From an uncultured Clostridia bacterium (lineage in GTDB: Bacteria > Bacillota > Clostridia > Oscillospirales > CAG-272), in the NCBI GenBank assembly GCA_944384525.1, contig CALWTR010000044.1:1-56886 (forward strand): DNA of 56,886 bases, in the 5' to 3' direction. Shown here in pieces: positions 1-56,886 of this stretch. A program made the translations under genes and the position numbers. How positions within the stretch are numbered: the first letter of the stretch is position 1; every line of letters starts with the position of its first letter. The notes below the pieces were generated by a model. It worked only from the letters and a program-made list of their open reading frames with translations. It made no database searches and was not told where the DNA came from.

Positions 1-1732
1 CTGTGCCGTCATCCAAAGTAAACTTCAAAAGCTTTTTGGACTTGGGCACTGCTTCGCAGGCCAGAACCTTTACGGCGCGGAAATCCGATTTGGAGAAGGT
101 TTCAAAGTCTACATAGTCTTTAAACAAAGGCTCGATTTCCACTTTGGAAAAGTCGATTTTTTCAGGCTCAGTTTTTGCATCTGTGACTGTTTCCTCTGCT
201 TTAGAGCTTACATCATTTTCCGTATTTGAGTCTTTAGAGGGTTTCATAGTGGGGAAGAGCAGAACGTCGCGTATGGAGGCGCTGTCCGTGAGCAGCATAA
301 CGAGCCTGTCCACACCGAAACCGAGTCCGCCCGTAGGAGGCAGACCGTATTCGAGAGCGGTCACATAGTCGTAATCAACCTCAGAGCGGCTCTCGGGATC
401 CTCTGCGCGTTTTGCCGCTACCTGGCGCTCAAAGCGCTCTTTCTGATCTATCGGGTCGTTCAGCTCGCTGAATGCATTGCCGTATTCTGTTGCGTTTATG
501 AAATATTCAAAGCGCTCGGTGAATGCCGGATCATCCTTCTTGCGTTTTGCAAGAGGGCTGTTTTCGACAGGGTAATCATATATGAATGTGGGCTGTATCA
601 GCTTTTTCTCTACGAAAGCATCGAAAAATTCGGCTAAAACGGTGCCCTTGGTCGCGTTCGCAGGTACTTCTACATGCATGCGCTTAGCGCATTCACGCGC
701 ATCCTCGTCCGTCTTCCAGTCATAGTAATCACAACCTGAATACAGCTTTACAGCCTCTGTCATTTTGAGGCGCTTCCATTGGCTCATATCTATTTCGGTG
801 CCCTGATAGGTTATTGAAAGGGACCCGCATATTTTGAGACAAAGGGTTTTATAGAGCTCCTCAACGAGATCCATCATACCATGGTAGTCGGCGAATGCCT
901 GGTAGAGCTCAACCGTCGTGAATTCCGGGTTGTGCTTGGTATCCATGCCCTCATTGCGGAAAATTCGTCCTACCTCATATACTCGGTCCATACCGCCGAC
1001 TATCAGCCGCTTGAGGTAGAGCTCTGTCTCTATTCGGAGATACATATCCATGTCCAGAGTGTTATGATGCGTTACGAACGGGCGAGCGGACGCTCCGATC
1101 TCAAGCGGGACGAGTATAGGGGTATCTACCTCGATAAATCCCTTGCCGTCCAGATATTTCCGTATCTCTGCGATTATGCGCGAACGTTTGACGAAAGTAT
1201 CCTTGACCTCCGGATTTACTATCAGATCGACATATCTCTGGCGATAGCGGAGATCGGTATTGGTGAGACCGTGGAACTTTTCCGGGAGGGGGAGGAGCGA
1301 CTTTGAGAGGAGCACCAGCTTTTCGCAGTGTATAGATATCTCTCCTGTCTTTGTCCTGAAGACAAAGCCTTCGACTCCTATTATATCTCCTACGTCGAGC
1401 TTCTTGAAGTCTGCATAGCTCTCTTCTCCGAGACCGTCCCGAGATACATACAGCTGTATTTTTCCGGTGCTGTCGAGCATGTGTGCGAACGACGCCTTGC
1501 CCATGATGCGGCGGCTTATCATTCTTCCGGCCATTTTGACGCTGTATCTCTCTCCGCTCTGCTCGAATTTAGGGAACTCGGCGATGACTCCCGCGCTGTC
1601 TGCGTCGACGTCGAACCTGGTTATTTCAAAAGGATCCTTTCCTGCGGCGCGCAGAGCGGCAAGCTTGTCTCTTCTTACCTGGAGCTCGCTTGTGCTGTTT
1701 GGAGTGTTCGTATTGTTTGTCTGTTCTGTCAT
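1..1732 (-). CDS. lysS: Lysyl-tRNA synthetase with C-terminal tRNA-binding domain (3' end outside window)
   Basis: Class II lysyl-tRNA synthetase, which charges tRNA-Lys in the cytoplasm. The frame is open from ATG 1732 to the left edge (577 codons visible). Seen: motif 1 (GFIEVDTPIL), motif 2 (FRNEGMDTKHNPEFTTVELY) and motif 3 (GLGFGVDRLVMLLTDS, then IRDVLLFP), ending near residue 500, the usual end of bacterial LysRS. The frame then continues through a Ser/Thr/Glu/Lys-rich linker (about 500-527) into DFETFSKSDFRAVKVLACEA and VPKSKKLLKFTLDDG. That matches the start of the Trbp111/MetRS-C OB-fold tRNA-binding domain. The gene lies 33 nt after greA, so the two are probably co-transcribed. Inference: the added domain raises tRNA affinity. 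The true C-terminus is not visible. Confidence 0.95.
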   Translation of the reverse strand, partial: MTEQTNNTNTPNSTSELQVRRDKLAALRAAGKDPFEITRFDVDADSAGVIAEFPKFEQSGERYSVKMAGRMISRRIMGKASFAHMLDSTGKIQLYVSRDGLGEESYADFKKLDVGDIIGVEGFVFRTKTGEISIHCEKLVLLSKSLLPLPEKFHGLTNTDLRYRQRYVDLIVNPEVKDTFVKRSRIIAEIRKYLDGKGFIEVDTPILVPLEIGASARPFVTHHNTLDMDMYLRIETELYLKRLIVGGMDRVYEVGRIFRNEGMDTKHNPEFTTVELYQAFADYHGMMDLVEELYKTLCLKICGSLSITYQGTEIDMSQWKRLKMTEAVKLYSGCDYYDWKTDEDARECAKRMHVEVPANATKGTVLAEFFDAFVEKKLIQPTFIYDYPVENSPLAKRKKDDPAFTERFEYFINATEYGNAFSELNDPIDQKERFERQVAAKRAEDPESRSEVDYDYVTALEYGLPPTGGLGFGVDRLVMLLTDSASIRDVLLFPTMKPSKDSNTENDVSSKAEETVTDAKTEPEKIDFSKVEIEPLFKDYVDFETFSKSDFRAVKVLACEAVPKSKKLLKFTLDDGT

Positions 1733-1765
1733 ATGAATTCCGTTTCTCCGACGGACAGTCGGTAA

Positions 1766-2251
1766 TTATTCTGTAAGCGCCCGGCTTACGCTTTCTATCT
1801 TGAGCTGCATATCTCCGGCGGGGGTGTGTACCGTTACCTCGTCTCCCGCGCGCGCTCCGATTATCGCGGCGCCGATAGGAGAGGAGTCGGATATCTTTCC
1901 GTTTGCGGGGTCGGTCTCATAAGATCCGACTATATGGTATTCGACCTCCTGGCCTCTCTTTTTATTGAACACCTTTACTATCGAGCCGACGCTGATGACC
2001 GACTCGTCTATTTCGGACTCATCGATGACCTGCGCGTTTGCGATCATTTCCTTGAGCTCTGCTATTCTTGCGTGTATTTTACCTTGCTCGGCTTTTGCCT
2101 CATCGTATTCGCTGTTCTCGCTGAGGTCTCCGAAAGAGCGCGCTGTGGAGATCTCCTTTTTGTTTTCCTCTACCTTAGTATTTACAAGGTAGTCGAGCTC
2201 TTCCTGAAGCGCTTTGAAGCCTGCGGGGGTATAAGTCTTGGTTTCCGGCAT
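1766..2251 (-). CDS. greA: Transcription elongation factor GreA
   Basis: GreA binds in the RNA polymerase secondary channel and stimulates cleavage of backtracked transcripts. The 161-residue length is normal for the family. Seen: an N-terminal coiled coil with the acidic tip (RSFGDLSENSEYDEAKAEQ), then a C-terminal FKBP-like domain with the signature YHIVGSYETDPANGKIS and SPIGAAIIGA. Start ATG 2251 is preceded by AGAGGAGA. It lies between the S41 protease gene and lysS on the same strand; greA-lysS adjacency is frequent in Firmicutes. Identification is secure. Confidence 0.97.
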   Translation of the reverse strand: MPETKTYTPAGFKALQEELDYLVNTKVEENKKEISTARSFGDLSENSEYDEAKAEQGKIHARIAELKEMIANAQVIDESEIDESVISVGSIVKVFNKKRGQEVEYHIVGSYETDPANGKISDSSPIGAAIIGARAGDEVTVHTPAGDMQLKIESVSRALTE

Positions 2252-2334
2252 GTCTGTCTCCTCTGGTTTGTGTAGTTATTATTTTCACGGTCCCTCAGGG
2301 GCCCGTTTTATACTTATTTGTAAACAAATATTTG

Positions 2335-3675
2335 CTATGCAGCGTTCTGCTGAATATTTGTAAGGCAGTTGATCGCAAATTCAAGCTGCAAGTCCTCGCT
2401 CCCGGTATTTTCTATGATGTGGTCGGGAGTTATGCCTATCCCCTCGTAATTGACTCCTGATGGAGGGTTGTAGAGTGCGATCGAGATCGTTATGGCGGAG
2501 CCGTCTTTGTATTCGAAAGTCGATTGCATGGTTCCTTTTTTATAGGTAGTCTGACCGATTATAGTCGCATCTATTATGCCTTCGGCGGCATAATCGCGCA
2601 GCGCGGAGGTGAATAGCTCGGCGGCCGAGGCGGTGTACTCGTTGCAGAGCACCGCGAACGGGAGCGAGACTTGGTGTCCGTCCGACGCTTTTGTAGAGTC
2701 TGTGCTTCCGTCGTAATATTTATATCCGACGATATCTCCGCCGTCCGGAAGTAAATAGTCGAGCACTTCTATTATGGATGTCAGGTACCCGCCCGGATTG
2801 GAGCGCACGTCAAAGATTATGCCTGATACGCCGGCGTCCGTCAGCGAGTCGACCGCGGCGGTGAACTGCGACGCTGTATTTTGTATGAACTGAGTTATTC
2901 TGATATATCCGATATTTCCTGCGAGTATCTCATGTGTGACAGTTATATCCTCCAGCTCTGTGCGGAGCATCGAGAATTCGATGCGCTCTGTCCCGCGCAG
3001 TACGGTGATGCTCACTGAGGAGCCTTGTTCTCCTTTGACCGCTCCGAGCGTCCCCTCATAACCGAGTATATCGACATCGGTACCGTCGACTGCAACTATA
3101 AAATCGCCGGGGAGTATTCCCGCCGTCTCTGCGGGAGAGTCTTCAAATACGTTCAGGATCTCATAGGTCCCGTCGAGCGCCGAATATGAAATATAGACGC
3201 CGATACCGCAGAATTCGCCGCTCATCTCGGCGTTGTAGCTCTCGTATTCTTCCGGGTTCATATAGTGAGAATACTTATCGCCCACAGCGGCGATGTAGCA
3301 GTTTATCAGCGCATCGGTGACCTTGTCCTCGTCACTGAGATCGATATCGTCATAGTAATTTTCAAGGAAGTTCAGTGCGACCGATCTCGCGGCGTCTCCG
3401 ACCTCCGGCATTTCGCCTACATAGTAGTTTTTAAAAAGATTTTCTATATATTTCAGCTTGGTCGAGTCGCTGTCCGGGAAACCCCATTTTTTAAGGTAGC
3501 TCGATACGTTGCTGTAAGAGCGGGAAGCCGAGGAGTTGACCTCTTCCAACAGTTCTTCCTTGCTCCGTATGACGGATGAGCCGCAGGAGGAGAGGACGAG
3601 TATCGCGGAAACGACAATGGCGCACAATATTGCAAACAGCGCCGCGCGCCGTACCGCGGTCTTTTTCAAGGACAT
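2335..3675 (-). CDS. S41-family C-terminal processing peptidase (lipoprotein, PDZ domain)
   Basis: Serine protease of the tail-specific/CtpA type, acting outside the membrane. Residues 1-31 are a lipoprotein signal peptide with lipobox LSSC and lipidated Cys31. A PDZ domain covers about 155-245 (GILPGDFIVAVDG). The S41 catalytic domain follows, with RSNPGG near 291-296, the nucleophile Ser350 in NEYTASAAELF, and the general-base Lys380 in TTYKKGTMQ. The Ser-Lys spacing is about four residues longer than in typical CtpA proteins because of DYAAEGIID. It lies between the PucR-like regulator and greA. Its substrate is unknown. Sporulating relatives use S41 proteases in signalling (CtpB), but nothing here proves that role. 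Confidence 0.92.
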   Translation of the reverse strand: MSLKKTAVRRAALFAILCAIVVSAILVLSSCGSSVIRSKEELLEEVNSSASRSYSNVSSYLKKWGFPDSDSTKLKYIENLFKNYYVGEMPEVGDAARSVALNFLENYYDDIDLSDEDKVTDALINCYIAAVGDKYSHYMNPEEYESYNAEMSGEFCGIGVYISYSALDGTYEILNVFEDSPAETAGILPGDFIVAVDGTDVDILGYEGTLGAVKGEQGSSVSITVLRGTERIEFSMLRTELEDITVTHEILAGNIGYIRITQFIQNTASQFTAAVDSLTDAGVSGIIFDVRSNPGGYLTSIIEVLDYLLPDGGDIVGYKYYDGSTDSTKASDGHQVSLPFAVLCNEYTASAAELFTSALRDYAAEGIIDATIIGQTTYKKGTMQSTFEYKDGSAITISIALYNPPSGVNYEGIGITPDHIIENTGSEDLQLEFAINCLTNIQQNAA

Positions 3676-3771
3676 ATTTCGTTTTCCTTTACATGCTTTT
3701 TCATTTTATGAGCAATGCCCCGCTGATATTCTCGGCAGGGCAGATACTTATAGAGATCATGTTAAAATCAA

Positions 3772-4857
3772 TCAGAACTTTGCGGGCCGGCTGGTGAGAT
3801 ATTTCTTTACCATGAGCGCGACCTTGAATGTGACCGCATGGTCGAACTGTCTGAGGTCAAGCCCGGTTATCTTGCGTATTTTTTCAAGTCTGTATACGAG
3901 GGTGTTTCTGTGTACGAAAAGCTTTCTTGAGGTCTCGGATACGTTGAGGTTGTTTTCAAAGAAGCTCTGGACGGTCATGAGAGTCTCTTTGTCGAGAGAA
4001 TCGAGAGAGCCCTTTTTGAAAACTTCCTGAAGGAATATTTCGCATAGTGTGGTCGGGAGCTGATAGATAAGACGTCCTATCCCGAGATTTTCGTAACTGA
4101 TGACGCTCTTTTCCGTATCGAATACTTTTCCGACCTCAAGAGCGATCCTCGCCTCTTTGTATGCTCTCGCCAGATCTTTGAGGTTGTCGACTACGGTAGA
4201 GCATCCGATCGATACCTCGACCCCGTATCCGGAGGAGAGCTTGGATTCGATCTCGTGCGCGAGCTCCTCCGTCTTGTCCTCCTCAGCCCCGTCCGCCATT
4301 TCACGGACAAGTACGACGTCAGTTTCGTTTATATTGATAACGTAGTCATGCTCTCTGTCCGGGAAAAGCTCCTGGACCATCTCATAGGGGAGGGTAGAGC
4401 CCTGCGTCGCGAACTTTATTATATAAACGACGCGGTCGCATTCGCTATCGAAATGCAGCTCCTTGCTCTTGACGTATATATCGCTCGGCAGGATATTGTC
4501 GAGCATAATGTTTTTGATGAAAGAGCCCTTGTCATATTTGTCGTCATAGAGATTGCGTATATTTCCGAGCGATACCGCGAGTATCGCAGACATTTTTTCC
4601 GCGTGCTTGTCCTCGCCCTCGACAAAGACGAGCCCGTCTACCTTTCCGCCTACCGATATATATCTGTAAGTATAGCCGTCTATAACTGCTGTCTCTGAGG
4701 AGTAGGAGAGCTCTTCTCTGATCTTCTGCATAGATTCACCTATGCGAGAGAGTTCACTGCAAGCGATGATTATGCCATTTTCATCAATGACGCCTATGGT
4801 CCTGCTCATCGCGTCCTTCATCTGATGGATAATGCTTTGATACAGCCGATTAGACAT
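3772..4857 (-). CDS. PucR/CdaR-type transcriptional regulator
   Basis: DNA-binding regulator, 361 residues. The N-terminal half resembles a small-molecule sensor domain of the CdaR type (DENGIIIACSELSRIGES). The middle has the GGDEF-like CdaR segment, with YGVEVSIGCSTVVDNLKDLA and YKEARIALEVG. The C-terminus is an HTH_30 domain (FFENNLNVSETSRKLFVHRN then TLVYRLEKIRKITGLDLRQ), which is the PucR-family signature. Start ATG 4857 is preceded by AAAGGAGAT. It has its own promoter (4914-4942). Relatives control sugar-diacid, purine or amino-acid use. No catabolic operon sits beside this one, so the ligand is open. Confidence 0.88.
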   Translation of the reverse strand: MSNRLYQSIIHQMKDAMSRTIGVIDENGIIIACSELSRIGESMQKIREELSYSSETAVIDGYTYRYISVGGKVDGLVFVEGEDKHAEKMSAILAVSLGNIRNLYDDKYDKGSFIKNIMLDNILPSDIYVKSKELHFDSECDRVVYIIKFATQGSTLPYEMVQELFPDREHDYVININETDVVLVREMADGAEEDKTEELAHEIESKLSSGYGVEVSIGCSTVVDNLKDLARAYKEARIALEVGKVFDTEKSVISYENLGIGRLIYQLPTTLCEIFLQEVFKKGSLDSLDKETLMTVQSFFENNLNVSETSRKLFVHRNTLVYRLEKIRKITGLDLRQFDHAVTFKVALMVKKYLTSRPAKF

Positions 4858-4913
4858 ATACGGATCTCCTTTCGGAAGTGAAAAAACTATTTTATTTATA
4901 GATACTGTACTAT

Positions 4914-4942
4914 ATTCTACCTCATTTTTTGTTATTTTTCAA
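4914..4942 (-). promoter_or_regulatory. Sigma-A promoter for the PucR-like regulator
   Basis: On the minus strand, TTGAAA (4942-4937) and TAGAAT (4919-4914) are separated by 17 bp, inside an AT-rich gap. The start codon is 57 bp downstream of the -10 box. Confidence 0.7.
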
Positions 4943-5005
4943 TACACTTTTCAAAAATATTTACTAAATTGATAAAAATATTTTTTATCGTATCGTAAAA
5001 AACCA

Positions 5006-5776
5006 CTAAACAAAAGGGGCTTGTTGCTCAAAAAAGAAGGAGACAGAGGAGAGAGCGAAGATGGCGGCAGTCTCGCACCGCAGTATGCGCGGACCCAGGC
5101 TCACGGCAGGGAATCCGCGATCGAGTACCGCCTTCGCCTCCGATATGGAGAACCCACCTTCGCTCCCTATTATGATGCCCAGCCTGGGGGGATCTTTCTC
5201 ACTGAGGCTTGGCGAAAGAGCCTTGAGCGCGGAATAAAGGCTCTCTGTTTTTTCGTTTTCGTAACAGAACAGTACGGCATCGCAGTTCTCGCCGGCGTCA
5301 CGGATCATATCTGAAAAAGAGATCGGTCCGGAAATCTCCGGCACTACACCGCGCCCGCATTGCTTTGCAGCTTCGAGAGCTATCTTGCGTAGTCTTGCGG
5401 TCTGTTTTTCTATTTTATCCGATTTCGGACGTTTCACGCATCGTTCGGATTCAAAAGGAACGACTTTGTATACGCCGAGCTCAACTGCTTTTTGAATTAT
5501 GAGCTCGAGCTTGTCACCTTTAGGGTACGCCTGGTATAATACCGTTCGGACACGGCTTTCTGCACGGCTTCTTTGAGAGGATATGACCGATAGGATACAC
5601 TCGTCGTCTCTGATCCTTATAAGCGAGCAGAGATGTTCTGTCGCGTCCGGTGTGCAGACAGTGACGGATTCGCCCTCTGCCATCCTGAGCGACCGGGCTA
5701 TATGATAGGCGTCCTCGCCGGTGATCATTGCCGTCTCGCCTGAAAAATTTTCCCACGGGATGAAGAAATGATGCAT
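5006..5776 (-). CDS. rsmE: 16S rRNA (uracil-1498-N3)-methyltransferase
   Basis: SPOUT-class methyltransferase that modifies U1498 of 16S rRNA. Seen: N-terminal PUA-like part beginning MHHFFIP, then QKAVELGVYKVVPFESERCV and the C-terminal knot motif (IIGSEGGFSISEA, then SLGPRILRCETA) that binds S-adenosylmethionine. I chose ATG 5776 rather than the longer frame from 5809, because MHHFFIP is where the family starts and it begins 1 nt after the prmA stop (TGA T ATG), typical of translational coupling. Last gene of the block that starts with the YfhO-like gene. Confidence 0.95.
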   Translation of the reverse strand: MHHFFIPWENFSGETAMITGEDAYHIARSLRMAEGESVTVCTPDATEHLCSLIRIRDDECILSVISSQRSRAESRVRTVLYQAYPKGDKLELIIQKAVELGVYKVVPFESERCVKRPKSDKIEKQTARLRKIALEAAKQCGRGVVPEISGPISFSDMIRDAGENCDAVLFCYENEKTESLYSALKALSPSLSEKDPPRLGIIIGSEGGFSISEAKAVLDRGFPAVSLGPRILRCETAAIFALSSVSFFFEQQAPFV

Positions 5777-5777
5777 A

Positions 5778-6734
5778 TCAGACTCCTGCGCCGCTGTTTT
5801 TGTCAGCACATCCGGGCTTTTGCGCCAGGATCGCCGCCCAGTCGTTTTCGTGCCTGGTTTCCAAGATCCGATACCCTGCGTTCTTCAGCGCCTGCGCCAC
5901 GTCGGTCTCCCGGTCTCCTATTATCCCGGAGAGCGCAACCAGAGCTCCGTCCCGGAGCATGCCCGAGAGCGAGGGGAGCATTCTTATTATTATATCGGCG
6001 ACGATATTAGCCGCGCAGAAACTGAATTTTTCGCCGCTTTCTACCGCGGACAAAAGATCGGATACGAGACAGGTTATATTGCGACAGCCGTTAACGGCTG
6101 CGTTTTCCTCCGCTACCTTGACCGCTACCGGATCGATATCGCAGGCAACTGCCTCCGCCGCTCCGAGTTTTGACGCGCATATAGACAGTATGCCCGAGCC
6201 TGTGCCTACATCGAGAAAGCGTTCCCCCTCGCGTACATAGTCAGACAGCATGCCTATCATCAGCCGTGTCGTCTCGTGAGTCCCGGTCCCGAAAGCCATT
6301 CCGGGATCCATGAGCACCGTTATTTCTCCTCTCTCAGGAGAGTACTGCTCCCATGCCGGAACTATAGTTATCCTGCCCATTCTGACAGGCTTGTAGTATT
6401 TCTTCCAGTTTTCCGCCCAGTCCTCCTCTTTTATGTCTGAGGCGGACAAAGATACATCGGTACCGAGGCATGAAAACCTGTCGCGCAGAAAGGAAAGCGC
6501 CTCCGCAGGGTTTCGTTCCGACGGCACGAATACAGATACCCGTACTGTCTCGCGGTCTGCATTCAGTATCTCATCGTCGACGAGCTCGCCGTACATTCCG
6601 TTAACGTCAAAATCGCTGTAATCTTCTATCATTATCGCGCTGTCTATCATGCTCATAACGGCGCTGATCGTGTCGAGGTCGCGCCTTTTTCCCTCTGCCG
6701 TTAGTTTGCACCATTCTCCGCTGTTCATGATCAT
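5778..6734 (-). CDS. prmA: Ribosomal protein L11 methyltransferase
   Basis: Trimethylates ribosomal protein L11, using S-adenosylmethionine. Seen: N-terminal L11-recognition region, then the Rossmann-type methyltransferase domain with FGTGTHETTRL, the SAM motif DVGTGSGILSICASKLGA, the acidic DIDPVAVKVAEENAAVNG and the catalytic-loop region FCAANIVADII. At 318 residues it is slightly longer than the E. coli protein. Its ATG overlaps the ribF stop by 4 nt (ATGA), and its own stop is 1 nt from rsmE. The prmA-rsmE pairing is common in Firmicutes. Confidence 0.95.
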   Translation of the reverse strand: MIMNSGEWCKLTAEGKRRDLDTISAVMSMIDSAIMIEDYSDFDVNGMYGELVDDEILNADRETVRVSVFVPSERNPAEALSFLRDRFSCLGTDVSLSASDIKEEDWAENWKKYYKPVRMGRITIVPAWEQYSPERGEITVLMDPGMAFGTGTHETTRLMIGMLSDYVREGERFLDVGTGSGILSICASKLGAAEAVACDIDPVAVKVAEENAAVNGCRNITCLVSDLLSAVESGEKFSFCAANIVADIIIRMLPSLSGMLRDGALVALSGIIGDRETDVAQALKNAGYRILETRHENDWAAILAQKPGCADKNSGAGV

Positions 6735-7642
6735 AACTCTCCTTTGCTTACTTCCGAAACGTCAAGTTTTATTTGCTTTATAAGATCCTGCACGCTGGGA
6801 AAGCGGATCTCCGGACGGATAAATTTCAAAAATTCTATCCTTACTGTCTCGCCGTAAATATTTTCGCTGAAGTCTTCTATATACGTTTCGAGATTGGCCT
6901 TGACCGCGTTTTCCACAGTAGGACGCAGTCCGGCGTTGGTGACTCCTCGGTAGCTTTTTCCGTTAAATGTGACCCGAGTCGCATAAACTCCGTTTTTGAG
7001 CTTTACCATCCCGTCCGGCTGTATCTGGTTGACGGTCGGGAACCCGATGCGTCTGCCAAGCTGTTTTCCGTGAACTACCGGGAGGATCACTGTGTAATTA
7101 TCTCCGAGCAACTTTGCCGCGGAATCTACCGCGCCGTCCTCCAGCAGTTCTCTTATCAAAGAGGAGCTTACAGGCGTGCCGCCGACAATGACCTCATCGC
7201 ATACGACGGCTCTCTCGCCCTCGTCCATCATCAGCCTTTCAAGCATGCGTGAATCCCCGGTCGCATCCTTGCCGAAGCGGTAATTGAAGCCGCATACTGC
7301 TGTTTTTACAGAAAGCGTATCCGTCAGGATATCCTTGACAAAGCTCTTGGGCGTCAGTGATGATACTTCTGAAAAAGGCAAAAAAATGACGCGTTCCACT
7401 CCGAGAGAATCAAATATCTCCAGTTTTCGCTCCGTGTCCGTGATCCTGGGTGAGGAGCTTTTGATGCCCGGGTCCTCGGAGCGAAAGGTGACGACAGCGG
7501 GAGATGTTCCGCTGTTTTTTGCGATGGAAACCGCCTTTTCGATTATCTTTCTGTGCCCTAGATGGACTCCGTCGAAAAAACCGAGTGCGGCAGTCAACTG
7601 AGGCATGTCAGAGCATGTCGCGGGAAAATCTATTATGTCCAT
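6731..7642 (-). CDS. ribF: Bifunctional riboflavin kinase / FAD synthetase
   Basis: Makes FMN and then FAD from riboflavin. Seen: N-terminal nucleotidyltransferase domain with LGFFDGVHLGHRKII and the ISSSxxR-like GTPVSSSLIRELL, followed by the flavokinase domain (GKQLGRRIGFPTVNQI, KNGVYATRV, GVTNAGLRPTV). The 303-residue length from ATG 7642 is standard. That start has an AGAGG Shine-Dalgarno and begins 4 nt after the YfhO-like stop; a longer frame from 7672 adds only an unconserved leader. No FMN riboswitch is seen upstream. Confidence 0.95.
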   Translation of the reverse strand: MDIIDFPATCSDMPQLTAALGFFDGVHLGHRKIIEKAVSIAKNSGTSPAVVTFRSEDPGIKSSSPRITDTERKLEIFDSLGVERVIFLPFSEVSSLTPKSFVKDILTDTLSVKTAVCGFNYRFGKDATGDSRMLERLMMDEGERAVVCDEVIVGGTPVSSSLIRELLEDGAVDSAAKLLGDNYTVILPVVHGKQLGRRIGFPTVNQIQPDGMVKLKNGVYATRVTFNGKSYRGVTNAGLRPTVENAVKANLETYIEDFSENIYGETVRIEFLKFIRPEIRFPSVQDLIKQIKLDVSEVSKGEL

Positions 7643-7646
7643 GTTT

Positions 7647-10274
7647 TTAACCTCTGCGCGGCGTGATGTCATCCGCCGGATTGCCGCGCGCTTTTTTCAT
7701 TGATCTTTCTGCAAAGCCGCGGAGCTTTTTGCGCGCCGATCCGAGAGCGGCGGTGATAGGTCCGATGTTCGTCAGAATGAGTGCCGTCGCACCTGCCAGA
7801 GCCGATACCGCGGAAACTGCGATCCCGATGCTGTAAGATGAGGGAGAATATCTCAGCTCTATTGTGTGCTCTCCTTCCGGGACAATGGCTCCGAGCAAAG
7901 ATATATTTACATTTACGGTATCGGTTTTTTGACCGTCGACGTATACCTTCCATCCGCTGTCATAAGGGACCGAGAATGACAGGATGCGCGCTCCGCTGGT
8001 TATATCCACGTCAAATACGACCCGGTCGTTTGAAAATGAGATAAGCTCGAATGAGGAGCGGAGACTGGCGGCATTGCTTGCAGAGTCGGAAACGGTATAA
8101 TCGGCGATCGGAGAGACGGACAGTCCGTATTTTTCCGCAGTCTCCGCCGTTACGACCGTTGCGTTCATCAGGATAAGATCCTTAGTCTCGTCGTCTGCTT
8201 CCATGAAATCGTCGTATGACACGAGCGTCCTGTTTGCGAATGCGAGGGGCATTGCGGCGCTGTTCTGGTAGACGAATAGACCGTTTTCATCTCTGAGATA
8301 GGAGAAATAATCCGGGAGATCCGACCGGGGGCCTTCGGATATGAAATATTTTACGCCGAGATAGCTCATCAGCATATATCGGTCGTAAACTCCGTGTATG
8401 AAGTTAAGATCCGGACCGGTGATGTTTTCCGGAGTAACTCCGTTCTGGATGTAATGTTCTACGTTGTAGTAAAGAGCTACATATATCCCCATTTTCTGGA
8501 GGAAATTGACATAACTTCTGTTGTTTGAGGAATTATAGCATTTCAGCCCGAAATATCTCTGAGCCATTGCGTCGTTTTCCGATGTGATCTTTTCTATGGT
8601 GAGGATCGAATCAAAGTCCTTATTGATGCGGTAAAATCCGTTGTCTGAAGACTGGATGCTCTGTATGAGTTCAAGGCTAGCATCTTCATATGAGCTGTAA
8701 GGTTCTCCGGAATTGCCGTAGTCGACCGCGAGCCCGTCATTTGTGAACCAAACGAGATAATTGGATCTCAGCTCTACCGTCATAATTATAAACGCCAGAA
8801 ACACGGCGGAGCATCTTGTAACTGAATCTGAGATCCTGCGCATACCGGCATTTTCAGAGTGGACAGCGTCAGTGTGTGAGGGCAAATGCTTTCGCAAAAA
8901 ATCCGGCAAGGACAGCATCGCCCAGATCACGCAAACGCCTGTAAATACGAATATGATCGTATCCGCAGAGCTTTTTGCGCTCTCGCACAGGGCACGGTAG
9001 TTGTCTTCTTTGTCGGTCAAATATTTCTCCGCCATCGTCTTTGAGAGGGTGTTTATAGAGCAGTATATGAGCAATGCCGTGGACAGCATGGATGCCGCCA
9101 TAGCAGGGAAACTGAAGCGGCGAGCCTTTATTACCGCGTCTATACCTGCGGCAAGCGCGAGCGCCTGCATTGCGGATACTGCAAAATACCAGCGGAAATT
9201 TATCGTTGAGAACCCGTTCATTATATATGAGAAAAATGGTATGGCGGTAGCTACAGTAATGAGCACAACGGATACGGCGATGGCCGGACGGCTCTTTTTA
9301 TTGAGCGCAAATGCCTGAAACAGGAATATTATCACTGCGACCGAAAGGGATGAGGATAGCTGAAAGTAGTCGTTTGAATATCCCATATATCCGAAGTCAA
9401 ACGGACTTCCGAGCATATCGTTCCCGAAAGAACGCAGAACTGCGGTGCAGAGAGTGACGTAATCTATTTTAAAAAGCTCCTGCGACAGCTGAGTGTCGGT
9501 GCCGCCGGTGACCCTTGCATTACTCAGCACGATCGACAGTTGCGGCAGCAGTACGAACATGGCGATCGCGGCAGAGCAGATACCTGCCAGGGCCAGCCCT
9601 CCGACCTTAAGCGCGGATCTTTTGACCCCCGGTCTTCGTATCGCCAGGCGTACGATCAGGTATATGCAGGAGATTATCCCGCACATGTAAAAATAATAGT
9701 AAAAATATATGGCTGTCAGAGAAAGAGATATTATCAGCAGCAGTTTTTTGTTTTCGCATATGAATTGCTCAAGTCCGAGCAGGATAAGTGGGAAATATAC
9801 GCATACTGTGCCAAGCGCAAGATTGAGCCCCATTATCATATGGTATCCGGAGAAAGCATAGAGGACAGAGCCGAAAATTACGGCGGTATTTCCGAGAGAC
9901 AGACGGCGCAGATACAGGGCAAAACACAGTCCTGCTGCGATAAGCTTTACTATGAGGCACCACGCCATCATGTGCGGTATGCCGTCCCTGCCGAAAATGA
10001 AGCAGACATATGTGAAAGGGTCGAACATTGCGTCCCCGTGGCTCATCATGCTTGTCCCTATCCCCATGTTCCATGACCACATGCCTTTGCCGATATTGTC
10101 ATATATCATGTAATACGTCGGCAGATTTATGCGCAGAAGATCGCTCGCTATGCCTCGTCCCAGTATTTCGTAGCCGAGGAAAACGTATTTGTAAAGAAGT
10201 ATCGAGCAAAGCAATAGTATAAGAGCCGATACTGACAGGTATATGCTTAGCTTTTCTCTTTTACCGAAACTCAT
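7647..10274 (-). CDS. YfhO-family multi-pass membrane protein
   Basis: Large integral membrane protein, 875 residues, of the YfhO family (GT-C-like architecture). Seen: a first TM segment at about 10-32, an acidic/polar extracytoplasmic loop with ISDLLRIN-like GIASDLLRINLPTYY, many further TM helices to about residue 470, and a large extracytoplasmic region (about 490-830) with DSGWKVYVDGQKT, near the C-terminal TM. In B. subtilis and Listeria, YfhO-type proteins help glycosylate lipoteichoic acid. Inference: a similar cell-envelope glycosyl-transfer role. First gene of the ribF-prmA-rsmE group, with a 4-nt gap to ribF. Confidence 0.85.
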   Translation of the reverse strand: MSFGKREKLSIYLSVSALILLLCSILLYKYVFLGYEILGRGIASDLLRINLPTYYMIYDNIGKGMWSWNMGIGTSMMSHGDAMFDPFTYVCFIFGRDGIPHMMAWCLIVKLIAAGLCFALYLRRLSLGNTAVIFGSVLYAFSGYHMIMGLNLALGTVCVYFPLILLGLEQFICENKKLLLIISLSLTAIYFYYYFYMCGIISCIYLIVRLAIRRPGVKRSALKVGGLALAGICSAAIAMFVLLPQLSIVLSNARVTGGTDTQLSQELFKIDYVTLCTAVLRSFGNDMLGSPFDFGYMGYSNDYFQLSSSLSVAVIIFLFQAFALNKKSRPAIAVSVVLITVATAIPFFSYIMNGFSTINFRWYFAVSAMQALALAAGIDAVIKARRFSFPAMAASMLSTALLIYCSINTLSKTMAEKYLTDKEDNYRALCESAKSSADTIIFVFTGVCVIWAMLSLPDFLRKHLPSHTDAVHSENAGMRRISDSVTRCSAVFLAFIIMTVELRSNYLVWFTNDGLAVDYGNSGEPYSSYEDASLELIQSIQSSDNGFYRINKDFDSILTIEKITSENDAMAQRYFGLKCYNSSNNRSYVNFLQKMGIYVALYYNVEHYIQNGVTPENITGPDLNFIHGVYDRYMLMSYLGVKYFISEGPRSDLPDYFSYLRDENGLFVYQNSAAMPLAFANRTLVSYDDFMEADDETKDLILMNATVVTAETAEKYGLSVSPIADYTVSDSASNAASLRSSFELISFSNDRVVFDVDITSGARILSFSVPYDSGWKVYVDGQKTDTVNVNISLLGAIVPEGEHTIELRYSPSSYSIGIAVSAVSALAGATALILTNIGPITAALGSARKKLRGFAERSMKKARGNPADDITPRRG

Positions 10275-10459
10275 ATGGACTGACCTTTCTGACCGAATAT
10301 GCCGTGCCAGACCCGTATACAGGCAAATGGCGCCGGAATAGCGGAGCGATTTTGTGTTAAGGACGGCACGCGGCCGGGATATATCCTGCGGTATACGTGC
10401 GTAATTGCGAATTTGTATATTTATAAATCACAGTTACAAATTACAGTTTGATTTTAATT

Positions 10460-10481
10460 GTTGATATTTCTAAATATTAAC
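10460..10481. repeat. Inverted repeat, candidate operator
   Basis: GTTGATATTT-CT-AAATATTAAC: two 10-nt arms with one mismatch, in the AT-rich divergent region. It could be a repressor site for the YfhO-like gene, but no cognate regulator is adjacent. Confidence 0.4.
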
Positions 10482-10627
10482 TGATATAGCTGATATTTAA
10501 ACAAAAAACAGAATATAACAATATACATTATTATAAAGTCGCGCGATATTTTTGTCAAGAAAATTTATATTTTGCCATACTGTTTGTGTACATGACTAAG
10601 GTGCCGTATGCACGTTGCTCTTTTTGT

Positions 10628-10656
10628 TTGACAACGCGGCGCCGTTATGGTAAAAT
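10628..10656 (+). promoter_or_regulatory. Sigma-A promoter for the MFS transporter gene
   Basis: A perfect TTGACA (10628-10633) and TAAAAT (10651-10656), 17 bp apart and 55 bp upstream of the MFS start. Confidence 0.85.
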
Positions 10657-10711
10657 ACGGAGGGACGCCGCGGCGTTCTAATTCAGCTGACAGGCAAGGA
10701 GGCATCCGTGT

Positions 10712-11998
10712 ATGAAACTTAACTACAAGAGGACGATCCTGGTCGGATTTGCGTTCTTTTTGATATCTGCATTCTGGCAGGCGTACGATACCATAATACC
10801 TCTGATACTTACCAATAAATTCAATATGTCTCAGGCGGGCTCGGGATTCATAATGGCGCTGGACAATATATTTGCGGTATTTATGCTCCCGCTTTTCGGG
10901 GCTTTGTCGGACAAGACGAAGACTCGTTACGGCAGACGTACACCATATATTTTTTTCGGAACGATAGCGGCGGTCTGCGCCTTTGTCGCGCTGAGTTTTG
11001 CCGATGATCTGGCGCTTTTCATAGTACTGCTCCTGCTCTCGCTCATATCTATGGCGACCTTCCGTTCTCCCGCGGTGGCGCTGATGCCGGACGTCACGGT
11101 AAAGCCGCTCCGCTCACAGGGAAACGCGATAATAAATCTGATGGGTACCGCGGGCGGTATAATCGTGCTCGCTTTCGCGACGGTTTTTCATACGAGCGAG
11201 GTCGGAAAGACGGATTTCCGCGCGTACATAGCGGCGGTCTGCGGAGTCATGCTCGTGGGACTTGCAATATTTCTGGCAACTGTCCGTGAGACCCGCTGGG
11301 CACGCGATATGGAGGAGGACAGCCTGAAGATCGATGCGGAGCCCGCCGCAGATGGTGCAGACACAGAGGCTGAGGACGGCGGACGTCTGGCAAAGGACAA
11401 GATGACGTCGCTCGTATTTATCCTCGCGTCGGTAGCACTTTGGTTCATAGGCTATAACGCTGTCATATCCAAATATTCGATATACGCTACGAACGAACTT
11501 CACATATCCTATTCAGTGTCTCTGCTGATAGCACAGGCGGCGGCGGTCGTCGCGTACATTCCGGTCGGGATAGTGGCGTCTAAGATCGGAAGGAAAAAGA
11601 CTATACTTGCGGGAGTAGCGATGCTTTTCCTCGCTTTCGGAGGTGCGAGCTTCATAACCTCCGGGTCTCCCGAATGGCTTATGACTCTGCTTTTCGCGCT
11701 TGCAGGTATAGCCTGGGCGACGATAAACGTAAATTCATTCCCAATGGTAGTGGAGCTTGCGCGCGGCGGCAATGTAGGCAGGTATACCGGATATTACTAT
11801 ACTGCCTCGATGGCGGCGCAGATAGTAACTCCTATCCTGTCCGGAGTACTTATGGATTATGTAGGCATGAGGACGCTGTTCCCGTATGCGGCAGTATTCG
11901 TCATGCTCGCCTTTGTGACGATGCTGTTTGTTCGTCACGGTGACAACCGTCCGGCGGCGCCCGCATCCGTACTTGAAAATTTTGATAATGATAACTGA
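10712..11998 (+). CDS. MFS transporter, SLC45/GPH-like
   Basis: Twelve-helix major facilitator of 428 residues in the cytoplasmic membrane. Seen: the loop 2-3 signature FGALSDKTKTRYGRRTPYI, typical of the GPH/SLC45 sugar-transporter group, a matching second-half loop (GIVASKIGRKKTI), and an acidic central cytoplasmic loop near residues 200-232. ATG 10712 is preceded by AAGGAGG. It has its own strong promoter and lies 8 nt before a glycerophosphodiesterase gene. The substrate is probably a sugar or glycoside by family, but no sugar-use gene is adjacent to confirm it. Confidence 0.85.
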   Translation: MKLNYKRTILVGFAFFLISAFWQAYDTIIPLILTNKFNMSQAGSGFIMALDNIFAVFMLPLFGALSDKTKTRYGRRTPYIFFGTIAAVCAFVALSFADDLALFIVLLLLSLISMATFRSPAVALMPDVTVKPLRSQGNAIINLMGTAGGIIVLAFATVFHTSEVGKTDFRAYIAAVCGVMLVGLAIFLATVRETRWARDMEEDSLKIDAEPAADGADTEAEDGGRLAKDKMTSLVFILASVALWFIGYNAVISKYSIYATNELHISYSVSLLIAQAAAVVAYIPVGIVASKIGRKKTILAGVAMLFLAFGGASFITSGSPEWLMTLLFALAGIAWATINVNSFPMVVELARGGNVGRYTGYYYTASMAAQIVTPILSGVLMDYVGMRTLFPYAAVFVMLAFVTMLFVRHGDNRPAAPASVLENFDNDN

Positions 11999-12006
11999 GG
12001 TGTGAC

Positions 12007-12915
12007 GTGAAGATATTTTTTGCAGCGGCGGTGTCTTTAGTCTGCATCGTTTTGCTGATTTTTGTGTTGTGGCTGTTTTTCTTTGCCGCCGTAAATGTTT
12101 TCTGCGGGAAAAAACGCCGGCGTGAACTTGAGTACTTTACGTCATTCAGATACGCGCACCGCGGACTTCACGGAGAGGGAGTCCCGGAGAACTCGGTCGA
12201 GGCGTTTGCGAGGGCTGTCGGAGCCGGTTACGCGATCGAGCTTGACGTTCAGTTGTCAAAGGACGGAATACCGGTCGTCTTTCATGATTTTACTCTTGAC
12301 CGTGTGTGCGGTATAAATGGACGACAGGTCTCTGAATATACCGCGGAAGAGCTGGCGGGAATGCCGCTGCTCGGAAAGCCGGGAACAGGAATACCCCGGT
12401 TTTCAGATGTTCTCCGCTTGATAGACGGAAGAGTTCCCCTCCTTGTGGAGATAAAGGAGAAAAGCTCGGAGCGGGGGGCGGTGCCGGCAGTGCTTTCCGT
12501 GCTTAGCGATTATCACGGGAAATTTATGATAGAGTCCTTTAACCCGTTTACGCTGATGCGTTTAAGAAAATCGAGACCGGATATAATCCGCGGCCAGCTG
12601 TCTGACGCATTTATGAGAAAAAAGAAAGGCAGGACGGCGACCGATTTTGTGCTGGCGTCTTTTTCTCTGAATTTTTTGTCAAGGCCCGACTTCTTGTCGT
12701 ACGGTATCGAGAACTGTGACAGCTTTGCGTATAACGTGATCAAAAAAGTATATCGGGTCACTTCGTTCGCCTGGACCGTCAAAAATCCGGACGAGGAATC
12801 ACGCTCAAAAAAATACCGTTTTGACACGGTGATCTTTGAAGGATATCTTCCAGACCGCGGATCGGCGGATACAGGGGCGGCCGGCGGAAGCTTGGAAAAT
12901 GAAACAAAAGGTTGA
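12007..12915 (+). CDS. Membrane-anchored glycerophosphodiester phosphodiesterase
   Basis: Hydrolyses glycerophosphodiesters to glycerol-3-phosphate and an alcohol. One N-terminal TM helix (about 5-30) precedes the TIM-barrel GDPD domain. Seen: the catalytic start AHRGLHGEGVPENS, metal ligands in IELDVQLSKDGIPVVFHD, LVEIKEK and the late IESFNPF. Start is GTG 12007, 8 nt after the MFS stop, with GAGGTG upstream, so an operon is likely. The TM anchor suggests action at the membrane on lipid-derived or teichoic-acid diesters. The C-terminal 25 residues are Gly/Asp-rich and unconserved. Confidence 0.9.
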   Translation: MKIFFAAAVSLVCIVLLIFVLWLFFFAAVNVFCGKKRRRELEYFTSFRYAHRGLHGEGVPENSVEAFARAVGAGYAIELDVQLSKDGIPVVFHDFTLDRVCGINGRQVSEYTAEELAGMPLLGKPGTGIPRFSDVLRLIDGRVPLLVEIKEKSSERGAVPAVLSVLSDYHGKFMIESFNPFTLMRLRKSRPDIIRGQLSDAFMRKKKGRTATDFVLASFSLNFLSRPDFLSYGIENCDSFAYNVIKKVYRVTSFAWTVKNPDEESRSKKYRFDTVIFEGYLPDRGSADTGAAGGSLENETKG

Positions 12916-12920
12916 TACAT

Positions 12921-14066
12921 ATGAAGATAAAACTTGTTGCGACCTGCCTGTTCGGACTTGAGCACCTGCTCGGCGAGGAGATAAATGCGCTCGGATACGA
13001 GCGCACAGAAACCATTGACGGAAGGGTATATTTCATTGCCGATGAGGAGGGGATCGCGCTGTCGAACATTTTCCTCAGATACGCAGAGAGAGTTTATATC
13101 CTTGTCGGCTCTTTCGGCGCCGCAACTTTTGAGGAGCTGTTCGAGGGCACAAAAGCTCTGCCTTGGGAGGCGTGGATAGGAGTCAGGGATTCTTTCCCGG
13201 TTAAGGGGCATTCGATCAGATCCGCGCTCATATCTATACCTGACTGCCAGGCGATAATAAAAAAAGCCGTCGCTTCCCGGCTCGGCGAAAAATATTCGCT
13301 CTCTTGGCTCCCGGAGGACGGGGTAAAATATCAGATAGAATTTTTTCTGCTGTCCGACAGAGCGGATCTTATGATAGATACATCCGGAGTCCCTCTGCAC
13401 AAAAGGGGATACCGCCCGGATTCCGGCGCGGCGCCGATACGTGAAACTCTAGCCGCGGCTATGGCGGCGATATCGCGGCCGCGCGAGGATGTATTGTTCT
13501 GCGATCCTATGTGCGGCTCCGGTACGATACCGATCGAGGCGGCAATGCTTTTCAATAAGATCGCGCCTGGCAGAAGTCGCGCTTTTGCCGCCGAAGCTTT
13601 TCCGCAGATCCCCGGGGCTGTCTGGGCCCGCGCCCGCGAGGAGGCATTCGACATCGAGATAGACAGCGGATTTAAGGCGCGCGCATCAGATATAGACGCT
13701 GACTGCGTTGCAGTTGCGGAGGCAAATGTAAAAAGGGCGGGCGTCGGCAAATGGGTCAGCGTGCTGAGAGAGGATTTCCGCCGTCTGAGACGCGAGGAAG
13801 GCGTCCGCGGCACCATAGTGACAAATCCGCCGTACGGTGAGAGACTGATGACACCTGAGCAGGCGGAGCGGATATACAGAGAGATGGGCGAGCGGTTCAG
13901 GGCGCTGTCTCCGTGGCAGGTTTATGTTATAACTCCGCACCGCGATTTTGAAAGGCTCTACGGCAGGCGCGCGGACAAAGTCAGAAAGCTTTATAACGGG
14001 ATGATCCCGTGCTACCTCTATCAGTTTTTTAAAAAAACGACTGCGTCAGACACTAAGAAAAGTTAA
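12921..14066 (+). CDS. RlmL/YpsC-like 23S rRNA N2-guanine methyltransferase
   Basis: SAM-dependent RNA methyltransferase of the THUMP plus UPF0020 class, 381 residues. Seen: the N-terminal ferredoxin-like/THUMP part (VATCLFGLEHLLGEEINALG), then the catalytic domain with SAM motif FCDPMCGSGTIPIEAAML and the N-methyltransferase motif VTNPPYGERL. ATG 12921 is preferred over TTG 12912, because AAAAGG lies about 9 nt upstream of it and family members begin at this point. It is close behind the glycerophosphodiesterase gene and ends in a hairpin terminator. Target base (for example G2445) is inferred from the family. Confidence 0.9.
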   Translation: MKIKLVATCLFGLEHLLGEEINALGYERTETIDGRVYFIADEEGIALSNIFLRYAERVYILVGSFGAATFEELFEGTKALPWEAWIGVRDSFPVKGHSIRSALISIPDCQAIIKKAVASRLGEKYSLSWLPEDGVKYQIEFFLLSDRADLMIDTSGVPLHKRGYRPDSGAAPIRETLAAAMAAISRPREDVLFCDPMCGSGTIPIEAAMLFNKIAPGRSRAFAAEAFPQIPGAVWARAREEAFDIEIDSGFKARASDIDADCVAVAEANVKRAGVGKWVSVLREDFRRLRREEGVRGTIVTNPPYGERLMTPEQAERIYREMGERFRALSPWQVYVITPHRDFERLYGRRADKVRKLYNGMIPCYLYQFFKKTTASDTKKS

Positions 14067-14098
14067 TATACAAATAAAACTTTACATTTATGCAAATA

Positions 14099-14133
14099 TG
14101 CCGTTCAGAGCTATGCGCTCTGCGGCATTTTTG
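14099..14133 (+). terminator. Rho-independent terminator
   Basis: Stem of TGCCG and CAGAGC against GCTCTG and CGGCA (with a TT bulge), followed by a short T-run (TTTTT). It lies 33 nt after the methyltransferase stop. Confidence 0.8.
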
Positions 14134-14204
14134 CGTTTTTATATGGGTATATCCAGGTATATTTTCCCTGTAAATGAAGTATAATGCGCAAAATTCCGGG
14201 GAAA

Positions 14205-14229
14205 GATATCAAAGAAATATTTTGATATC
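14205..14229. repeat. Perfect inverted repeat in the spoVAF leader
   Basis: GATATCAAA-GAAATAT-TTTGATATC: 9-bp arms with no mismatch, just upstream of the Shine-Dalgarno of spoVAF. It could be an operator or an mRNA hairpin. It would be internal to the gene if the earlier ATG 14174 were used. Confidence 0.55.
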
Positions 14230-14251
14230 AGGCAGGGGAACGTATTTTAAT

Positions 14252-15778
14252 ATGAGTAAAGAGCTGAGCCATGATTACGGCGAGAACTATAAAAGTATAA
14301 GTGAGAGACTGCGCTGTAAAGAGAGTTTTGATATACTTGAACGCAAGCTGAGAGTCGGAGAAGACGGCGAGATACGGATGTGGTTCATAGACGGCTTTGT
14401 AAAGGATTCAATAATGCAGAGGGTCATGCAATTCTTGCTTGAGCTTGAATCATTGACTCCTGATGCTCAGGAATTCATCCGCGCCAATATACCGTACGTC
14501 GAGGTGGAGGTCACCTCGGATGAGGACAAAGTGATACTCGCGGTGCTGTCCGGGCAGACGGCGATACTCGGCAGTACTTTCGGAAATACGGCAGTGCTGG
14601 TCGATACAAGGAGCTATCCCGCACGTCCGACCGGAGAGCCGGATTCCGACAGAGTCATGCAGGGCTCTCACGACGGCTTTGTTGAGACGCTCGTGTTCAA
14701 TACGACTCTCATAAGACGCAGGATAAGGGATCCCAGGCTGACGATGGAGTACCACAATGTAGGCGGAGCGTCTAATACGGATATAGTGGTGTGTTATATG
14801 AAGGGGATAGCCGATGACGGATATGTCCGGGAGATAGGCGAACTCATAGACCGTATAAAGCCGCGCTCGCTCACTCTCGGCTTTCAGAGCCTGGCTGAGA
14901 GCATGATAAGGCGCAAGTGGTATAACCCCTTTCCGAAGATAAGGACGACGGAGCGCCCGGATACCGCTGCCGCTCAGCTGATGGAGGGGAGCGTGATAGT
15001 CCTGTGCGATACTGCGCCGCAGGCGATGATACTGCCGACGTCTATATTTGATTTTCTCCAGCAGACCGACGATTACTACACTCCTCCGCTGACCGGTTCA
15101 TACCTCAGGATAGTGCGTATGTTCTCGCTCATCATGTCTGTTATCCTTACTCCGTTGTGGTATCTGTTGCTTCAGTACGCGAGCGTGTTGCCGGAGCGGC
15201 TCAGGTTCTTGATACCGGATACCACCGGCGCGTTTTCGATACTGTTTCAGCTTTTGCTTGCGGAGATAGCGATAGATGTGCTCAAACTTGCATCAATGAA
15301 CACTCCGAATATGCTTTCAAACTCCCTTAGCATAATAGGCGCCCTGATCCTCGGAGATTTTGCGGTGTCCGTCGGCTGGCTGTGCGAGGATGTGATATTC
15401 TATATGGCGGTCATAGCGATAGCAAACTTTGCTCAGCACAACAACGAGCTCGGATATGCGCTTAAATTCATGAGAATAATAACGTTGTTGCTTACCGCCG
15501 CATTCGGACTTTTCGGCTTTATCGGCGGCATAGTGTTCACTTTGGCCGCAGTAGCGACAAACAGGAGCATAAACGGTAAGTACTCCTATCTGTACCCGCT
15601 TATACCGTGGAACTCCGAGGCGATGGGAAGACTGCTGCTGAGACGCAGGAAAATGGATTTTGACGGAAGTGCGGAGAGAGATCATGCGACAGGATCCGAG
15701 ACAGGATCTGGGACCGGATCTGATGCCGGATCTGAGTCAGGCACGGATGAGGGACCCGGTGAAAATTCCGACAACTGA
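14252..15778 (+). CDS. spoVAF: Spore germination protein SpoVAF (GerA family)
   Basis: GerA-superfamily membrane protein. The N-terminal soluble part has the SpoVAF-like ESFDILERKL and WFIDGFVKDSIMQ, then IPYVEVE, SHDGFVETLVFNTTLIRRRI and PRLTMEYHNVGG. About five TM helices follow (residues about 290-460), with GSYLRIVRMFS. SpoVAF acts in the spore inner membrane with the SpoVA channel and FigP. I prefer ATG 14252 (AGGGG upstream) to ATG 14174, which has no ribosome site and lies before an inverted repeat. It stands alone, not in a spoVA operon. The last 30 residues are Gly/Ser/Asp repeats encoded by 12-bp tandem copies. A GerKA-type receptor subunit is the alternative reading. Confidence 0.82.
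   Translation: MSKELSHDYGENYKSISERLRCKESFDILERKLRVGEDGEIRMWFIDGFVKDSIMQRVMQFLLELESLTPDAQEFIRANIPYVEVEVTSDEDKVILAVLSGQTAILGSTFGNTAVLVDTRSYPARPTGEPDSDRVMQGSHDGFVETLVFNTTLIRRRIRDPRLTMEYHNVGGASNTDIVVCYMKGIADDGYVREIGELIDRIKPRSLTLGFQSLAESMIRRKWYNPFPKIRTTERPDTAAAQLMEGSVIVLCDTAPQAMILPTSIFDFLQQTDDYYTPPLTGSYLRIVRMFSLIMSVILTPLWYLLLQYASVLPERLRFLIPDTTGAFSILFQLLLAEIAIDVLKLASMNTPNMLSNSLSIIGALILGDFAVSVGWLCEDVIFYMAVIAIANFAQHNNELGYALKFMRIITLLLTAAFGLFGFIGGIVFTLAAVATNRSINGKYSYLYPLIPWNSEAMGRLLLRRRKMDFDGSAERDHATGSETGSGTGSDAGSESGTDEGPGENSDN
15689..15736 (+). repeat. Four tandem 12-bp repeats in the spoVAF 3' end
   Basis: Four in-frame copies of roughly ACAGGATCTGAG encode TGSE, TGSG, TGSD and AGSE. A partial fifth unit follows. 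This is a recent-looking coding microsatellite in the cytoplasmic tail. Confidence 0.85.
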
Positions 15779-15799
15779 CAAAAATATTGGGAAAAACGC

Positions 15800-15828
15800 T
15801 TGACAAATAAAACCTTGTGTGCTACAAT
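15800..15828 (+). promoter_or_regulatory. Sigma-A promoter for tRNA-Gln
   Basis: TTGACA (15800-15805) and TACAAT (15823-15828), 17 bp apart, 25 bp before the tRNA. Confidence 0.88.
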
Positions 15829-15852
15829 GTTTTGCAGTCTCAGATAAGACCT

Positions 15853-15926
15853 TGCGGAATTGTGTAATGGTAGCACAGCAGACTCTGACTCTGTTCGTCT
15901 GGGTTCAAATCCTGGTTCCGCAGCCA
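15853..15926 (+). tRNA. tRNA-Gln (anticodon CUG)
   Basis: Cloverleaf read by hand. The acceptor stem is TGCGGAA/TTCCGCA. The anticodon stem GCAGA/TCTGT encloses loop CTCTGAC, with the anticodon CTG at loop positions 3-5. The T-loop is TTCAAAT on stem CTGGG/CCTGG. The discriminator is G and CCA is encoded. CUG reads the CAG glutamine codon. It has its own promoter and terminator, so it is transcribed alone. Confidence 0.95.
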
Positions 15927-15962
15927 AAAAACGACAATCTTCGACAGAAGGTTGTCGTTTTT
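15926..15962 (+). terminator. tRNA-Gln terminator
   Basis: A 16-bp stem (AAAAACGACAATCTTC against GAAGGTTGTCGTTTTT, one G-U pair) with a GACA loop and a U-run. It starts at the tRNA 3' end. Confidence 0.88.
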
Positions 15963-15965
15963 ACT

Positions 15966-16047
15966 TTTTCACTTTTCACTCTTCACTTTTCACTAAAACC
16001 TCTTGTCGTTTTTTGGCAAGTAATAAGTAATAGTGAATAGTGAAGAG
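15966..16047. repeat. MITE-like heptad inverted repeat
   Basis: The left arm is four tandem 7-mers of the type TTTCACT (15966-15994). The right arm is four 7-mers of the type AGTAATA/GTGAATA (16018-16047). CTCTTCACTTTTCACT (15979-15994) is the reverse complement of 16032-16047 with one mismatch. A nested CTTG...CAAG hairpin lies between. There is no coding capacity. Confidence 0.65.
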
Positions 16048-16097
16048 GTGCTGATGTAGCTTTTCTCCCGATGGTCGAAAAGCATTATATTTTACTT

Positions 16098-16122
16098 GAG
16101 TTCGAATCCTTATCGCAACCCA
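16098..16122 (+). other. tRNA 3'-end-like remnant
   Basis: GAGTTCGAATCC followed by TTATCGCAACCCA resembles a T-arm, acceptor 3' strand and CCA. It aligns with the tRNA-Gln 3' end from T-stem to CCA with few changes. The upstream 50 nt do not fold as a cloverleaf: the acceptor pairs poorly and a 7-bp hairpin replaces the D-arm. A terminator-like hairpin (ACGAAAAATATCTTTTTCGT) follows. It is probably a decayed tRNA or an attachment-site scar. Confidence 0.4.
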
Positions 16123-16153
16123 CGAAAAATATCTTTTTCGTAGCCTTTATACA

Positions 16154-16185
16154 TAAATCCGGCTTGTTTATGCAAGCCGGATTTA
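16154..16185. terminator. Symmetric hairpin, possible orphan terminator
   Basis: TAAATCCGGCTTG-TTTATG-CAAGCCGGATTTA: a perfect 13-bp stem followed by TTATT. No intact gene lies immediately upstream on either strand. Confidence 0.5.
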
Positions 16186-16287
16186 TTATTGGTGTCTTCA
16201 GGCGTGAAAATAAACCCCCCGGTTTTACCGTGGTAAGACAAAAAAGCTTCAGCGGAGAAAATCAGGCAGTGATGAGGGCGCCAATGA

Positions 16288-16422
16288 GGAAAAGTTATTG
16301 AAAACCGTGCTCCGTATGTCACTGACAGCGGCAGATATGCGGAAAAAGCCATAGAGGCAAACAACCGTGTGAAAAAACTGCATGCTCAGATCATGGAAAA
16401 GGTTTTCGCCTGCGTTTTGTGA
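16288..16422 (+). pseudogene. Decayed coding remnant
   Basis: An open frame of 44 codons ends at TGA 16422 but has no start codon before its last third, and stop codons lie just upstream in frame. The peptide (ENRAPYVTDSGRYAEKAI, then EANNRVKKLHAQIMEKVFAC) is charged, helical-looking and protein-like. The family is not recognised. Together with the neighbouring repeats it suggests a lost accessory gene. Confidence 0.35.
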
Positions 16423-16507
16423 TCAGGCGTGTATTATAACTAGCGTATAATAATTTATTTATAAAAAATGCCGAAATCAAAATATAGAGCAAAAAGCCGC
16501 TCCGGGA

Positions 16508-16537
16508 TTGACACAGAGCGGCCTTTTGTGATATACT
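16508..16537 (+). promoter_or_regulatory. Sigma-A promoter for the heparinase-like gene
   Basis: TTGACA (16508-16513) and TATACT (16532-16537), 18 bp apart. The -35 box lies in the loop of a hairpin whose arms are AAAAGCCGCTC and GAGCGGCCTTTT. Confidence 0.75.
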
Positions 16538-16579
16538 CGCTCTTGAATATAAATATGATACAGACCGGGAGGGCAAAGT

Positions 16580-18379
16580 ATGTTTGACTATACGAGAGAG
16601 CAGGTGCTGGAGGCTCTCAGGGCAAATTCCGGCAGGGATATATGGAGCCTTGATGAAAACAGGATCAGGAATATGCGCGCAAATCCGTTGCTGTCCGACA
16701 ACTTCAGGTCGCTTGAGGAATGCAGGAAATTCTATGCAGAGAGACCGCTTTATTCTATACCGTTTTCCCTTTTCAAGCGCTTTGAGGCGGACGGGGACAG
16801 GACGCAGTTCGAGTATTCGGAGCGCGGTTATTTTATGCACAGAGGCCATCTCAAGACATGGGCGCTGTCTGCGCTTTTGGGAGGCGGAGACGATGACATA
16901 TCCCGGCTCGAGGATACGATATGGGCTATATGTGACGAGTATACCTGGGCGCTTCCGGCTCACATGAGCGGAGACCAGGGGATATATGCCAGCTATCAGC
17001 CGGACAGATATACGATAGATCTCTTTGCCGCCGAGACCGGACAGGCTCTCTCCGAGATAATAAAGCTCCTCGGGAAAAGGCTAAATCCGCTTGTGACCGA
17101 GAGGGCTAGACGCGAGATAAAGGCTAGAATAACGGACAGATATCTGTATTCGGATATGTCCGACTTCTGGTGGTATAAGTCCACCAACAACTGGGCGGCG
17201 GTATGCGCCGGCTCGGTAGGCATGGCATCGATATGCGAGATCGAAGACGAGGAAAAACTCGCGGATGTAATAATGAAGACGCTGGTTTCGATGAGGAGCT
17301 TTATGTCCGGTTTTACGGACGACGGAGTCTGCCTTGAGGGAATGGGATACTGGCATTACGGCTTCGGATATTTCTGTTATTACGCAGATATGCTGAGCCG
17401 CAGGACTGGAGGAAAAATAGATCTCTTCTCTGAAGAAAAGACCAAAAAAGTCGCGCTTTTCCCATTCAAAATGTTTTTTTATGGCAGCAGGACGGTCAGT
17501 TTTTCCGACGGAGGGAGCCGCGGCGGTATAGGTGCGGGCTTTATCTCGTTTCTGTCGGAAAAATACGGGAAAATAGATATACCGGCCGGTGTAAATATGA
17601 CCGAAACAGTCGATCGGGAGGGCTGTCACAGATTTGCAAGGGATCTTCGCAGCTTTATATGGTGCCCGTCTGAGCGCCCCACGGAGACTGACGGGACGCG
17701 GCGTATATATACTTTCGACTGCGCACAGTGGTACGTTGCGAGCGGAAAGGACAATTTCGGAGTAGCTGCAAAGGCGGGGAACAACAATGAGCCGCACAAC
17801 CATAATGATATCGGACATTTTATAACGTTTAAAAACGGAAACGAGTTTTTCTGCGATCTAGGCTCCGGCGAGTACAGCAAGCAGTATTTCGGCAGAGAGC
17901 GATATACCTTCCCTCACTGCGGCTCGCAGGGACATAGTGTTCCGATAATAAACGGAAAATTCCAGGCCGCGGGCAAGGACTCTTTCGCGGAGGATGTAAA
18001 GGTGACGGACAGAGGCATAGCGATGGAATTTCGCCGCGCTTACCGTGAGGATTCGCTTGTATCCTTGACCAGAAAGATCGATTTTGATCCGGAAATACCT
18101 CGGCTCACCGTGACGGACAGCTTTCGATTTGCCGCCGCTCCGGAGAGCTTTGTAGAGCGCTTTGTCACAAAGGCGGATGTCTCGGTCGGGGACGGTGAGA
18201 TAGTACTGAGCGTGGGAGACGACACAATGAAAATGAGCTTTGATGCGGCGCTGTTCTCTCCGTCCGTCAGTGATGTGGAGACGGCGGATCATGGCGGAAG
18301 ACCGCTCCTTTTCCGCTGTATCGACCTTACACTGAAAGCACCCGGGACTGATGGAGAATTCAGTTTTGTCATATCCTGA
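16580..18379 (+). CDS. Heparinase II/III-like protein (putative polysaccharide lyase)
   Basis: A 599-residue protein with the two-domain layout of heparinase II/III-type lyases: an N-terminal alpha/alpha toroid and a C-terminal beta-sandwich. Seen: NNWAAVCAGSVGMA, EGMGYWHYGFGYF, the strongly conserved GNNNEPHNHNDIGHF (about 399-413) and CGSQGHSVPIING. Family members cleave uronate-containing polysaccharides by beta-elimination. There is no signal peptide, so it should act in the cytoplasm on imported oligosaccharides. ATG 16580 follows GGGAGGG. It is monocistronic, with its own promoter and terminator, and no transporter or other carbohydrate gene is adjacent. The substrate is unknown. Confidence 0.82.
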   Translation: MFDYTREQVLEALRANSGRDIWSLDENRIRNMRANPLLSDNFRSLEECRKFYAERPLYSIPFSLFKRFEADGDRTQFEYSERGYFMHRGHLKTWALSALLGGGDDDISRLEDTIWAICDEYTWALPAHMSGDQGIYASYQPDRYTIDLFAAETGQALSEIIKLLGKRLNPLVTERARREIKARITDRYLYSDMSDFWWYKSTNNWAAVCAGSVGMASICEIEDEEKLADVIMKTLVSMRSFMSGFTDDGVCLEGMGYWHYGFGYFCYYADMLSRRTGGKIDLFSEEKTKKVALFPFKMFFYGSRTVSFSDGGSRGGIGAGFISFLSEKYGKIDIPAGVNMTETVDREGCHRFARDLRSFIWCPSERPTETDGTRRIYTFDCAQWYVASGKDNFGVAAKAGNNNEPHNHNDIGHFITFKNGNEFFCDLGSGEYSKQYFGRERYTFPHCGSQGHSVPIINGKFQAAGKDSFAEDVKVTDRGIAMEFRRAYREDSLVSLTRKIDFDPEIPRLTVTDSFRFAAAPESFVERFVTKADVSVGDGEIVLSVGDDTMKMSFDAALFSPSVSDVETADHGGRPLLFRCIDLTLKAPGTDGEFSFVIS

Positions 18380-18411
18380 AGCTATAAGGATGTATATACG
18401 CAAAAAATCGG

Positions 18412-18438
18412 AAAGGCGCGGCATATGCCGCGCTTTTT
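18412..18438 (+). terminator. Rho-independent terminator
   Basis: GCGCGGCAT/ATGCCGCGC perfect palindrome (18416-18433) followed by TTTTT, 36 nt after the heparinase-like stop. Confidence 0.88.
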
Positions 18439-18539
18439 GCGTGTTGCTGACGTATCGTTGCAGTGCCTCTGGGAAATACTTCAAATAAAAGGCCGGTTCA
18501 AATACCGGAGAGCGCGGCTGTACGCGCACGGAGGAGCAG

Positions 18540-19853
18540 ATGGCAAATGCAGACGGTATGATCTCAGACTGCCGTTCGGCCGCGGAGGTAGCCGCAAAGG
18601 CGGGAGAGATACTTATAAGGGCAGGTTCCGAGACTCACCGCGTCGAGGATACGCTGGTCAGGATGATGTCCGCGCATTCGGACAGCTCTGAGGCGCTCGT
18701 GTTTTCGACCGGATTCACTCTGAGCGCTTGCGCGGAAGGAAAAGAAACGGTCACCTTGACCCGCCGCGTATTCGGATCCGTTACGGATATAGGCGATATA
18801 TGCCGGGTGAATTCCGTCTCGCGCGATTTCTGCTCAGGCAGGATAGACAGCGCTGAGGCGCTGAGACGGCTTTCACTCATAGAAGAAAGGGCGGGTCTTC
18901 CGCCGGTATGGAGCGCTGTACTTACATGCATAGCCTCCGGGGGATTTGCGCTTGTGTACGGCAGGGATGCGTACGAGACGGCAGGAGCGGCGCTGTGCGG
19001 GGCTGTGCTTTCGCTTTTCAGCGTTTTTTTGAGCAGGATAATACGCGGAGATTTTCTGATAAACGTGCTCGGGTCAGCCGCCGCTACTGTCCTTTCTGTC
19101 AGTATAGCTTTTGCATATGCGAGTTTTTCGGGCGGATATCAGCTCAGGATACAGTATATGATAATAGGCTCGATAATACCCCTGCTCCCTGGAATAACTG
19201 TGACCAACGCGGTGCGAGATACGCTTTACGGAGATTATATATCGGCGACATCGAGAGGACTTGAGGCGTTGCTGTCAGCCGTTTCCATAGCGGTCGGAGT
19301 GTTCCTTGGACTTAAGTTGTCGGCCGCCGGAGGCGCGGCGGCAAATATGAATTTGAGCTTTATCTCCTCACCGAGCACTCCTTTTGAAATATTTATGACT
19401 TCCGTTGCCGCCGGGATATCTGCCGCGGCATTCGCGGCCTTGCTCGATGTTCCGGCAGGTTATATACCTCCGTGTGCGCTGTGCGGCGCCGGCGTGTGGG
19501 CAGTATATGTGCTCTGCCTTGCATGGGGGCTCAGCGAGGGGTCGGCTGTACTTTCGGCTTCCGCCGCTGCGGACGCGGTAGCATGGATCATGGCAAGGCA
19601 TTACCGTATACCGGTGACACCGTTTTTGATAAGCGGAGTGATAGCACTTGTACCCGGGATAGGGCTTTACAAGACGGTATATTTTCTCTTTCTCGGAGAT
19701 ACCGGCGCGGTTTATTCGTCGCTTGAGGAGACTGTGGTCGCCGCGGGCGCGATAGCTGTTGCGGTCTTTGCGGTAGATGCGGGGATCGCGTCGTTCAAAA
19801 GGATCCGTGCAAGTATACGCTCGCGGCGCAGGCAGGTGAGCCGCGGTATTTGA
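18540..19853 (+). CDS. Threonine/serine exporter, ThrE family (fused form)
   Basis: 437-residue exporter. The N-terminal cytoplasmic segment and first membrane half (ThrE, DUF1212) have the motif AGSETHRVEDTLVRM, SRDFCSGRIDSAEALRRL and IIGSIIPLLPGITVTNAVRD. The second membrane half (ThrE_2, DUF3815) has PVTPFLISGVIALVPGIGLY. Many Firmicutes encode the halves as two genes; here they are one polypeptide, as in actinobacterial ThrE. ATG 18540 is preceded by GGAGGAG. About ten TM segments are visible. It is monocistronic between two terminators. Export of threonine/serine is inferred from the family. Confidence 0.9.
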   Translation: MANADGMISDCRSAAEVAAKAGEILIRAGSETHRVEDTLVRMMSAHSDSSEALVFSTGFTLSACAEGKETVTLTRRVFGSVTDIGDICRVNSVSRDFCSGRIDSAEALRRLSLIEERAGLPPVWSAVLTCIASGGFALVYGRDAYETAGAALCGAVLSLFSVFLSRIIRGDFLINVLGSAAATVLSVSIAFAYASFSGGYQLRIQYMIIGSIIPLLPGITVTNAVRDTLYGDYISATSRGLEALLSAVSIAVGVFLGLKLSAAGGAAANMNLSFISSPSTPFEIFMTSVAAGISAAAFAALLDVPAGYIPPCALCGAGVWAVYVLCLAWGLSEGSAVLSASAAADAVAWIMARHYRIPVTPFLISGVIALVPGIGLYKTVYFLFLGDTGAVYSSLEETVVAAGAIAVAVFAVDAGIASFKRIRASIRSRRRQVSRGI

Positions 19854-19875
19854 GGGCGCCGATCTTTAAAGACAG

Positions 19876-19913
19876 AAAACCGCGGGTCATATCTGAATGA
19901 GACCCGCGGTTTT
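19876..19913. terminator. Bidirectional terminator
   Basis: 13-bp perfect stem AAAACCGCGGGTC / GACCCGCGGTTTT with a 12-nt loop, between the converging ThrE and tagO genes. A/T-runs on both sides let it serve both. Confidence 0.9.
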
Positions 19914-19930
19914 ACGTTTCTTTTTCAGCA

Positions 19931-20860
19931 TCAGCTGATCGGGTGGAGCAGTGCCGCATATACTCCGATCCCCGCGCAGACAGCCGAGACTGCGACGAGA
20001 AATCTTACCGCTCCAGGATGCGAAAACCCGCGCATGACGAGACGGTGATGAATATGTCCCTTGTCCGGGCGAAACGGGTTCTTTCCGGACAGGATCCTGC
20101 GCGAGACTGAAAATATCATATCTGCCATCGGAAGCGGGATGAAAAGGCTGCTTGCAGCAAGATATACACCATCGCCCATCGTCAGCGTCAGCACGGCGAT
20201 CGCATAGCCGAGAAATTGCGATCCGGTATCTCCCATAAATGTTTTCGCCCGGTAGCGATTGAAAGGGATAAAGCCTATTACTGAAGCTAGCAGTATCAGG
20301 GCGAGAGGGAAGACCGCGGGGTTTCCGGCGAAGAAGGTGTATACCGTAGTCGCGAGAAAAAATACGGCGCTCTCTCCTGCGGCCAGTCCATCGAGCCCGT
20401 CGGAAAAATTAAGCGCGTTTATCAGAGTGACCGTCTTTATAAAAGCATAAGCGGTGCAGGCGGTCTGCGGGAGCATGAGGATGTCGAATCCGAATCCGAA
20501 CGCGTTCGGCATATCGATGATGGATACCGCCAGGTAAGCGGCGCAACATTGGCCGATAAGCTTGACTCCGGGCGGGAGAGGATATATATCGTCACTGACT
20601 CCGAGGGCCGCGATTATCGCCCCGCCGGAGATCAGCGCCGCCGTCTCTGATGATAAAGGATCGGTGAAAATGAGTGCTGAGACGGCAAAGGCGGCAAAAA
20701 ACGCAAGTCCGCCGAGACGGGGCATCGGGGTAGAATGCATTCTTCGCGAATCGCTGGGGATATCAATGGCTCCTGTGACGGCTGAGAGTTTCATAGTCAC
20801 AGGGGACAGCAGAATAGATATTGCAAATGGCAAACAGAACATCAGGATAATGTGTGTCAT
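19931..20860 (-). CDS. tagO: Undecaprenyl-phosphate N-acetylhexosamine-1-phosphate transferase
   Basis: MraY/WecA-family membrane enzyme that starts teichoic-acid or other surface-glycan synthesis by moving GlcNAc-1-P from UDP-GlcNAc to undecaprenyl phosphate. Seen: RRMHSTPMPRLGG, LGVSDD (substrate Asp pair), NALNFSDGLDGLAAG, FMGDTGSQFLG and the C-terminal loop PDKGHIHHRL that selects GlcNAc-type substrates. It has 309 residues and about ten TM helices. ATG 20860 lies 8 nt after the trpS terminator hairpin and has no recognisable Shine-Dalgarno, which is odd. An internal Met7 is no better. No teichoic-acid genes are adjacent. Confidence 0.93.
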   Translation of the reverse strand: MTHIILMFCLPFAISILLSPVTMKLSAVTGAIDIPSDSRRMHSTPMPRLGGLAFFAAFAVSALIFTDPLSSETAALISGGAIIAALGVSDDIYPLPPGVKLIGQCCAAYLAVSIIDMPNAFGFGFDILMLPQTACTAYAFIKTVTLINALNFSDGLDGLAAGESAVFFLATTVYTFFAGNPAVFPLALILLASVIGFIPFNRYRAKTFMGDTGSQFLGYAIAVLTLTMGDGVYLAASSLFIPLPMADMIFSVSRRILSGKNPFRPDKGHIHHRLVMRGFSHPGAVRFLVAVSAVCAGIGVYAALLHPIS

Positions 20861-20867
20861 GACAAAT

Positions 20868-20903
20868 AAAAAGACCGTACACTTGTTCAGTGAGCGGTCT
20901 TTT
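20868..20903 (-). terminator. trpS terminator
   Basis: AAAAGACCG/CGGTCTTTT outer stem with an inner CACT/AGTG stem, followed on the minus strand by TTTTTATTTG. It ends directly before the tagO start. Confidence 0.75.
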
Positions 20904-20919
20904 ATCCTTTTTTCGAACT

Positions 20920-21915
20920 TTAGTTTACAAAACCTATCTTTCTCCTGACTTTGGACATGGTGCGCCGTGCGTATGACGCCGCCTCTTCCGCGCCTGCTTT
21001 CATAACTGACTCCAGATATGCCTTGTCCTTGATTATGCGGTCGAACTCACATCTTACAGGAGCGAGTCCGTCTGCGCACACCTCTCCGACGGCGCTTTTG
21101 AAATCTCCGTAGCCGCGCCCTTCGAATTCGCGCTCTATATCGGACATGCTCTTTCCGGTAAAGGCGTGATATATCGTCATAAGGTTATTGATCCCGTCTT
21201 TACCTTCCTCGTATTTTACAGCTGAGCCGGAATCTGTGACGGCGCGGCGGAATTTTCTCATTATATCGTCTTTTGAGTCGAGGATATAAACGACGGCGTT
21301 CTGGTTTTCGTCGGATTTTGACATTTTGGAGGTGGGGTCGGCGAGAGACATTATTTTCATGGTGTCCTTTGCGATATATCCCTCCGGAATTGTGAAAGTA
21401 TCGCCGTATATCTGGTTAAATCTATTTGCGACGTCCCGCGTAAGCTCAAGGTGCTGTTTCTGATCTATCCCGACCGGTACAAGATCGGTTTGATAGAGAA
21501 GTATATCTGCCGCCATCAGTGACGGATAGGTAAAAAGACCTGCATTGATATTCTGCGCGTTTTTTGCGCTTTTATCCTTGAATTGCGTCATTCTTGAAAG
21601 CTCGCCGAACATAGTATAGCAGTCGAGTATCCATCCGAGCTCTGCGTGTGCGGGCACCTGCGACTGAACAAAAAGCGTGTTTTTCTGAGGATCGAGGCCG
21701 CAGGCGATATAGAGCGCAAGCGTCTCATATGTTCTGCGTCTGAGGTCTGCTGGGACCTGACGTACTGTTATCGCGTGAAGATCGACGACACAGTAAAAGC
21801 ATTTATACTCATCGGAAAATTCCTTGAAATTTTTAATTGCTCCGATATAGTTGCCTATCGTCAGATTTCCCGATGGCTGAACTCCGGAAAAAACAAGCTT
21901 GCGGTCACCTATCAT
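20920..21915 (-). CDS. trpS: Tryptophanyl-tRNA synthetase
   Basis: Class I aminoacyl-tRNA synthetase charging tRNA-Trp. At 331 residues it has the usual bacterial length. Seen: the HIGH-type motif PSGNLTIGNYIG (14-25), YTMFGELSRMTQFKDKS, LVPVGIDQKQHLELTRDVA, and the KMSKS loop SKMSKSDEN near residue 196. ATG 21915 follows a GGATTGGAG site. It has a perfect sigma-A promoter only about 60 nt upstream. That leader is too short for a T-box, so tryptophan-starvation control of that type is unlikely. Confidence 0.97.
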   Translation of the reverse strand: MIGDRKLVFSGVQPSGNLTIGNYIGAIKNFKEFSDEYKCFYCVVDLHAITVRQVPADLRRRTYETLALYIACGLDPQKNTLFVQSQVPAHAELGWILDCYTMFGELSRMTQFKDKSAKNAQNINAGLFTYPSLMAADILLYQTDLVPVGIDQKQHLELTRDVANRFNQIYGDTFTIPEGYIAKDTMKIMSLADPTSKMSKSDENQNAVVYILDSKDDIMRKFRRAVTDSGSAVKYEEGKDGINNLMTIYHAFTGKSMSDIEREFEGRGYGDFKSAVGEVCADGLAPVRCEFDRIIKDKAYLESVMKAGAEEAASYARRTMSKVRRKIGFVN

Positions 21916-21978
21916 TTTTTAATCTCCAATCCTTAAGCGCCTGCGAAAGCGGCGCATTCAATCATATTTGCAATAAAG

Positions 21979-22007
21979 ATTATACAACCGCACGATAGTT
22001 TTGTCAA
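21979..22007 (-). promoter_or_regulatory. Sigma-A promoter for trpS
   Basis: On the minus strand, TTGACA (22007-22002) and TATAAT (21984-21979), 17 bp apart. The leader carries a GCGCC/GGCGC hairpin at about 21938-21956. Confidence 0.9.
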
Positions 22008-22124
22008 CATGAAAGGAGGAGCGGAAGAGGCTTAAATCAGTTCGATGCTCCGTGGGACGGGACGCGGTTTGATGCTTGTACAGGAACACTTTTGAAAATC
22101 GACTGTAATTATCCGTAATTATAT

Positions 22125-22164
22125 AGTAAAGGTACTTTACTTTTAAACAAATCTGTGCTATAAT
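22125..22164 (+). promoter_or_regulatory. nifJ: nifJ promoter with overlapping palindrome
   Basis: TTTACT (22136-22141) and TATAAT (22159-22164), 17 bp apart; TGC before TATAAT gives an extended -10. AGTAAAG-GTA-CTTTACT (22125-22141) is a perfect 7-bp inverted repeat covering the -35 box, a likely repressor site. The rest of the 325-bp gap (21916-22240) holds the trpS promoter and a 5' mRNA hairpin (TGAAGAG/CTCTTCA, 22173-22192). Confidence 0.72.
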
Positions 22165-22240
22165 GCTAAAGATGAAGAGACCTCACTCTTCACCGGATGT
22201 AAAAATAAATGAATACATATAATAAACGGAGGTTCTATCT

Positions 22241-25200
22241 ATGATAGAAAGAAGAAAGCTTTCTATGGACGGCAATACCGCCGCCGCGCATGTTTCCTAT
22301 GCGTTTACGGAAGTGGCTGCCATCTATCCGATCACTCCTTCCAGCCCTATGGCAGAGGTGACGGACACCTGGTCTGCGTCCAACAAAAATATTTTCGGCG
22401 AGGAGGCCAAGAATATTTTCGGGGACAATGTCAAGGTCGTTGAGATGCAGTCGGAGGCCGGCGCCGCAGGCGCGGTACACGGTTCTCTTGCCGCAGGCGC
22501 GCTTACTACCACCTATACCGCATCACAGGGACTTCTCTTGATGATCCCGAACATGTACAAGATAGCAGGAGAGCTCCTCCCCTGCGTTATCCATGTTTCC
22601 GCAAGATGCGTAGCGTCTCATGCGCTCAATATTTTCGGAGACCACTCGGACGTATACGCGTGCCGTCAGACCGGTTTCGCCATGCTCGCCGAGACCAACC
22701 CGCAGGAGATCATGGACCTCGGCGCGGTAGCTCATCTTTCGACTATAAAAGGCAGAGTTCCTTTTATCAACTTCTTTGACGGATTCCGTACCTCTCATGA
22801 GATACAGAAGATAGAGGCGTGGGACTATAAGGATCTCGCCGAAATGGTAGATATGGATGCTGTCGAGGCATTCCGCAGCCGCGCCATCAATCCGGAGCAT
22901 CCGGTACTCCGCGGATCTGCTGAGAACGGAGATATATTCTTCCAGCACAGAGAGGCATGCAACAAGTATTATGACGCGCTCCCCGCTATCGTAGAGGAGT
23001 ATATGAACAAAGTCAACGAGAAGCTCGGCACCGACTATCGTCTCTTCAACTATTACGGAGCCGCTGATGCTGACCGCGTTATCGTTGCAATGGGTTCTGT
23101 CTGCGATACCGCAGAGGAGGTCATAGATTATCTGAACGCTCACGGCGAGAAGGTCGGACTGCTCAAAGTAAGGCTTTACAGACCGTTCGTAGCCGAGAAG
23201 TTTGCAGAGGCACTCCCCAAGACGGTCAAGAAGATAGCCGTTCTTGACAGGACTAAGGAGCCCGGCGCTCTTGGAGAGCCGCTTTATCTTGATGTTGTAG
23301 CCGCACTTTCGAAAACCGGCAGAGACAATATCCTCGTTGTCGGAGGACGTTACGGACTCGGCTCAAAGGATACGCCTCCTTCCAGCATATTCGCCGTATA
23401 TGAGAATCTTGCCGCAAAGACGCCGAAGAGCAACTTTACTATCGGCATAGTAGACGATGTTACCGGACATTCGCTCACGGAGAAGGCTTGCCCCGATACC
23501 GTACCTGCCGGCACGATATCCTGCAAGTTCTGGGGACTCGGCGGAGACGGTACTGTCGGAGCTAACAAGAACTCCATAAAGATCATAGGAGACCACACCG
23601 ACAAGTATATCCAGGCGTATTTCCAGTATGACTCCAAGAAGACCGGAGGCGTTACGATATCTCATCTGAGATTCGGAGACTCACCGATAAAGTCCACATA
23701 TTATATTACAAAGGCAGACTTCGTCGCGTGCCACAACCCCTCATACATGCTCAAGGGCTACAAGATAGTCGAGGATGTCAAGCCGGGCGGTATCTTCCTG
23801 CTCAACTGCCAGTGGAGCGACGAGGAGCTAAACAAACACCTCAGCGCAGAGACCAAGAAGTACATAGCCGACAATAAGATCAAGTTCTATACCGTGAACG
23901 CGATCGACAAGGCGGCTGAGATAGGCATGGGCAAGAGAACGAATACGATACTCCAGTCTGCGTTCTTTGCACTTGCAAATATCATGCCGATCGACAAGGC
24001 TGTCGAGTACATGAAGTACATGGCTAAGAAGTCCTATCTTAAGAAGGGCGAGGACGTTGTCGCAATGAACTATAAGGCGATAGATGCAGGCGTTGACGCG
24101 ATCCATGAGGTCACCGTTCCCGCGGCATGGTCTTCTGCAAAGGCAGATGTTCAGGAGAACAAGATAACCGGAAAGAGAGCGGACCTTGTAGATTTCGTTA
24201 AGAATATAGTAATTCCCGTAGGCGACATGCAGGGTGACTCACTTAAGGTCAGCGCATTCGAGAAGTATGTTGACGGTACGTTCCCGCAGGGCGCCGCAGC
24301 TTATGAGAAGCGCGGAGTTGCTGTTTCCGTTCCGGTATGGCATGCTGAAAACTGCATACAGTGCAACCAGTGCGCGTTCGTGTGCCCTCACGCAGCTATC
24401 CGTCCTTTCGCTATGGATGAGAAGGAGGCTGCTGCCGCTCCTGCCGAGACCAAGTTCACCGCAAAGATGACCGGCAAGGGCTGCGAGAATTATAAGTTCA
24501 CGATAGCAGTGAGCCCGCTCGACTGTATGGGATGTACGCTCTGCGTAAAGGCGTGCCCGACCAAACCTGAGAAGAGGGCGCTCGAGATGGTTCCTCAGGA
24601 GAGCCAGCTCGCACAGCAGAAGGTATTCGACTATGCGGTCGCTAATGTAAAAGAAAAGAAGGGTCTCCCGTTTGCAGATACGACGGTCAAGGGCTCGCAG
24701 TTCAAACAGCCGCTGCTCGAGTTCTCCGGCTCCTGCGCAGGATGCGCCGAGACTTCTTATGCAAGACTCATCACTCAGCTCTTCGGTGAGAGGATGTATA
24801 TATCCAACGCGACCGGATGCTCCTCCATATGGGGCGGCTCCGCGCCTGCAACTCCTTACACCGTAAATAACGGCTCCGGCCACGGTCCCGCATGGGCGAA
24901 CTCGCTTTTTGAGGACAACGCTGAGCACGGCTTCGGTATGTATATCGGACAGAAGACGTTAAGAGAGAGACTTATCGGATATGTCAAGGAGCTCCTTGAG
25001 AAGGTAGAGGATGCCGACAAGAAGGCAGTCATCGAGGAATACCTCGCTACTAAGGACGACGGAAAGCTCAACGCCGCCGCTACGGATAAGCTCGTAAAGA
25101 TGCTCGAGTCCTGCGATTGCAAGGATGAGCTCAAGGATAAGATACTCAAGCACAAGGATTACCTCTCCAAGAAGTCCATATGGATCTTCGGAGGAGACGG

Positions 25201-25828
25201 ATGGGCATATGATATCGGATTCGGAGGACTTGACCATGTCATAGCCTCCGGCGAGGATGTCAATATAATGGTCTTTGATACCGAGGTATATTCCAACACC
25301 GGCGGACAGGCGTCCAAGGCGTCCAATATAGGCCAGGTCGCGCAGTTTGCCGCTGCCGGAAAGGCGATAGGCAAGAAGGACCTCGCTCAGATCGCAATGT
25401 CTTACGGTTACGTATACGTCGCTCAGGTAGCTATGGGTGCGGATATGAATCAGACGCTAAAGGCGATGGCAGAGGCAGAGGCTTATCACGGACCTTCTAT
25501 CATAATCGGTTACGCTCCCTGCGAGATGCACTCTATAAAGGGCGGAATGGCTAACTGCCAGGCAGAGATGAAGAAGGCGGTCGAGGCAGGCTACTGGCAG
25601 ATGTTCAGGTATAATCCTGCGCTCAAGGCCGAGGGCAAGAATCCCTTCACGCTCGACAGCAAGGAGCCTACCGGCGACTACCAGGCATTCATCAACGGAG
25701 AGGCTCGCTATACCCGTCTTGCACAGGCGTTCCCGGAGAGGGCAAAGGTCCTCTTTGCGAAGGCTGAGGCAACGGCTAAGGCTAAGTACGAGCGTCTTAA
25801 GAAGCTTGTTGACTTCTATAACAACTGA
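22241..25828 (+). CDS. nifJ: Pyruvate:ferredoxin (flavodoxin) oxidoreductase
   Basis: Single-chain homodimeric PFOR, 1195 residues. It converts pyruvate and CoA to acetyl-CoA, CO2 and reduced ferredoxin, the central oxidation step in anaerobes. Seen in order: the pyruvate-binding domain (MDGNTAAAHVSYAFTEVAAI, then YPITPSSPMAE), the CoA domain, two [4Fe-4S] ferredoxin motifs near residues 704 (CIQCNQCAFVCPHA) and 761 (CMGCTLCVKACP), the proximal-cluster and TPP domain (CAGCAETSYARL near 831, FGGDGWAYDIGFGG near 984, YSNTGGQ). GGAGG lies 7 nt before ATG 22241. Codon use is biased towards ATC and AAG, unlike the neighbours, consistent with high expression. It is monocistronic. Confidence 0.97.
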   Translation: MIERRKLSMDGNTAAAHVSYAFTEVAAIYPITPSSPMAEVTDTWSASNKNIFGEEAKNIFGDNVKVVEMQSEAGAAGAVHGSLAAGALTTTYTASQGLLLMIPNMYKIAGELLPCVIHVSARCVASHALNIFGDHSDVYACRQTGFAMLAETNPQEIMDLGAVAHLSTIKGRVPFINFFDGFRTSHEIQKIEAWDYKDLAEMVDMDAVEAFRSRAINPEHPVLRGSAENGDIFFQHREACNKYYDALPAIVEEYMNKVNEKLGTDYRLFNYYGAADADRVIVAMGSVCDTAEEVIDYLNAHGEKVGLLKVRLYRPFVAEKFAEALPKTVKKIAVLDRTKEPGALGEPLYLDVVAALSKTGRDNILVVGGRYGLGSKDTPPSSIFAVYENLAAKTPKSNFTIGIVDDVTGHSLTEKACPDTVPAGTISCKFWGLGGDGTVGANKNSIKIIGDHTDKYIQAYFQYDSKKTGGVTISHLRFGDSPIKSTYYITKADFVACHNPSYMLKGYKIVEDVKPGGIFLLNCQWSDEELNKHLSAETKKYIADNKIKFYTVNAIDKAAEIGMGKRTNTILQSAFFALANIMPIDKAVEYMKYMAKKSYLKKGEDVVAMNYKAIDAGVDAIHEVTVPAAWSSAKADVQENKITGKRADLVDFVKNIVIPVGDMQGDSLKVSAFEKYVDGTFPQGAAAYEKRGVAVSVPVWHAENCIQCNQCAFVCPHAAIRPFAMDEKEAAAAPAETKFTAKMTGKGCENYKFTIAVSPLDCMGCTLCVKACPTKPEKRALEMVPQESQLAQQKVFDYAVANVKEKKGLPFADTTVKGSQFKQPLLEFSGSCAGCAETSYARLITQLFGERMYISNATGCSSIWGGSAPATPYTVNNGSGHGPAWANSLFEDNAEHGFGMYIGQKTLRERLIGYVKELLEKVEDADKKAVIEEYLATKDDGKLNAAATDKLVKMLESCDCKDELKDKILKHKDYLSKKSIWIFGGDGWAYDIGFGGLDHVIASGEDVNIMVFDTEVYSNTGGQASKASNIGQVAQFAAAGKAIGKKDLAQIAMSYGYVYVAQVAMGADMNQTLKAMAEAEAYHGPSIIIGYAPCEMHSIKGGMANCQAEMKKAVEAGYWQMFRYNPALKAEGKNPFTLDSKEPTGDYQAFINGEARYTRLAQAFPERAKVLFAKAEATAKAKYERLKKLVDFYNN

Positions 25829-25846
25829 TACCGCGCAGGCGGTTCG

Positions 25847-25878
25847 GAGGCACCCGGATGACGGGTGCCTCTTTTTTT
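25847..25878 (+). terminator. nifJ terminator
   Basis: GAGGCACCC/GGGTGCCTC perfect 9-bp stem followed by TTTTTTT. Confidence 0.92.
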
Positions 25879-25973
25879 GCATTTTTTCATTTGAAGAAGC
25901 ATTTATTATATAGGTGTCGCTGAATATGATGAGAATATACAAATTCAAAATTTAACAAATCTTAAATATTCTA

Positions 25974-26002
25974 TTGACAAAAAATTATATATTATTTATA
26001 AT
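25974..26002 (+). promoter_or_regulatory. Sigma-A promoter for the lipoprotein gene
   Basis: Consensus TTGACA (25974-25979) and TATAAT (25997-26002), 17 bp apart. The TTG of the -35 box could be mistaken for a start codon in the same frame. Confidence 0.9.
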
Positions 26003-26033
26003 ACAATTACAACACCAAAGGAGGACAGTATTT

Positions 26034-27614
26034 ATGAATATCGTAAAAAATATAAAAAGGTTGACTTTTTTAGCCTTTATGCTTGCTATGTTACTCACGG
26101 TAGTATCCTGCGCTTCTAAAAATTCGGATAAACTGTTCAACGATAAGATACTGGAGATCGAGTCTACTTCTACAAAGCTCGATACAAAGGGAAATAATAT
26201 AATTTCTCTTGACGCTAAGAAAAACGTGCTTCTGAGCAAAGAGGAGAGCGGCAAAACCACATATACGCTTTATAACGCTGATTCACAGTCGGTTATAGCG
26301 GAGTCTGAATATGCATTTGAGTTTACTAAGCCGAACCTGTATATTCTCAAAACCCCAAGCAGCGACAATACCGCTACGGAGTATAATTTCTATACCGAGT
26401 CGGGGCTGATCAAGAATATAAGTGTTCCGAACTCCTCGAACGTAAATAATTATTTCGTAGTTGATACCGATGAATCGATCCGCTTCTCTGACGGAAGTTC
26501 CATACAGCTGGTCAACGGTGAGGCTTATAAATTCTTTTCATCGGGCGAGGGCAACTCTCCCGCTCCGCAGTTCAGCACGGACGATGTCAAAGCCGGAAGG
26601 TTTTACTATGATGTTTACAACAACTGTGTGTCCGTTTTTGATTCGGATAAGAATTTCCTGCGCTTTACCGATGTGGCGGCCGCGACAGGTTATAACAACG
26701 ACGATATACACTTCTGCGGAAATATAGAAGAAAAGCTCGTGTTCCAGGTCAATATCAATATACCGAACGACAGCAAGAAGTATTCTTACTTCGTCGATTC
26801 CAATAAGTACGATCTCATCACCTATACATACAATCTCAAAAACGGCAAAATAGAAGAGAAAAAGAATTTTGACTTCATAATAGATAAGATAGATTACATC
26901 GAAGATTACAGCAAGTGCGGCTTGGCTTACGGCTATTATATCAACGATGCAAAGACCATCTCTTCCTATATAGTACAGGCGTTTGATGACGGATTGGACG
27001 TTGCCGTAGATATACAGGCGATGGTTCCCGGGGCGTGTGAGATATACTGGATGGATGAATACAAGCTCATGATAGACGGCTCGGAAAACTATCATATATT
27101 CAAGGGCAAGGATGAGATAACCTTTATATCCGGCGAAAATTCAAGTGAGATGATGTTTAATATGGGCTCGCTCATTCAGACCGGGCATTATATATACTAT
27201 GATTCCGTATATTCTGTCGACGGAACGTATTTGACAAGTATCCCGGATAAGCGTACCAATACCGTTTTCGCGGGTAATAAACTGCTGTATACGACTCAGG
27301 TCAAGAATGACGGTGAGCCGAGCAAGACGATGCTCTACATAGTAGATCTCTCCAGCGGAGAAAAAACAGGTTCAGAGGGAGATATACTGATGGATTACAA
27401 ACTTGCATATACAAAGAATGATGACGGTACGGTAAATTATATATCGCTCTTGGACGGAACGAAAATAGCGGATAATGCAGGGAGCCAGGTGGTTTCCTTC
27501 GCGGGATGTGAATATGAGAATGAATATGTATTTATATACGGATTCTCGTCAGCTGCCAACATTCCCGACTATTTCTGCCACACTATCAAAAATATTTATC
27601 TAAGTGAGAAATGA
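26034..27614 (+). CDS. Lipoprotein of unknown function, probably beta-propeller-like
   Basis: 526-residue secreted lipoprotein. The signal peptide has basic residues, a hydrophobic core and lipobox VVSC, with lipidation at Cys26. The mature part is rich in Tyr, Asn, Asp and Ser. It has recurring short beta-like segments (for example YTLYNADSQSVIAESEYAF, FVDSNKYDLITYTYNLKNGK), as in extracytoplasmic beta-propellers. No catalytic motif is recognised. ATG 26034 has AAAGGAGG 9 nt upstream and a consensus promoter 31 nt before it. The frame extends further upstream only through the promoter. It is monocistronic between nifJ and a catabolic module. No function is assigned. Confidence 0.85.
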   Translation: MNIVKNIKRLTFLAFMLAMLLTVVSCASKNSDKLFNDKILEIESTSTKLDTKGNNIISLDAKKNVLLSKEESGKTTYTLYNADSQSVIAESEYAFEFTKPNLYILKTPSSDNTATEYNFYTESGLIKNISVPNSSNVNNYFVVDTDESIRFSDGSSIQLVNGEAYKFFSSGEGNSPAPQFSTDDVKAGRFYYDVYNNCVSVFDSDKNFLRFTDVAAATGYNNDDIHFCGNIEEKLVFQVNINIPNDSKKYSYFVDSNKYDLITYTYNLKNGKIEEKKNFDFIIDKIDYIEDYSKCGLAYGYYINDAKTISSYIVQAFDDGLDVAVDIQAMVPGACEIYWMDEYKLMIDGSENYHIFKGKDEITFISGENSSEMMFNMGSLIQTGHYIYYDSVYSVDGTYLTSIPDKRTNTVFAGNKLLYTTQVKNDGEPSKTMLYIVDLSSGEKTGSEGDILMDYKLAYTKNDDGTVNYISLLDGTKIADNAGSQVVSFAGCEYENEYVFIYGFSSAANIPDYFCHTIKNIYLSEK

Positions 27615-27637
27615 TGCCGATAATCCCGGCATAAAAG

Positions 27638-27680
27638 AACTCCCCGGTCAGCAATAAGCGGACCGGGGAGTTTTTTTTTT
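27638..27680. terminator. Terminator between converging genes
   Basis: AACTCCCCGGTC/GACCGGGGAGTT 12-bp perfect stem followed by a ten-T run on the plus strand. The minus-strand side ends CTTTT, so it may also serve the oxidoreductase gene. Confidence 0.92.
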
Positions 27681-27683
27681 AGA

Positions 27684-28775
27684 TCAGTTGAAGTAATAGG
27701 GTTTTCCGCTCTTTGCGGACTCGTATATGCCCTCGAGTATCCGCGTTACGCAGTATGCCTCTTCCGGCTTTGTGACTGGCTGTTTTCCCTCTCTTACAGC
27801 CTCTATCCAGAGCCGTTCTTCCATCTCGGCGGGAGTCTCCTTTGAGGAGCCCTCGTTAAAGTCGACTCCTCCGACGGAAAAGTCCGGCTTAAATACGTAC
27901 TGCCGGCCGTTCCTCACACCGTTTATGCGGAGCCCCTCGTTCATGTCGGCGCCGGCCTTTGTCCCGCATATAGTAGTCACGGCCTCGCGGACGTCGAGCG
28001 TGTTGAGCGCCCAGGCGGATTCCAGAACTATCGTCGCACCGTTCTCCATGACGATGAAGCCGAATGCGCTGTCCTCTACGGTGAATTTTTCAGGGTCCCA
28101 GTCGCCCCATGCGTTTGCAGTGGCACGGTCGTTGTTGAGCTTGTGGAACACGGTCCCGACGCAGTATTTCGGTTTGTAGTTGTTCATCATCCAAAGCGTG
28201 AGATCGAGCGCATGTGTTCCTATGTCTATGAGAGGCCCTCCTCCCTGTTCGTATTCGTTGAGGAAAACGCCCCAGGTCGGAACGGCGCGGCGGCGCAGGG
28301 CAGTGGCTTTTGCGTAATATATTTCCCCGAAGGTGCCTGCCTCAGCCTCCTTTTTCATATATAGCGAATTAGCGCGGAAGCGCCCCTGATATCCTATTGT
28401 CAGCAGTTTGCCGGTCCGCTTTGCGGCGTCAAGCATCTTTTTTGCCTCAGCGGAATTTATCGCCATCGGCTTTTCGCACATAACGTGCTTGCCTGCCTCG
28501 AGTGCGTCTACTGTTATGAAGCTGTGAGAGCGGTTCGGAGTGCATACATGCACGACGTCTATGCTCTTGTCGCTGAGCAATTTTTTATAGTCGGTATATA
28601 CCTTGGCACCCTCAATACCGTATTTTTCGGCTGCTTTTGTCGCTCTTTCCTCTATTATATCGCAGAAAGCGACCATTTCACAATTTTTGACGGCTTTGAG
28701 CGCCGGCATATGCTTGCCGTTTGCAATGCCTCCGCATCCTATTATCCCGACGCGTATAGTCTTTATGTCTTCCAT
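27684..28775 (-). CDS. Gfo/Idh/MocA-family NAD(P)-dependent oxidoreductase
   Basis: 363 residues. The N-terminal Rossmann domain has VGIIGCGGIANGKHMPAL, a DII segment after beta-2, and the family signature CEKPMAINSAEAKKML. The C-terminal alpha/beta dehydratase-type domain has GGGPLIDIGTHALDLTLWMM, where Asp and His are the usual catalytic residues. Such enzymes oxidise or reduce sugars, inositols or their derivatives. It lies 32 nt downstream of a TIM-barrel isomerase gene on the same strand, opposite an AraC regulator, which makes a sugar- or cyclitol-catabolic module likely. The substrate cannot be read from sequence. Confidence 0.92.
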   Translation of the reverse strand: MEDIKTIRVGIIGCGGIANGKHMPALKAVKNCEMVAFCDIIEERATKAAEKYGIEGAKVYTDYKKLLSDKSIDVVHVCTPNRSHSFITVDALEAGKHVMCEKPMAINSAEAKKMLDAAKRTGKLLTIGYQGRFRANSLYMKKEAEAGTFGEIYYAKATALRRRAVPTWGVFLNEYEQGGGPLIDIGTHALDLTLWMMNNYKPKYCVGTVFHKLNNDRATANAWGDWDPEKFTVEDSAFGFIVMENGATIVLESAWALNTLDVREAVTTICGTKAGADMNEGLRINGVRNGRQYVFKPDFSVGGVDFNEGSSKETPAEMEERLWIEAVREGKQPVTKPEEAYCVTRILEGIYESAKSGKPYYFN

Positions 28776-28807
28776 CTTGCTTGAAAACTTCCTTTCGCTT
28801 AAAACTT

Positions 28808-29590
28808 TTAAAGTACGAATCTCTTTATATAGCTATATGTGAAGTCGATGCCCTTTTCGCTCATTGCTCCGTGCCAGAACGCGGAGTGCGGTTCTATGCT
28901 CAGGTCGCCGTCATAGTGCCTTGAATAGAGTATGGCGAAAACACCGGGCCAGTTTATGTCGTCCATTCCTGCCGGAGGATCGTCGATACCGCGCTGACCT
29001 GCTCGTATTATGCCCTTTACATGGAAGTGCGCTATGCGGTCGCCCCAGTCGCTGAGCTCGGCAAGGTAGTTTGCACCTCTGGAATATGCATGTGACGGAT
29101 CGTATTTGAGATAGAGATCAGGCAGTTCTCCTAGCACTATTTTCCACTCGTCGGGCGATACTATAAAATTGTTCCAGTTGCAGTTCTGAACTGCGACTTT
29201 TATCCTGCCGTTCGCCCTATCGATAAGCTCGGCAAAAAAGTTTATAGCACCTGTGAGGTTTTTATACAGGCTGACGCTATCGTCACGATTGAATCCGCAG
29301 ACAAATGTCTTGGCTCCGAGAGATACCGCAGTGTCGAGCTGTCTGAAATAGACCTCTTTTTCGGCGCTGTCTGCCGTGCCGCCTTTATTGAGAGTATGGT
29401 TCCATCTTCCGACCGAGGAGAGACTTATCCCGGTGCGGGCAAGATTGTCCCTGATAAATACGGATTTTTCAATGAAGTTGTTGGCCTCTTCCGTATTGTT
29501 GCAGCAGATCTCCATAAAGGACATCCCCTTGTCCCGTACGAAGTCGTAGGATGCGGGGTCGCTACAGTTCCTTATTATACCTATTCTCAT
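28808..29590 (-). CDS. Sugar phosphate isomerase/epimerase family (TIM barrel)
   Basis: 260-residue AP-endonuclease-2/xylose-isomerase-like TIM barrel. Seen: a short start MRIGIIRNCSD, a VAVQNCNWNNF strand in place of the usual VxxExH metal site, YLKYDPSHAYSRG (metal ligands Asp and His), IAHFHVKG, and the late Glu in DGDLSIEPHSAFWHG. The replacement of the family's first glutamate strand by QNCNW is unusual. It is co-oriented with the downstream oxidoreductase. Inference: the pair epimerises and oxidises one carbohydrate. Confidence 0.85.
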   Translation of the reverse strand: MRIGIIRNCSDPASYDFVRDKGMSFMEICCNNTEEANNFIEKSVFIRDNLARTGISLSSVGRWNHTLNKGGTADSAEKEVYFRQLDTAVSLGAKTFVCGFNRDDSVSLYKNLTGAINFFAELIDRANGRIKVAVQNCNWNNFIVSPDEWKIVLGELPDLYLKYDPSHAYSRGANYLAELSDWGDRIAHFHVKGIIRAGQRGIDDPPAGMDDINWPGVFAILYSRHYDGDLSIEPHSAFWHGAMSEKGIDFTYSYIKRFVL

Positions 29591-29689
29591 ACCGGATACC
29601 TTCCTTTTTTTATTTTGCAGAGCTCGTTTCCGGCTCCGCGTTATGATGCTCGGGATTTTTTGATCCGCGGATCGGATGTAGATATCGAA

Positions 29690-29737
29690 AGCAACATTGA
29701 GCCCGGTACCTTAAGCAATATCGAACGCGGTATCAAA
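29690..29737. promoter_or_regulatory. 24-bp tandem direct repeat, candidate AraC operator
   Basis: Two abutting copies (29690-29713 and 29714-29737) of the type AGCAAYATYGARCSCGGTAY, sharing about 17 of 24 positions, between the isomerase and AraC genes. AraC-family activators usually bind such direct repeats about two helical turns apart. The perfect palindrome GATCCGCGGATC (29662-29673) lies beside it. Confidence 0.5.
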
Positions 29738-29781
29738 TATAAATGATTTCCGAGTTAAGTATAGCATACGGCAGAAATATG

Positions 29782-29790
29782 TGCTATAAT
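29782..29790 (+). promoter_or_regulatory. Extended -10 promoter for the AraC gene
   Basis: TGCTATAAT (TATAAT at 29785-29790) with no good -35 box, 60 bp before the AraC start. Confidence 0.55.
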
Positions 29791-29849
29791 AAATTTGCTT
29801 AAAAATATCAATTTTTTGTTATTGATATGATAGGGGCAGGAGGGATATC

Positions 29850-30809
29850 ATGGATTCTTGTTCGCTTAAAAAAGAAACACACAGCCCTTTGGAGAGCGCT
29901 GTGGCCGTCAGACCGTCCGCCTCCGATGTGTATGACGAGGGTATAGTTACAGACGACAGGATGCTCTCCGATATGCAGTATCTTGAAATGCGAGCCGATG
30001 CAGGACCGTGTACCGGAGCGCATTACCACAGCTATATAGAGATGCTGTACGGCATCGAGGGAGAGGTACAGATATGGATAGGAGATGGACTGTATACCTT
30101 TTCTTCCGGTGACCTTGTTATAATCGGTGCGAATGAAGTTCACTCTCTTGCCTGTATAACGGGGTCGTGCAGATATCATGTGTTGAAATTCCTGCCGGAA
30201 ACGATACTGGCGGAGAAGGGAAGCATTACTTGCTTTAAATATCTTTTGCCTTTTGTAAAGAGCTCATCAGTGAGGCCGAGGGTGGTCGCCGCGGAGGAAC
30301 TGGGGGATTGGGACGTGCCCGGGATATTTTCCAGGATACGCAGGGAGTATACGGACAGAGCGTTCGGGTATGAGCTTGCTATGCGCGCGGAGATAATAGG
30401 GCTTTTTATAGGCGTTCTGCGTATCTGGGAGCAAAACGGGGGAAGGGAGATATTTCCGGAGGAGAGCGCGCCGTCGCTTTTGTCTGCCGTACAGCGTGCG
30501 ATGACTGCGCCGGACGGAGCGTTGCTTGAATCGGATGCTCAAGCTGCCGCCAAAGCGTCCGGACTGTCATACAGCTATTTCAGCCGCTCATTCAAAAAAA
30601 TAACCGGAATGTCGTATTCCGGTTATATAGAGATGGTCAAAATACGGGAGAGCGAAAAACTTCTGATAACCACCGATATGTCGGTGACCGAGGTCGCGGC
30701 GGCAACAGGATTTTCTACGACGAGTTATTTTATAGTCCGTTTTAAGGCACACCACTCTGTCTCTCCTCGCGAATTTAGGTCGAGGTATAAGAAATCGTTC
30801 AGCGTTTAG
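29850..30809 (+). CDS. AraC-family transcriptional regulator with cupin sensor domain
   Basis: 319 residues. The N-terminal cupin-like ligand domain (about 35-110) has GAHYHSYIEMLYGIEGEVQI and SGDLVIIGANEVHSL. The C-terminal double helix-turn-helix (about 215-315) has SYSYFSRSFKKITGMSYSGY and the AraC signature VTEVAAATGFSTTSYFIVRF, then SPREFRSRYKK. ATG 29850 is preceded by AGGAGGG. It is transcribed away from the isomerase/oxidoreductase pair, which it probably activates through the 24-bp tandem repeat between them. The inducer is unknown, presumably the module's substrate. Confidence 0.93.
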   Translation: MDSCSLKKETHSPLESAVAVRPSASDVYDEGIVTDDRMLSDMQYLEMRADAGPCTGAHYHSYIEMLYGIEGEVQIWIGDGLYTFSSGDLVIIGANEVHSLACITGSCRYHVLKFLPETILAEKGSITCFKYLLPFVKSSSVRPRVVAAEELGDWDVPGIFSRIRREYTDRAFGYELAMRAEIIGLFIGVLRIWEQNGGREIFPEESAPSLLSAVQRAMTAPDGALLESDAQAAAKASGLSYSYFSRSFKKITGMSYSGYIEMVKIRESEKLLITTDMSVTEVAAATGFSTTSYFIVRFKAHHSVSPREFRSRYKKSFSV

Positions 30810-30822
30810 TGCCGGGACTTTC

Positions 30823-31338
30823 TCAGAATCGCGGCATATCCTTTGCGGAAATATCCGGATTAAAATGCGACATCATGCGGATGAGGTTCCGGGTTGCATC
30901 AAACAACACGCAAACTCCGTCGCATTTGATATAGAACCCGTCCGGCGAGGTTGGGGAGGAGCGCAGGTCGAGCAACTTGCCTCCGTTTGTGCCGCAGTCA
31001 CTTTCGGACGCTCTTCCGATTGTAGATCGGCGCACGTCGAACTCGGCGAGGACCCGTGGCTGCCTGCGATCATATTTTACGGAAAAGGTCAGCGTTCCGG
31101 CGCGGAACGAGTAAATATATTCCGGGTTAGTGTATCTCCACAGCAGCATATGAGCTATCAGCAGCAAAAACGGTGTCAGAGCAAATACGGGTATGAAAGC
31201 TATGCGGTATAGGATGGCAAAAAACACAACTGAAAAAGTTACGTATCCGAGTATTATGGCCGCCTTCATACGTTTGAGCTTAGGGTCTTTTCTGCGGTCT
31301 ACCGAATATTCCGCCGTGTAGGGGACGTTGTCTTCCAT
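30823..31338 (-). CDS. Small membrane protein of unknown function, two TM helices
   Basis: 171 residues from ATG 31338 (AAGGAG upstream). An in-frame extension to 31443 lacks a ribosome site. Seen: a short charged N-terminus, two adjacent TM helices (about residues 30-75: IILGYVTFSVVFFAILYRIA and VFALTPFLLLIAHMLLW), and a C-terminal cytoplasmic beta-rich domain (YIYSFRAGTLTFSVKYDRRQ, DGFYIKCDGVCVLFDATRN). This two-helix hairpin plus PH-like beta domain resembles YcxB/bPH-type envelope proteins; that is a guess from layout. Its promoter at 31467-31496 faces that of the U32 gene. Confidence 0.75.
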   Translation of the reverse strand: MEDNVPYTAEYSVDRRKDPKLKRMKAAIILGYVTFSVVFFAILYRIAFIPVFALTPFLLLIAHMLLWRYTNPEYIYSFRAGTLTFSVKYDRRQPRVLAEFDVRRSTIGRASESDCGTNGGKLLDLRSSPTSPDGFYIKCDGVCVLFDATRNLIRMMSHFNPDISAKDMPRF

Positions 31339-31397
31339 ATCTGCTCCTTCCGCTGTGCCGAGCGCCGCAGTTGCGCGCTCCGGTTCCGCCTTATCTA

Positions 31398-31426
31398 TTG
31401 AATAATGTGGAAAAAAGTTGTATAAT
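31398..31426 (+). promoter_or_regulatory. Sigma-A promoter for the U32-maf-nth group
   Basis: TTGAAT (31398-31403) and TATAAT (31421-31426), 17 bp apart. Transcription would start near 31433 and run right, through the opposing promoter. Confidence 0.75.
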
Positions 31427-31466
31427 AAAAGAAATGCGAACATTTTTTAATATCAGGTCTGTGAAG

Positions 31467-31496
31467 ATTATACATCACAGATACAAATAATGTCAA
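31467..31496 (-). promoter_or_regulatory. Sigma-A promoter for the small membrane protein gene
   Basis: On the minus strand, TTGACA (31496-31491) and TATAAT (31472-31467), 18 bp apart. Transcription would start near 31460 and run left, through the opposing promoter. Confidence 0.8.
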
Positions 31497-31506
31497 GAGG
31501 GAACAG

Positions 31507-33567
31507 ATGCGTAGATCGGATGAGGCAAAAAGACTGCCGGAGTTGCTCAGCCCTGCCGGTTCATATGAGGCTCTGACTGCTGCTGTGGACGCCGGAGCTG
31601 ATGCGGTTTACCTGGGGGCGAAGAGGTTTTCGGCAAGAGCCTACGCTCATAATTTCGATATGGAATCCATAGAGCGTGCCGTTCATTATTGCCGCACGTT
31701 CGGGGTTCGATGCTATATTGCTCTCAATACTCTCGTATATGAAAAGGAAATGCCGGAGCTGGTGGAGCTGGCGGCGGATATGTACCGCGTCGGGGCGGAC
31801 GCGCTGATAATGGCGGACGTCGGTGCTATACGCGCGGTAAGGCGGTATGTTCCCGATATGGCTGTACATGCTTCTACACAGCTGACCGTGCACTCGACCG
31901 GCGGATTGAAGGCGGCCGCGGCACTGGGAGTGAAAAGAGCGGTACTTGCCCGCGAGCTTTCACGCGAGGATATAATAGATTGTTGCCGCGCAGGTGTGTT
32001 CGAGACTGAAATGTTCGTCCACGGCGCGCTCTGCGTCTGCTATTCCGGACAGTGCCTTTTCTCCTCTATAGTCGGGGGCAGGAGCGGGAACCGCGGTGAG
32101 TGCGCACAGCCGTGCAGACTGCCGTATTCCGGCGGATATCCGCTGAGCCTGCGCGATCTGTCGCTCGCTTCGCATATACCGGAGCTTATCGACATCGGAG
32201 TAGACTCGCTGAAAATAGAGGGACGGATGAAGTCTCCGGAGTATGTCTATACTGTCACCGGGATATATCGCCGTCTCCTTGACGAGCGTAGAGCTGCTGA
32301 TTCGGAAGAATCGGAGCGTCTACGCGCCGCCTTTTCAAGAGGCGGATTTACAGACGGGTATTTCACGGGACGCAAATATCTTCCTATGACCGGGATAAGG
32401 AGTGAACGCGATAAGGAAGACAGCCGCGCTGCCGTGCCGTCTCGCGGACCGGAACGCAGGCGCAGAATAAACGCAGAGCTGACCGTAAGGGCGTCTGAGC
32501 CCGCTTCTCTGATTTTTTCTGACGGCCGCAGAAGCGTTACCGTATCCGGTGTGATCCCGGAGCCTGCTGTGAGCAGCCCGGTAGATGCGGCAGGAGCGTA
32601 TGCGCGCCTTTCAAAGCTGGGAGGTACCGGTTATATGCTCTCTGAGAGCGATTTCAAAGCCGATATCGCTCCGGGGTTGAATCTTTCCCCCGCCACCCTT
32701 AACGCGATGCGGCGGGCGGCGGTTGAAAAGCTCTGTGAGGTGCCGGAGGAGGTGCGTACATTCAGAGCGGAGAAATATGTCCGTCCGGATACTGCATACA
32801 GCAGTGCCAAGACGCCCTCGCTCAGAAGAACGGCACTTTTTCTTGACGGTGACAGCTATTTTGCATGTGAGCAGATGTGCCGCGGATTTTTTGATGCGGT
32901 ATTTATTCCGTTCAGATACTTCGACAGGATAAAGGACGGATTTACCGGGATATATGTTCCGCCGATAATGTTTGACCGCGAGGAGCCGGAGGTATCCGAG
33001 GCATTGTCTGCTGCGGCGAAAAACGGCGCGAAATACGCTCTTGTCGGAAATATCGGTCATATAAGCCTTGCGCTCCGTTGCGGACTCGTTCCGGTAGCGG
33101 ATTTCAGATCGAATATAACAAACCCGGAAACCGCGGAATATTACCGCGGCGCCGGTGCGCGTGGGCTCATCCTTTCCCCGGAGCTGACGCTTCCGCAGAT
33201 GCGTGATATAGGCGGGATACCGATAGTTTACGGAAGACTCCCGCTGATGCTGACAGAGCGCTGCTTTATAAAAGAGAATTTCGGATGCGCCGAATGCGGG
33301 AAGAGCTCGCTTACAGACCGGATAGGAAAACGTTTCCCGCTTTTTCGGGAATATCCGCACAGAAATCTTGTGCTTAACAGCGTTCCGGTATATATGGGAG
33401 ATAGGAAAGATGAGCTCGCCGCATACGGCATGCCGGATCGCGGACATTTCATTTTCTCGGTTGAAAGCGCGAAGGAATGTTCCAAAATAATAGATATGTT
33501 CATCCGCGGCGCAAAACCGGATCTTGAAGTGCGGAGAATACAGTCAAAAAAGCAAAAAGCAAACTAA
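31507..33567 (+). CDS. U32-family protein (RlhA/YrrO-like, Fe-S)
   Basis: 686-residue member of the U32 'collagenase-like' family with a C-terminal DUF3656-type extension. Seen: ELLSPAGSYEALTAAVDAGA then DAVYLGAKRFSARAYAHNF, the family core FVHGALCVCYSGQCLFSS, and GECAQPCRLPY, whose Cys residues near 174-205 are the iron-sulfur ligands in relatives. DSLKIEGRMKSPEYV follows. E. coli RlhA of this family hydroxylates C2501 of 23S rRNA, while UbiU/V/TrhP hydroxylate other substrates. Protease activity is doubtful. ATG 31507 follows AGAGGGAA. It heads a probable unit with maf, nth and rnmV. Confidence 0.88.
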   Translation: MRRSDEAKRLPELLSPAGSYEALTAAVDAGADAVYLGAKRFSARAYAHNFDMESIERAVHYCRTFGVRCYIALNTLVYEKEMPELVELAADMYRVGADALIMADVGAIRAVRRYVPDMAVHASTQLTVHSTGGLKAAAALGVKRAVLARELSREDIIDCCRAGVFETEMFVHGALCVCYSGQCLFSSIVGGRSGNRGECAQPCRLPYSGGYPLSLRDLSLASHIPELIDIGVDSLKIEGRMKSPEYVYTVTGIYRRLLDERRAADSEESERLRAAFSRGGFTDGYFTGRKYLPMTGIRSERDKEDSRAAVPSRGPERRRRINAELTVRASEPASLIFSDGRRSVTVSGVIPEPAVSSPVDAAGAYARLSKLGGTGYMLSESDFKADIAPGLNLSPATLNAMRRAAVEKLCEVPEEVRTFRAEKYVRPDTAYSSAKTPSLRRTALFLDGDSYFACEQMCRGFFDAVFIPFRYFDRIKDGFTGIYVPPIMFDREEPEVSEALSAAAKNGAKYALVGNIGHISLALRCGLVPVADFRSNITNPETAEYYRGAGARGLILSPELTLPQMRDIGGIPIVYGRLPLMLTERCFIKENFGCAECGKSSLTDRIGKRFPLFREYPHRNLVLNSVPVYMGDRKDELAAYGMPDRGHFIFSVESAKECSKIIDMFIRGAKPDLEVRRIQSKKQKAN

Positions 33568-33651
33568 TGTTGTCATAACAGCAATAAAGGCGATCCGCAG
33601 GCAAGGATCTGCTGATAATTGCCGCAGAGCGGCGGAGGTAATGGTCGGATA

Positions 33652-34242
33652 ATGGATAGGATCCCTGGTGGAATAAAAGTTGTGTTGGCGTCAAAGTCCC
33701 CACGCCGGCGGGAATACACGGCAAAGATATGCGATAATTTTTCGGTCATAACCGAGGATACGGACGAGACCCTGCCGGCGGATATACATCCGCGAGACGG
33801 CGTCAGAGTATTGGCGGAACGAAAAGGGGAGGCGGTAATTGCGGCTCATCCTTCGGACTGTGCAGATGCGCTCGTGATCGCGGCGGATACGCTTGTGGAG
33901 CTGAACGGAGAGCCGTTCGGCAAGCCGGCGGATATACAGGACGCGGTCAGGATGCTTTGCGCTCTGCGCGGAAGGACTCATAACGTCCATACCGGGATCG
34001 CGGTATTTTATCACGGACGCATGCTGTCCGCGACTGATTCCAGCGCAGTTATTTTCCGCCTCTGCTCCGACGAGGAGATATCCGAGTACGCCGAGAGCGG
34101 AGAGTGTATGGATAAGGCGGGAGCATACGGTATACAGGGACTCGGCGGCAGGTTGGTCGCGGGCCTTGACGGGGAGTTTGACACGGTCGTCGGTTTTCCG
34201 ACTAAAAAAGCTCTGGAGTTGATAGAGGAGATCCTGAAATGA
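33652..34242 (+). CDS. maf: Maf-family nucleoside triphosphate pyrophosphatase
   Basis: House-cleaning enzyme that hydrolyses non-canonical or excess nucleoside triphosphates (dTTP/UTP type in the family). Seen: VVLASKSPRRREY, EDTDETLPADIHP, VIAADTLVELNGEPFGKP, LRGRTHNVHTGIAVF and DKAGAYGIQGLGGRLV, the full Maf motif set. ATG 33652 gives 196 residues, the family norm; TTG 33619 would add an unconserved leader. GGAGG is 13 nt upstream. A three-codon frame (ATG 33641) ends at TAATG overlapping this start. Its stop overlaps nth by 4 nt. Confidence 0.93.
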   Translation: MDRIPGGIKVVLASKSPRRREYTAKICDNFSVITEDTDETLPADIHPRDGVRVLAERKGEAVIAAHPSDCADALVIAADTLVELNGEPFGKPADIQDAVRMLCALRGRTHNVHTGIAVFYHGRMLSATDSSAVIFRLCSDEEISEYAESGECMDKAGAYGIQGLGGRLVAGLDGEFDTVVGFPTKKALELIEEILK

Positions 34243-34907
34243 GGAAAAGGGAGAAGGCGGAGAGACTGTCGAAGATAGTCTGCCTTATGAAGAAAATATA
34301 TCCTGACGCGGTCTGCGCGCTGAAATATGAGGGCGATCCTTGGCGGCTGCTCGTTATGGGACGGCTGTCGGCGCAGTGTACCGATGCGAGGGTAAATATA
34401 GTTTGCAAAGAGCTTTTCAAAAAATATCCGGACTGCGCCTCATTGGCGGCCGCCGATACGGCAGAGGTGGAGGAAATAATAAAACCCTGTGGTCTGTTCA
34501 GAACCAAGGCGAGGAATATAATAGACGCGTCGCGTATGCTTTCCTGTGAGTACGGCGGAAGGCTCCCGGACGACATGGATCGGCTACTCCGGCTCCCCGG
34601 CGTTGGCAGAAAGATAGCGAATCTGCTCCTCGGCGATATATACGGCAAGGAGGCAATAGTCGCGGATACGCATTGCATCAGGATATGCGGAAGATTCGGA
34701 ATGTATCCGGAGTCATTGAGAGATCCCTATAAGGTGGAGATGATCCTCAGAGATCTGATAGATCCGGCTGAGGGAAGTGATTTTTGCCATAGGATAGTTA
34801 TGTTCGGCAGGGATACCTGTACGGCGCGCAATCCTTCGTGCTCCTCATGCCCGGTGGCGGCGGAGGGACTGTGCCTGCATTTTGAAAAAAGCCGGCCAGC
34901 GAACTGA
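34239..34907 (+). CDS. nth: Endonuclease III (DNA glycosylase/AP lyase)
   Basis: Base-excision repair enzyme for oxidised pyrimidines. Seen: QCTDARVNIVCKELF-type substrate loop, helix-hairpin-helix LPGVGRKIANLLLG with the catalytic Lys (about residue 124), VADTHCIRI with the catalytic Asp (about 142), and four C-terminal Cys for a [4Fe-4S] cluster at about 194, 201, 204 and 212. The last spacing is C-x7-C rather than the usual C-x5-C. ATG overlaps the maf stop (ATGA), indicating coupling. 222 residues is normal. Confidence 0.95.
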   Translation: MRKREKAERLSKIVCLMKKIYPDAVCALKYEGDPWRLLVMGRLSAQCTDARVNIVCKELFKKYPDCASLAAADTAEVEEIIKPCGLFRTKARNIIDASRMLSCEYGGRLPDDMDRLLRLPGVGRKIANLLLGDIYGKEAIVADTHCIRICGRFGMYPESLRDPYKVEMILRDLIDPAEGSDFCHRIVMFGRDTCTARNPSCSSCPVAAEGLCLHFEKSRPAN

Positions 34908-34975
34908 TCGATATCTGCGCAAGCATTGTTTGAAAACAAATATTTACATATACGCTGAAAGAAAGGTGTGGCTGG

Positions 34976-35704
34976 ATGAACGGCGGCAAAGAGGAAAAAA
35001 TAAAAATAGACAGGCCGGTCATCGTTGAGGGCGTGTACGACAAATGTGCGCTGTCCTCGATAATAGACGCGACCGTAATAACTACCGGCGGTTTTTCCGT
35101 CTTCAATAATCGCGAAAAGCAGGCGCTTATCCGCGCGCTCGCAAAGGAAAAGGGAGTTATAATCCTTACGGATCCTGACGGTGGCGGAAAGCAGATACGC
35201 TCTTTTATAACCGGAATGCTCCCAAAGGAGCAGATAGTCCAGCTTTACATCCCGCGGATAGAGGGAAAAGAAAAAAGGAAAAAGACGCCGTCGCGCAGCG
35301 GGGTCATAGGAGTCGAGGGAACGGATGCGGATACATTGCGCAGGATCTTTGCGCCGTTTGCGGTATCAGCTAAAGCGAAGAGCGAGCCGGTCAAAAAATC
35401 GGATCTTTATTTCGACGGTCTGAGCGGAGGCGAGGGCTCTTCGGATAAGAGAAGAGAGCTAGCCGAGCACTTGGGACTTCCGGGAGACATGAGTGCGAAC
35501 GCGCTTTTGGACGCGATAAATTACCTCGGCGGGATGAGCCTGTACCGCGATGCTCTTTCTGAAATACGCTGTAATGAACAGACTGATGCGACTCCGGAGA
35601 GTTGTTCTTCCGCCGGCGCAGAGGCACGTCCTGAGCCACAGGAGCATACAACAGCGGAAAAAGCCACCGATATGTCAGCAAAAGCCGCTGATACGGGCAT
35701 TTAA
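34976..35704 (+). CDS. rnmV: Ribonuclease M5 (5S rRNA maturase)
   Basis: Toprim-domain nuclease that trims precursor 5S rRNA in Firmicutes. Seen: toprim glutamate in VIVEGVYDKCALSSIIDA, ITTGGFSVFNN, and the acidic ILTDPDGGGKQIR, then PRIEGKEKRKKTPSRSGVIG and VEGTDADTLR typical of RnmV. The C-terminal DUF4093-like domain has YFDGLSGGEGSSDKRRELAE. The last 50 residues are Ala/Glu/Thr-rich and unconserved. It sits 68 nt after nth; a weak TTGTTT-17-TATACG promoter is possible in the gap. The usual neighbours TatD and KsgA are absent. Confidence 0.93.
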   Translation: MNGGKEEKIKIDRPVIVEGVYDKCALSSIIDATVITTGGFSVFNNREKQALIRALAKEKGVIILTDPDGGGKQIRSFITGMLPKEQIVQLYIPRIEGKEKRKKTPSRSGVIGVEGTDADTLRRIFAPFAVSAKAKSEPVKKSDLYFDGLSGGEGSSDKRRELAEHLGLPGDMSANALLDAINYLGGMSLYRDALSEIRCNEQTDATPESCSSAGAEARPEPQEHTTAEKATDMSAKAADTGI

Positions 35705-35853
35705 AACAGATACAGATAAAGAATAAAGAATAGAAGAGATAAAATTAAAAACATAAGAATAAAAACATAAAAATAAAAACATGGGGAATTTTAGCTAGAA
35801 TATATTTGTTTGCTGTATTATTTCCATACGTTAATAATTTATTTATATTTATA

Positions 35854-35862
35854 TGGTATAAT
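35854..35862 (+). promoter_or_regulatory. Extended -10 promoter of the Gld-type ABC operon
   Basis: TGGTATAAT (TATAAT at 35857-35862) in an AT-rich stretch, with no good -35 box. The 265-bp gap before it (35705-35850) holds AATAAAAACAT-type low-complexity repeats and no gene. Confidence 0.5.
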
Positions 35863-35884
35863 TTAAACGTTATTTTCAGATCAA

Positions 35885-35914
35885 GCGCGCCTCCGCGGCG
35901 GTTGCGGACCGCGC
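35885..35914 (+). promoter_or_regulatory. GC-rich leader hairpin of the ABC operon
   Basis: GCGCG-CC-TCCGC, a 7-nt loop, then GCGGA-C-CGCGC: two stacked 5-bp stems and no U-run. A second hairpin GGGCTTT-TTGC-AAAGCCC (35942-35959) follows, between the AAAGGGGG ribosome-site candidate and ATG 35970. Confidence 0.5.
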
Positions 35915-35969
35915 CGGTAAGTTCGGATATTTTTTGAAAGGGGGCTTTTTGCAAAGCCCGTTTGAATAT

Positions 35970-36935
35970 ATGGTAAAAGTTGAAAATCTTGTAAAGAGGT
36001 ACGGCTCGAATTACGCGCTGAACGACGTTTCTTTTGAGATAAACGAGGGTGAGATAGTCGGGCTTCTCGGACCGAACGGAGCGGGAAAAAGTACCGCGAT
36101 GAATATATTGACAGGTTATCTGTCCGCTACATCCGGCAGTGCTTATATCGATGGAATAAGCATGGTGGAAAAGCCGCTTGAGGCGAAAAAGCTGATCGGA
36201 TTTTTGCCGGAACAGCCGCCCGTTTATCCGGAGATGACGGTGTGGGAGTATCTCAACTTCGTCTATGAGCTCAAGGGATGCACCCTGCCGCGCAAGGAGC
36301 ATATTGAGGAAGTAATGGACGTTGTCAAGCTCGGCGACGTGCGGGACAAGCTCATATCTCATCTTTCAAAGGGATACAAGCAGAGGGTCGGTATAGCACA
36401 GGCGATCATGGGCGACCCGAAGGTCGTCGTTTTTGACGAGCCGACGGTAGGTCTCGATCCTAAACAGATACTGGAAGTAAGAAACTTGTTGAGGACTCTA
36501 GGAAAGCGGCACACCGTCATTTTGTCTACGCATATCCTCAGCGAGGTGCAGGCGGTATGCGAGCGTATAATCATAATAAACAAGGGCCGGATAATAGCCG
36601 ACGAGAAGACCGAGGAGCTCACCCGTGCGATAGAAGATACGTACAGGTATGAGGTCAGGATATCCGGACCGCAGAAGGATGTTCTCGCCGCGCTCAAGAA
36701 GGTCAACGGAGTGACGGGTGTAGAGCGCACGGACGGGCGCGACGCGGACGCACAGATATATATAGTCGATACGGCGAAGGGGATCGATATCAGAAAGCCG
36801 CTGTTTTACATGTGCGCTGAGCACGGGTGGCCGATACTCGGACTTTCTCCGTTCGGAACGGATCTTGAAAGTATTTTCGTAAGGCTGATAGACAGGTCTG
36901 ATATCCAGATGAGACCGGAGGGAGGAAACAAATAA
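35970..36935 (+). CDS. ABC exporter ATP-binding protein, GldA-like
   Basis: ATPase subunit of an ABC-2-type transporter, 321 residues. Seen: Walker A LLGPNGAGKSTAMN (about 33-42), Q-loop region FLPEQPPVYPEMTVWEYL, signature LSKGYKQRVGIAQAI, Walker B VVVFDEPTVGLD and the H-loop STHILSEV. A C-terminal extension of about 100 residues is typical of the GldA/NatA group. I take ATG 35970. TTG 35949 and TTG 35934 are in frame, and the AAAGGGGG site (35937-35944) is closer to TTG 35949, so the start is uncertain. Its stop overlaps the permease ATG (TAATG). It is the first gene of a five-gene operon. Confidence 0.93.
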   Translation: MVKVENLVKRYGSNYALNDVSFEINEGEIVGLLGPNGAGKSTAMNILTGYLSATSGSAYIDGISMVEKPLEAKKLIGFLPEQPPVYPEMTVWEYLNFVYELKGCTLPRKEHIEEVMDVVKLGDVRDKLISHLSKGYKQRVGIAQAIMGDPKVVVFDEPTVGLDPKQILEVRNLLRTLGKRHTVILSTHILSEVQAVCERIIIINKGRIIADEKTEELTRAIEDTYRYEVRISGPQKDVLAALKKVNGVTGVERTDGRDADAQIYIVDTAKGIDIRKPLFYMCAEHGWPILGLSPFGTDLESIFVRLIDRSDIQMRPEGGNK

Positions 36936-37642
36936 TGCTCGCCGTTTACAAGAAAGAGATGAGGTCGTATTTCACGACGCCGATCGGGTATGTTTTCGTC
37001 GCAATATTCCTGCTCGTCGGGGGAGCGATGTTCAGTTATACGACGCTGTATTCCATGACGTCGAATATGAGCGCATATTTTACTTATATGATGCTGATGC
37101 TCATAATACTTTTGCCGATATTGACCATGAAGTCATTTACAGAGGAGAAGAAGATGAGGACGGAGCAGCTCTTGCTGACTTCGCCTGTTCCGATAACATC
37201 GATCGTGCTCGGAAAATTTCTCGCCGCGTACACTATGTTTGCCGGCAGCTTCATATTCAATTCACTGTACTTCCTTATCCTTTACAGGTATGCTGAGGTC
37301 AAGACGGGACTGCTCATAGGCAATATATTGGCGATGCTCCTTCTGGGTATGAGCTTTATAGCGATAGGACTTTATATATCCGCGCTTACCGAGAACCAGC
37401 TCGCGGCGGCTATCGGAACTATCGCCGTGCTGCTCCTTCTCCTCGGTATAGGACTTATAAACATGCTTCTGCCGGACAAATACTGGCTGAGATACGTTAT
37501 AGACTGTATATCCGTATTTACGAGGTTCCAGACTTTTACAAACGGATATTTTGATTTTGCATCGCTTATTTATTACTTGTCTATAAGCGGCATATTCGTT
37601 TATCTTACGGTGCGCGTTTACGATAAGCGCAGATACAGCTGA
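36935..37642 (+). CDS. ABC-2 type permease, GldF-like
   Basis: Membrane subunit of the exporter, 235 residues with six TM helices. Seen: the N-terminal IYKKE-like VYKKEMRSYFTTPIGYVFVA, SFTEEKKMRTEQLLLTSPVP, which is the classic GldF-family loop, and GMSFIAIGLYISALTENQLA. ATG 36935 shares a base with the ATPase stop (TAATG), so translation is coupled. It is followed after 14 nt by the first GldG-like gene. The cargo is unknown. Confidence 0.93.
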   Translation: MLAVYKKEMRSYFTTPIGYVFVAIFLLVGGAMFSYTTLYSMTSNMSAYFTYMMLMLIILLPILTMKSFTEEKKMRTEQLLLTSPVPITSIVLGKFLAAYTMFAGSFIFNSLYFLILYRYAEVKTGLLIGNILAMLLLGMSFIAIGLYISALTENQLAAAIGTIAVLLLLLGIGLINMLLPDKYWLRYVIDCISVFTRFQTFTNGYFDFASLIYYLSISGIFVYLTVRVYDKRRYS

Positions 37643-37656
37643 CACCGGAGGATAAA

Positions 37657-39171
37657 ATGAGCTTTTTTGATAAAATGAAAGCGAAGATAAGCCCGAGGCG
37701 GCTCGACGGCGCGGCCGTCACGGCACTGGTCATATGTCTCGCGGCGATATTGAATATAATATTTTATATGCTCGGTAATCGCTACGGGCTCTATCTCATG
37801 TCCGAGAAAAAGGATTACTACGATATATCGGAGAACTCTGCGGATCTCTTTACCGACGAGCTTGTAAAGGGCAAGACAGTGAAGGTGATCTTCTGCGACA
37901 CGGAGGACAACGTCAGCATGTCGGACACCGGATATCTCGTGCTGGATACGGTAAAGAAATATGCGGAGAAGTATGATTTTATAGAGTATGAATGCATAAA
38001 CATGCTCACAAATCCTCGCCTTGTCGAAAAATACAAGACGGATATGGACGGGAACGAGCAGGTGCTCAGAAAGACAACGGTCATATTTGAGTGCGGGGAT
38101 TATTATTTCACGATAACGGATGCGGTATCCTCGTCCGGCTACGGCGGATTTTACAATCTTGACGAGAACGGAGCGATATCCTCGTATAACGGCGATCTGA
38201 TAGTTGCGTCTATGGCGGCGTATGTGCTGACCGGAAGAAACCTGAACGGCGATCTGCCTGAGGGCGAGGAAATATATCATGCGGACGGCCATCTGAGCGT
38301 GTATTTCGTCACCGGGCACGGCGAGAGGGCGGACACCGCTCTCTATAACCTGCTTATCTGCGCAGGTTATCATGTGGGATATGTCAACACAAGATCCGAG
38401 GAGATACCGGAGGATGCGGCATTCCTTATAATATCGAACCCGATATACGATTTCGAAAAGGCGTCTTCCGGATCCGGAATAGTCACAGAGTCGGAGAAGA
38501 TAAAGAGATATGTCGCGGGCGGCGGAGATGTTTATATCTCGGTCGATCCGTATACCGACAGCCTGCCTGTGTTTGAAGAGTTGCTCGGATATTTCGGCAT
38601 GAAGATATCGCGGAACATCGTGTCCGACCGGACCAACGCGATAACTTCTGACGGTTTTACCTTCGTTGCGGAGACTTCCGACTCCGGCGTATCGGCTCAG
38701 CTCGGCGAGACGTTCCGGAAATATTCAAGCGGACGAGTGATAATGCGCGACTCTACTTCTATAGACTTCTGCGACAGCAGTTTTGCCACTGAGCCTTTGC
38801 TGCTCTCATCTCCCGATACACTTCTGAAGAGGGACGGAGAGACGGTAGGAGAGGGCTCTGCTGTGGTAGCGGCGCTCAGCAAGGCTGAGAGCGGCGGGAA
38901 CATCGTCCTTGTCGGAGGCTCTGGGGTCACTGCATACGACGCGATCTTCAGCACTCTGTACGCCAACAGGGATTTCATGTTTGCGGTATCCGAGATATTC
39001 GGCGCGGAGTATGCGCCGTACGGGATAACCGCCGCGAAATACGATGTCGAAACGCTTGAAAACCTCACGATGGGGACGGCGCGTGCGATAACGATCGTGC
39101 TTGTGCTGGTGATCCCGGCGCTGATCGGTACGGCGGGGATATATGTTTACGTTAGGAGAAAGAACAGGTAA
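37657..39171 (+). CDS. GldG-like ABC transporter auxiliary protein (copy 1)
   Basis: 504 residues: one N-terminal TM helix (about 22-45), a large extracytoplasmic domain and one C-terminal TM helix followed by VRRKNR. Seen: YYDISENSADLF just after the first helix, the family motif VYFVTGHGERADTALYNLL and SGGGDVYISVDP-like VAGGGDVYISVDPYTD, all of the ABC_transp_aux (GldG) family. A GGAGG site precedes ATG 37657. It forms the operon with the ATPase and permease genes and is followed 5 nt later by a second, related gene. Confidence 0.9.
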   Translation: MSFFDKMKAKISPRRLDGAAVTALVICLAAILNIIFYMLGNRYGLYLMSEKKDYYDISENSADLFTDELVKGKTVKVIFCDTEDNVSMSDTGYLVLDTVKKYAEKYDFIEYECINMLTNPRLVEKYKTDMDGNEQVLRKTTVIFECGDYYFTITDAVSSSGYGGFYNLDENGAISSYNGDLIVASMAAYVLTGRNLNGDLPEGEEIYHADGHLSVYFVTGHGERADTALYNLLICAGYHVGYVNTRSEEIPEDAAFLIISNPIYDFEKASSGSGIVTESEKIKRYVAGGGDVYISVDPYTDSLPVFEELLGYFGMKISRNIVSDRTNAITSDGFTFVAETSDSGVSAQLGETFRKYSSGRVIMRDSTSIDFCDSSFATEPLLLSSPDTLLKRDGETVGEGSAVVAALSKAESGGNIVLVGGSGVTAYDAIFSTLYANRDFMFAVSEIFGAEYAPYGITAAKYDVETLENLTMGTARAITIVLVLVIPALIGTAGIYVYVRRKNR

Positions 39172-39176
39172 AATAT

Positions 39177-40841
39177 ATGAAGTTGAAAAATATTTTCGGA
39201 AAGGCGTCCGGCAGAAAAAGGTTGCTGACGCTCTGCGCCGTGCTCATCATAGCGGCGGCAGCGGCGATAAACCTTATTCTTAAGGACGTCGGACTTAAAA
39301 ATTCAGTCTTCATTGATCTGACTCCGGAAGGACTGTATACTGTAAGCGATGCGATGAAAGAGGAGTGCTCCTTCCTCAGCGATATGGATCCTGATTCCGT
39401 AAAAATAACCTTTTGCGCGGATCCGGATACGCTGACCTCAAACCAGGGCACCAGAGTGGTGTATTTTATGTCTCTGCAGCTCCAGAAGCTATTTCCCGCG
39501 GTCACAGTTGAGACGATAAACGCGGAATATAACAAGACCGCGTTTTCCAAATATATGCCTACGCGTTTCACCGAGATATCCTGGAACGATGTCATAATCA
39601 GCTATCAGGACCGTTACCGCCGTTTCAATGCGGAGGAATTCTGGACGATAATGAGCAGCGGAGAATATTGGTCGTACAACGGAGAATATAAGATGACGAC
39701 CGCGTTCCTCTCCCTCGTAACGACAGGTAAGACCAGCGTATATTTTGAGACGGGTTACGGCGGAAAGTATTACGACGCAGGAGACCCGGAGAGCGAAATG
39801 AGCCAGGAGCTCTATGAGTTCTACTGCCTCCTCGGCGATCTCGGCTACAATGTAAAGACTTTCAATATAAAGGAAAGCGAGATACCGGACGACTGCGCGA
39901 TGCTGATCCTTGCAGGACCTACCTCCGACTTCACATATGACAGCGGCAGACTCGACGATATCACTTATGTGTCTGATATAGAGAAGATCGACAGATATCT
40001 TATAAACCGCAACGGTTCGCTCATGGTGTTCCGCGACGCTGCCGCGGGCGACCTCCCGGAGCTTTATGGGTTCCTTGAGGAATGGGGTATAGAGTTTGTG
40101 GATTCCACGGTCGTCGACAGCAGCTCATCGCTCGCAGATCAGAGTATGAGCGGCACAGGAATTCTCGCGCAGTATAACACAAATCCGGAAAGTTTTGCGG
40201 CGACCGTATATGAGGATATAGCCTCTATCAGCTCGTCGCCTCGTGTGGTAGTTCCATCTAGCGGTTTTGTGCGAAATCCCCGCCCGTCGGATGAGCACAC
40301 GGTATCCGGAGTTACCAGCACCATGCTTTATTATAACAGCTTCTTATCGACCACTGCGGACGCGAGAGCATACGCGGGCAACAGTGTATCCGGCGAGGTT
40401 GTCGGCGAGGGCGTCATGGACCTTGCGGCGGTCGCGGTCAGGACTTATGTCGACAGCGAGACCTCAAATTATCAGTACTCGTACGTTTTCGGCTGCGCGA
40501 GCATGGATGTTATATCATCAGAGTATATCGGCGATCCGTCATATGCAAATTACGACGTGCTGTATTCCCTTACCGGTATAATAGCAAGATCAGATATATA
40601 TGCCTCAAGTGACCTCGGAGGACTGAACCTGAATTCCCCGAACATGGGAGGCAAGGAGCTTGTGGATGAGAGCATAGGAACGGAAAACAGAAACATATAT
40701 GACTCGTCCAATAATATTGCCGGGGTCAAGCACGGACTTACTACGGCGCCCAAGGTGATATATATAGTGATCGCTATGCTGATACCGGTATCTGTGGCGA
40801 TAGTCGGCGCAGTCGTATGTATAAAGAGAAAGAACCGGTAA
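39177..40841 (+). CDS. GldG-like ABC transporter auxiliary protein (copy 2)
   Basis: 554 residues with the same layout as copy 1: an N-terminal TM helix (about 15-33), a large extracytoplasmic domain with YTVSDAMKEECSFL, SVYFETGYGGKYYDAGDPES and MLILAGPTSDFTYDSG, and a C-terminal TM helix ending in IKRKNR. The near-identical C-terminal tails (VRRKNR / IKRKNR) and the same layout indicate an old duplication. The sequences are otherwise well diverged. Gap to copy 1 is 5 nt. The two copies may form a heterodimer on the permease; this is inference. Confidence 0.88.
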   Translation: MKLKNIFGKASGRKRLLTLCAVLIIAAAAAINLILKDVGLKNSVFIDLTPEGLYTVSDAMKEECSFLSDMDPDSVKITFCADPDTLTSNQGTRVVYFMSLQLQKLFPAVTVETINAEYNKTAFSKYMPTRFTEISWNDVIISYQDRYRRFNAEEFWTIMSSGEYWSYNGEYKMTTAFLSLVTTGKTSVYFETGYGGKYYDAGDPESEMSQELYEFYCLLGDLGYNVKTFNIKESEIPDDCAMLILAGPTSDFTYDSGRLDDITYVSDIEKIDRYLINRNGSLMVFRDAAAGDLPELYGFLEEWGIEFVDSTVVDSSSSLADQSMSGTGILAQYNTNPESFAATVYEDIASISSSPRVVVPSSGFVRNPRPSDEHTVSGVTSTMLYYNSFLSTTADARAYAGNSVSGEVVGEGVMDLAAVAVRTYVDSETSNYQYSYVFGCASMDVISSEYIGDPSYANYDVLYSLTGIIARSDIYASSDLGGLNLNSPNMGGKELVDESIGTENRNIYDSSNNIAGVKHGLTTAPKVIYIVIAMLIPVSVAIVGAVVCIKRKNR

Positions 40842-40911
40842 TATCCGGACCTGTAAAAACACCGCAAAGTAATAGCCGCGCGTGTATTGCCGCCGCGGCA
40901 TGGAGATCGAA

Positions 40912-43653
40912 ATGAAGAGTAAAAAACTTATAATAACTCTGTCTTCTGTGTTTGTCCTGCTGGTAGCTCTGCTTTTTGCAGTCGTATTGCCGATAGTTAA
41001 TTCCGGAGACGATACGACGACGCCTGCTCCCGTCCCGCTTGAGGGTGAGGGCGTGCTCTACGGAAGTCTTATGACCTATCCGCAGGTCAAAGAGGAGAGC
41101 ATAGAGAGCATTTCAATTTTAAATGACAACGGAGGTTACTCATTCGCAAAGGACGAGGAACTGAGCGACTTTTTCGTCATATACAACGAGGAGGGTTATC
41201 CGTATCTGCCTCCGGTATATCTCAAGGATTCGGAAGTCCCGTATTCCTCCTTTTACGCTACCGATTCTTTCGGCGATTACGGAAGCGTGTATCGTCTGAC
41301 GTATCTGACCTCTGCGATCGGTACGCTCTATTTTTCAAACAGAATAGAGATCACGGATGATCTTGACCTCTCTCAGTACGGGCTTGCCCGCAACGAAGAG
41401 GGCGGATTTGACAGGGCCTTCATGATAGAGTATAAAGATGACGACGGCAATCTCAAGTCGCATACCGTTATAATAGGAGATGCGACTCCGAACAACTCCG
41501 GGTATTATACTCTTGTCGACGGCAGAAACTATGTTTACGTTACCTCAAACAAGAACCTGTCATACGCGCTCGAGAGCGTTAATTACTTCATCAAGCCGGC
41601 GTCTACGGCACCCGGTTTGGCGATAGACAAGGGGCAGGAGCCTTATCTCGTATCGGATTTTGCGGAATGGAAGGTCTTCTTCAACGAGGAAGAGGGGACC
41701 GTGATCGAGGACGGCGTCAACGTGATAGTAACTGCGGGCGTTGCCCAGTCTTCCGGAGAGTATGAAGAGGACGAGAAAAAGGAAATAGACTTGTCCGACA
41801 AAGGGGTTTATGACGAGATCAAGAACGCCCTCCTGGGCAAGACCGTCGGATCCGGGGATGGTATATTCTTTACGTTCGATACTATGAACGAGGACGGGAA
41901 ACACGGCGTCTCGGTGGGCGACAGCTGTGTTTACAGCATACTGTCGATAGATGCGGTAGTTTTGACGGACAGCGAGATCACTGAGGCAGGCTATCCTGTG
42001 GGGAGCAATACGCGTCTCAAGGTGTCATACCGCCGCACTGTGAACGGCGAGCCGGACGATGAGGTATACAGCGGTTATATAGACCTTTCCTGGGAATTCC
42101 TTGACGAGTCGCTCGTTGCTCTGCTGAGCGATAAGACGGTCGGCAAGTTCGCGTCCCCTCTGGAGTATTCCATAGTTTACACCGAGGACAATACAAAGGT
42201 ACTGAAGGGCAGTCTGATCATAAATTCGATAGAGGCGATATACAACACCTCCGGTTTTGATATCCCGAAGGTAGTTGAGGAGTGCATAGTACTTGTCAAT
42301 TGTTCATATGTGATAGACGGGGTCAATGACGGTCAGGAGCACAGATATTCCTATGATTTCAGCCGCAAGGATGACAGCGGAAATATGGTTTATGCGGACG
42401 TCTATGAGAAGCTCAAGGGGATGACGGTAAGCTCTGGACTGTCGATCGAGGTGGAAAACACATCGATATACAGCTCGGTGTTCTCCAGCTTCACGACTTA
42501 CAGGATCAGCAGTATAGATGCTGTCGTGACAAAGAAGAAGGTGGTTTCGTTCCACTTCAGCAATGCGTCCGAGAGGGATCCGTTCTATTCCGAGTTGCTC
42601 TATACCAATACTACCGACAATGAGAACTGGATATACGGTCTTAACGATTCCTCATGCACCGAGATAGTGCGTCTTTTCGGAGGGATAGATATCTCTTCAA
42701 GCAGCGGAGATGCACACGGGCTAATAGGCCTGGAGACGGTAGCGATCGGCCTTGATGCAGAAGTTAAGGTAAAATACGGGCTGTACGCTAACATCATATA
42801 TTTTGAGCTCCCAAGATATATAAGCGACAAATATGTAGACGGAGAGCTTACCGATGATTATACCTGGATGTATACTCTGGGATTCACGCTTTATATAAGC
42901 GATGAGACAGAGGACGGCTACAGGTATGTCGGCAGTGATATGTACGATAACGTAATAAAGGTCTCCGGCGACGCGCTGGATTTCCTCGACAAGAGCTTTG
43001 CTGAGTATTGGGCGAGGAAGACCTTGGTCATAATCGACTCGAACGACCTCACCGGTCTTACCTTCGACGTAAATATGAAGAACGAGGACGGAGTCAGCCT
43101 CGGCACCTACGATTTTGATATCGCGCACAGGCAGGATCCGATACAGGGCTCGGAGGCGACTTACGACCACATGATCCCGACAGTGACCGTATCTTCGGAG
43201 CTTGATACAGCGCTTTCTCTGTGGATGGAGAAGAAAGGGGTTACTGAGGCAAGCTTTGAGGAGTTCTTTGCCGAGGCGACCGGAGAGATACAGTACGGAA
43301 CCGATACGATAGGTACGGCATATCTCAAAAAACTTATACTGATGCTTTACAGTACAAAGTATGAGGGCATACTCACCGAGGAAGAAAAGGCGAATGCAGT
43401 AGAGGGAGAGGAACTGCTCACGATGTCCGTGTCGCTGAAGGCTGGAGGTGCGGAGCGTACCTATGTATATAAATTCTACCGTGTGAGCGACAGACACGTT
43501 ATGGTCTCGCTTTACGGCAGGACGAGCTCCGGGGCATATTCGACGGTATCGGATTTCTATGTTCTTTCCTCGGATCTCAAGCGTGTGGTCAGCGCGCTGA
43601 TGTGTCTGGTGAACGGAGAGAAGTTCGACTCTGATTCAACTTATATCAACTGA
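40912..43653 (+). CDS. Very large DUF4340-like membrane-anchored protein
   Basis: 913 residues: short N-terminal TM anchor (about 5-25: LIITLSSVFVLLVALLFAVV) and an extracytoplasmic remainder. DUF4340 proteins usually follow GldG in Gld-type ABC clusters but are much smaller (about 300-450 residues). Here repeated beta-rich segments such as YTLVDGRNYVYVTS, YSGYIDLSWEFL and EHRYSYDFSRKDDSGN suggest several copies of a similar unit. I chose ATG 40912 (GGAG 6 nt upstream) over ATG 40900 and GTG 40882. It is the last gene of the operon, followed by a strong hairpin. Its role is unknown; its position suggests part of the exporter's external assembly. Confidence 0.82.
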   Translation: MKSKKLIITLSSVFVLLVALLFAVVLPIVNSGDDTTTPAPVPLEGEGVLYGSLMTYPQVKEESIESISILNDNGGYSFAKDEELSDFFVIYNEEGYPYLPPVYLKDSEVPYSSFYATDSFGDYGSVYRLTYLTSAIGTLYFSNRIEITDDLDLSQYGLARNEEGGFDRAFMIEYKDDDGNLKSHTVIIGDATPNNSGYYTLVDGRNYVYVTSNKNLSYALESVNYFIKPASTAPGLAIDKGQEPYLVSDFAEWKVFFNEEEGTVIEDGVNVIVTAGVAQSSGEYEEDEKKEIDLSDKGVYDEIKNALLGKTVGSGDGIFFTFDTMNEDGKHGVSVGDSCVYSILSIDAVVLTDSEITEAGYPVGSNTRLKVSYRRTVNGEPDDEVYSGYIDLSWEFLDESLVALLSDKTVGKFASPLEYSIVYTEDNTKVLKGSLIINSIEAIYNTSGFDIPKVVEECIVLVNCSYVIDGVNDGQEHRYSYDFSRKDDSGNMVYADVYEKLKGMTVSSGLSIEVENTSIYSSVFSSFTTYRISSIDAVVTKKKVVSFHFSNASERDPFYSELLYTNTTDNENWIYGLNDSSCTEIVRLFGGIDISSSSGDAHGLIGLETVAIGLDAEVKVKYGLYANIIYFELPRYISDKYVDGELTDDYTWMYTLGFTLYISDETEDGYRYVGSDMYDNVIKVSGDALDFLDKSFAEYWARKTLVIIDSNDLTGLTFDVNMKNEDGVSLGTYDFDIAHRQDPIQGSEATYDHMIPTVTVSSELDTALSLWMEKKGVTEASFEEFFAEATGEIQYGTDTIGTAYLKKLILMLYSTKYEGILTEEEKANAVEGEELLTMSVSLKAGGAERTYVYKFYRVSDRHVMVSLYGRTSSGAYSTVSDFYVLSSDLKRVVSALMCLVNGEKFDSDSTYIN

Positions 43654-43654
43654 T

Positions 43655-43703
43655 GCCGGCGGCAGGCGGCGCAAACCGATGCGCCGCCTGCCGCACGACC
43701 GGC
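43655..43703 (+). terminator. Long GC-rich hairpin after the ABC operon
   Basis: A perfect 15-bp stem (43659-43673 against 43680-43694) with a 6-nt loop, extended by GCCGG/CCGGC. There is no U-run, so termination would not be classical; it may block 3' decay. Confidence 0.6.
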
Positions 43704-43751
43704 ACTAAAAGGAAAAATTGGCAAAATTGTAGTTAAAAACGAAAAAAACAA

Positions 43752-43779
43752 TTGCTTTTTTGAAAAAGTATGATATAAT
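43752..43779 (+). promoter_or_regulatory. Sigma-A promoter for the first trigger-factor-like lipoprotein
   Basis: TTGCTT (43752-43757) and TATAAT (43774-43779), 16 bp apart, with extended -10 TGA. Start of transcription near 43786 leaves a leader of about 125 nt. Confidence 0.75.
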
Positions 43780-43801
43780 ATACGTAAGTGTTTACCGGCA
43801 T

Positions 43802-43882
43802 ACGGATGGCGTTTTCCGTGTATTGCCCGCAGCGGTGCGCGGGCTCCGGACATTTTGTGCCGCACTGTCCGCCGATGCGGGC
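43802..43882 (+). promoter_or_regulatory. Structured mRNA leader
   Basis: Stems ACGGA/TCCGT (43802-43819), GCCCGC (43825-43830) with GCGGGC (43839-43844) and CGGACA (43847-43852) with TGTCCG (43866-43871). A second GCGGGC (43877-43882) can compete for the same GCCCGC. Mutually exclusive pairings are a riboswitch-like trait. No known class is recognised. Confidence 0.45.
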
Positions 43883-43912
43883 TACATTATATTCTAAGAG
43901 GTTTTTTTGGTT

Positions 43913-45670
43913 ATGAAAAAGTTGATCAGCGCAGTTCTCCTTGTTGTGATGATAGCGTGTGTGTTCACAAGCTGCACCTATAATTACTCCAAGAAGGACC
44001 TTGACCGTTATCTCGACGTCTCCGGACTCGATCTTACAAATCTCGGGCTCAAGATAACTGACGGAGATTTTTATGACGACGAGACTAACAGAAATACCCT
44101 TACACAGTACAAAATGTACAGCAATATGGTAGACGCGCTCGTTGATACCACCAAGGGCGATGGGCTCAAGGAAGGTGTCATAGGTGCAAATGACGTCATG
44201 TATTATAACTACTACGGTGTAGTTACCGACAGCGACGGGGTAGAGCATGTTATCTATACCGCATACATGGATTCCTCTAAGGTGACCGGCGCGGAGTTCG
44301 GCTCTGCTGAGGCAGGAAGCCTTACTGAAAAGATAAAGAACAGCTCGATGGTAGAGATATCGGATCACCTCTATACGACTGATAAATCGACCGACCGACA
44401 GGTCGAGGAGGGCAATACGATCCTCATAACCTATACCGTAGTGTATAAATTTACGGTAGAGGACGCAAACGGAGCATCCTCCCTTATGGAGCAGGAGTAC
44501 ACCGTTACGAACGAGATACGCGTCATAGACTCCGCTGACGGATTCGACGCCGCGTTGATAGGCAAGAAAGTCGCTACAAAATTTGCGACCGGCAGTGACG
44601 GGGATGACAAGCTCGTCGTCCAGAACGTCACCTATAAGCATGAGGGCATAGATTATAGCGCAGAGGCTACTTATTCAAATATAACCGTCAGCCAGCTGAT
44701 GACAATGGGCAACGAGATCGTAGTTAACGATAAGACCTTCGATGAGAAACAGGAGGTCAAGGATACTCTCGGCAGAACGGTCGATCTTAACGGGCTTGAG
44801 ATAAGCTATCATATTTTCCCGGTATACTTCTACCAGATCCCGGCGATATCCGCAGAGATAGTCCTTGACGATATCAAGGCGTCCGGTCTTCCCTGCATGA
44901 CGACAGAGGATGAGGAACTGAAGGGGATACTTGATACTATAAACGAGAAGAGGGGCGATATATCCGAGCTCGAGGATGCAATAGAGGACTATGATGAGGA
45001 CGACTCTGAGAAGTCACTTGAAGAACTCGAGGAGGAGCTCGCGACCAGAGTGAACGAGCTCAAGGAGGCAGATAAGCAGTTCATTGAAAAGGTCGGAGCG
45101 GACAAGATACTCGAGGAGTACAGAACTCAGGTATACGACCTGCTCGTTGAAGAGTACGAGAAAGATATAAATACCAAGATCGCAGAGAAGCTGTGGGACT
45201 ACCTGCTCGATAAGCTTACGATAAATTCCGATAATCTTCCGAGCACGGCAGTAAAAAATGTATATAACCAGCTCATGGATAACTATGAGAGCGACTTCTA
45301 TACAGGAACGACCTCTTCCAGCTCCTCGGAGACGATATACTCCAAGTACGGCGGAAACTTCCAGCAGTATCTTATGGATCAGGAATCAGCGGATTCCTAT
45401 AAGGAAGCGAAATCCAAGGTCGAGGCTAATGCTCAGCAGATAGTAAAAGAGCTGATAATTATATATCAGGTCAGCAAGCATCTTAACGTCTGCATGACGG
45501 ACGAACAGTTTGAGGAGTATTGCAAGGAGCTCCAGAATTCCGGCTCTTACACCTACTATGTATATTACTACGGATTTGATAACAATGTAAGAGATGCTCA
45601 TCAGTTTGATCTTATGATCAACAAATATATAGAGCTCTACGGAAATACTGTAACAAAAGAGAGAAAATAA
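43913..45670 (+). CDS. Trigger-factor-like extracytoplasmic foldase, lipoprotein (copy 1)
   Basis: 585 residues. Lipoprotein signal peptide MKKLISAVLLVVMIACVFTSC with lipidated Cys21. The mature part follows trigger-factor order: a degenerate FKBP-like region (GANDVMYYNYYGVVTDSDG, LTEKIKNSSMVEI), a link region with LGRTVDLNGLEISYHIF, then a helical C-terminal chaperone domain with a long coiled coil (about 340-395) and LWDYLLDKLTINSDNLPSTA as in TF-C. The FKBP active-site aromatics are poorly kept, so isomerase activity is doubtful. ATG 43913 has AAGAGG upstream. It is a paralogue of the gene at 46250 and is separated from the ABC operon by a hairpin and its own promoter. Confidence 0.75.
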   Translation: MKKLISAVLLVVMIACVFTSCTYNYSKKDLDRYLDVSGLDLTNLGLKITDGDFYDDETNRNTLTQYKMYSNMVDALVDTTKGDGLKEGVIGANDVMYYNYYGVVTDSDGVEHVIYTAYMDSSKVTGAEFGSAEAGSLTEKIKNSSMVEISDHLYTTDKSTDRQVEEGNTILITYTVVYKFTVEDANGASSLMEQEYTVTNEIRVIDSADGFDAALIGKKVATKFATGSDGDDKLVVQNVTYKHEGIDYSAEATYSNITVSQLMTMGNEIVVNDKTFDEKQEVKDTLGRTVDLNGLEISYHIFPVYFYQIPAISAEIVLDDIKASGLPCMTTEDEELKGILDTINEKRGDISELEDAIEDYDEDDSEKSLEELEEELATRVNELKEADKQFIEKVGADKILEEYRTQVYDLLVEEYEKDINTKIAEKLWDYLLDKLTINSDNLPSTAVKNVYNQLMDNYESDFYTGTTSSSSSETIYSKYGGNFQQYLMDQESADSYKEAKSKVEANAQQIVKELIIIYQVSKHLNVCMTDEQFEEYCKELQNSGSYTYYVYYYGFDNNVRDAHQFDLMINKYIELYGNTVTKERK

Positions 45671-45682
45671 AGACATATTCTG

Positions 45683-45713
45683 AATAAGGACGGATGCTCT
45701 CCGTCCTTATTTT
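45683..45713 (+). terminator. Rho-independent terminator
   Basis: AATAAGGACGG/CCGTCCTTATT 11-bp stem, then TTT, just after the first foldase-like gene. Confidence 0.82.
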
Positions 45714-45801
45714 AAATATGAGAACAGCGGATAGCGGCGTCCGCCGTTCCCGCCGTTATCATGATCGCCGTATCAGGCATGGAGGGCCGCCGCTTTACAA
45801 T

Positions 45802-46236
45802 ATGAGAAAAGTTGAAATATATACCGACGGTGCCTGCCGCGGAAATCCCGGGAGAGGCGGATGGGGAGCGATCCTCGTGTATAAGGGACACGAAAAGGAG
45901 CTCTCCGGCGGAGAGGCTATGACGACCAATAACAGAATGGAGCTGACCGCGGCGATAGAGGGGCTATCGGCGCTGAGGGAACCGTGCGAGGTCGAGTTGT
46001 ATTCCGATTCAAAATATCTTGTTGACGCCGTAAATCAGGGATGGATATACTCCTGGCAGAGGAGCGGCTGGCGCAAGGGAACGCGCGACGAGGTCAAAAA
46101 CCCGGATCTGTGGCAGAAGATATGCGAGTTGCTCCGGATACACCGCGTGAAGTTCATATGGGTCAAAGGGCATGACGGACACAGCTATAATGAAAGATGT
46201 GACGCCCTTGCCACCTCATACGCAGATTCACTGTAA
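45802..46236 (+). CDS. rnhA: Ribonuclease HI
   Basis: Degrades the RNA strand of RNA-DNA hybrids. Seen: [20 protein letters not shown] (first Asp), [13 protein letters not shown] (Glu), [16 protein letters not shown] (Asp), [19 protein letters not shown] (His and last Asp), plus the basic handle [20 protein letters not shown] of the E. coli type. ATG 45802 gives 144 residues and matches the family start. A longer frame from 45694 adds a low-quality Arg-rich leader that overlaps the preceding terminator. GGAGGG is rather far (15 nt) upstream. It is probably co-transcribed with the second foldase-like gene, 13 nt downstream. Confidence 0.95.
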
Positions 46237-46249
46237 AAAGGAGAATGTA

Positions 46250-47728
46250 ATGAAAAACATATTGAAAAGGATATTGTGCGCCGCTATAGCGGTATCTTCG
46301 ATCGTGTCTTTACTGGCGCTGTCCTCCTGCTCGTCCGATACATTCAATTATCTGGGCAAGGATCTCAGCTCATATATATCTTTCGACAGATCGGATTATT
46401 ACGGACTCAATGTTCAGATCGAGCTCGACCGTGTGACGGACGAGGATGTGGATTTTGAAATAATACGCACGCTCGCAGCAAACAAAACCACCGCAAAGAA
46501 TAACGGAGCAAAGACGTATAATGCGGTAATAGGTCCCGGAGATATAGTTTATATAAATTATGTCGGATATTATCTCGACGAAAACGGAGAACGCGTTTAC
46601 TTTGACGGAGGCTGTAATTTCGGCTCTGACCCGGACGATCTTGAGATCGGAGCGGAGGAGGGGAGCGGTTTCATCCTCGGCTTTGAGAGCAATCTTATCG
46701 GTCATAATCCGCAGGAGACAACCGATAAATTCAGCGTATATACGAGCGGCACTGTCCTTGAAAACGATATAATCTATATAACTTATACGGACAGCGACGG
46801 CAATAAGCATACTAACCGCAGGGTCGATCTCTCCTCGGACGATCTTGATGCGGACTTCGGCGTAGGATTCCGCGATTTTATAATAGGTCAGACCGTGGGA
46901 GAGGAGCTGGAGGCAAAGGTATTTGACAATCCGGGCGGATTTGACTATCTCTATACGTCATGGGAGGTATCGATGCGCACCGAGGGCGAGGAAAACCTCA
47001 TAACTGTGACAACGTATTTCCCTGTAAATTACAGCAGTGACGAGCTGAGAGGCAAGGTCGCGTATTTCGACGTGTATATAAAGAATATAATCGACTATAA
47101 CGCTCCGGATCTTACGGCGGAGTTCATAAAGGACACGCTTAAGTTCGAGACCGACAAGACAAATGACGATGAAATAATAGCCGCTTACCGCGACCATGTC
47201 AGAGCTACGCTCGAAGATGAGTTCGATACCAGCTACCGCGATCTTGCGGATATGGCGCTCTGGGATGTATTAAAGAGCAATTTTACCGTTAAAAAATTGC
47301 CGAAGAGCGCAGTTAAGGCGGAATATAATTCGCTCCGTTCCGAACTTATCAGTTATTATAACAGTACGACCAATTACTCGTCTCTCGATGACTGCGCAGA
47401 GAGCCTTTTCGGCTATGACGAAAGCAAGTACGAGAGCTACACTGACTATCTTGACGAGGCGGCTGAGGAGGTCGTGACCGAGAAGCTGATCCTTTACAGT
47501 ATACTTAAGGCGGAAAATCTCTATCTTTCGGATGAACAGATGAATTCCGAAATAGACGGACTCGTCAAGGAGTATGCAGAATATTATTCTATGTCGGAGG
47601 AGCGGATACTCAGCATATACGACAGAGAATTCTTCATAGAGTCGGTGTATTATTCCTATGTGATGAATACCATGATAGATTTTACAAATGTGACCGTCAC
47701 CGGAAAGAGCGCGGACGTCACCAGATAA
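46250..47728 (+). CDS. Trigger-factor-like extracytoplasmic foldase, lipoprotein (copy 2)
   Basis: 492 residues. Lipoprotein signal with LSSC and Cys27. The FKBP-type core is clearer than in copy 1: GPGDIVYINYVGYYLDENGE (95-114), VYFDGGCNFG, LEIGAEEGSGFILGFESNLI, and the trigger-factor end strand VTTYFPVNYSSDELRGKVAY then FDVYIKNI. A second FKBP-like stretch, DFGVGFRDFIIGQTVGEELE, lies in an insert. The helical C-terminal domain has ADMALWDVLKSNFTVKKLPK then SAVKAEY, as in TF-C. AAAAGGAG precedes ATG 46250. Cytoplasmic trigger factor has no signal peptide, so this is a membrane-tethered version, expected to fold exported proteins, as PrsA does. Confidence 0.82.
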   Translation: MKNILKRILCAAIAVSSIVSLLALSSCSSDTFNYLGKDLSSYISFDRSDYYGLNVQIELDRVTDEDVDFEIIRTLAANKTTAKNNGAKTYNAVIGPGDIVYINYVGYYLDENGERVYFDGGCNFGSDPDDLEIGAEEGSGFILGFESNLIGHNPQETTDKFSVYTSGTVLENDIIYITYTDSDGNKHTNRRVDLSSDDLDADFGVGFRDFIIGQTVGEELEAKVFDNPGGFDYLYTSWEVSMRTEGEENLITVTTYFPVNYSSDELRGKVAYFDVYIKNIIDYNAPDLTAEFIKDTLKFETDKTNDDEIIAAYRDHVRATLEDEFDTSYRDLADMALWDVLKSNFTVKKLPKSAVKAEYNSLRSELISYYNSTTNYSSLDDCAESLFGYDESKYESYTDYLDEAAEEVVTEKLILYSILKAENLYLSDEQMNSEIDGLVKEYAEYYSMSEERILSIYDREFFIESVYYSYVMNTMIDFTNVTVTGKSADVTR

Positions 47729-47743
47729 AATCATATAGCACAG

Positions 47744-47787
47744 AAAAAATGCGGCTGGATCCTTAATGGATCCAGCCGCATTTTTTT
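47744..47787. terminator. Bidirectional terminator
   Basis: AAAAAATGCGGCTGGATCC/GGATCCAGCCGCATTTTTTT: a 19-bp perfect stem with loop TTAAT, between converging genes. Confidence 0.93.
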
Positions 47788-47799
47788 GTTTGCGGGGAC

Positions 47800-48024
47800 T
47801 CAGTCGCAGCAGCAGTCGCCGCTGTCGGAGCACATCTCGTTGCCGAGCTTTTCCGTTATACGGCTGGTCGCCTTCATGGCGTCCGCCGCAGTCTTTCTTA
47901 TTTTACAGCCCATGCGGTTTTTGACCGCCATAGCTACTCCTGCGGCGCCTATTACGGCAAGTGCGCAGACAGCCATTGTGTATACCGGGTGGAACGTCGG
48001 CTGAGGCTTTCTGAAAAACATCAT
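47800..48024 (-). CDS. Small single-TM protein with Cys-rich tail
   Basis: 74 residues. AAGGAG lies 8 nt before ATG 48024 on the minus strand, which favours this frame over an overlapping plus-strand frame without a ribosome site. Seen: N-terminal MMFFRKPQPTFHP, one TM helix (about 15-33: YTMAVCALAVIGAAGVAMAV), a basic amphipathic segment and a tail NEMCSDSGDCCCD with four Cys. The tail could bind metal or form disulfides. It is divergent from dpaA across a 187-bp gap, so forespore or mother-cell expression is conceivable. The family is not recognised with certainty. Confidence 0.72.
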   Translation of the reverse strand: MMFFRKPQPTFHPVYTMAVCALAVIGAAGVAMAVKNRMGCKIRKTAADAMKATSRITEKLGNEMCSDSGDCCCD

Positions 48025-48127
48025 GATAATATCTCCTTATCGTGAGGGGGCAGAAATATTTCCCTCTGTCAAAATATATTATCCGCATAATTTTGTTTTA
48101 TATACGCGTTTGAACAATGGCCTTTTC

Positions 48128-48158
48128 TGAAAAGCGAAATTCCTGTTTCGGCATAAAC
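48128..48158 (+). promoter_or_regulatory. Candidate sigma-G/F-type promoter for dpaAB
   Basis: TGAAAA (48128-48133) and CATAAAC (48152-48158), 18 bp apart, resembles the late-sporulation consensus TGAATA / CATACTA. CATAAACTG also resembles a sigma-K -10 (CATANNNTA). No good sigma-A pair is seen nearby. Confidence 0.4.
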
Positions 48159-48211
48159 TGTTAATGGTGCGTCGTCAATTCGGCGCGCCAAGTACAACAT
48201 GGAGAAAATAT

Positions 48212-49012
48212 ATGAATATTCTGAGCTTCGGCGGCGACAGAAGGATTCATGAAGCGCTCCGCCTTTTTCGCGCGGCAGGATACGGCGTGCAGCTGTATCC
48301 GGAGACGGGCGAGGACGCGGAGATACTGTTTTTGCCGTTCCCGGTGACGCGGGACGGAGAACATTTGAACAATTCAGAAAGAACGCCTCTTGGCGAGGCG
48401 GAGAAATTTCTTGCGGGAGCAAAATATGTTTTCGGGGGAAATATTCCGCCCGTCTTCCGCCGCTCCGGGACTGTGAGTGCGGATCTTATGCAGATAGATG
48501 GCTTTGTCAGGGAAAACGCGCGCCTGACAGCTGAGGGCGCGCTCAAAACACTGATAGGTCTGTGCGACAGGTCGCTTTCCGATTGCGTTGTCGGTATAAT
48601 AGGGTACGGGAGGATAACCTCCTCTCTTTCTCTTATGCTTCTGTCCCTCGGCTGCCGTGTAAAAATATATACCTCAAGGGAGCATATCCGTGTAGCTCTC
48701 GGGACTGTCGGGATATCGACCTCCAGCGTGTCGTATGACGGCGCGGAGGGGACCGATCTGTCCGACGTTGACATAGTAGTGAATACAGCGCCGGCTCCGG
48801 CGCTCTGCGCTCAAACGCTTGCAACTCTTCCTGCCTGCGCCCCGATACTTGAGCTTGCCTCCGGAAATAACATAGAGGAGGACGGGATACACAAAGTTGT
48901 GCGCGAAATGGGCATACCCGGCAGGGTGATGCCGCTCAGCGCCGGAAAACTTATATACGAGTATTCAAGAGAGATCCTGGAGGGATCAGACGCGCCCGCA
49001 ACTGAGCGCTGA
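48212..49012 (+). CDS. dpaA: Dipicolinate synthase subunit A
   Basis: With DpaB it oxidises dihydrodipicolinate pathway intermediates to dipicolinic acid, the spore-core calcium chelator, in the mother cell. Seen: N-terminal MNILSFGGDRRIHEALRLF, AKYVFGGNIPPVF, then a Rossmann NAD(P) motif VGIIGYGRITSSLSLMLLSL and DVDIVVNTAPAPAL, ILELASGNN, LPLSAGK-like MPLSAGKLIYEY. ATG 48212 (GGAGAA upstream) gives 266 residues; an extension to 48164 is not conserved. It is followed 43 nt later by dpaB. Many clostridia lack dpaAB and use EtfA instead, so this is informative about lineage. Confidence 0.93.
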   Translation: MNILSFGGDRRIHEALRLFRAAGYGVQLYPETGEDAEILFLPFPVTRDGEHLNNSERTPLGEAEKFLAGAKYVFGGNIPPVFRRSGTVSADLMQIDGFVRENARLTAEGALKTLIGLCDRSLSDCVVGIIGYGRITSSLSLMLLSLGCRVKIYTSREHIRVALGTVGISTSSVSYDGAEGTDLSDVDIVVNTAPAPALCAQTLATLPACAPILELASGNNIEEDGIHKVVREMGIPGRVMPLSAGKLIYEYSREILEGSDAPATER

Positions 49013-49055
49013 ATTTTTTACTTTGAGCTGAAATTTGAGGGGATAAATAAAAAAT

Positions 49056-49616
49056 ATGATAGGATATGCATTTTGCGGTTCCTTTTGTACATTGAGCCAT
49101 TCATTGGCGGCGCTCCGGCGTTTGCGGACGGAAGGGGTGGAGGTACAGCCGATAATGTCGGAGCGCGCCTGGGGGACCGATACAAGATTCTGGCGTGCGG
49201 AGGATTTTATAAAGACAGTAGAGGAAATGTGCGGCAGGGAAGTGATCCATACGATCGTGGACGCGGAGCCTTTGGGACCCGCACTGCCGCTTGAGGCGCT
49301 GGTGATAGCGCCTTGCACCGGAAATACTCTTGCGAAAATAGCGGCGGGAATAACTGATTCTTCCGTCACTATGGCGGCTAAGGCGCATCTCAGATGTGAC
49401 AGACCGCTTCTTATCGCTCTGGCGTCGAACGATTCTATGTCTCAGAACCTTTCCAATATAGCTACGTTGCTTTTGAGGAAGCAGGTGTATTTTGTTCCGA
49501 TGCGTCAGGATGATCCGGAAAAAAAGCCGCATTCTCTTGTCGCTGATTTTACTTGCCTTTCCGATTGCCTTTCCTCGGCTCTGGAGGGAAAGCAGGTCAG
49601 ACCTCTTTTCCTTTAG
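49056..49616 (+). CDS. dpaB: Dipicolinate synthase subunit B
   Basis: Flavoprotein-like partner of DpaA, 186 residues. Seen: GYAFCGSFCTLSHSLAALRR at the N-terminus, MSERAWGTDTRFW, then APCTGNTLAKIAAGITDSSV and LLIALASNDSMSQNLSNIAT, the phosphopantothenoylcysteine-decarboxylase-like FMN fold typical of SpoVFB. It ends with YFVPMRQDDPEKKPHSLVAD. It forms a two-gene unit with dpaA. The asd-dapG-dapA genes that often follow it in Bacillus are absent; instead a structured repeat follows. Confidence 0.95.
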   Translation: MIGYAFCGSFCTLSHSLAALRRLRTEGVEVQPIMSERAWGTDTRFWRAEDFIKTVEEMCGREVIHTIVDAEPLGPALPLEALVIAPCTGNTLAKIAAGITDSSVTMAAKAHLRCDRPLLIALASNDSMSQNLSNIATLLLRKQVYFVPMRQDDPEKKPHSLVADFTCLSDCLSSALEGKQVRPLFL

Positions 49617-49623
49617 ATCACAG

Positions 49624-49760
49624 AGCTAGGAGAAAGCGGGATGCCGGTGTAGTGTCCGGATTCGGTGGAGCGCCCGGCTTGCCGGCAGCTCTTGCCTAGT
49701 AGGATAACTTGAGATATAAATAAGTTCTCATTCGGACCTTTGACTCGAGAGAAATCCCGG
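49624..49760 (+). repeat. Structured repeat unit, copy 1
   Basis: About 135 nt beginning AGCTAGGAGAAAGCG. It holds a GC-rich hairpin (GGAGCGCCCGGC / GCCGGCAGCTC), a second hairpin TGAGA/TCTCA with a TATAAAT-containing loop, and possible long-range pairing GTCCGGAT/ATTCGGAC. Non-coding on the plus strand. See copy 2, 162 bp downstream. Confidence 0.7.
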
Positions 49761-49785
49761 CAGGGAAAAATATATATAACCGTAA

Positions 49786-49924
49786 AGCTAGGAGAAAGCG
49801 GAATGTCGGTGTAGTATCCGGATTCGGTGGAGTGCCCGGCTTGCCGGCAGCTCTTGCCTCGCAGGATAACACGGATATATAAATAGATCCTCGCTCGGAC
49901 ATTTGATTTGAGAAAACGCTGGAG
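49786..49924 (+). repeat. Structured repeat unit, copy 2
   Basis: Direct repeat of 49624-49760, roughly 80% identical and offset by 162-163 bp. The GC hairpin is kept with C to T changed to a G-U pair (GGAGTGCCC). The second hairpin is kept as GGAT/ATCC although its sequence has changed. This 381-bp gap (49617-49997) has no supported gene. Confidence 0.7.
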
Positions 49925-49963
49925 AAAAAAACAGACCCCGAAGAAAAACGGGGTCTGTTTTTT
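49925..49963. terminator. Bidirectional terminator
   Basis: AAAAAACAGACCCCG/CGGGGTCTGTTTTTT, a 15-bp perfect stem with an 8-nt A-rich loop, between the repeat region and the 3' end of the permease gene. Confidence 0.92.
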
Positions 49964-49997
49964 GAATTTTTAAGTTCAAAACATTTACGGAGGCGTA

Positions 49998-51770
49998 CTA
50001 ATTTGTACCGTTTTGTTCCTCTTTGCGTCTCATGAGGCCGCAAATCCGGCTGATCGCAAGCGCTCCTGCGGCTAATGCCGCCATAAATACCGTGCAAGTC
50101 AATAGAGGCATTGAAAAATAAGGCGATGAAATAAGGTTGTAAGCGGTCACGGTTATTTCTCCCTCGGTCCCGGCTCCGGAGATCCTAATCTCGCCTCCGC
50201 TCTTTGAAATATAGGTAAAATCCCCACTTTCGTTTACATTTATAAGAAATGCGCGGTCAGAGGACTGGAACTGCTCGCCGTTTACTGTTATGCGGATAAG
50301 AGCGGCGCTTTCCGGCATCAGCAAACTCAGCGATTTTTCCATATAAGATATCATTGTATCGGCGCCTGAGTTCGCAGTATAAAAGAATTCATCGCCGTCG
50401 CTCGTTACGGTCACATTCGAAAGTATCTCTTCTTTTTTGTTATCCTGCCCGCGCGTATATGCCATATATCCGTTGGTGTACACCGATGAGCCAAGAACAA
50501 CAAGAGAGAGCACAAGGGCTGATGTTCGTATAGCTATGCCTGCCGCACCGCATCCATGCGGCTTTAATGCGGCTAGCAAAACGGGAGGAATGAGAAAAAT
50601 AAATATCGCCGCATATGGGATCACTGTGACATCAAAACTGACGGCGGACATCGGTGCGGAAGAAAGTATGAGCAGAAGGAGGAGCCATACAGAGCTCATC
50701 GCAAGCAACAGCGCGGACGAGCCTTTTTCTGTTTTTGTCTCGTTAACACTGCATTTGTTCGCGGCGGGCAAATTCACAGAGGGCAAGGCGATCTCGCTTT
50801 TTTTTAGGTCAGTTCCGAATTTATTCACGGTGGAGTCGCTTTCTTTCAAGTCGGTTTCAGATTTGTTCAGGGCGGATGCGCTTTCGCCTTCCTTACTGCA
50901 AACGCTACTTTTATCCACAGACGATAAGATCGCGCCGACTGTCGCGGAGAGCGCGCCGAATGCTGATATGAACACCAGTGCGGCATATATTCGCCCAAAT
51001 ACTGATCCGAAAATGTTTTCAAGCTCATCCGCTGCATCAGCCGCTCCTGATCCGTAATAACCGGATATACATACGACTGCGAAAACAACCACTGTCACTG
51101 CCGCGGCAATGCTTTTCCCGCTTTTTCCTTTGCCTGACGAGAGGAGCAGAGGCCATCCGGCAAATATGAGAAGTGAGGCGCAGAATGCCGAAGAGGTATC
51201 TCCGGCCGACACTGAAAACAGCTCCTGACTCCCGTATGCTCCTGATGTCACTCCGTATATTATCCCGGCGCAGGCGAGCACGGCCGGAGGGAGAAGTATT
51301 GCAACAGCGGCGGCTATCCTGCCTTTTTCGCATCCGTGACCCGCGATATGCCGAAGTAAAAACGTAAATATAAGAAACAGAAATGAGAGAGACGCGATCA
51401 TCGTACCGTTCCCGTCGGCTCCGAAAACAGCCGCGGCGTACTTTGCGGCCGTAAATGCAAATGTCGCCGTCATTGCAGGATAGTATGCGACAGCCATGAA
51501 CCATTTGAAAAACTCCCCGTATCCAGCTCCGGCGCAACGTGAGACCGCAGAGGATATGTCGTCGCTGTCGGTAGCGGCGCTTTTAAGCGCCAGAAGGCAA
51601 ATGACGGCAGGGAGACAGGCGACAAATGCGGCAATTATTGCCGACAGCATTCCGGCTCCGCCGGCACGCATCGTTTGCGGCGCTAGCAAAAGTCCGGGGA
51701 CAGCGGCAGCCGAAAATATCAAAAATGCATTTTTTGTAAATGAAACTTTACTGAATGAAGAATTGTTCAT
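49998..51770 (-). CDS. APC-superfamily-like permease with an extracytoplasmic C-terminal domain
   Basis: 590 residues. The N-terminal half looks like an amino-acid/polyamine/organocation transporter: SFTKNAFLIFSAAAVPGLLL with APQTMRAGGAGMLSAIIAAF, then GAGYGEFFKWFMAVAYYPAM. About nine TM helices run to residue 290. A polar Ser/Asp/Lys-rich loop (about 290-345) contains a 14-residue duplication, two or three more helices follow, and then an apparently extracytoplasmic beta-rich domain (about 440-560: IRITVNGEQFQSSDRAFLIN) and a final TM helix with a basic tail. Relatives usually lack the C-terminal domain. CGGAG precedes ATG 51770. Substrate unknown. Confidence 0.7.
   Translation of the reverse strand: MNNSSFSKVSFTKNAFLIFSAAAVPGLLLAPQTMRAGGAGMLSAIIAAFVACLPAVICLLALKSAATDSDDISSAVSRCAGAGYGEFFKWFMAVAYYPAMTATFAFTAAKYAAAVFGADGNGTMIASLSFLFLIFTFLLRHIAGHGCEKGRIAAAVAILLPPAVLACAGIIYGVTSGAYGSQELFSVSAGDTSSAFCASLLIFAGWPLLLSSGKGKSGKSIAAAVTVVVFAVVCISGYYGSGAADAADELENIFGSVFGRIYAALVFISAFGALSATVGAILSSVDKSSVCSKEGESASALNKSETDLKESDSTVNKFGTDLKKSEIALPSVNLPAANKCSVNETKTEKGSSALLLAMSSVWLLLLLILSSAPMSAVSFDVTVIPYAAIFIFLIPPVLLAALKPHGCGAAGIAIRTSALVLSLVVLGSSVYTNGYMAYTRGQDNKKEEILSNVTVTSDGDEFFYTANSGADTMISYMEKSLSLLMPESAALIRITVNGEQFQSSDRAFLINVNESGDFTYISKSGGEIRISGAGTEGEITVTAYNLISSPYFSMPLLTCTVFMAALAAGALAISRICGLMRRKEEQNGTN
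50799..50882 (-). repeat. 42-bp in-frame duplication in the permease loop
   Basis: Two adjacent 42-bp copies encode SALNKSETDLKESD and STVNKFGTDLKKSE. They lie in a hydrophilic loop. Confidence 0.7.
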
Positions 51771-51817
51771 AAAAACTCCGTTATATTTTCGCTTGCTTTA
51801 TTATAACTAGATTTTTT

Positions 51818-51962
51818 GCAACTCGGTCCGGCTCAACTTTACCCGTTGCGGCTTTGATCGGTGTAGTTTGATTTTCCGTAACTTCGTTCTCCCCGATTAA
51901 GCTTCTCTGCAACTCAGCTCGGCTCAACTTTATTCGTTGTGACAAAGTTTTCCGTAATTCGG
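51818..51962. repeat. Direct repeats with conserved hairpin
   Basis: Copy 1 (51818-51884) and copy 2 (51909-51962) share GCAACTC, CGGCTCAACTTTA, and TTTTCCGTAA. Each has GCAAC paired 22 nt later with GTTGC or GTTGT. They lie in the 225-bp gap between the permease and dnaI. A minus-strand 61-codon frame across them has no ribosome site. Confidence 0.5.
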
Positions 51963-51995
51963 TCACCGTGATCCGGATATATCAGGATGTTCTGT

Positions 51996-52961
51996 TTATA
52001 GCTTCTGCTTTCTGATATCCGTGCCGTCAAAAGCCATCCAGATGAATTCTCCGAGCAGGCGGCTCGTTATCCTGTCGTCATATCGAGCTCGCAGCTGTTC
52101 CGGGGTGAGGTTGGAGCTTATTATTGTAGATAGACCGCGGTTTATACGCGTATTTATTATATTGTAGATGCAGGCTACCGTGAACTGATTTGACACCTCG
52201 GCGCCCAGGTCGTCTATTATCAGCAGCTCACAGACGAGATATTTTTCCGCACGGGAGCCTGAGTCTCCTCTTCCTGTTTTGAAACGATCATATTCAAAGT
52301 CGGAAATAATATTCTGCGCGCTCTCGTAGAGCACATCGAACCCGCGTTCGATTATCCTCTTTGCCATTGCGGTTGACAGATGTGTCTTTCCCAGTCCGGT
52401 ATTTCCGGATAAAAACACGTTTCGCGGCTCCTTGCCGAACTCCTCGGCTATTTTTTTTGCCTCCTCGAGATTATGTTTCATCATCTCGTAGTTTTCCTTT
52501 GAGGACATATAGTAATTCAAATCAAAGTTGTCAAAACTTTGCTTTTCGATAAGGTTGCCGATCCCGGACGATCTGAATCCCTCCATTATCAACTCACGGC
52601 GCATGCATTTGCACATACGTTCGCCTACAAAGCCGGTATCGGAGCACTCCGGGCAGGTATATTTTATTTCGGTGTAATCGGCGGGCAGGTCGAGCGCCGC
52701 AAGGATGGCTGCGCGGGATTCCTGCAGTTGGGCGTTTTCATTGCGTATCCGCTCTATTTGCTCGCGCACGTTTTCTCCGCCGGAGCACGCTGTACGGAAC
52801 AATTTCAGGCCGGTCCTCGTGAGTATCCTGTCTATCTCAGCGATCTCCGGAGATCTGCGGTGGAGCTCTTCGCGCCGTCTCTCCGCGTCGGATATTGCAC
52901 GTATCCTGCGTTCTTCTATCCGGTCTTTTACCTTTTTGTAATTTTCTGAGTTATATCCCAT
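51996..52961 (-). CDS. dnaI: DnaI/DnaC-type helicase loader ATPase
   Basis: AAA+ ATPase that loads the replicative helicase, 321 residues. Seen: a helical N-terminal domain with four Cys in a zinc-type arrangement (CPECSDTG then CKC; Cys103, 106, 117, 119), Walker A GNTGLGKTH (186-194), Walker B LLIIDDLGAE (246-255), sensor-1 STIISSNLT, and the Arg-rich YDDRITSRLLGEF. It lies 18 nt after the dnaD-like gene. The pair matches the DnaD-DnaI initiation machinery of Firmicutes, and in clostridia this ATPase is usually annotated as an ATP-binding protein. Confidence 0.9.
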   Translation of the reverse strand: MGYNSENYKKVKDRIEERRIRAISDAERRREELHRRSPEIAEIDRILTRTGLKLFRTACSGGENVREQIERIRNENAQLQESRAAILAALDLPADYTEIKYTCPECSDTGFVGERMCKCMRRELIMEGFRSSGIGNLIEKQSFDNFDLNYYMSSKENYEMMKHNLEEAKKIAEEFGKEPRNVFLSGNTGLGKTHLSTAMAKRIIERGFDVLYESAQNIISDFEYDRFKTGRGDSGSRAEKYLVCELLIIDDLGAEVSNQFTVACIYNIINTRINRGLSTIISSNLTPEQLRARYDDRITSRLLGEFIWMAFDGTDIRKQKL

Positions 52962-52979
52962 TTCGATCTACCTCAGCAG

Positions 52980-53954
52980 TTATTTTTTTCCGTAGCTCCG
53001 TTCAAGAGCTTTTTTAAAAAAGTCATCGGTATCAAAGCTGCCGGACACCGGTCCGGCGGCCGCTTTCCCGCTGCTTTTTCTTCGCGCGGGGCGCTCTTTC
53101 TCGGGAGAGTTCTTGTTTTCGAGTATTTTCGCCTCACAGTCGGCGACGGTGCGGCAACCTTCCGCGTTCCAGTTTGAGAGTATCTTGTCGGCGTATCCGA
53201 CGGACGCCTTTCCCGTTTGATCTGCCGTAAGGTCATATGCCAGCCGTATTATATCCTCGCCGTATGAAAAATCGTTTATCCATTTATCAAAGCAGGCGCT
53301 TTCCTTCTTTGTGAGCGCCCTGTCACCGAATCCGAACAGACGGCGGAGCTTGCCCTCCTGAGAGAGCATTTTTTCACGCCGGATTATGTAATCGTTGAGC
53401 GAGTCGAGCGTGTCTATCCCGCTGTCGGTCAAGCTGAACGCGACCTTTTCCGCGTATCTAAGAGTCTTTTTCTCCAAAGTATTGAAGCAGAACGCTATCA
53501 AAGTCAATATATATCCCTCTCCCAGGGATAGCTCGTTTCTCATCCCTACTATTATGGACAGCTCGTTCTGGTTGAATGTCTTGCCGCATATCTTTTCGCA
53601 TTCGTCTATAAGACTTGAGAGACCGAGACCGTCTATCTTCTCGGCGAGCTCCTTTGCGTCCGGCCGGTAAAATTCATCCGTAACCTTACGCTTTATCGGT
53701 AAAGGAGCAGGGGAGACGCTTTCGCTCTCTTCCGCGTCTGATCTGCTCATAACCGAGTGCTCTGTCCAGTATTCCGCCGCGCCCTCTGCGCGAGGGACCG
53801 AGCAACCTGCCGCACGCGCCAGCTCCTCTGCGGTAGCTCCTCCCAACTCCTTTGCCGCGATAAGTATACGGAGGTCGTCGGCAGACGCGTTTATAAATGC
53901 ATCTGTACCGCATATCTTGCGTTCCGGCTCAGGTATGTATTTGCTTGCAGACAT
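52980..53954 (-). CDS. DnaD/DnaB-domain replication initiation protein
   Basis: 324 residues. The N-terminal winged-helix-like part (SADDLRILIAAKELGGATAE) precedes two DnaD (DDBH2) domains. The first has IDECEKICGKTFNQNELSI and GYILTLIAFCFNTLEKK; the second has EKMLSQEGKLRRLFGFGDRA then FDKWINDFSYGEDIIRLAYD with the YxxxIxxNW-type end YADKILSNWNAEG. The Lys/Ser/Ala-rich tail (about 285-324) is disordered-looking. In Bacillus, DnaD and DnaB recruit DnaI and helicase to DnaA-opened origins. Its ATG overlaps the rex stop (TAATG), so it is translationally coupled to a redox regulator. Confidence 0.9.
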   Translation of the reverse strand: MSASKYIPEPERKICGTDAFINASADDLRILIAAKELGGATAEELARAAGCSVPRAEGAAEYWTEHSVMSRSDAEESESVSPAPLPIKRKVTDEFYRPDAKELAEKIDGLGLSSLIDECEKICGKTFNQNELSIIVGMRNELSLGEGYILTLIAFCFNTLEKKTLRYAEKVAFSLTDSGIDTLDSLNDYIIRREKMLSQEGKLRRLFGFGDRALTKKESACFDKWINDFSYGEDIIRLAYDLTADQTGKASVGYADKILSNWNAEGCRTVADCEAKILENKNSPEKERPARRKSSGKAAAGPVSGSFDTDDFFKKALERSYGKK

Positions 53955-54673
53955 TATTTTCCCTCCACTTCCGGGCGGGCCTCGTGTTTGTCCTCTTTAG
54001 AGACCATCTCATAACAGAGCGTCATCAGAGAGTCGCCTATATGCATATTCTGGACGATCACGTCGTATTCGTCAAGTCGGAGCTCCATGTTGGCAAAGTT
54101 CCATATCCCGCGGACCCCCGCCTTTGCCATCGTTTCCGCGACACCAGCCGCCGCATCTCGCGGGACAGTCAGCACTCCTATGTCGATCCTGTTTTCTCTG
54201 CAGTAGTTCTCAAGCTCGTCCACATGATATACTTTCAGGTCTGAGAAAGTCTTACCGACGAGTTCCTCGTCAATGTCAAACAGTGCCGAGCGTATGACTC
54301 CGCGTCTTTCGAACATGTGGCTGGAGACCAGTGCTTTACCGAGATTTCCGGCTCCAACGATGACAGCGCGGTACCCGGCGGATACGCCGAGCAGTTCGCT
54401 GATTTTGCCGTACAGATATTTTACGTTATAGCCGTAGCCCTGCTGTCCGAAGCCGCCGAAGCAGTTCAGATCTTGGCGGATCTGGGATGCGGTCACTCGC
54501 ATTATCCGCGACAGCTCGCTTGACGATATACGCAGCCTGTCGTTGCGGAGCAGTTCGCCGAGGTATCTGTGATAACGCGGCAGTCTTTTTATAACGGCGG
54601 GAGAGACCGAGTCCCTCGATACGGCGGGGGCGCGTCTGCCGAAAGTTCCGTTTACCTTGTCTATTCTTTCCAT
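53954..54673 (-). CDS. rex: Redox-sensing transcriptional repressor Rex
   Basis: Senses the NADH/NAD+ ratio and releases DNA when NADH is high, controlling fermentation genes. 239 residues. Seen: winged helix with KRLPRYHRYLGELL and ASQIRQDLNCFGGFGQQGYG, Rossmann VIVGAGNLGKALVSS (GAGNLG 108-113), DIDEELVGKTFSDLKVYH, IWNFANMELRL and the C-terminal domain-swap helix. The first 24 residues before SPAVIKRL are longer than usual. AAAGG precedes ATG 54673. It is 42 nt downstream of tsaD. No Rex-type box (TTGT-n-ACAA) was found at nifJ. Confidence 0.95.
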   Translation of the reverse strand: MERIDKVNGTFGRRAPAVSRDSVSPAVIKRLPRYHRYLGELLRNDRLRISSSELSRIMRVTASQIRQDLNCFGGFGQQGYGYNVKYLYGKISELLGVSAGYRAVIVGAGNLGKALVSSHMFERRGVIRSALFDIDEELVGKTFSDLKVYHVDELENYCRENRIDIGVLTVPRDAAAGVAETMAKAGVRGIWNFANMELRLDEYDVIVQNMHIGDSLMTLCYEMVSKEDKHEARPEVEGK

Positions 54674-54715
54674 TATCGATATGCCTTTCGGTTTGGAGAT
54701 TTTACCTGCTTGTCG

Positions 54716-55801
54716 TCAGATCGCCGAATCCTCTGCGCTGGCGTTAAGCGTTGAGGCGGCAATGTGTCCGTCCTTGTATTCGTAATATCCCTGCGCCGCT
54801 ATCATTGCGGCATTGTCTCCGCAGAGGCGGACCGGGGGGATAATAAGTTTTACGTTCTTTTTTGAGGCGAGCAGAGAGAGAGCATGCCTTAAGTGAGAGT
54901 TTGCCGCCACACCTCCGGCAACTACAAGAGGGAGTCCGGGATGCCTGTCCATCGCATCGGAAATTTTTTCGGTCACAGCCTCTACCGCCTGATATGTGTA
55001 TTCCGCCGCAAAGAGCTCTCGCGGCAGTTCGTCTCCCTTTTGCTCAAAACGGTGGATCAAATTGATCGCCGCTGTTTTAAGTCCGGAAAACGAGAGGTCG
55101 AGCGACCCGTCCTTTATCGCAGGCGAGGGAAGGTGCATTGCCGGGTCGCGGTGCGCCGCGCTGGAGGCAAATGCAGAGTAGAAGTCTTTTGCATCGGGAG
55201 ATGCTTTGCGGAATCCCTGTTCCGCTAGGCGGTCGAATCCGGCTCCTGCGGGGTAGGGTATACCTATCATTCTGCCTATTTTGTCAAAGGACTCTCCCAT
55301 TGCGTCATCACGCGTAGAGCCGAGAAGGGAAAACCTTGTCCTGCTCTCCGCCAGATATATAGCAGTATGCCCGCCTGATACTGCGAGCGCTATAAAAGGG
55401 GGAACGGCGGTCTCACCGCCGTCAGTGTCTATGTAAGACGCCGCTATATGTCCCTTTATATGGTCGACGGCGACAAGAGGTATGTTGTTGGAAAACGCGA
55501 GCGATTTTGCAAAGTTGACACCGACGAGTAGCGCACCGATAAGTCCGGGGTTTGAGGTTACTGCTACCAGCTCTATATCCTTTATCGTGCATTTAGCCTC
55601 GCGCAGAGCCTCATAGGTCAGGGAGCTGATCGTATCAGCGTGCGCTCGGCTTGCTATCTCCGGTACAACGCCGCCGTAAAGCGCGTGTATACCTATCTGT
55701 GAAAATATTGCATTTGATCTTACGGTGATCCTGTCTTTATCCGCCTCTATCACAGACGCCGAGGTCTCATCACATGAGCTTTCGATTCCCAGTATCAGCA
55801 T
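54716..55801 (-). CDS. tsaD: tRNA N6-adenosine threonylcarbamoyltransferase
   Basis: Transfers the threonylcarbamoyl group to A37 of ANN-decoding tRNAs, with TsaB and TsaE. Seen: LGIESSCDETSASVIE, metal-binding AVDHIKGHIAASY (the two His), LAVSGGHTAIYL, LGSTRDDAMGESFDKIGRMI, LSFSGLKTAAINL and VVAGGVAANSHLR with CGDNAAMIAAQG. 361 residues. Start ATG 55801 has TTAGGAGA upstream and overlaps the end of rimI by 32 nt. The tsaD-rimI order is usual; tsaB is expected nearby, but not inside this window. Confidence 0.96.
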   Translation of the reverse strand: MLILGIESSCDETSASVIEADKDRITVRSNAIFSQIGIHALYGGVVPEIASRAHADTISSLTYEALREAKCTIKDIELVAVTSNPGLIGALLVGVNFAKSLAFSNNIPLVAVDHIKGHIAASYIDTDGGETAVPPFIALAVSGGHTAIYLAESRTRFSLLGSTRDDAMGESFDKIGRMIGIPYPAGAGFDRLAEQGFRKASPDAKDFYSAFASSAAHRDPAMHLPSPAIKDGSLDLSFSGLKTAAINLIHRFEQKGDELPRELFAAEYTYQAVEAVTEKISDAMDRHPGLPLVVAGGVAANSHLRHALSLLASKKNVKLIIPPVRLCGDNAAMIAAQGYYEYKDGHIAASTLNASAEDSAI

Positions 55802-56273
55802 TTATGTCTCCTAACAGTGATATCCGCTCCGGCGGGATGTCCGCGCACATGAGCACCGCGTCTTCGCGCGGCTTGATATAATAATTTTTCCTTATCCCGG
55901 TCTCTCTGAATCCCAAAGAACTGTACAGCGCTCGTGCCGCCGTATTCCCGGATCGGACTTCAAGGTATGCTTTTTTCGCTCCGGCTTTCTCCGCCTCGTT
56001 TAAAAATGCGGTCAACAGCATCGTTCCAGCTCCTCTGCGCCGGAATTCCGGAAGAACGGTGAGCCTCAAAATTTCCGCCTCATCCGCCACCGCACTGCCT
56101 ATGATATAGCCGATATTTTGTCCGGATCCCTCACAGCAAAGCAGTATCGCTCCCGATCCCAGAGAGGAGACGAGCGACGCCTCGCTCCAGGGGTCCGGAT
56201 ACGTCGCGGCTTCCGCCTTCGATACGAATGCCGTAAGTTCCGAGTCGTTCTTATTTACGGATATTATTCTCAT
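55770..56273 (-). CDS. rimI: Ribosomal-protein-alanine N-acetyltransferase RimI-like
   Basis: GNAT acetyltransferase that modifies the N-terminus of ribosomal protein S18 in E. coli. Seen: PWSEASLVSSL, the acetyl-CoA motif ILRLTVLPEFRRRGAGTMLL, and AYLEVRSGNTAARALYSSLG with FRETGIRKNYYIKPREDAVL. ATG 56273 gives 167 residues. GTG 56312 would add an unconserved leader. Neither start has a good Shine-Dalgarno, and a perfect palindrome AATTGATCAATT (56278-56289) lies directly before the ATG. The 32-nt overlap with tsaD implies coupled translation. Confidence 0.9.
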   Translation of the reverse strand: MRIISVNKNDSELTAFVSKAEAATYPDPWSEASLVSSLGSGAILLCCEGSGQNIGYIIGSAVADEAEILRLTVLPEFRRRGAGTMLLTAFLNEAEKAGAKKAYLEVRSGNTAARALYSSLGFRETGIRKNYYIKPREDAVLMCADIPPERISLLGDINADTGNRKLM

Positions 56274-56370
56274 AATCAATTGATCAATTAAAAGCTCGAT
56301 CAGCAGCTCCACAAAAGCTTATCTTGAAAATTTGTAGGAAAATCCTTTTGAAATTTTTATCGCAGATAAT

Positions 56371-56394
56371 TTAGTATCCGATCGTGTTCGGATA
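56371..56394 (-). terminator. Possible weak hairpin after galU
   Basis: TATCCGA-TCGTGT-TCGGATA, a 7-bp stem in the gap between galU and rimI, without a clear U-run on the minus strand. Confidence 0.35.
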
Positions 56395-56423
56395 TGCATG
56401 AGTGGTTTTCCGGCCGTTCGTTT

Positions 56424-56886
56424 TTAAAGGCCTTTAACAAACTCTTTAAGGAAACTAACATATTGTTCGCCTATTTCGGGATGAGATACGGCGGCGGCCG
56501 TATTAGCCATCATGAATCCCAGCTTAGACCCCATATCATATCGCGTTCCTTCAAATTCCAGCGCGGTAACACCGCTTTTTCTGGCTGAAATCGCCATAGC
56601 GTCAGTCAATTGTATCTCATTGTTCGCACCCGGGGCAAGCCCGTCGATTATATCGAAAATATCAGGGGTAAGAAGTACCCGGCCGAGTATAGAAAGATTG
56701 GAAAACTCCTCGCCGGGGCGCGGCTTTTCTATCATATCGTCACAAAAATATTCTCGCTCGCTACCTGGAATGCTCTCCACTTTCAATGAGCAATATCGGC
56801 AAAGCTGATCCGCTGGCACGCGGTTTACTCCGACCACCGGCCTTCCGTACCTTTCAAAACTGTCCATGAGCTGTTTGCAGACCGGT
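56424..56886 (-). CDS. galU: UTP-glucose-1-phosphate uridylyltransferase, C-terminal part (5' end outside window)
   Basis: Makes UDP-glucose for envelope glycans. The frame is open to the right edge, so only the C-terminal 153 codons are visible. Seen: KQLMDSFERYGRPVVGVNRV, DMIEKPRPGEEFSNL, LLTPDIFDIIDGLAPGANNE, QLTDAMAI and the conserved end FEGTRYDMGSKLGFMMANTA with HPEIG, all diagnostic of bacterial GalU. A Met at 56867 is internal, not the start. It is followed by rimI-tsaD on the same strand after a 150-nt gap with weak hairpins. Confidence 0.93.
   Translation of the reverse strand, partial: PVCKQLMDSFERYGRPVVGVNRVPADQLCRYCSLKVESIPGSEREYFCDDMIEKPRPGEEFSNLSILGRVLLTPDIFDIIDGLAPGANNEIQLTDAMAISARKSGVTALEFEGTRYDMGSKLGFMMANTAAAVSHPEIGEQYVSFLKEFVKGL

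Follow-up and report, generated by a model that had tools for sequence, protein, structure and literature searches.

A putatively exported pair of trigger-factor-like lipoproteins with a nested FKBP-like domain, beside a Gld-type ABC cluster in a genus of uncultured Clostridia

LTF1 and LTF2 are two trigger-factor-like lipoproteins encoded on either side of rnhA in the 56,886-nt stretch of DNA analysed here (the window), and they are probably exported, membrane-tethered chaperones that arose from trigger factor and act like PrsA and PpiD, possibly in the service of a transporter. In textbooks trigger factor figures as the chaperone bound to the ribosome, and an ordinary tig gene is encoded separately, elsewhere in the genome. 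This reading is built on computed results, namely homology, the order of domains and of genes, the nested insert, the signals for tethering and the loss of residues; the features are listed in Table 1.

Table 1. Features of the LTF1-rnhA-LTF2 unit and the Gld-type cluster upstream of it
Feature	Position	Strand	Remarks
GldA	35934-36935	+	Gld-type cluster; Pfam/NCBIfam
GldF	36935-37642	+	Gld-type cluster; Pfam/NCBIfam
GldG1	37657-39171	+	Pfam/NCBIfam; below Pfam ABC_transp_aux cut-off
GldG2	39177-40841	+	Gld-type cluster; Pfam/NCBIfam
DUF4340 protein	40909-43653	+	Gld-type cluster (whole cluster 35934-43653)
Candidate promoter of LTF1-rnhA-LTF2 unit	43752-43779	+	TTGCTT, 16 nt, TATAAT; by eye, not listed by pattern scan
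LTF1	43913-45670	+	trigger-factor-like lipoprotein, putatively exported; 585 aa; N-terminus MKKLISAVLLVVMIACVFTSC
LTF1 FKBP-like region with inserted second region	44189-44833	+	residues about 93-307; by alignment with LTF2
LTF1 Trigger_C match	45110-45535	+	residues 400-541; E 5e-8
rnhA, ribonuclease HI	45802 (ATG)-46236	+	between LTF1 and LTF2; RNase_H E 3e-46; NCBIfam PRK00203 7e-65
LTF2	46250-47728	+	trigger-factor-like lipoprotein, putatively exported; 492 aa; ...SLLALSSC, lipobox Cys27
LTF2 outer FKBP domain, part 1	46517-46720	+	residues 90-157; motifs FDGG, GFE
LTF2 inner FKBP-like domain (inserted)	46721-46999	+	residues 158-250; FDGG/GFE residues absent
LTF2 outer FKBP domain, part 2	47000-47098	+	residues 251-283; ITVTTYFPVNYSSDELRGKVAYFDVYIKNI
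LTF2 Trigger_C match, chaperone arms	47180-47629	+	residues 311-460; helical in model
Intrinsic terminator behind LTF2	47743-47787	+	long hairpin and T run; -35.3 kcal/mol, z -7.67; not listed by pattern scan

An earlier note on this DNA had called both proteins trigger-factor-like and proposed profile searches with Trigger_C and FKBP_C as well as structure prediction. Trigger_C (PF05698) scores 33.6 bits in LTF1 and 46.3 bits in LTF2, above the Pfam cut-off of 22.7 in both, and no other Pfam family exceeds its cut-off in either protein; neither FKBP_C nor Trigger_N gave a Pfam match. Both match the NCBIfam tig profile TIGR00115 (38 and 95.7 bits), though under its 180-bit equivalog cut-off. 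A search of PDB sequences brings up E. coli trigger factor for LTF2 (E 5e-8) and no relative for LTF1. The predicted fold of LTF2 corresponds to trigger factor residues 113-426 (PDB 1w26) in a loose global superposition (rmsd 8.4), from a model with six sequences behind it (pLDDT 75, pTM 0.59). The AF2 model of LTF1, at pLDDT 48, is too poor for use. The TF-C arms of LTF1 include an additional coiled-coil-like stretch, and the LTF1 orthologues of two relatives did not match Trigger_C. The ribosome-binding domain is absent, as judged from the missing Trigger_N and from the start of the LTF2 fold match. The two copies are paralogous (BLASTP E 6e-10; hhalign probability of 98.6% between LTF1 and the LTF2 family). 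Together these results support descent of both from trigger factor, minus its ribosome-binding part.

In a tree of 85 rows, made by a quick method with SH-aLRT support only, LTF1 forms one group (97) and tig another (100). LTF2 is not one group: there are three label changes, two of them forced by starred branches, and some divergent LTF2s sit without resolution near the base. The uninserted paralogues L240-L242 fall among the LTF2s, which suggests that the insert may have been lost, or recombination may have occurred, on that part of the tree.

The earlier note had also described a duplicated FKBP-like stretch in LTF2. The doubling holds, and its arrangement has to be redrawn: in the model, an FKBP-like domain is inserted inside the FKBP domain, and LTF1 carries an insert at the corresponding site. 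The inner-domain profile scores 33.3, versus at most 6.0 for 58 column shuffles (of the 60 shuffles two, one of them among the first 20, reached 127 by aligning a single column and were discarded as numerical failures), and 0.9 against the C-terminal domain. The insert is present in all 51 LTF2-slot relatives measured; the span at the site is at least 90 residues in 48 of 49 LTF1-slot proteins (6 residues in the fragment L150) and 4-7 residues in uninserted relatives. In order, class and phylum samples, the proteins spanning the insert, among the matches listed, came from the window's genus only. SlyD is similar in that its FKBP domain carries a second inserted domain, but the SlyD insert is not known to be an FKBP itself. 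It sits in the flap, between the equivalents of Tyr82 and Phe99 (PMC11013033), whereas the FKBP-like insert of LTF2 stops ahead of the Tyr82 equivalent, Y261, and is not of the insert-in-flap type. In the titles, abstract beginnings and passages covered, all from open-licence papers, neither an exported trigger factor nor a nested FKBP is described.

Other genera of the family also have lipoprotein trigger factors (e.g. L073-L084 and L009), with a lipobox by rule in 18 of 22. Those scanned combine FKBP_C with Trigger_C (under its cut-off in L077) and show no full Trigger_N, but unlike the LTFs they lack the nested domain, and the loci read have no GldF, GldG, DUF4340 or RnhA hit among the neighbours, some having generic ABC ATPase hits. 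The unusual features are the nested domain and a pair kept beside a Gld cluster.

The neighbourhood was followed in 62 loci from 69 genomes of the genus (G154, G158, G161, G165, G169, G187 and G210 were left out). The order LTF-RnhA-LTF recurs in 48 of them, 34 with a complete GldA-F-G-G-DUF4340 cluster; six further loci have RnhA with a single LTF neighbour found, and eight have no RnhA hit, some of these at contig ends. Since this gene order recurs in relatives at about 30% identity, the locus is more than chance. The suggestion that the pair lies beside a Gld-type operon is borne out by co-occurrence, as the cluster adjoins the LTFs in most relatives examined; in loci L154 and L156 it is not immediately upstream. 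No LTF or RnhA hit was found in 31 Gld loci of other genera, made up of 11 chosen for DUF4340 frames of 499-566 aa, a choice that biases a size comparison resting on them, and 20 whose frames measure 603-1073 aa. Of 44 DUF4340 frames at loci of the genus, 39 fall within 949-1113 aa; those listed for other genera range from about 300 up to 1073 aa. Two GldG hits occur in three of the 20 loci with longer frames (L265, L276 and L279). An enlarged cluster exclusive to the window's genus was considered and rejected, given the long DUF4340 frames and paired GldG elsewhere. DUF4340 is present in 131 of 146 family genomes, and a literature search for Gld together with DUF4340 found nothing.

This adjacency could also mean that LTF1 and LTF2 serve the Gld-type ABC transporter as a specific accessory, a substrate-binding or scaffold component that has lost general chaperoning. 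The eroded catalytic residues and the absence of LTFs and RnhA from the 31 Gld loci of other genera would fit, yet the Trigger_C arms are still present and the unit has a possible promoter and terminator of its own. RnhA, with no plausible role, is linked just as tightly and is probably a passenger, so the adjacency may be inertia. Nor is there an LTF at the three two-GldG loci of other genera, one of them picked for its 1073-aa DUF4340 frame. On this evidence a pure accessory role is unlikely.

A second alternative is that the LTFs are active exported prolyl isomerases with the isomerase step as their main task. Across the seven columns of the FKBP site, LTF2 of the window reads Y, F, D, I, F, Y and F, the same as tig, and it may still isomerise prolyl bonds. 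However, the three-residue F/D/F core is retained in just 11 of 51 LTF2-slot relatives (two of 53 proteins, shorter than 400 aa, being omitted) and in none of 49 LTF1-slot proteins (one of 49 shorter than 400 aa was dropped and the window's LTF1 added; two fragments, L138 and L150, are included). The FKBP region of LTF1, which carries the insert, is degenerate, and in the alignment with LTF2 its isomerase-site residues are gone, in agreement with the loss surmised by the earlier note, so that LTF1 should not isomerise prolyl bonds. The inserted inner domain lacks catalytic residues as well. Because the site is rare, conserved isomerase activity is quite improbable, and chaperoning is the likelier kept function. 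The term "foldase" used in that note finds partial support.

Both copies carry a lipoprotein signature by pattern, with a basic N-terminus, a hydrophobic stretch and a lipobox cysteine. In LTF1 this is Cys21 (VFTSC21), unchanged across five aligned LTF1s, or possibly Cys16 (MIAC16). By a strict rule a lipobox is found in 35 of 49 LTF1-slot proteins, and a helix takes its place in 32 of 53 LTF2-slot proteins; a looser count of lipoboxes in the LTF2 slot (26 of 53) was discarded as it included cysteines within helices (e.g. L137). Lipid anchor and N-terminal helix swap for each other and tethering itself is kept, as the earlier note had proposed for the window's pair. Many of the helices are, by eye, preceded by basic residues, which favours an outside C-terminus; the LTFs are putatively lipidated or helix-anchored and would be exported. 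That they are ordinary tig paralogues with uncleaved hydrophobic N-termini working in the cytoplasm, as the helices of the LTF2 slot might allow, is very hard to reconcile with the LTF1 lipoboxes, the basic residues, the missing ribosome-binding domain and the separate tig.

The exported chaperone reading can be drawn as follows. A lipid or helix anchor would have taken the place of the ribosome-binding domain, and the Trigger_C arms, standing outside the membrane, would hold polypeptides leaving the Sec channel, by analogy with PrsA and PpiD. The extra domain, FKBP-like in LTF2, would have entered the loop behind the FKBP helix in both copies and, its catalytic residues lost, might serve as an added substrate-gripping surface. 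As they are kept as a pair, LTF1 and LTF2 probably act jointly. PrsA, PpiD and SurA resemble them as exported or membrane-tethered holdases, and the isomerase domain is inactive in PpiD and in one SurA domain (PMC2956729). That domain is a parvulin, whereas LTF1 and LTF2 have no Rotamase match (none listed up to E 1 for PF00639, PF13145 or PF13616).

Clients may include outside domains of the adjacent transporter, with its two GldG and DUF4340 proteins, a guess from the neighbourhood. A stronger version, in which the nested-FKBP pair of this one genus is a dedicated outside assembly chaperone for the Gld-type machine (two GldG, large DUF4340) or its exports, is tentative and somewhat doubtful. 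The exceptions at L154 and L156, the possible promoter of the pair and the two-GldG clusters without LTFs in other genera speak against Gld clients. If the proteins are exported and tethered, trigger-factor arms would be shown to be workable without the ribosome. The nested domain would be nature's parallel to engineered insertions by which FKBP is improved as a folding catalyst, and the kept neighbourhood offers an initial lead on the Gld-type ABC cluster that includes DUF4340.

The pair is not the sole exported folding helper. A PrsA-like lipoprotein, searched with that of L212, is matched in 63 of the 69 genus genomes, so exported chaperoning need not depend on the LTFs alone, and the idea that they replace PrsA was rejected. 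The parvulin domain of L212 scores 20.6, slightly under the Pfam cut-off of 21.7. Genome G000, 72% complete, has no match in the PF00639 or L212-lipoprotein searches. Among 20 loci of the L212 type a lipobox is found by rule in 16 and by eye in three more. PF00639 parvulins occur in 50 of 69 genomes and are mostly cytosolic-looking; 17 of 20 parvulin loci match the cytosolic parvulin of L196 (itself counted), and L212-L214 do not.

LTF1 and LTF2, the two trigger-factor-like, predicted exported lipoproteins on either side of rnhA, each exceed the cut-off of only one Pfam family, Trigger_C, and their NCBIfam tig scores (38 and 95.7 bits) both lie below the 180-bit cut-off. Both N-termini have Lys/Arg, a hydrophobic stretch and then the lipobox Cys, which is C21 (alternatively C16) in LTF1 and C27 in LTF2. 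The genome has a separate tig on a different contig, with an N-terminal domain judged by the sequence GFRKGKAP, which we take to be the ribosome-binding signature, and LTF1 and LTF2 are therefore additional copies.

Features of the window
Feature	Position	Strand	Remarks
GerA	14174-15778
Long frame	25974-27614		546 aa; no Pfam match at E 1e-4
Two GldG-like genes	37657-40841		Gld cluster
DUF4340 protein	40909-43653		914 aa; Gld cluster
Candidate promoter-like sequence	5' of LTF1		Read by eye; pattern scan does not list promoter
LTF1	43913-45670	+	Trigger_C match, lipobox
rnhA	45802-46236	+	Between LTF1 and LTF2
LTF2	46250-47728	+	Trigger_C match, lipobox
Intrinsic terminator, strong	3' of LTF2		Pattern scan does not list terminator
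Genes after LTF2	48164-49616		Presumably DpaA/DpaB, dipicolinate synthesis; also downstream in several relatives
Long frame	49998-51770		590 aa; no Pfam match at E 1e-4

The genus set comprises 69 genomes including that of the window, and the neighborhood was read in 62 loci from 61 of the others (L004-L008 are contigs already included through five of the sampled genomes and were counted once). RnhA is matched in 54 of the 62 loci, and 48 have LTF-RnhA-LTF on the same strand. GldA, GldF, GldG1, GldG2 and DUF4340 of the upstream ABC transporter (Gld) cluster are all matched in the stretch for 34 of these 48; several genus loci without the complete set stop at contig or stretch ends, and in L154 and L156 different genes occupy the expected position. 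In one genome, whose locus is L006 or L138, LTF1 is divided between two frames, through sequencing error or decay.

Anchor types were scored by a strict lipobox rule, which replaces a looser earlier count. Proteins in the LTF1 slot have a lipobox in 35 of 49 frames; 12 were scored as helix, of which three end LCSC or LCGC and are lipobox-like by eye, leaving nine, and two are fragments. The LTF2 slot has a lipobox in 18 of 53 (two more by eye) and a hydrophobic N-terminal helix in 32, while L179 fits neither class clearly. Anchoring itself persists as the anchor type varies, which points to a role outside the cell and near the membrane.

LTF2-profile matches that span the nested insert occur in at least 57 of the 69 genus genomes, in three of which the match is in two overlapping pieces or is cut by a contig end. 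The wider samples share genomes and cover part of the species: insert-spanning matches were found in three order genomes (295 genomes, E 1e-12), all of the genus, among the matches listed, and in the window's own genome alone in both the class (391 genomes) and phylum (398 genomes) samples, each at E 1e-16. LTF2 of L143 (genome G160) seemingly has two consecutive FKBP-like inserts, 186 residues versus about 100. L240-L242 (G162, G159, G184) encode uninserted lipoprotein trigger factors that are placed among insert-bearing LTF2s in the tree, which looks like insert loss or gene recombination. Several genus genomes (L243-L247) also have tandem uninserted lipoprotein trigger factors next to an opposite-strand ABC ATPase.

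Seven columns that we take to be the FKBP12 site were compared (Y26, F36, D37, I56, W59, Y82, F99). At these columns LTF2 of the window and the tig of the genome share the residues Y, F, D, I, F, Y, F. In the alignment of 51 LTF2-slot relatives (window LTF2 left out), 11 retain F/Y, D/E and F/W at columns 36, 37 and 59, and 43 have Y at the Y82 column; none of the 49 LTF1-slot proteins, window LTF1 and two fragments included, retains columns 36, 37 and 59 jointly. The FDGG and GFE motifs are absent from the inner domain of window LTF2. Given the loss of site residues in most relatives and of both motifs in the inner domain, selection is unlikely to be preserving isomerase activity, although divergent sequences may be out of register at some of these columns.

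Among 31 DUF4340/Gld loci from other genera of the family, none has an LTF or RnhA match. The first 11 (DUF4340 499-566 aa) have GldA, GldF and a single GldG in 10 cases, and two GldG matches occur in 3 of the next 20 (DUF4340 603-1073 aa). Most of these loci have one GldG and a few have two; some of their DUF4340 frames are similar in size to that of the window. The DUF4340 frame is 949-1113 aa in 39 of 44 genus cases. A large DUF4340 and two GldG genes are therefore usual in the genus, yet not confined to it. At least two Trigger_C matches are present in 72 of 146 family genomes. Lipoprotein trigger factors of other genera have a lipobox in 18 of 22 by the strict rule, are uninserted among those aligned, and in the loci read have no adjoining GldF, GldG, DUF4340 or RnhA matches.

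Computation shows the descent of the LTFs, the order of their domains, the insert nested within them, their anchor signals, the conservation of their gene order and the erosion of their catalytic residues. Their arms may grip polypeptides at the outer face of the membrane, with the inner domain enlarging the gripping surface; LTF1 and LTF2 would work as a pair, and the adjoining transporter could be their client or partner. Matches to L212, a PrsA-like lipoprotein with a weak parvulin domain, occur in 63 of 69 genus genomes (lipobox by the strict rule in 16 of 20 loci read), and the LTF pair therefore supplements PrsA-like proteins rather than substituting for them. A literature search of open-licence papers found no account of an "exported trigger factor". 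We rate the pair as known parts in a new arrangement, retained across the genus with a strong genomic link. Exported trigger factors are readily visible with database models.

The presumed DpaA/DpaB genes, together with GerA, point to a spore former.
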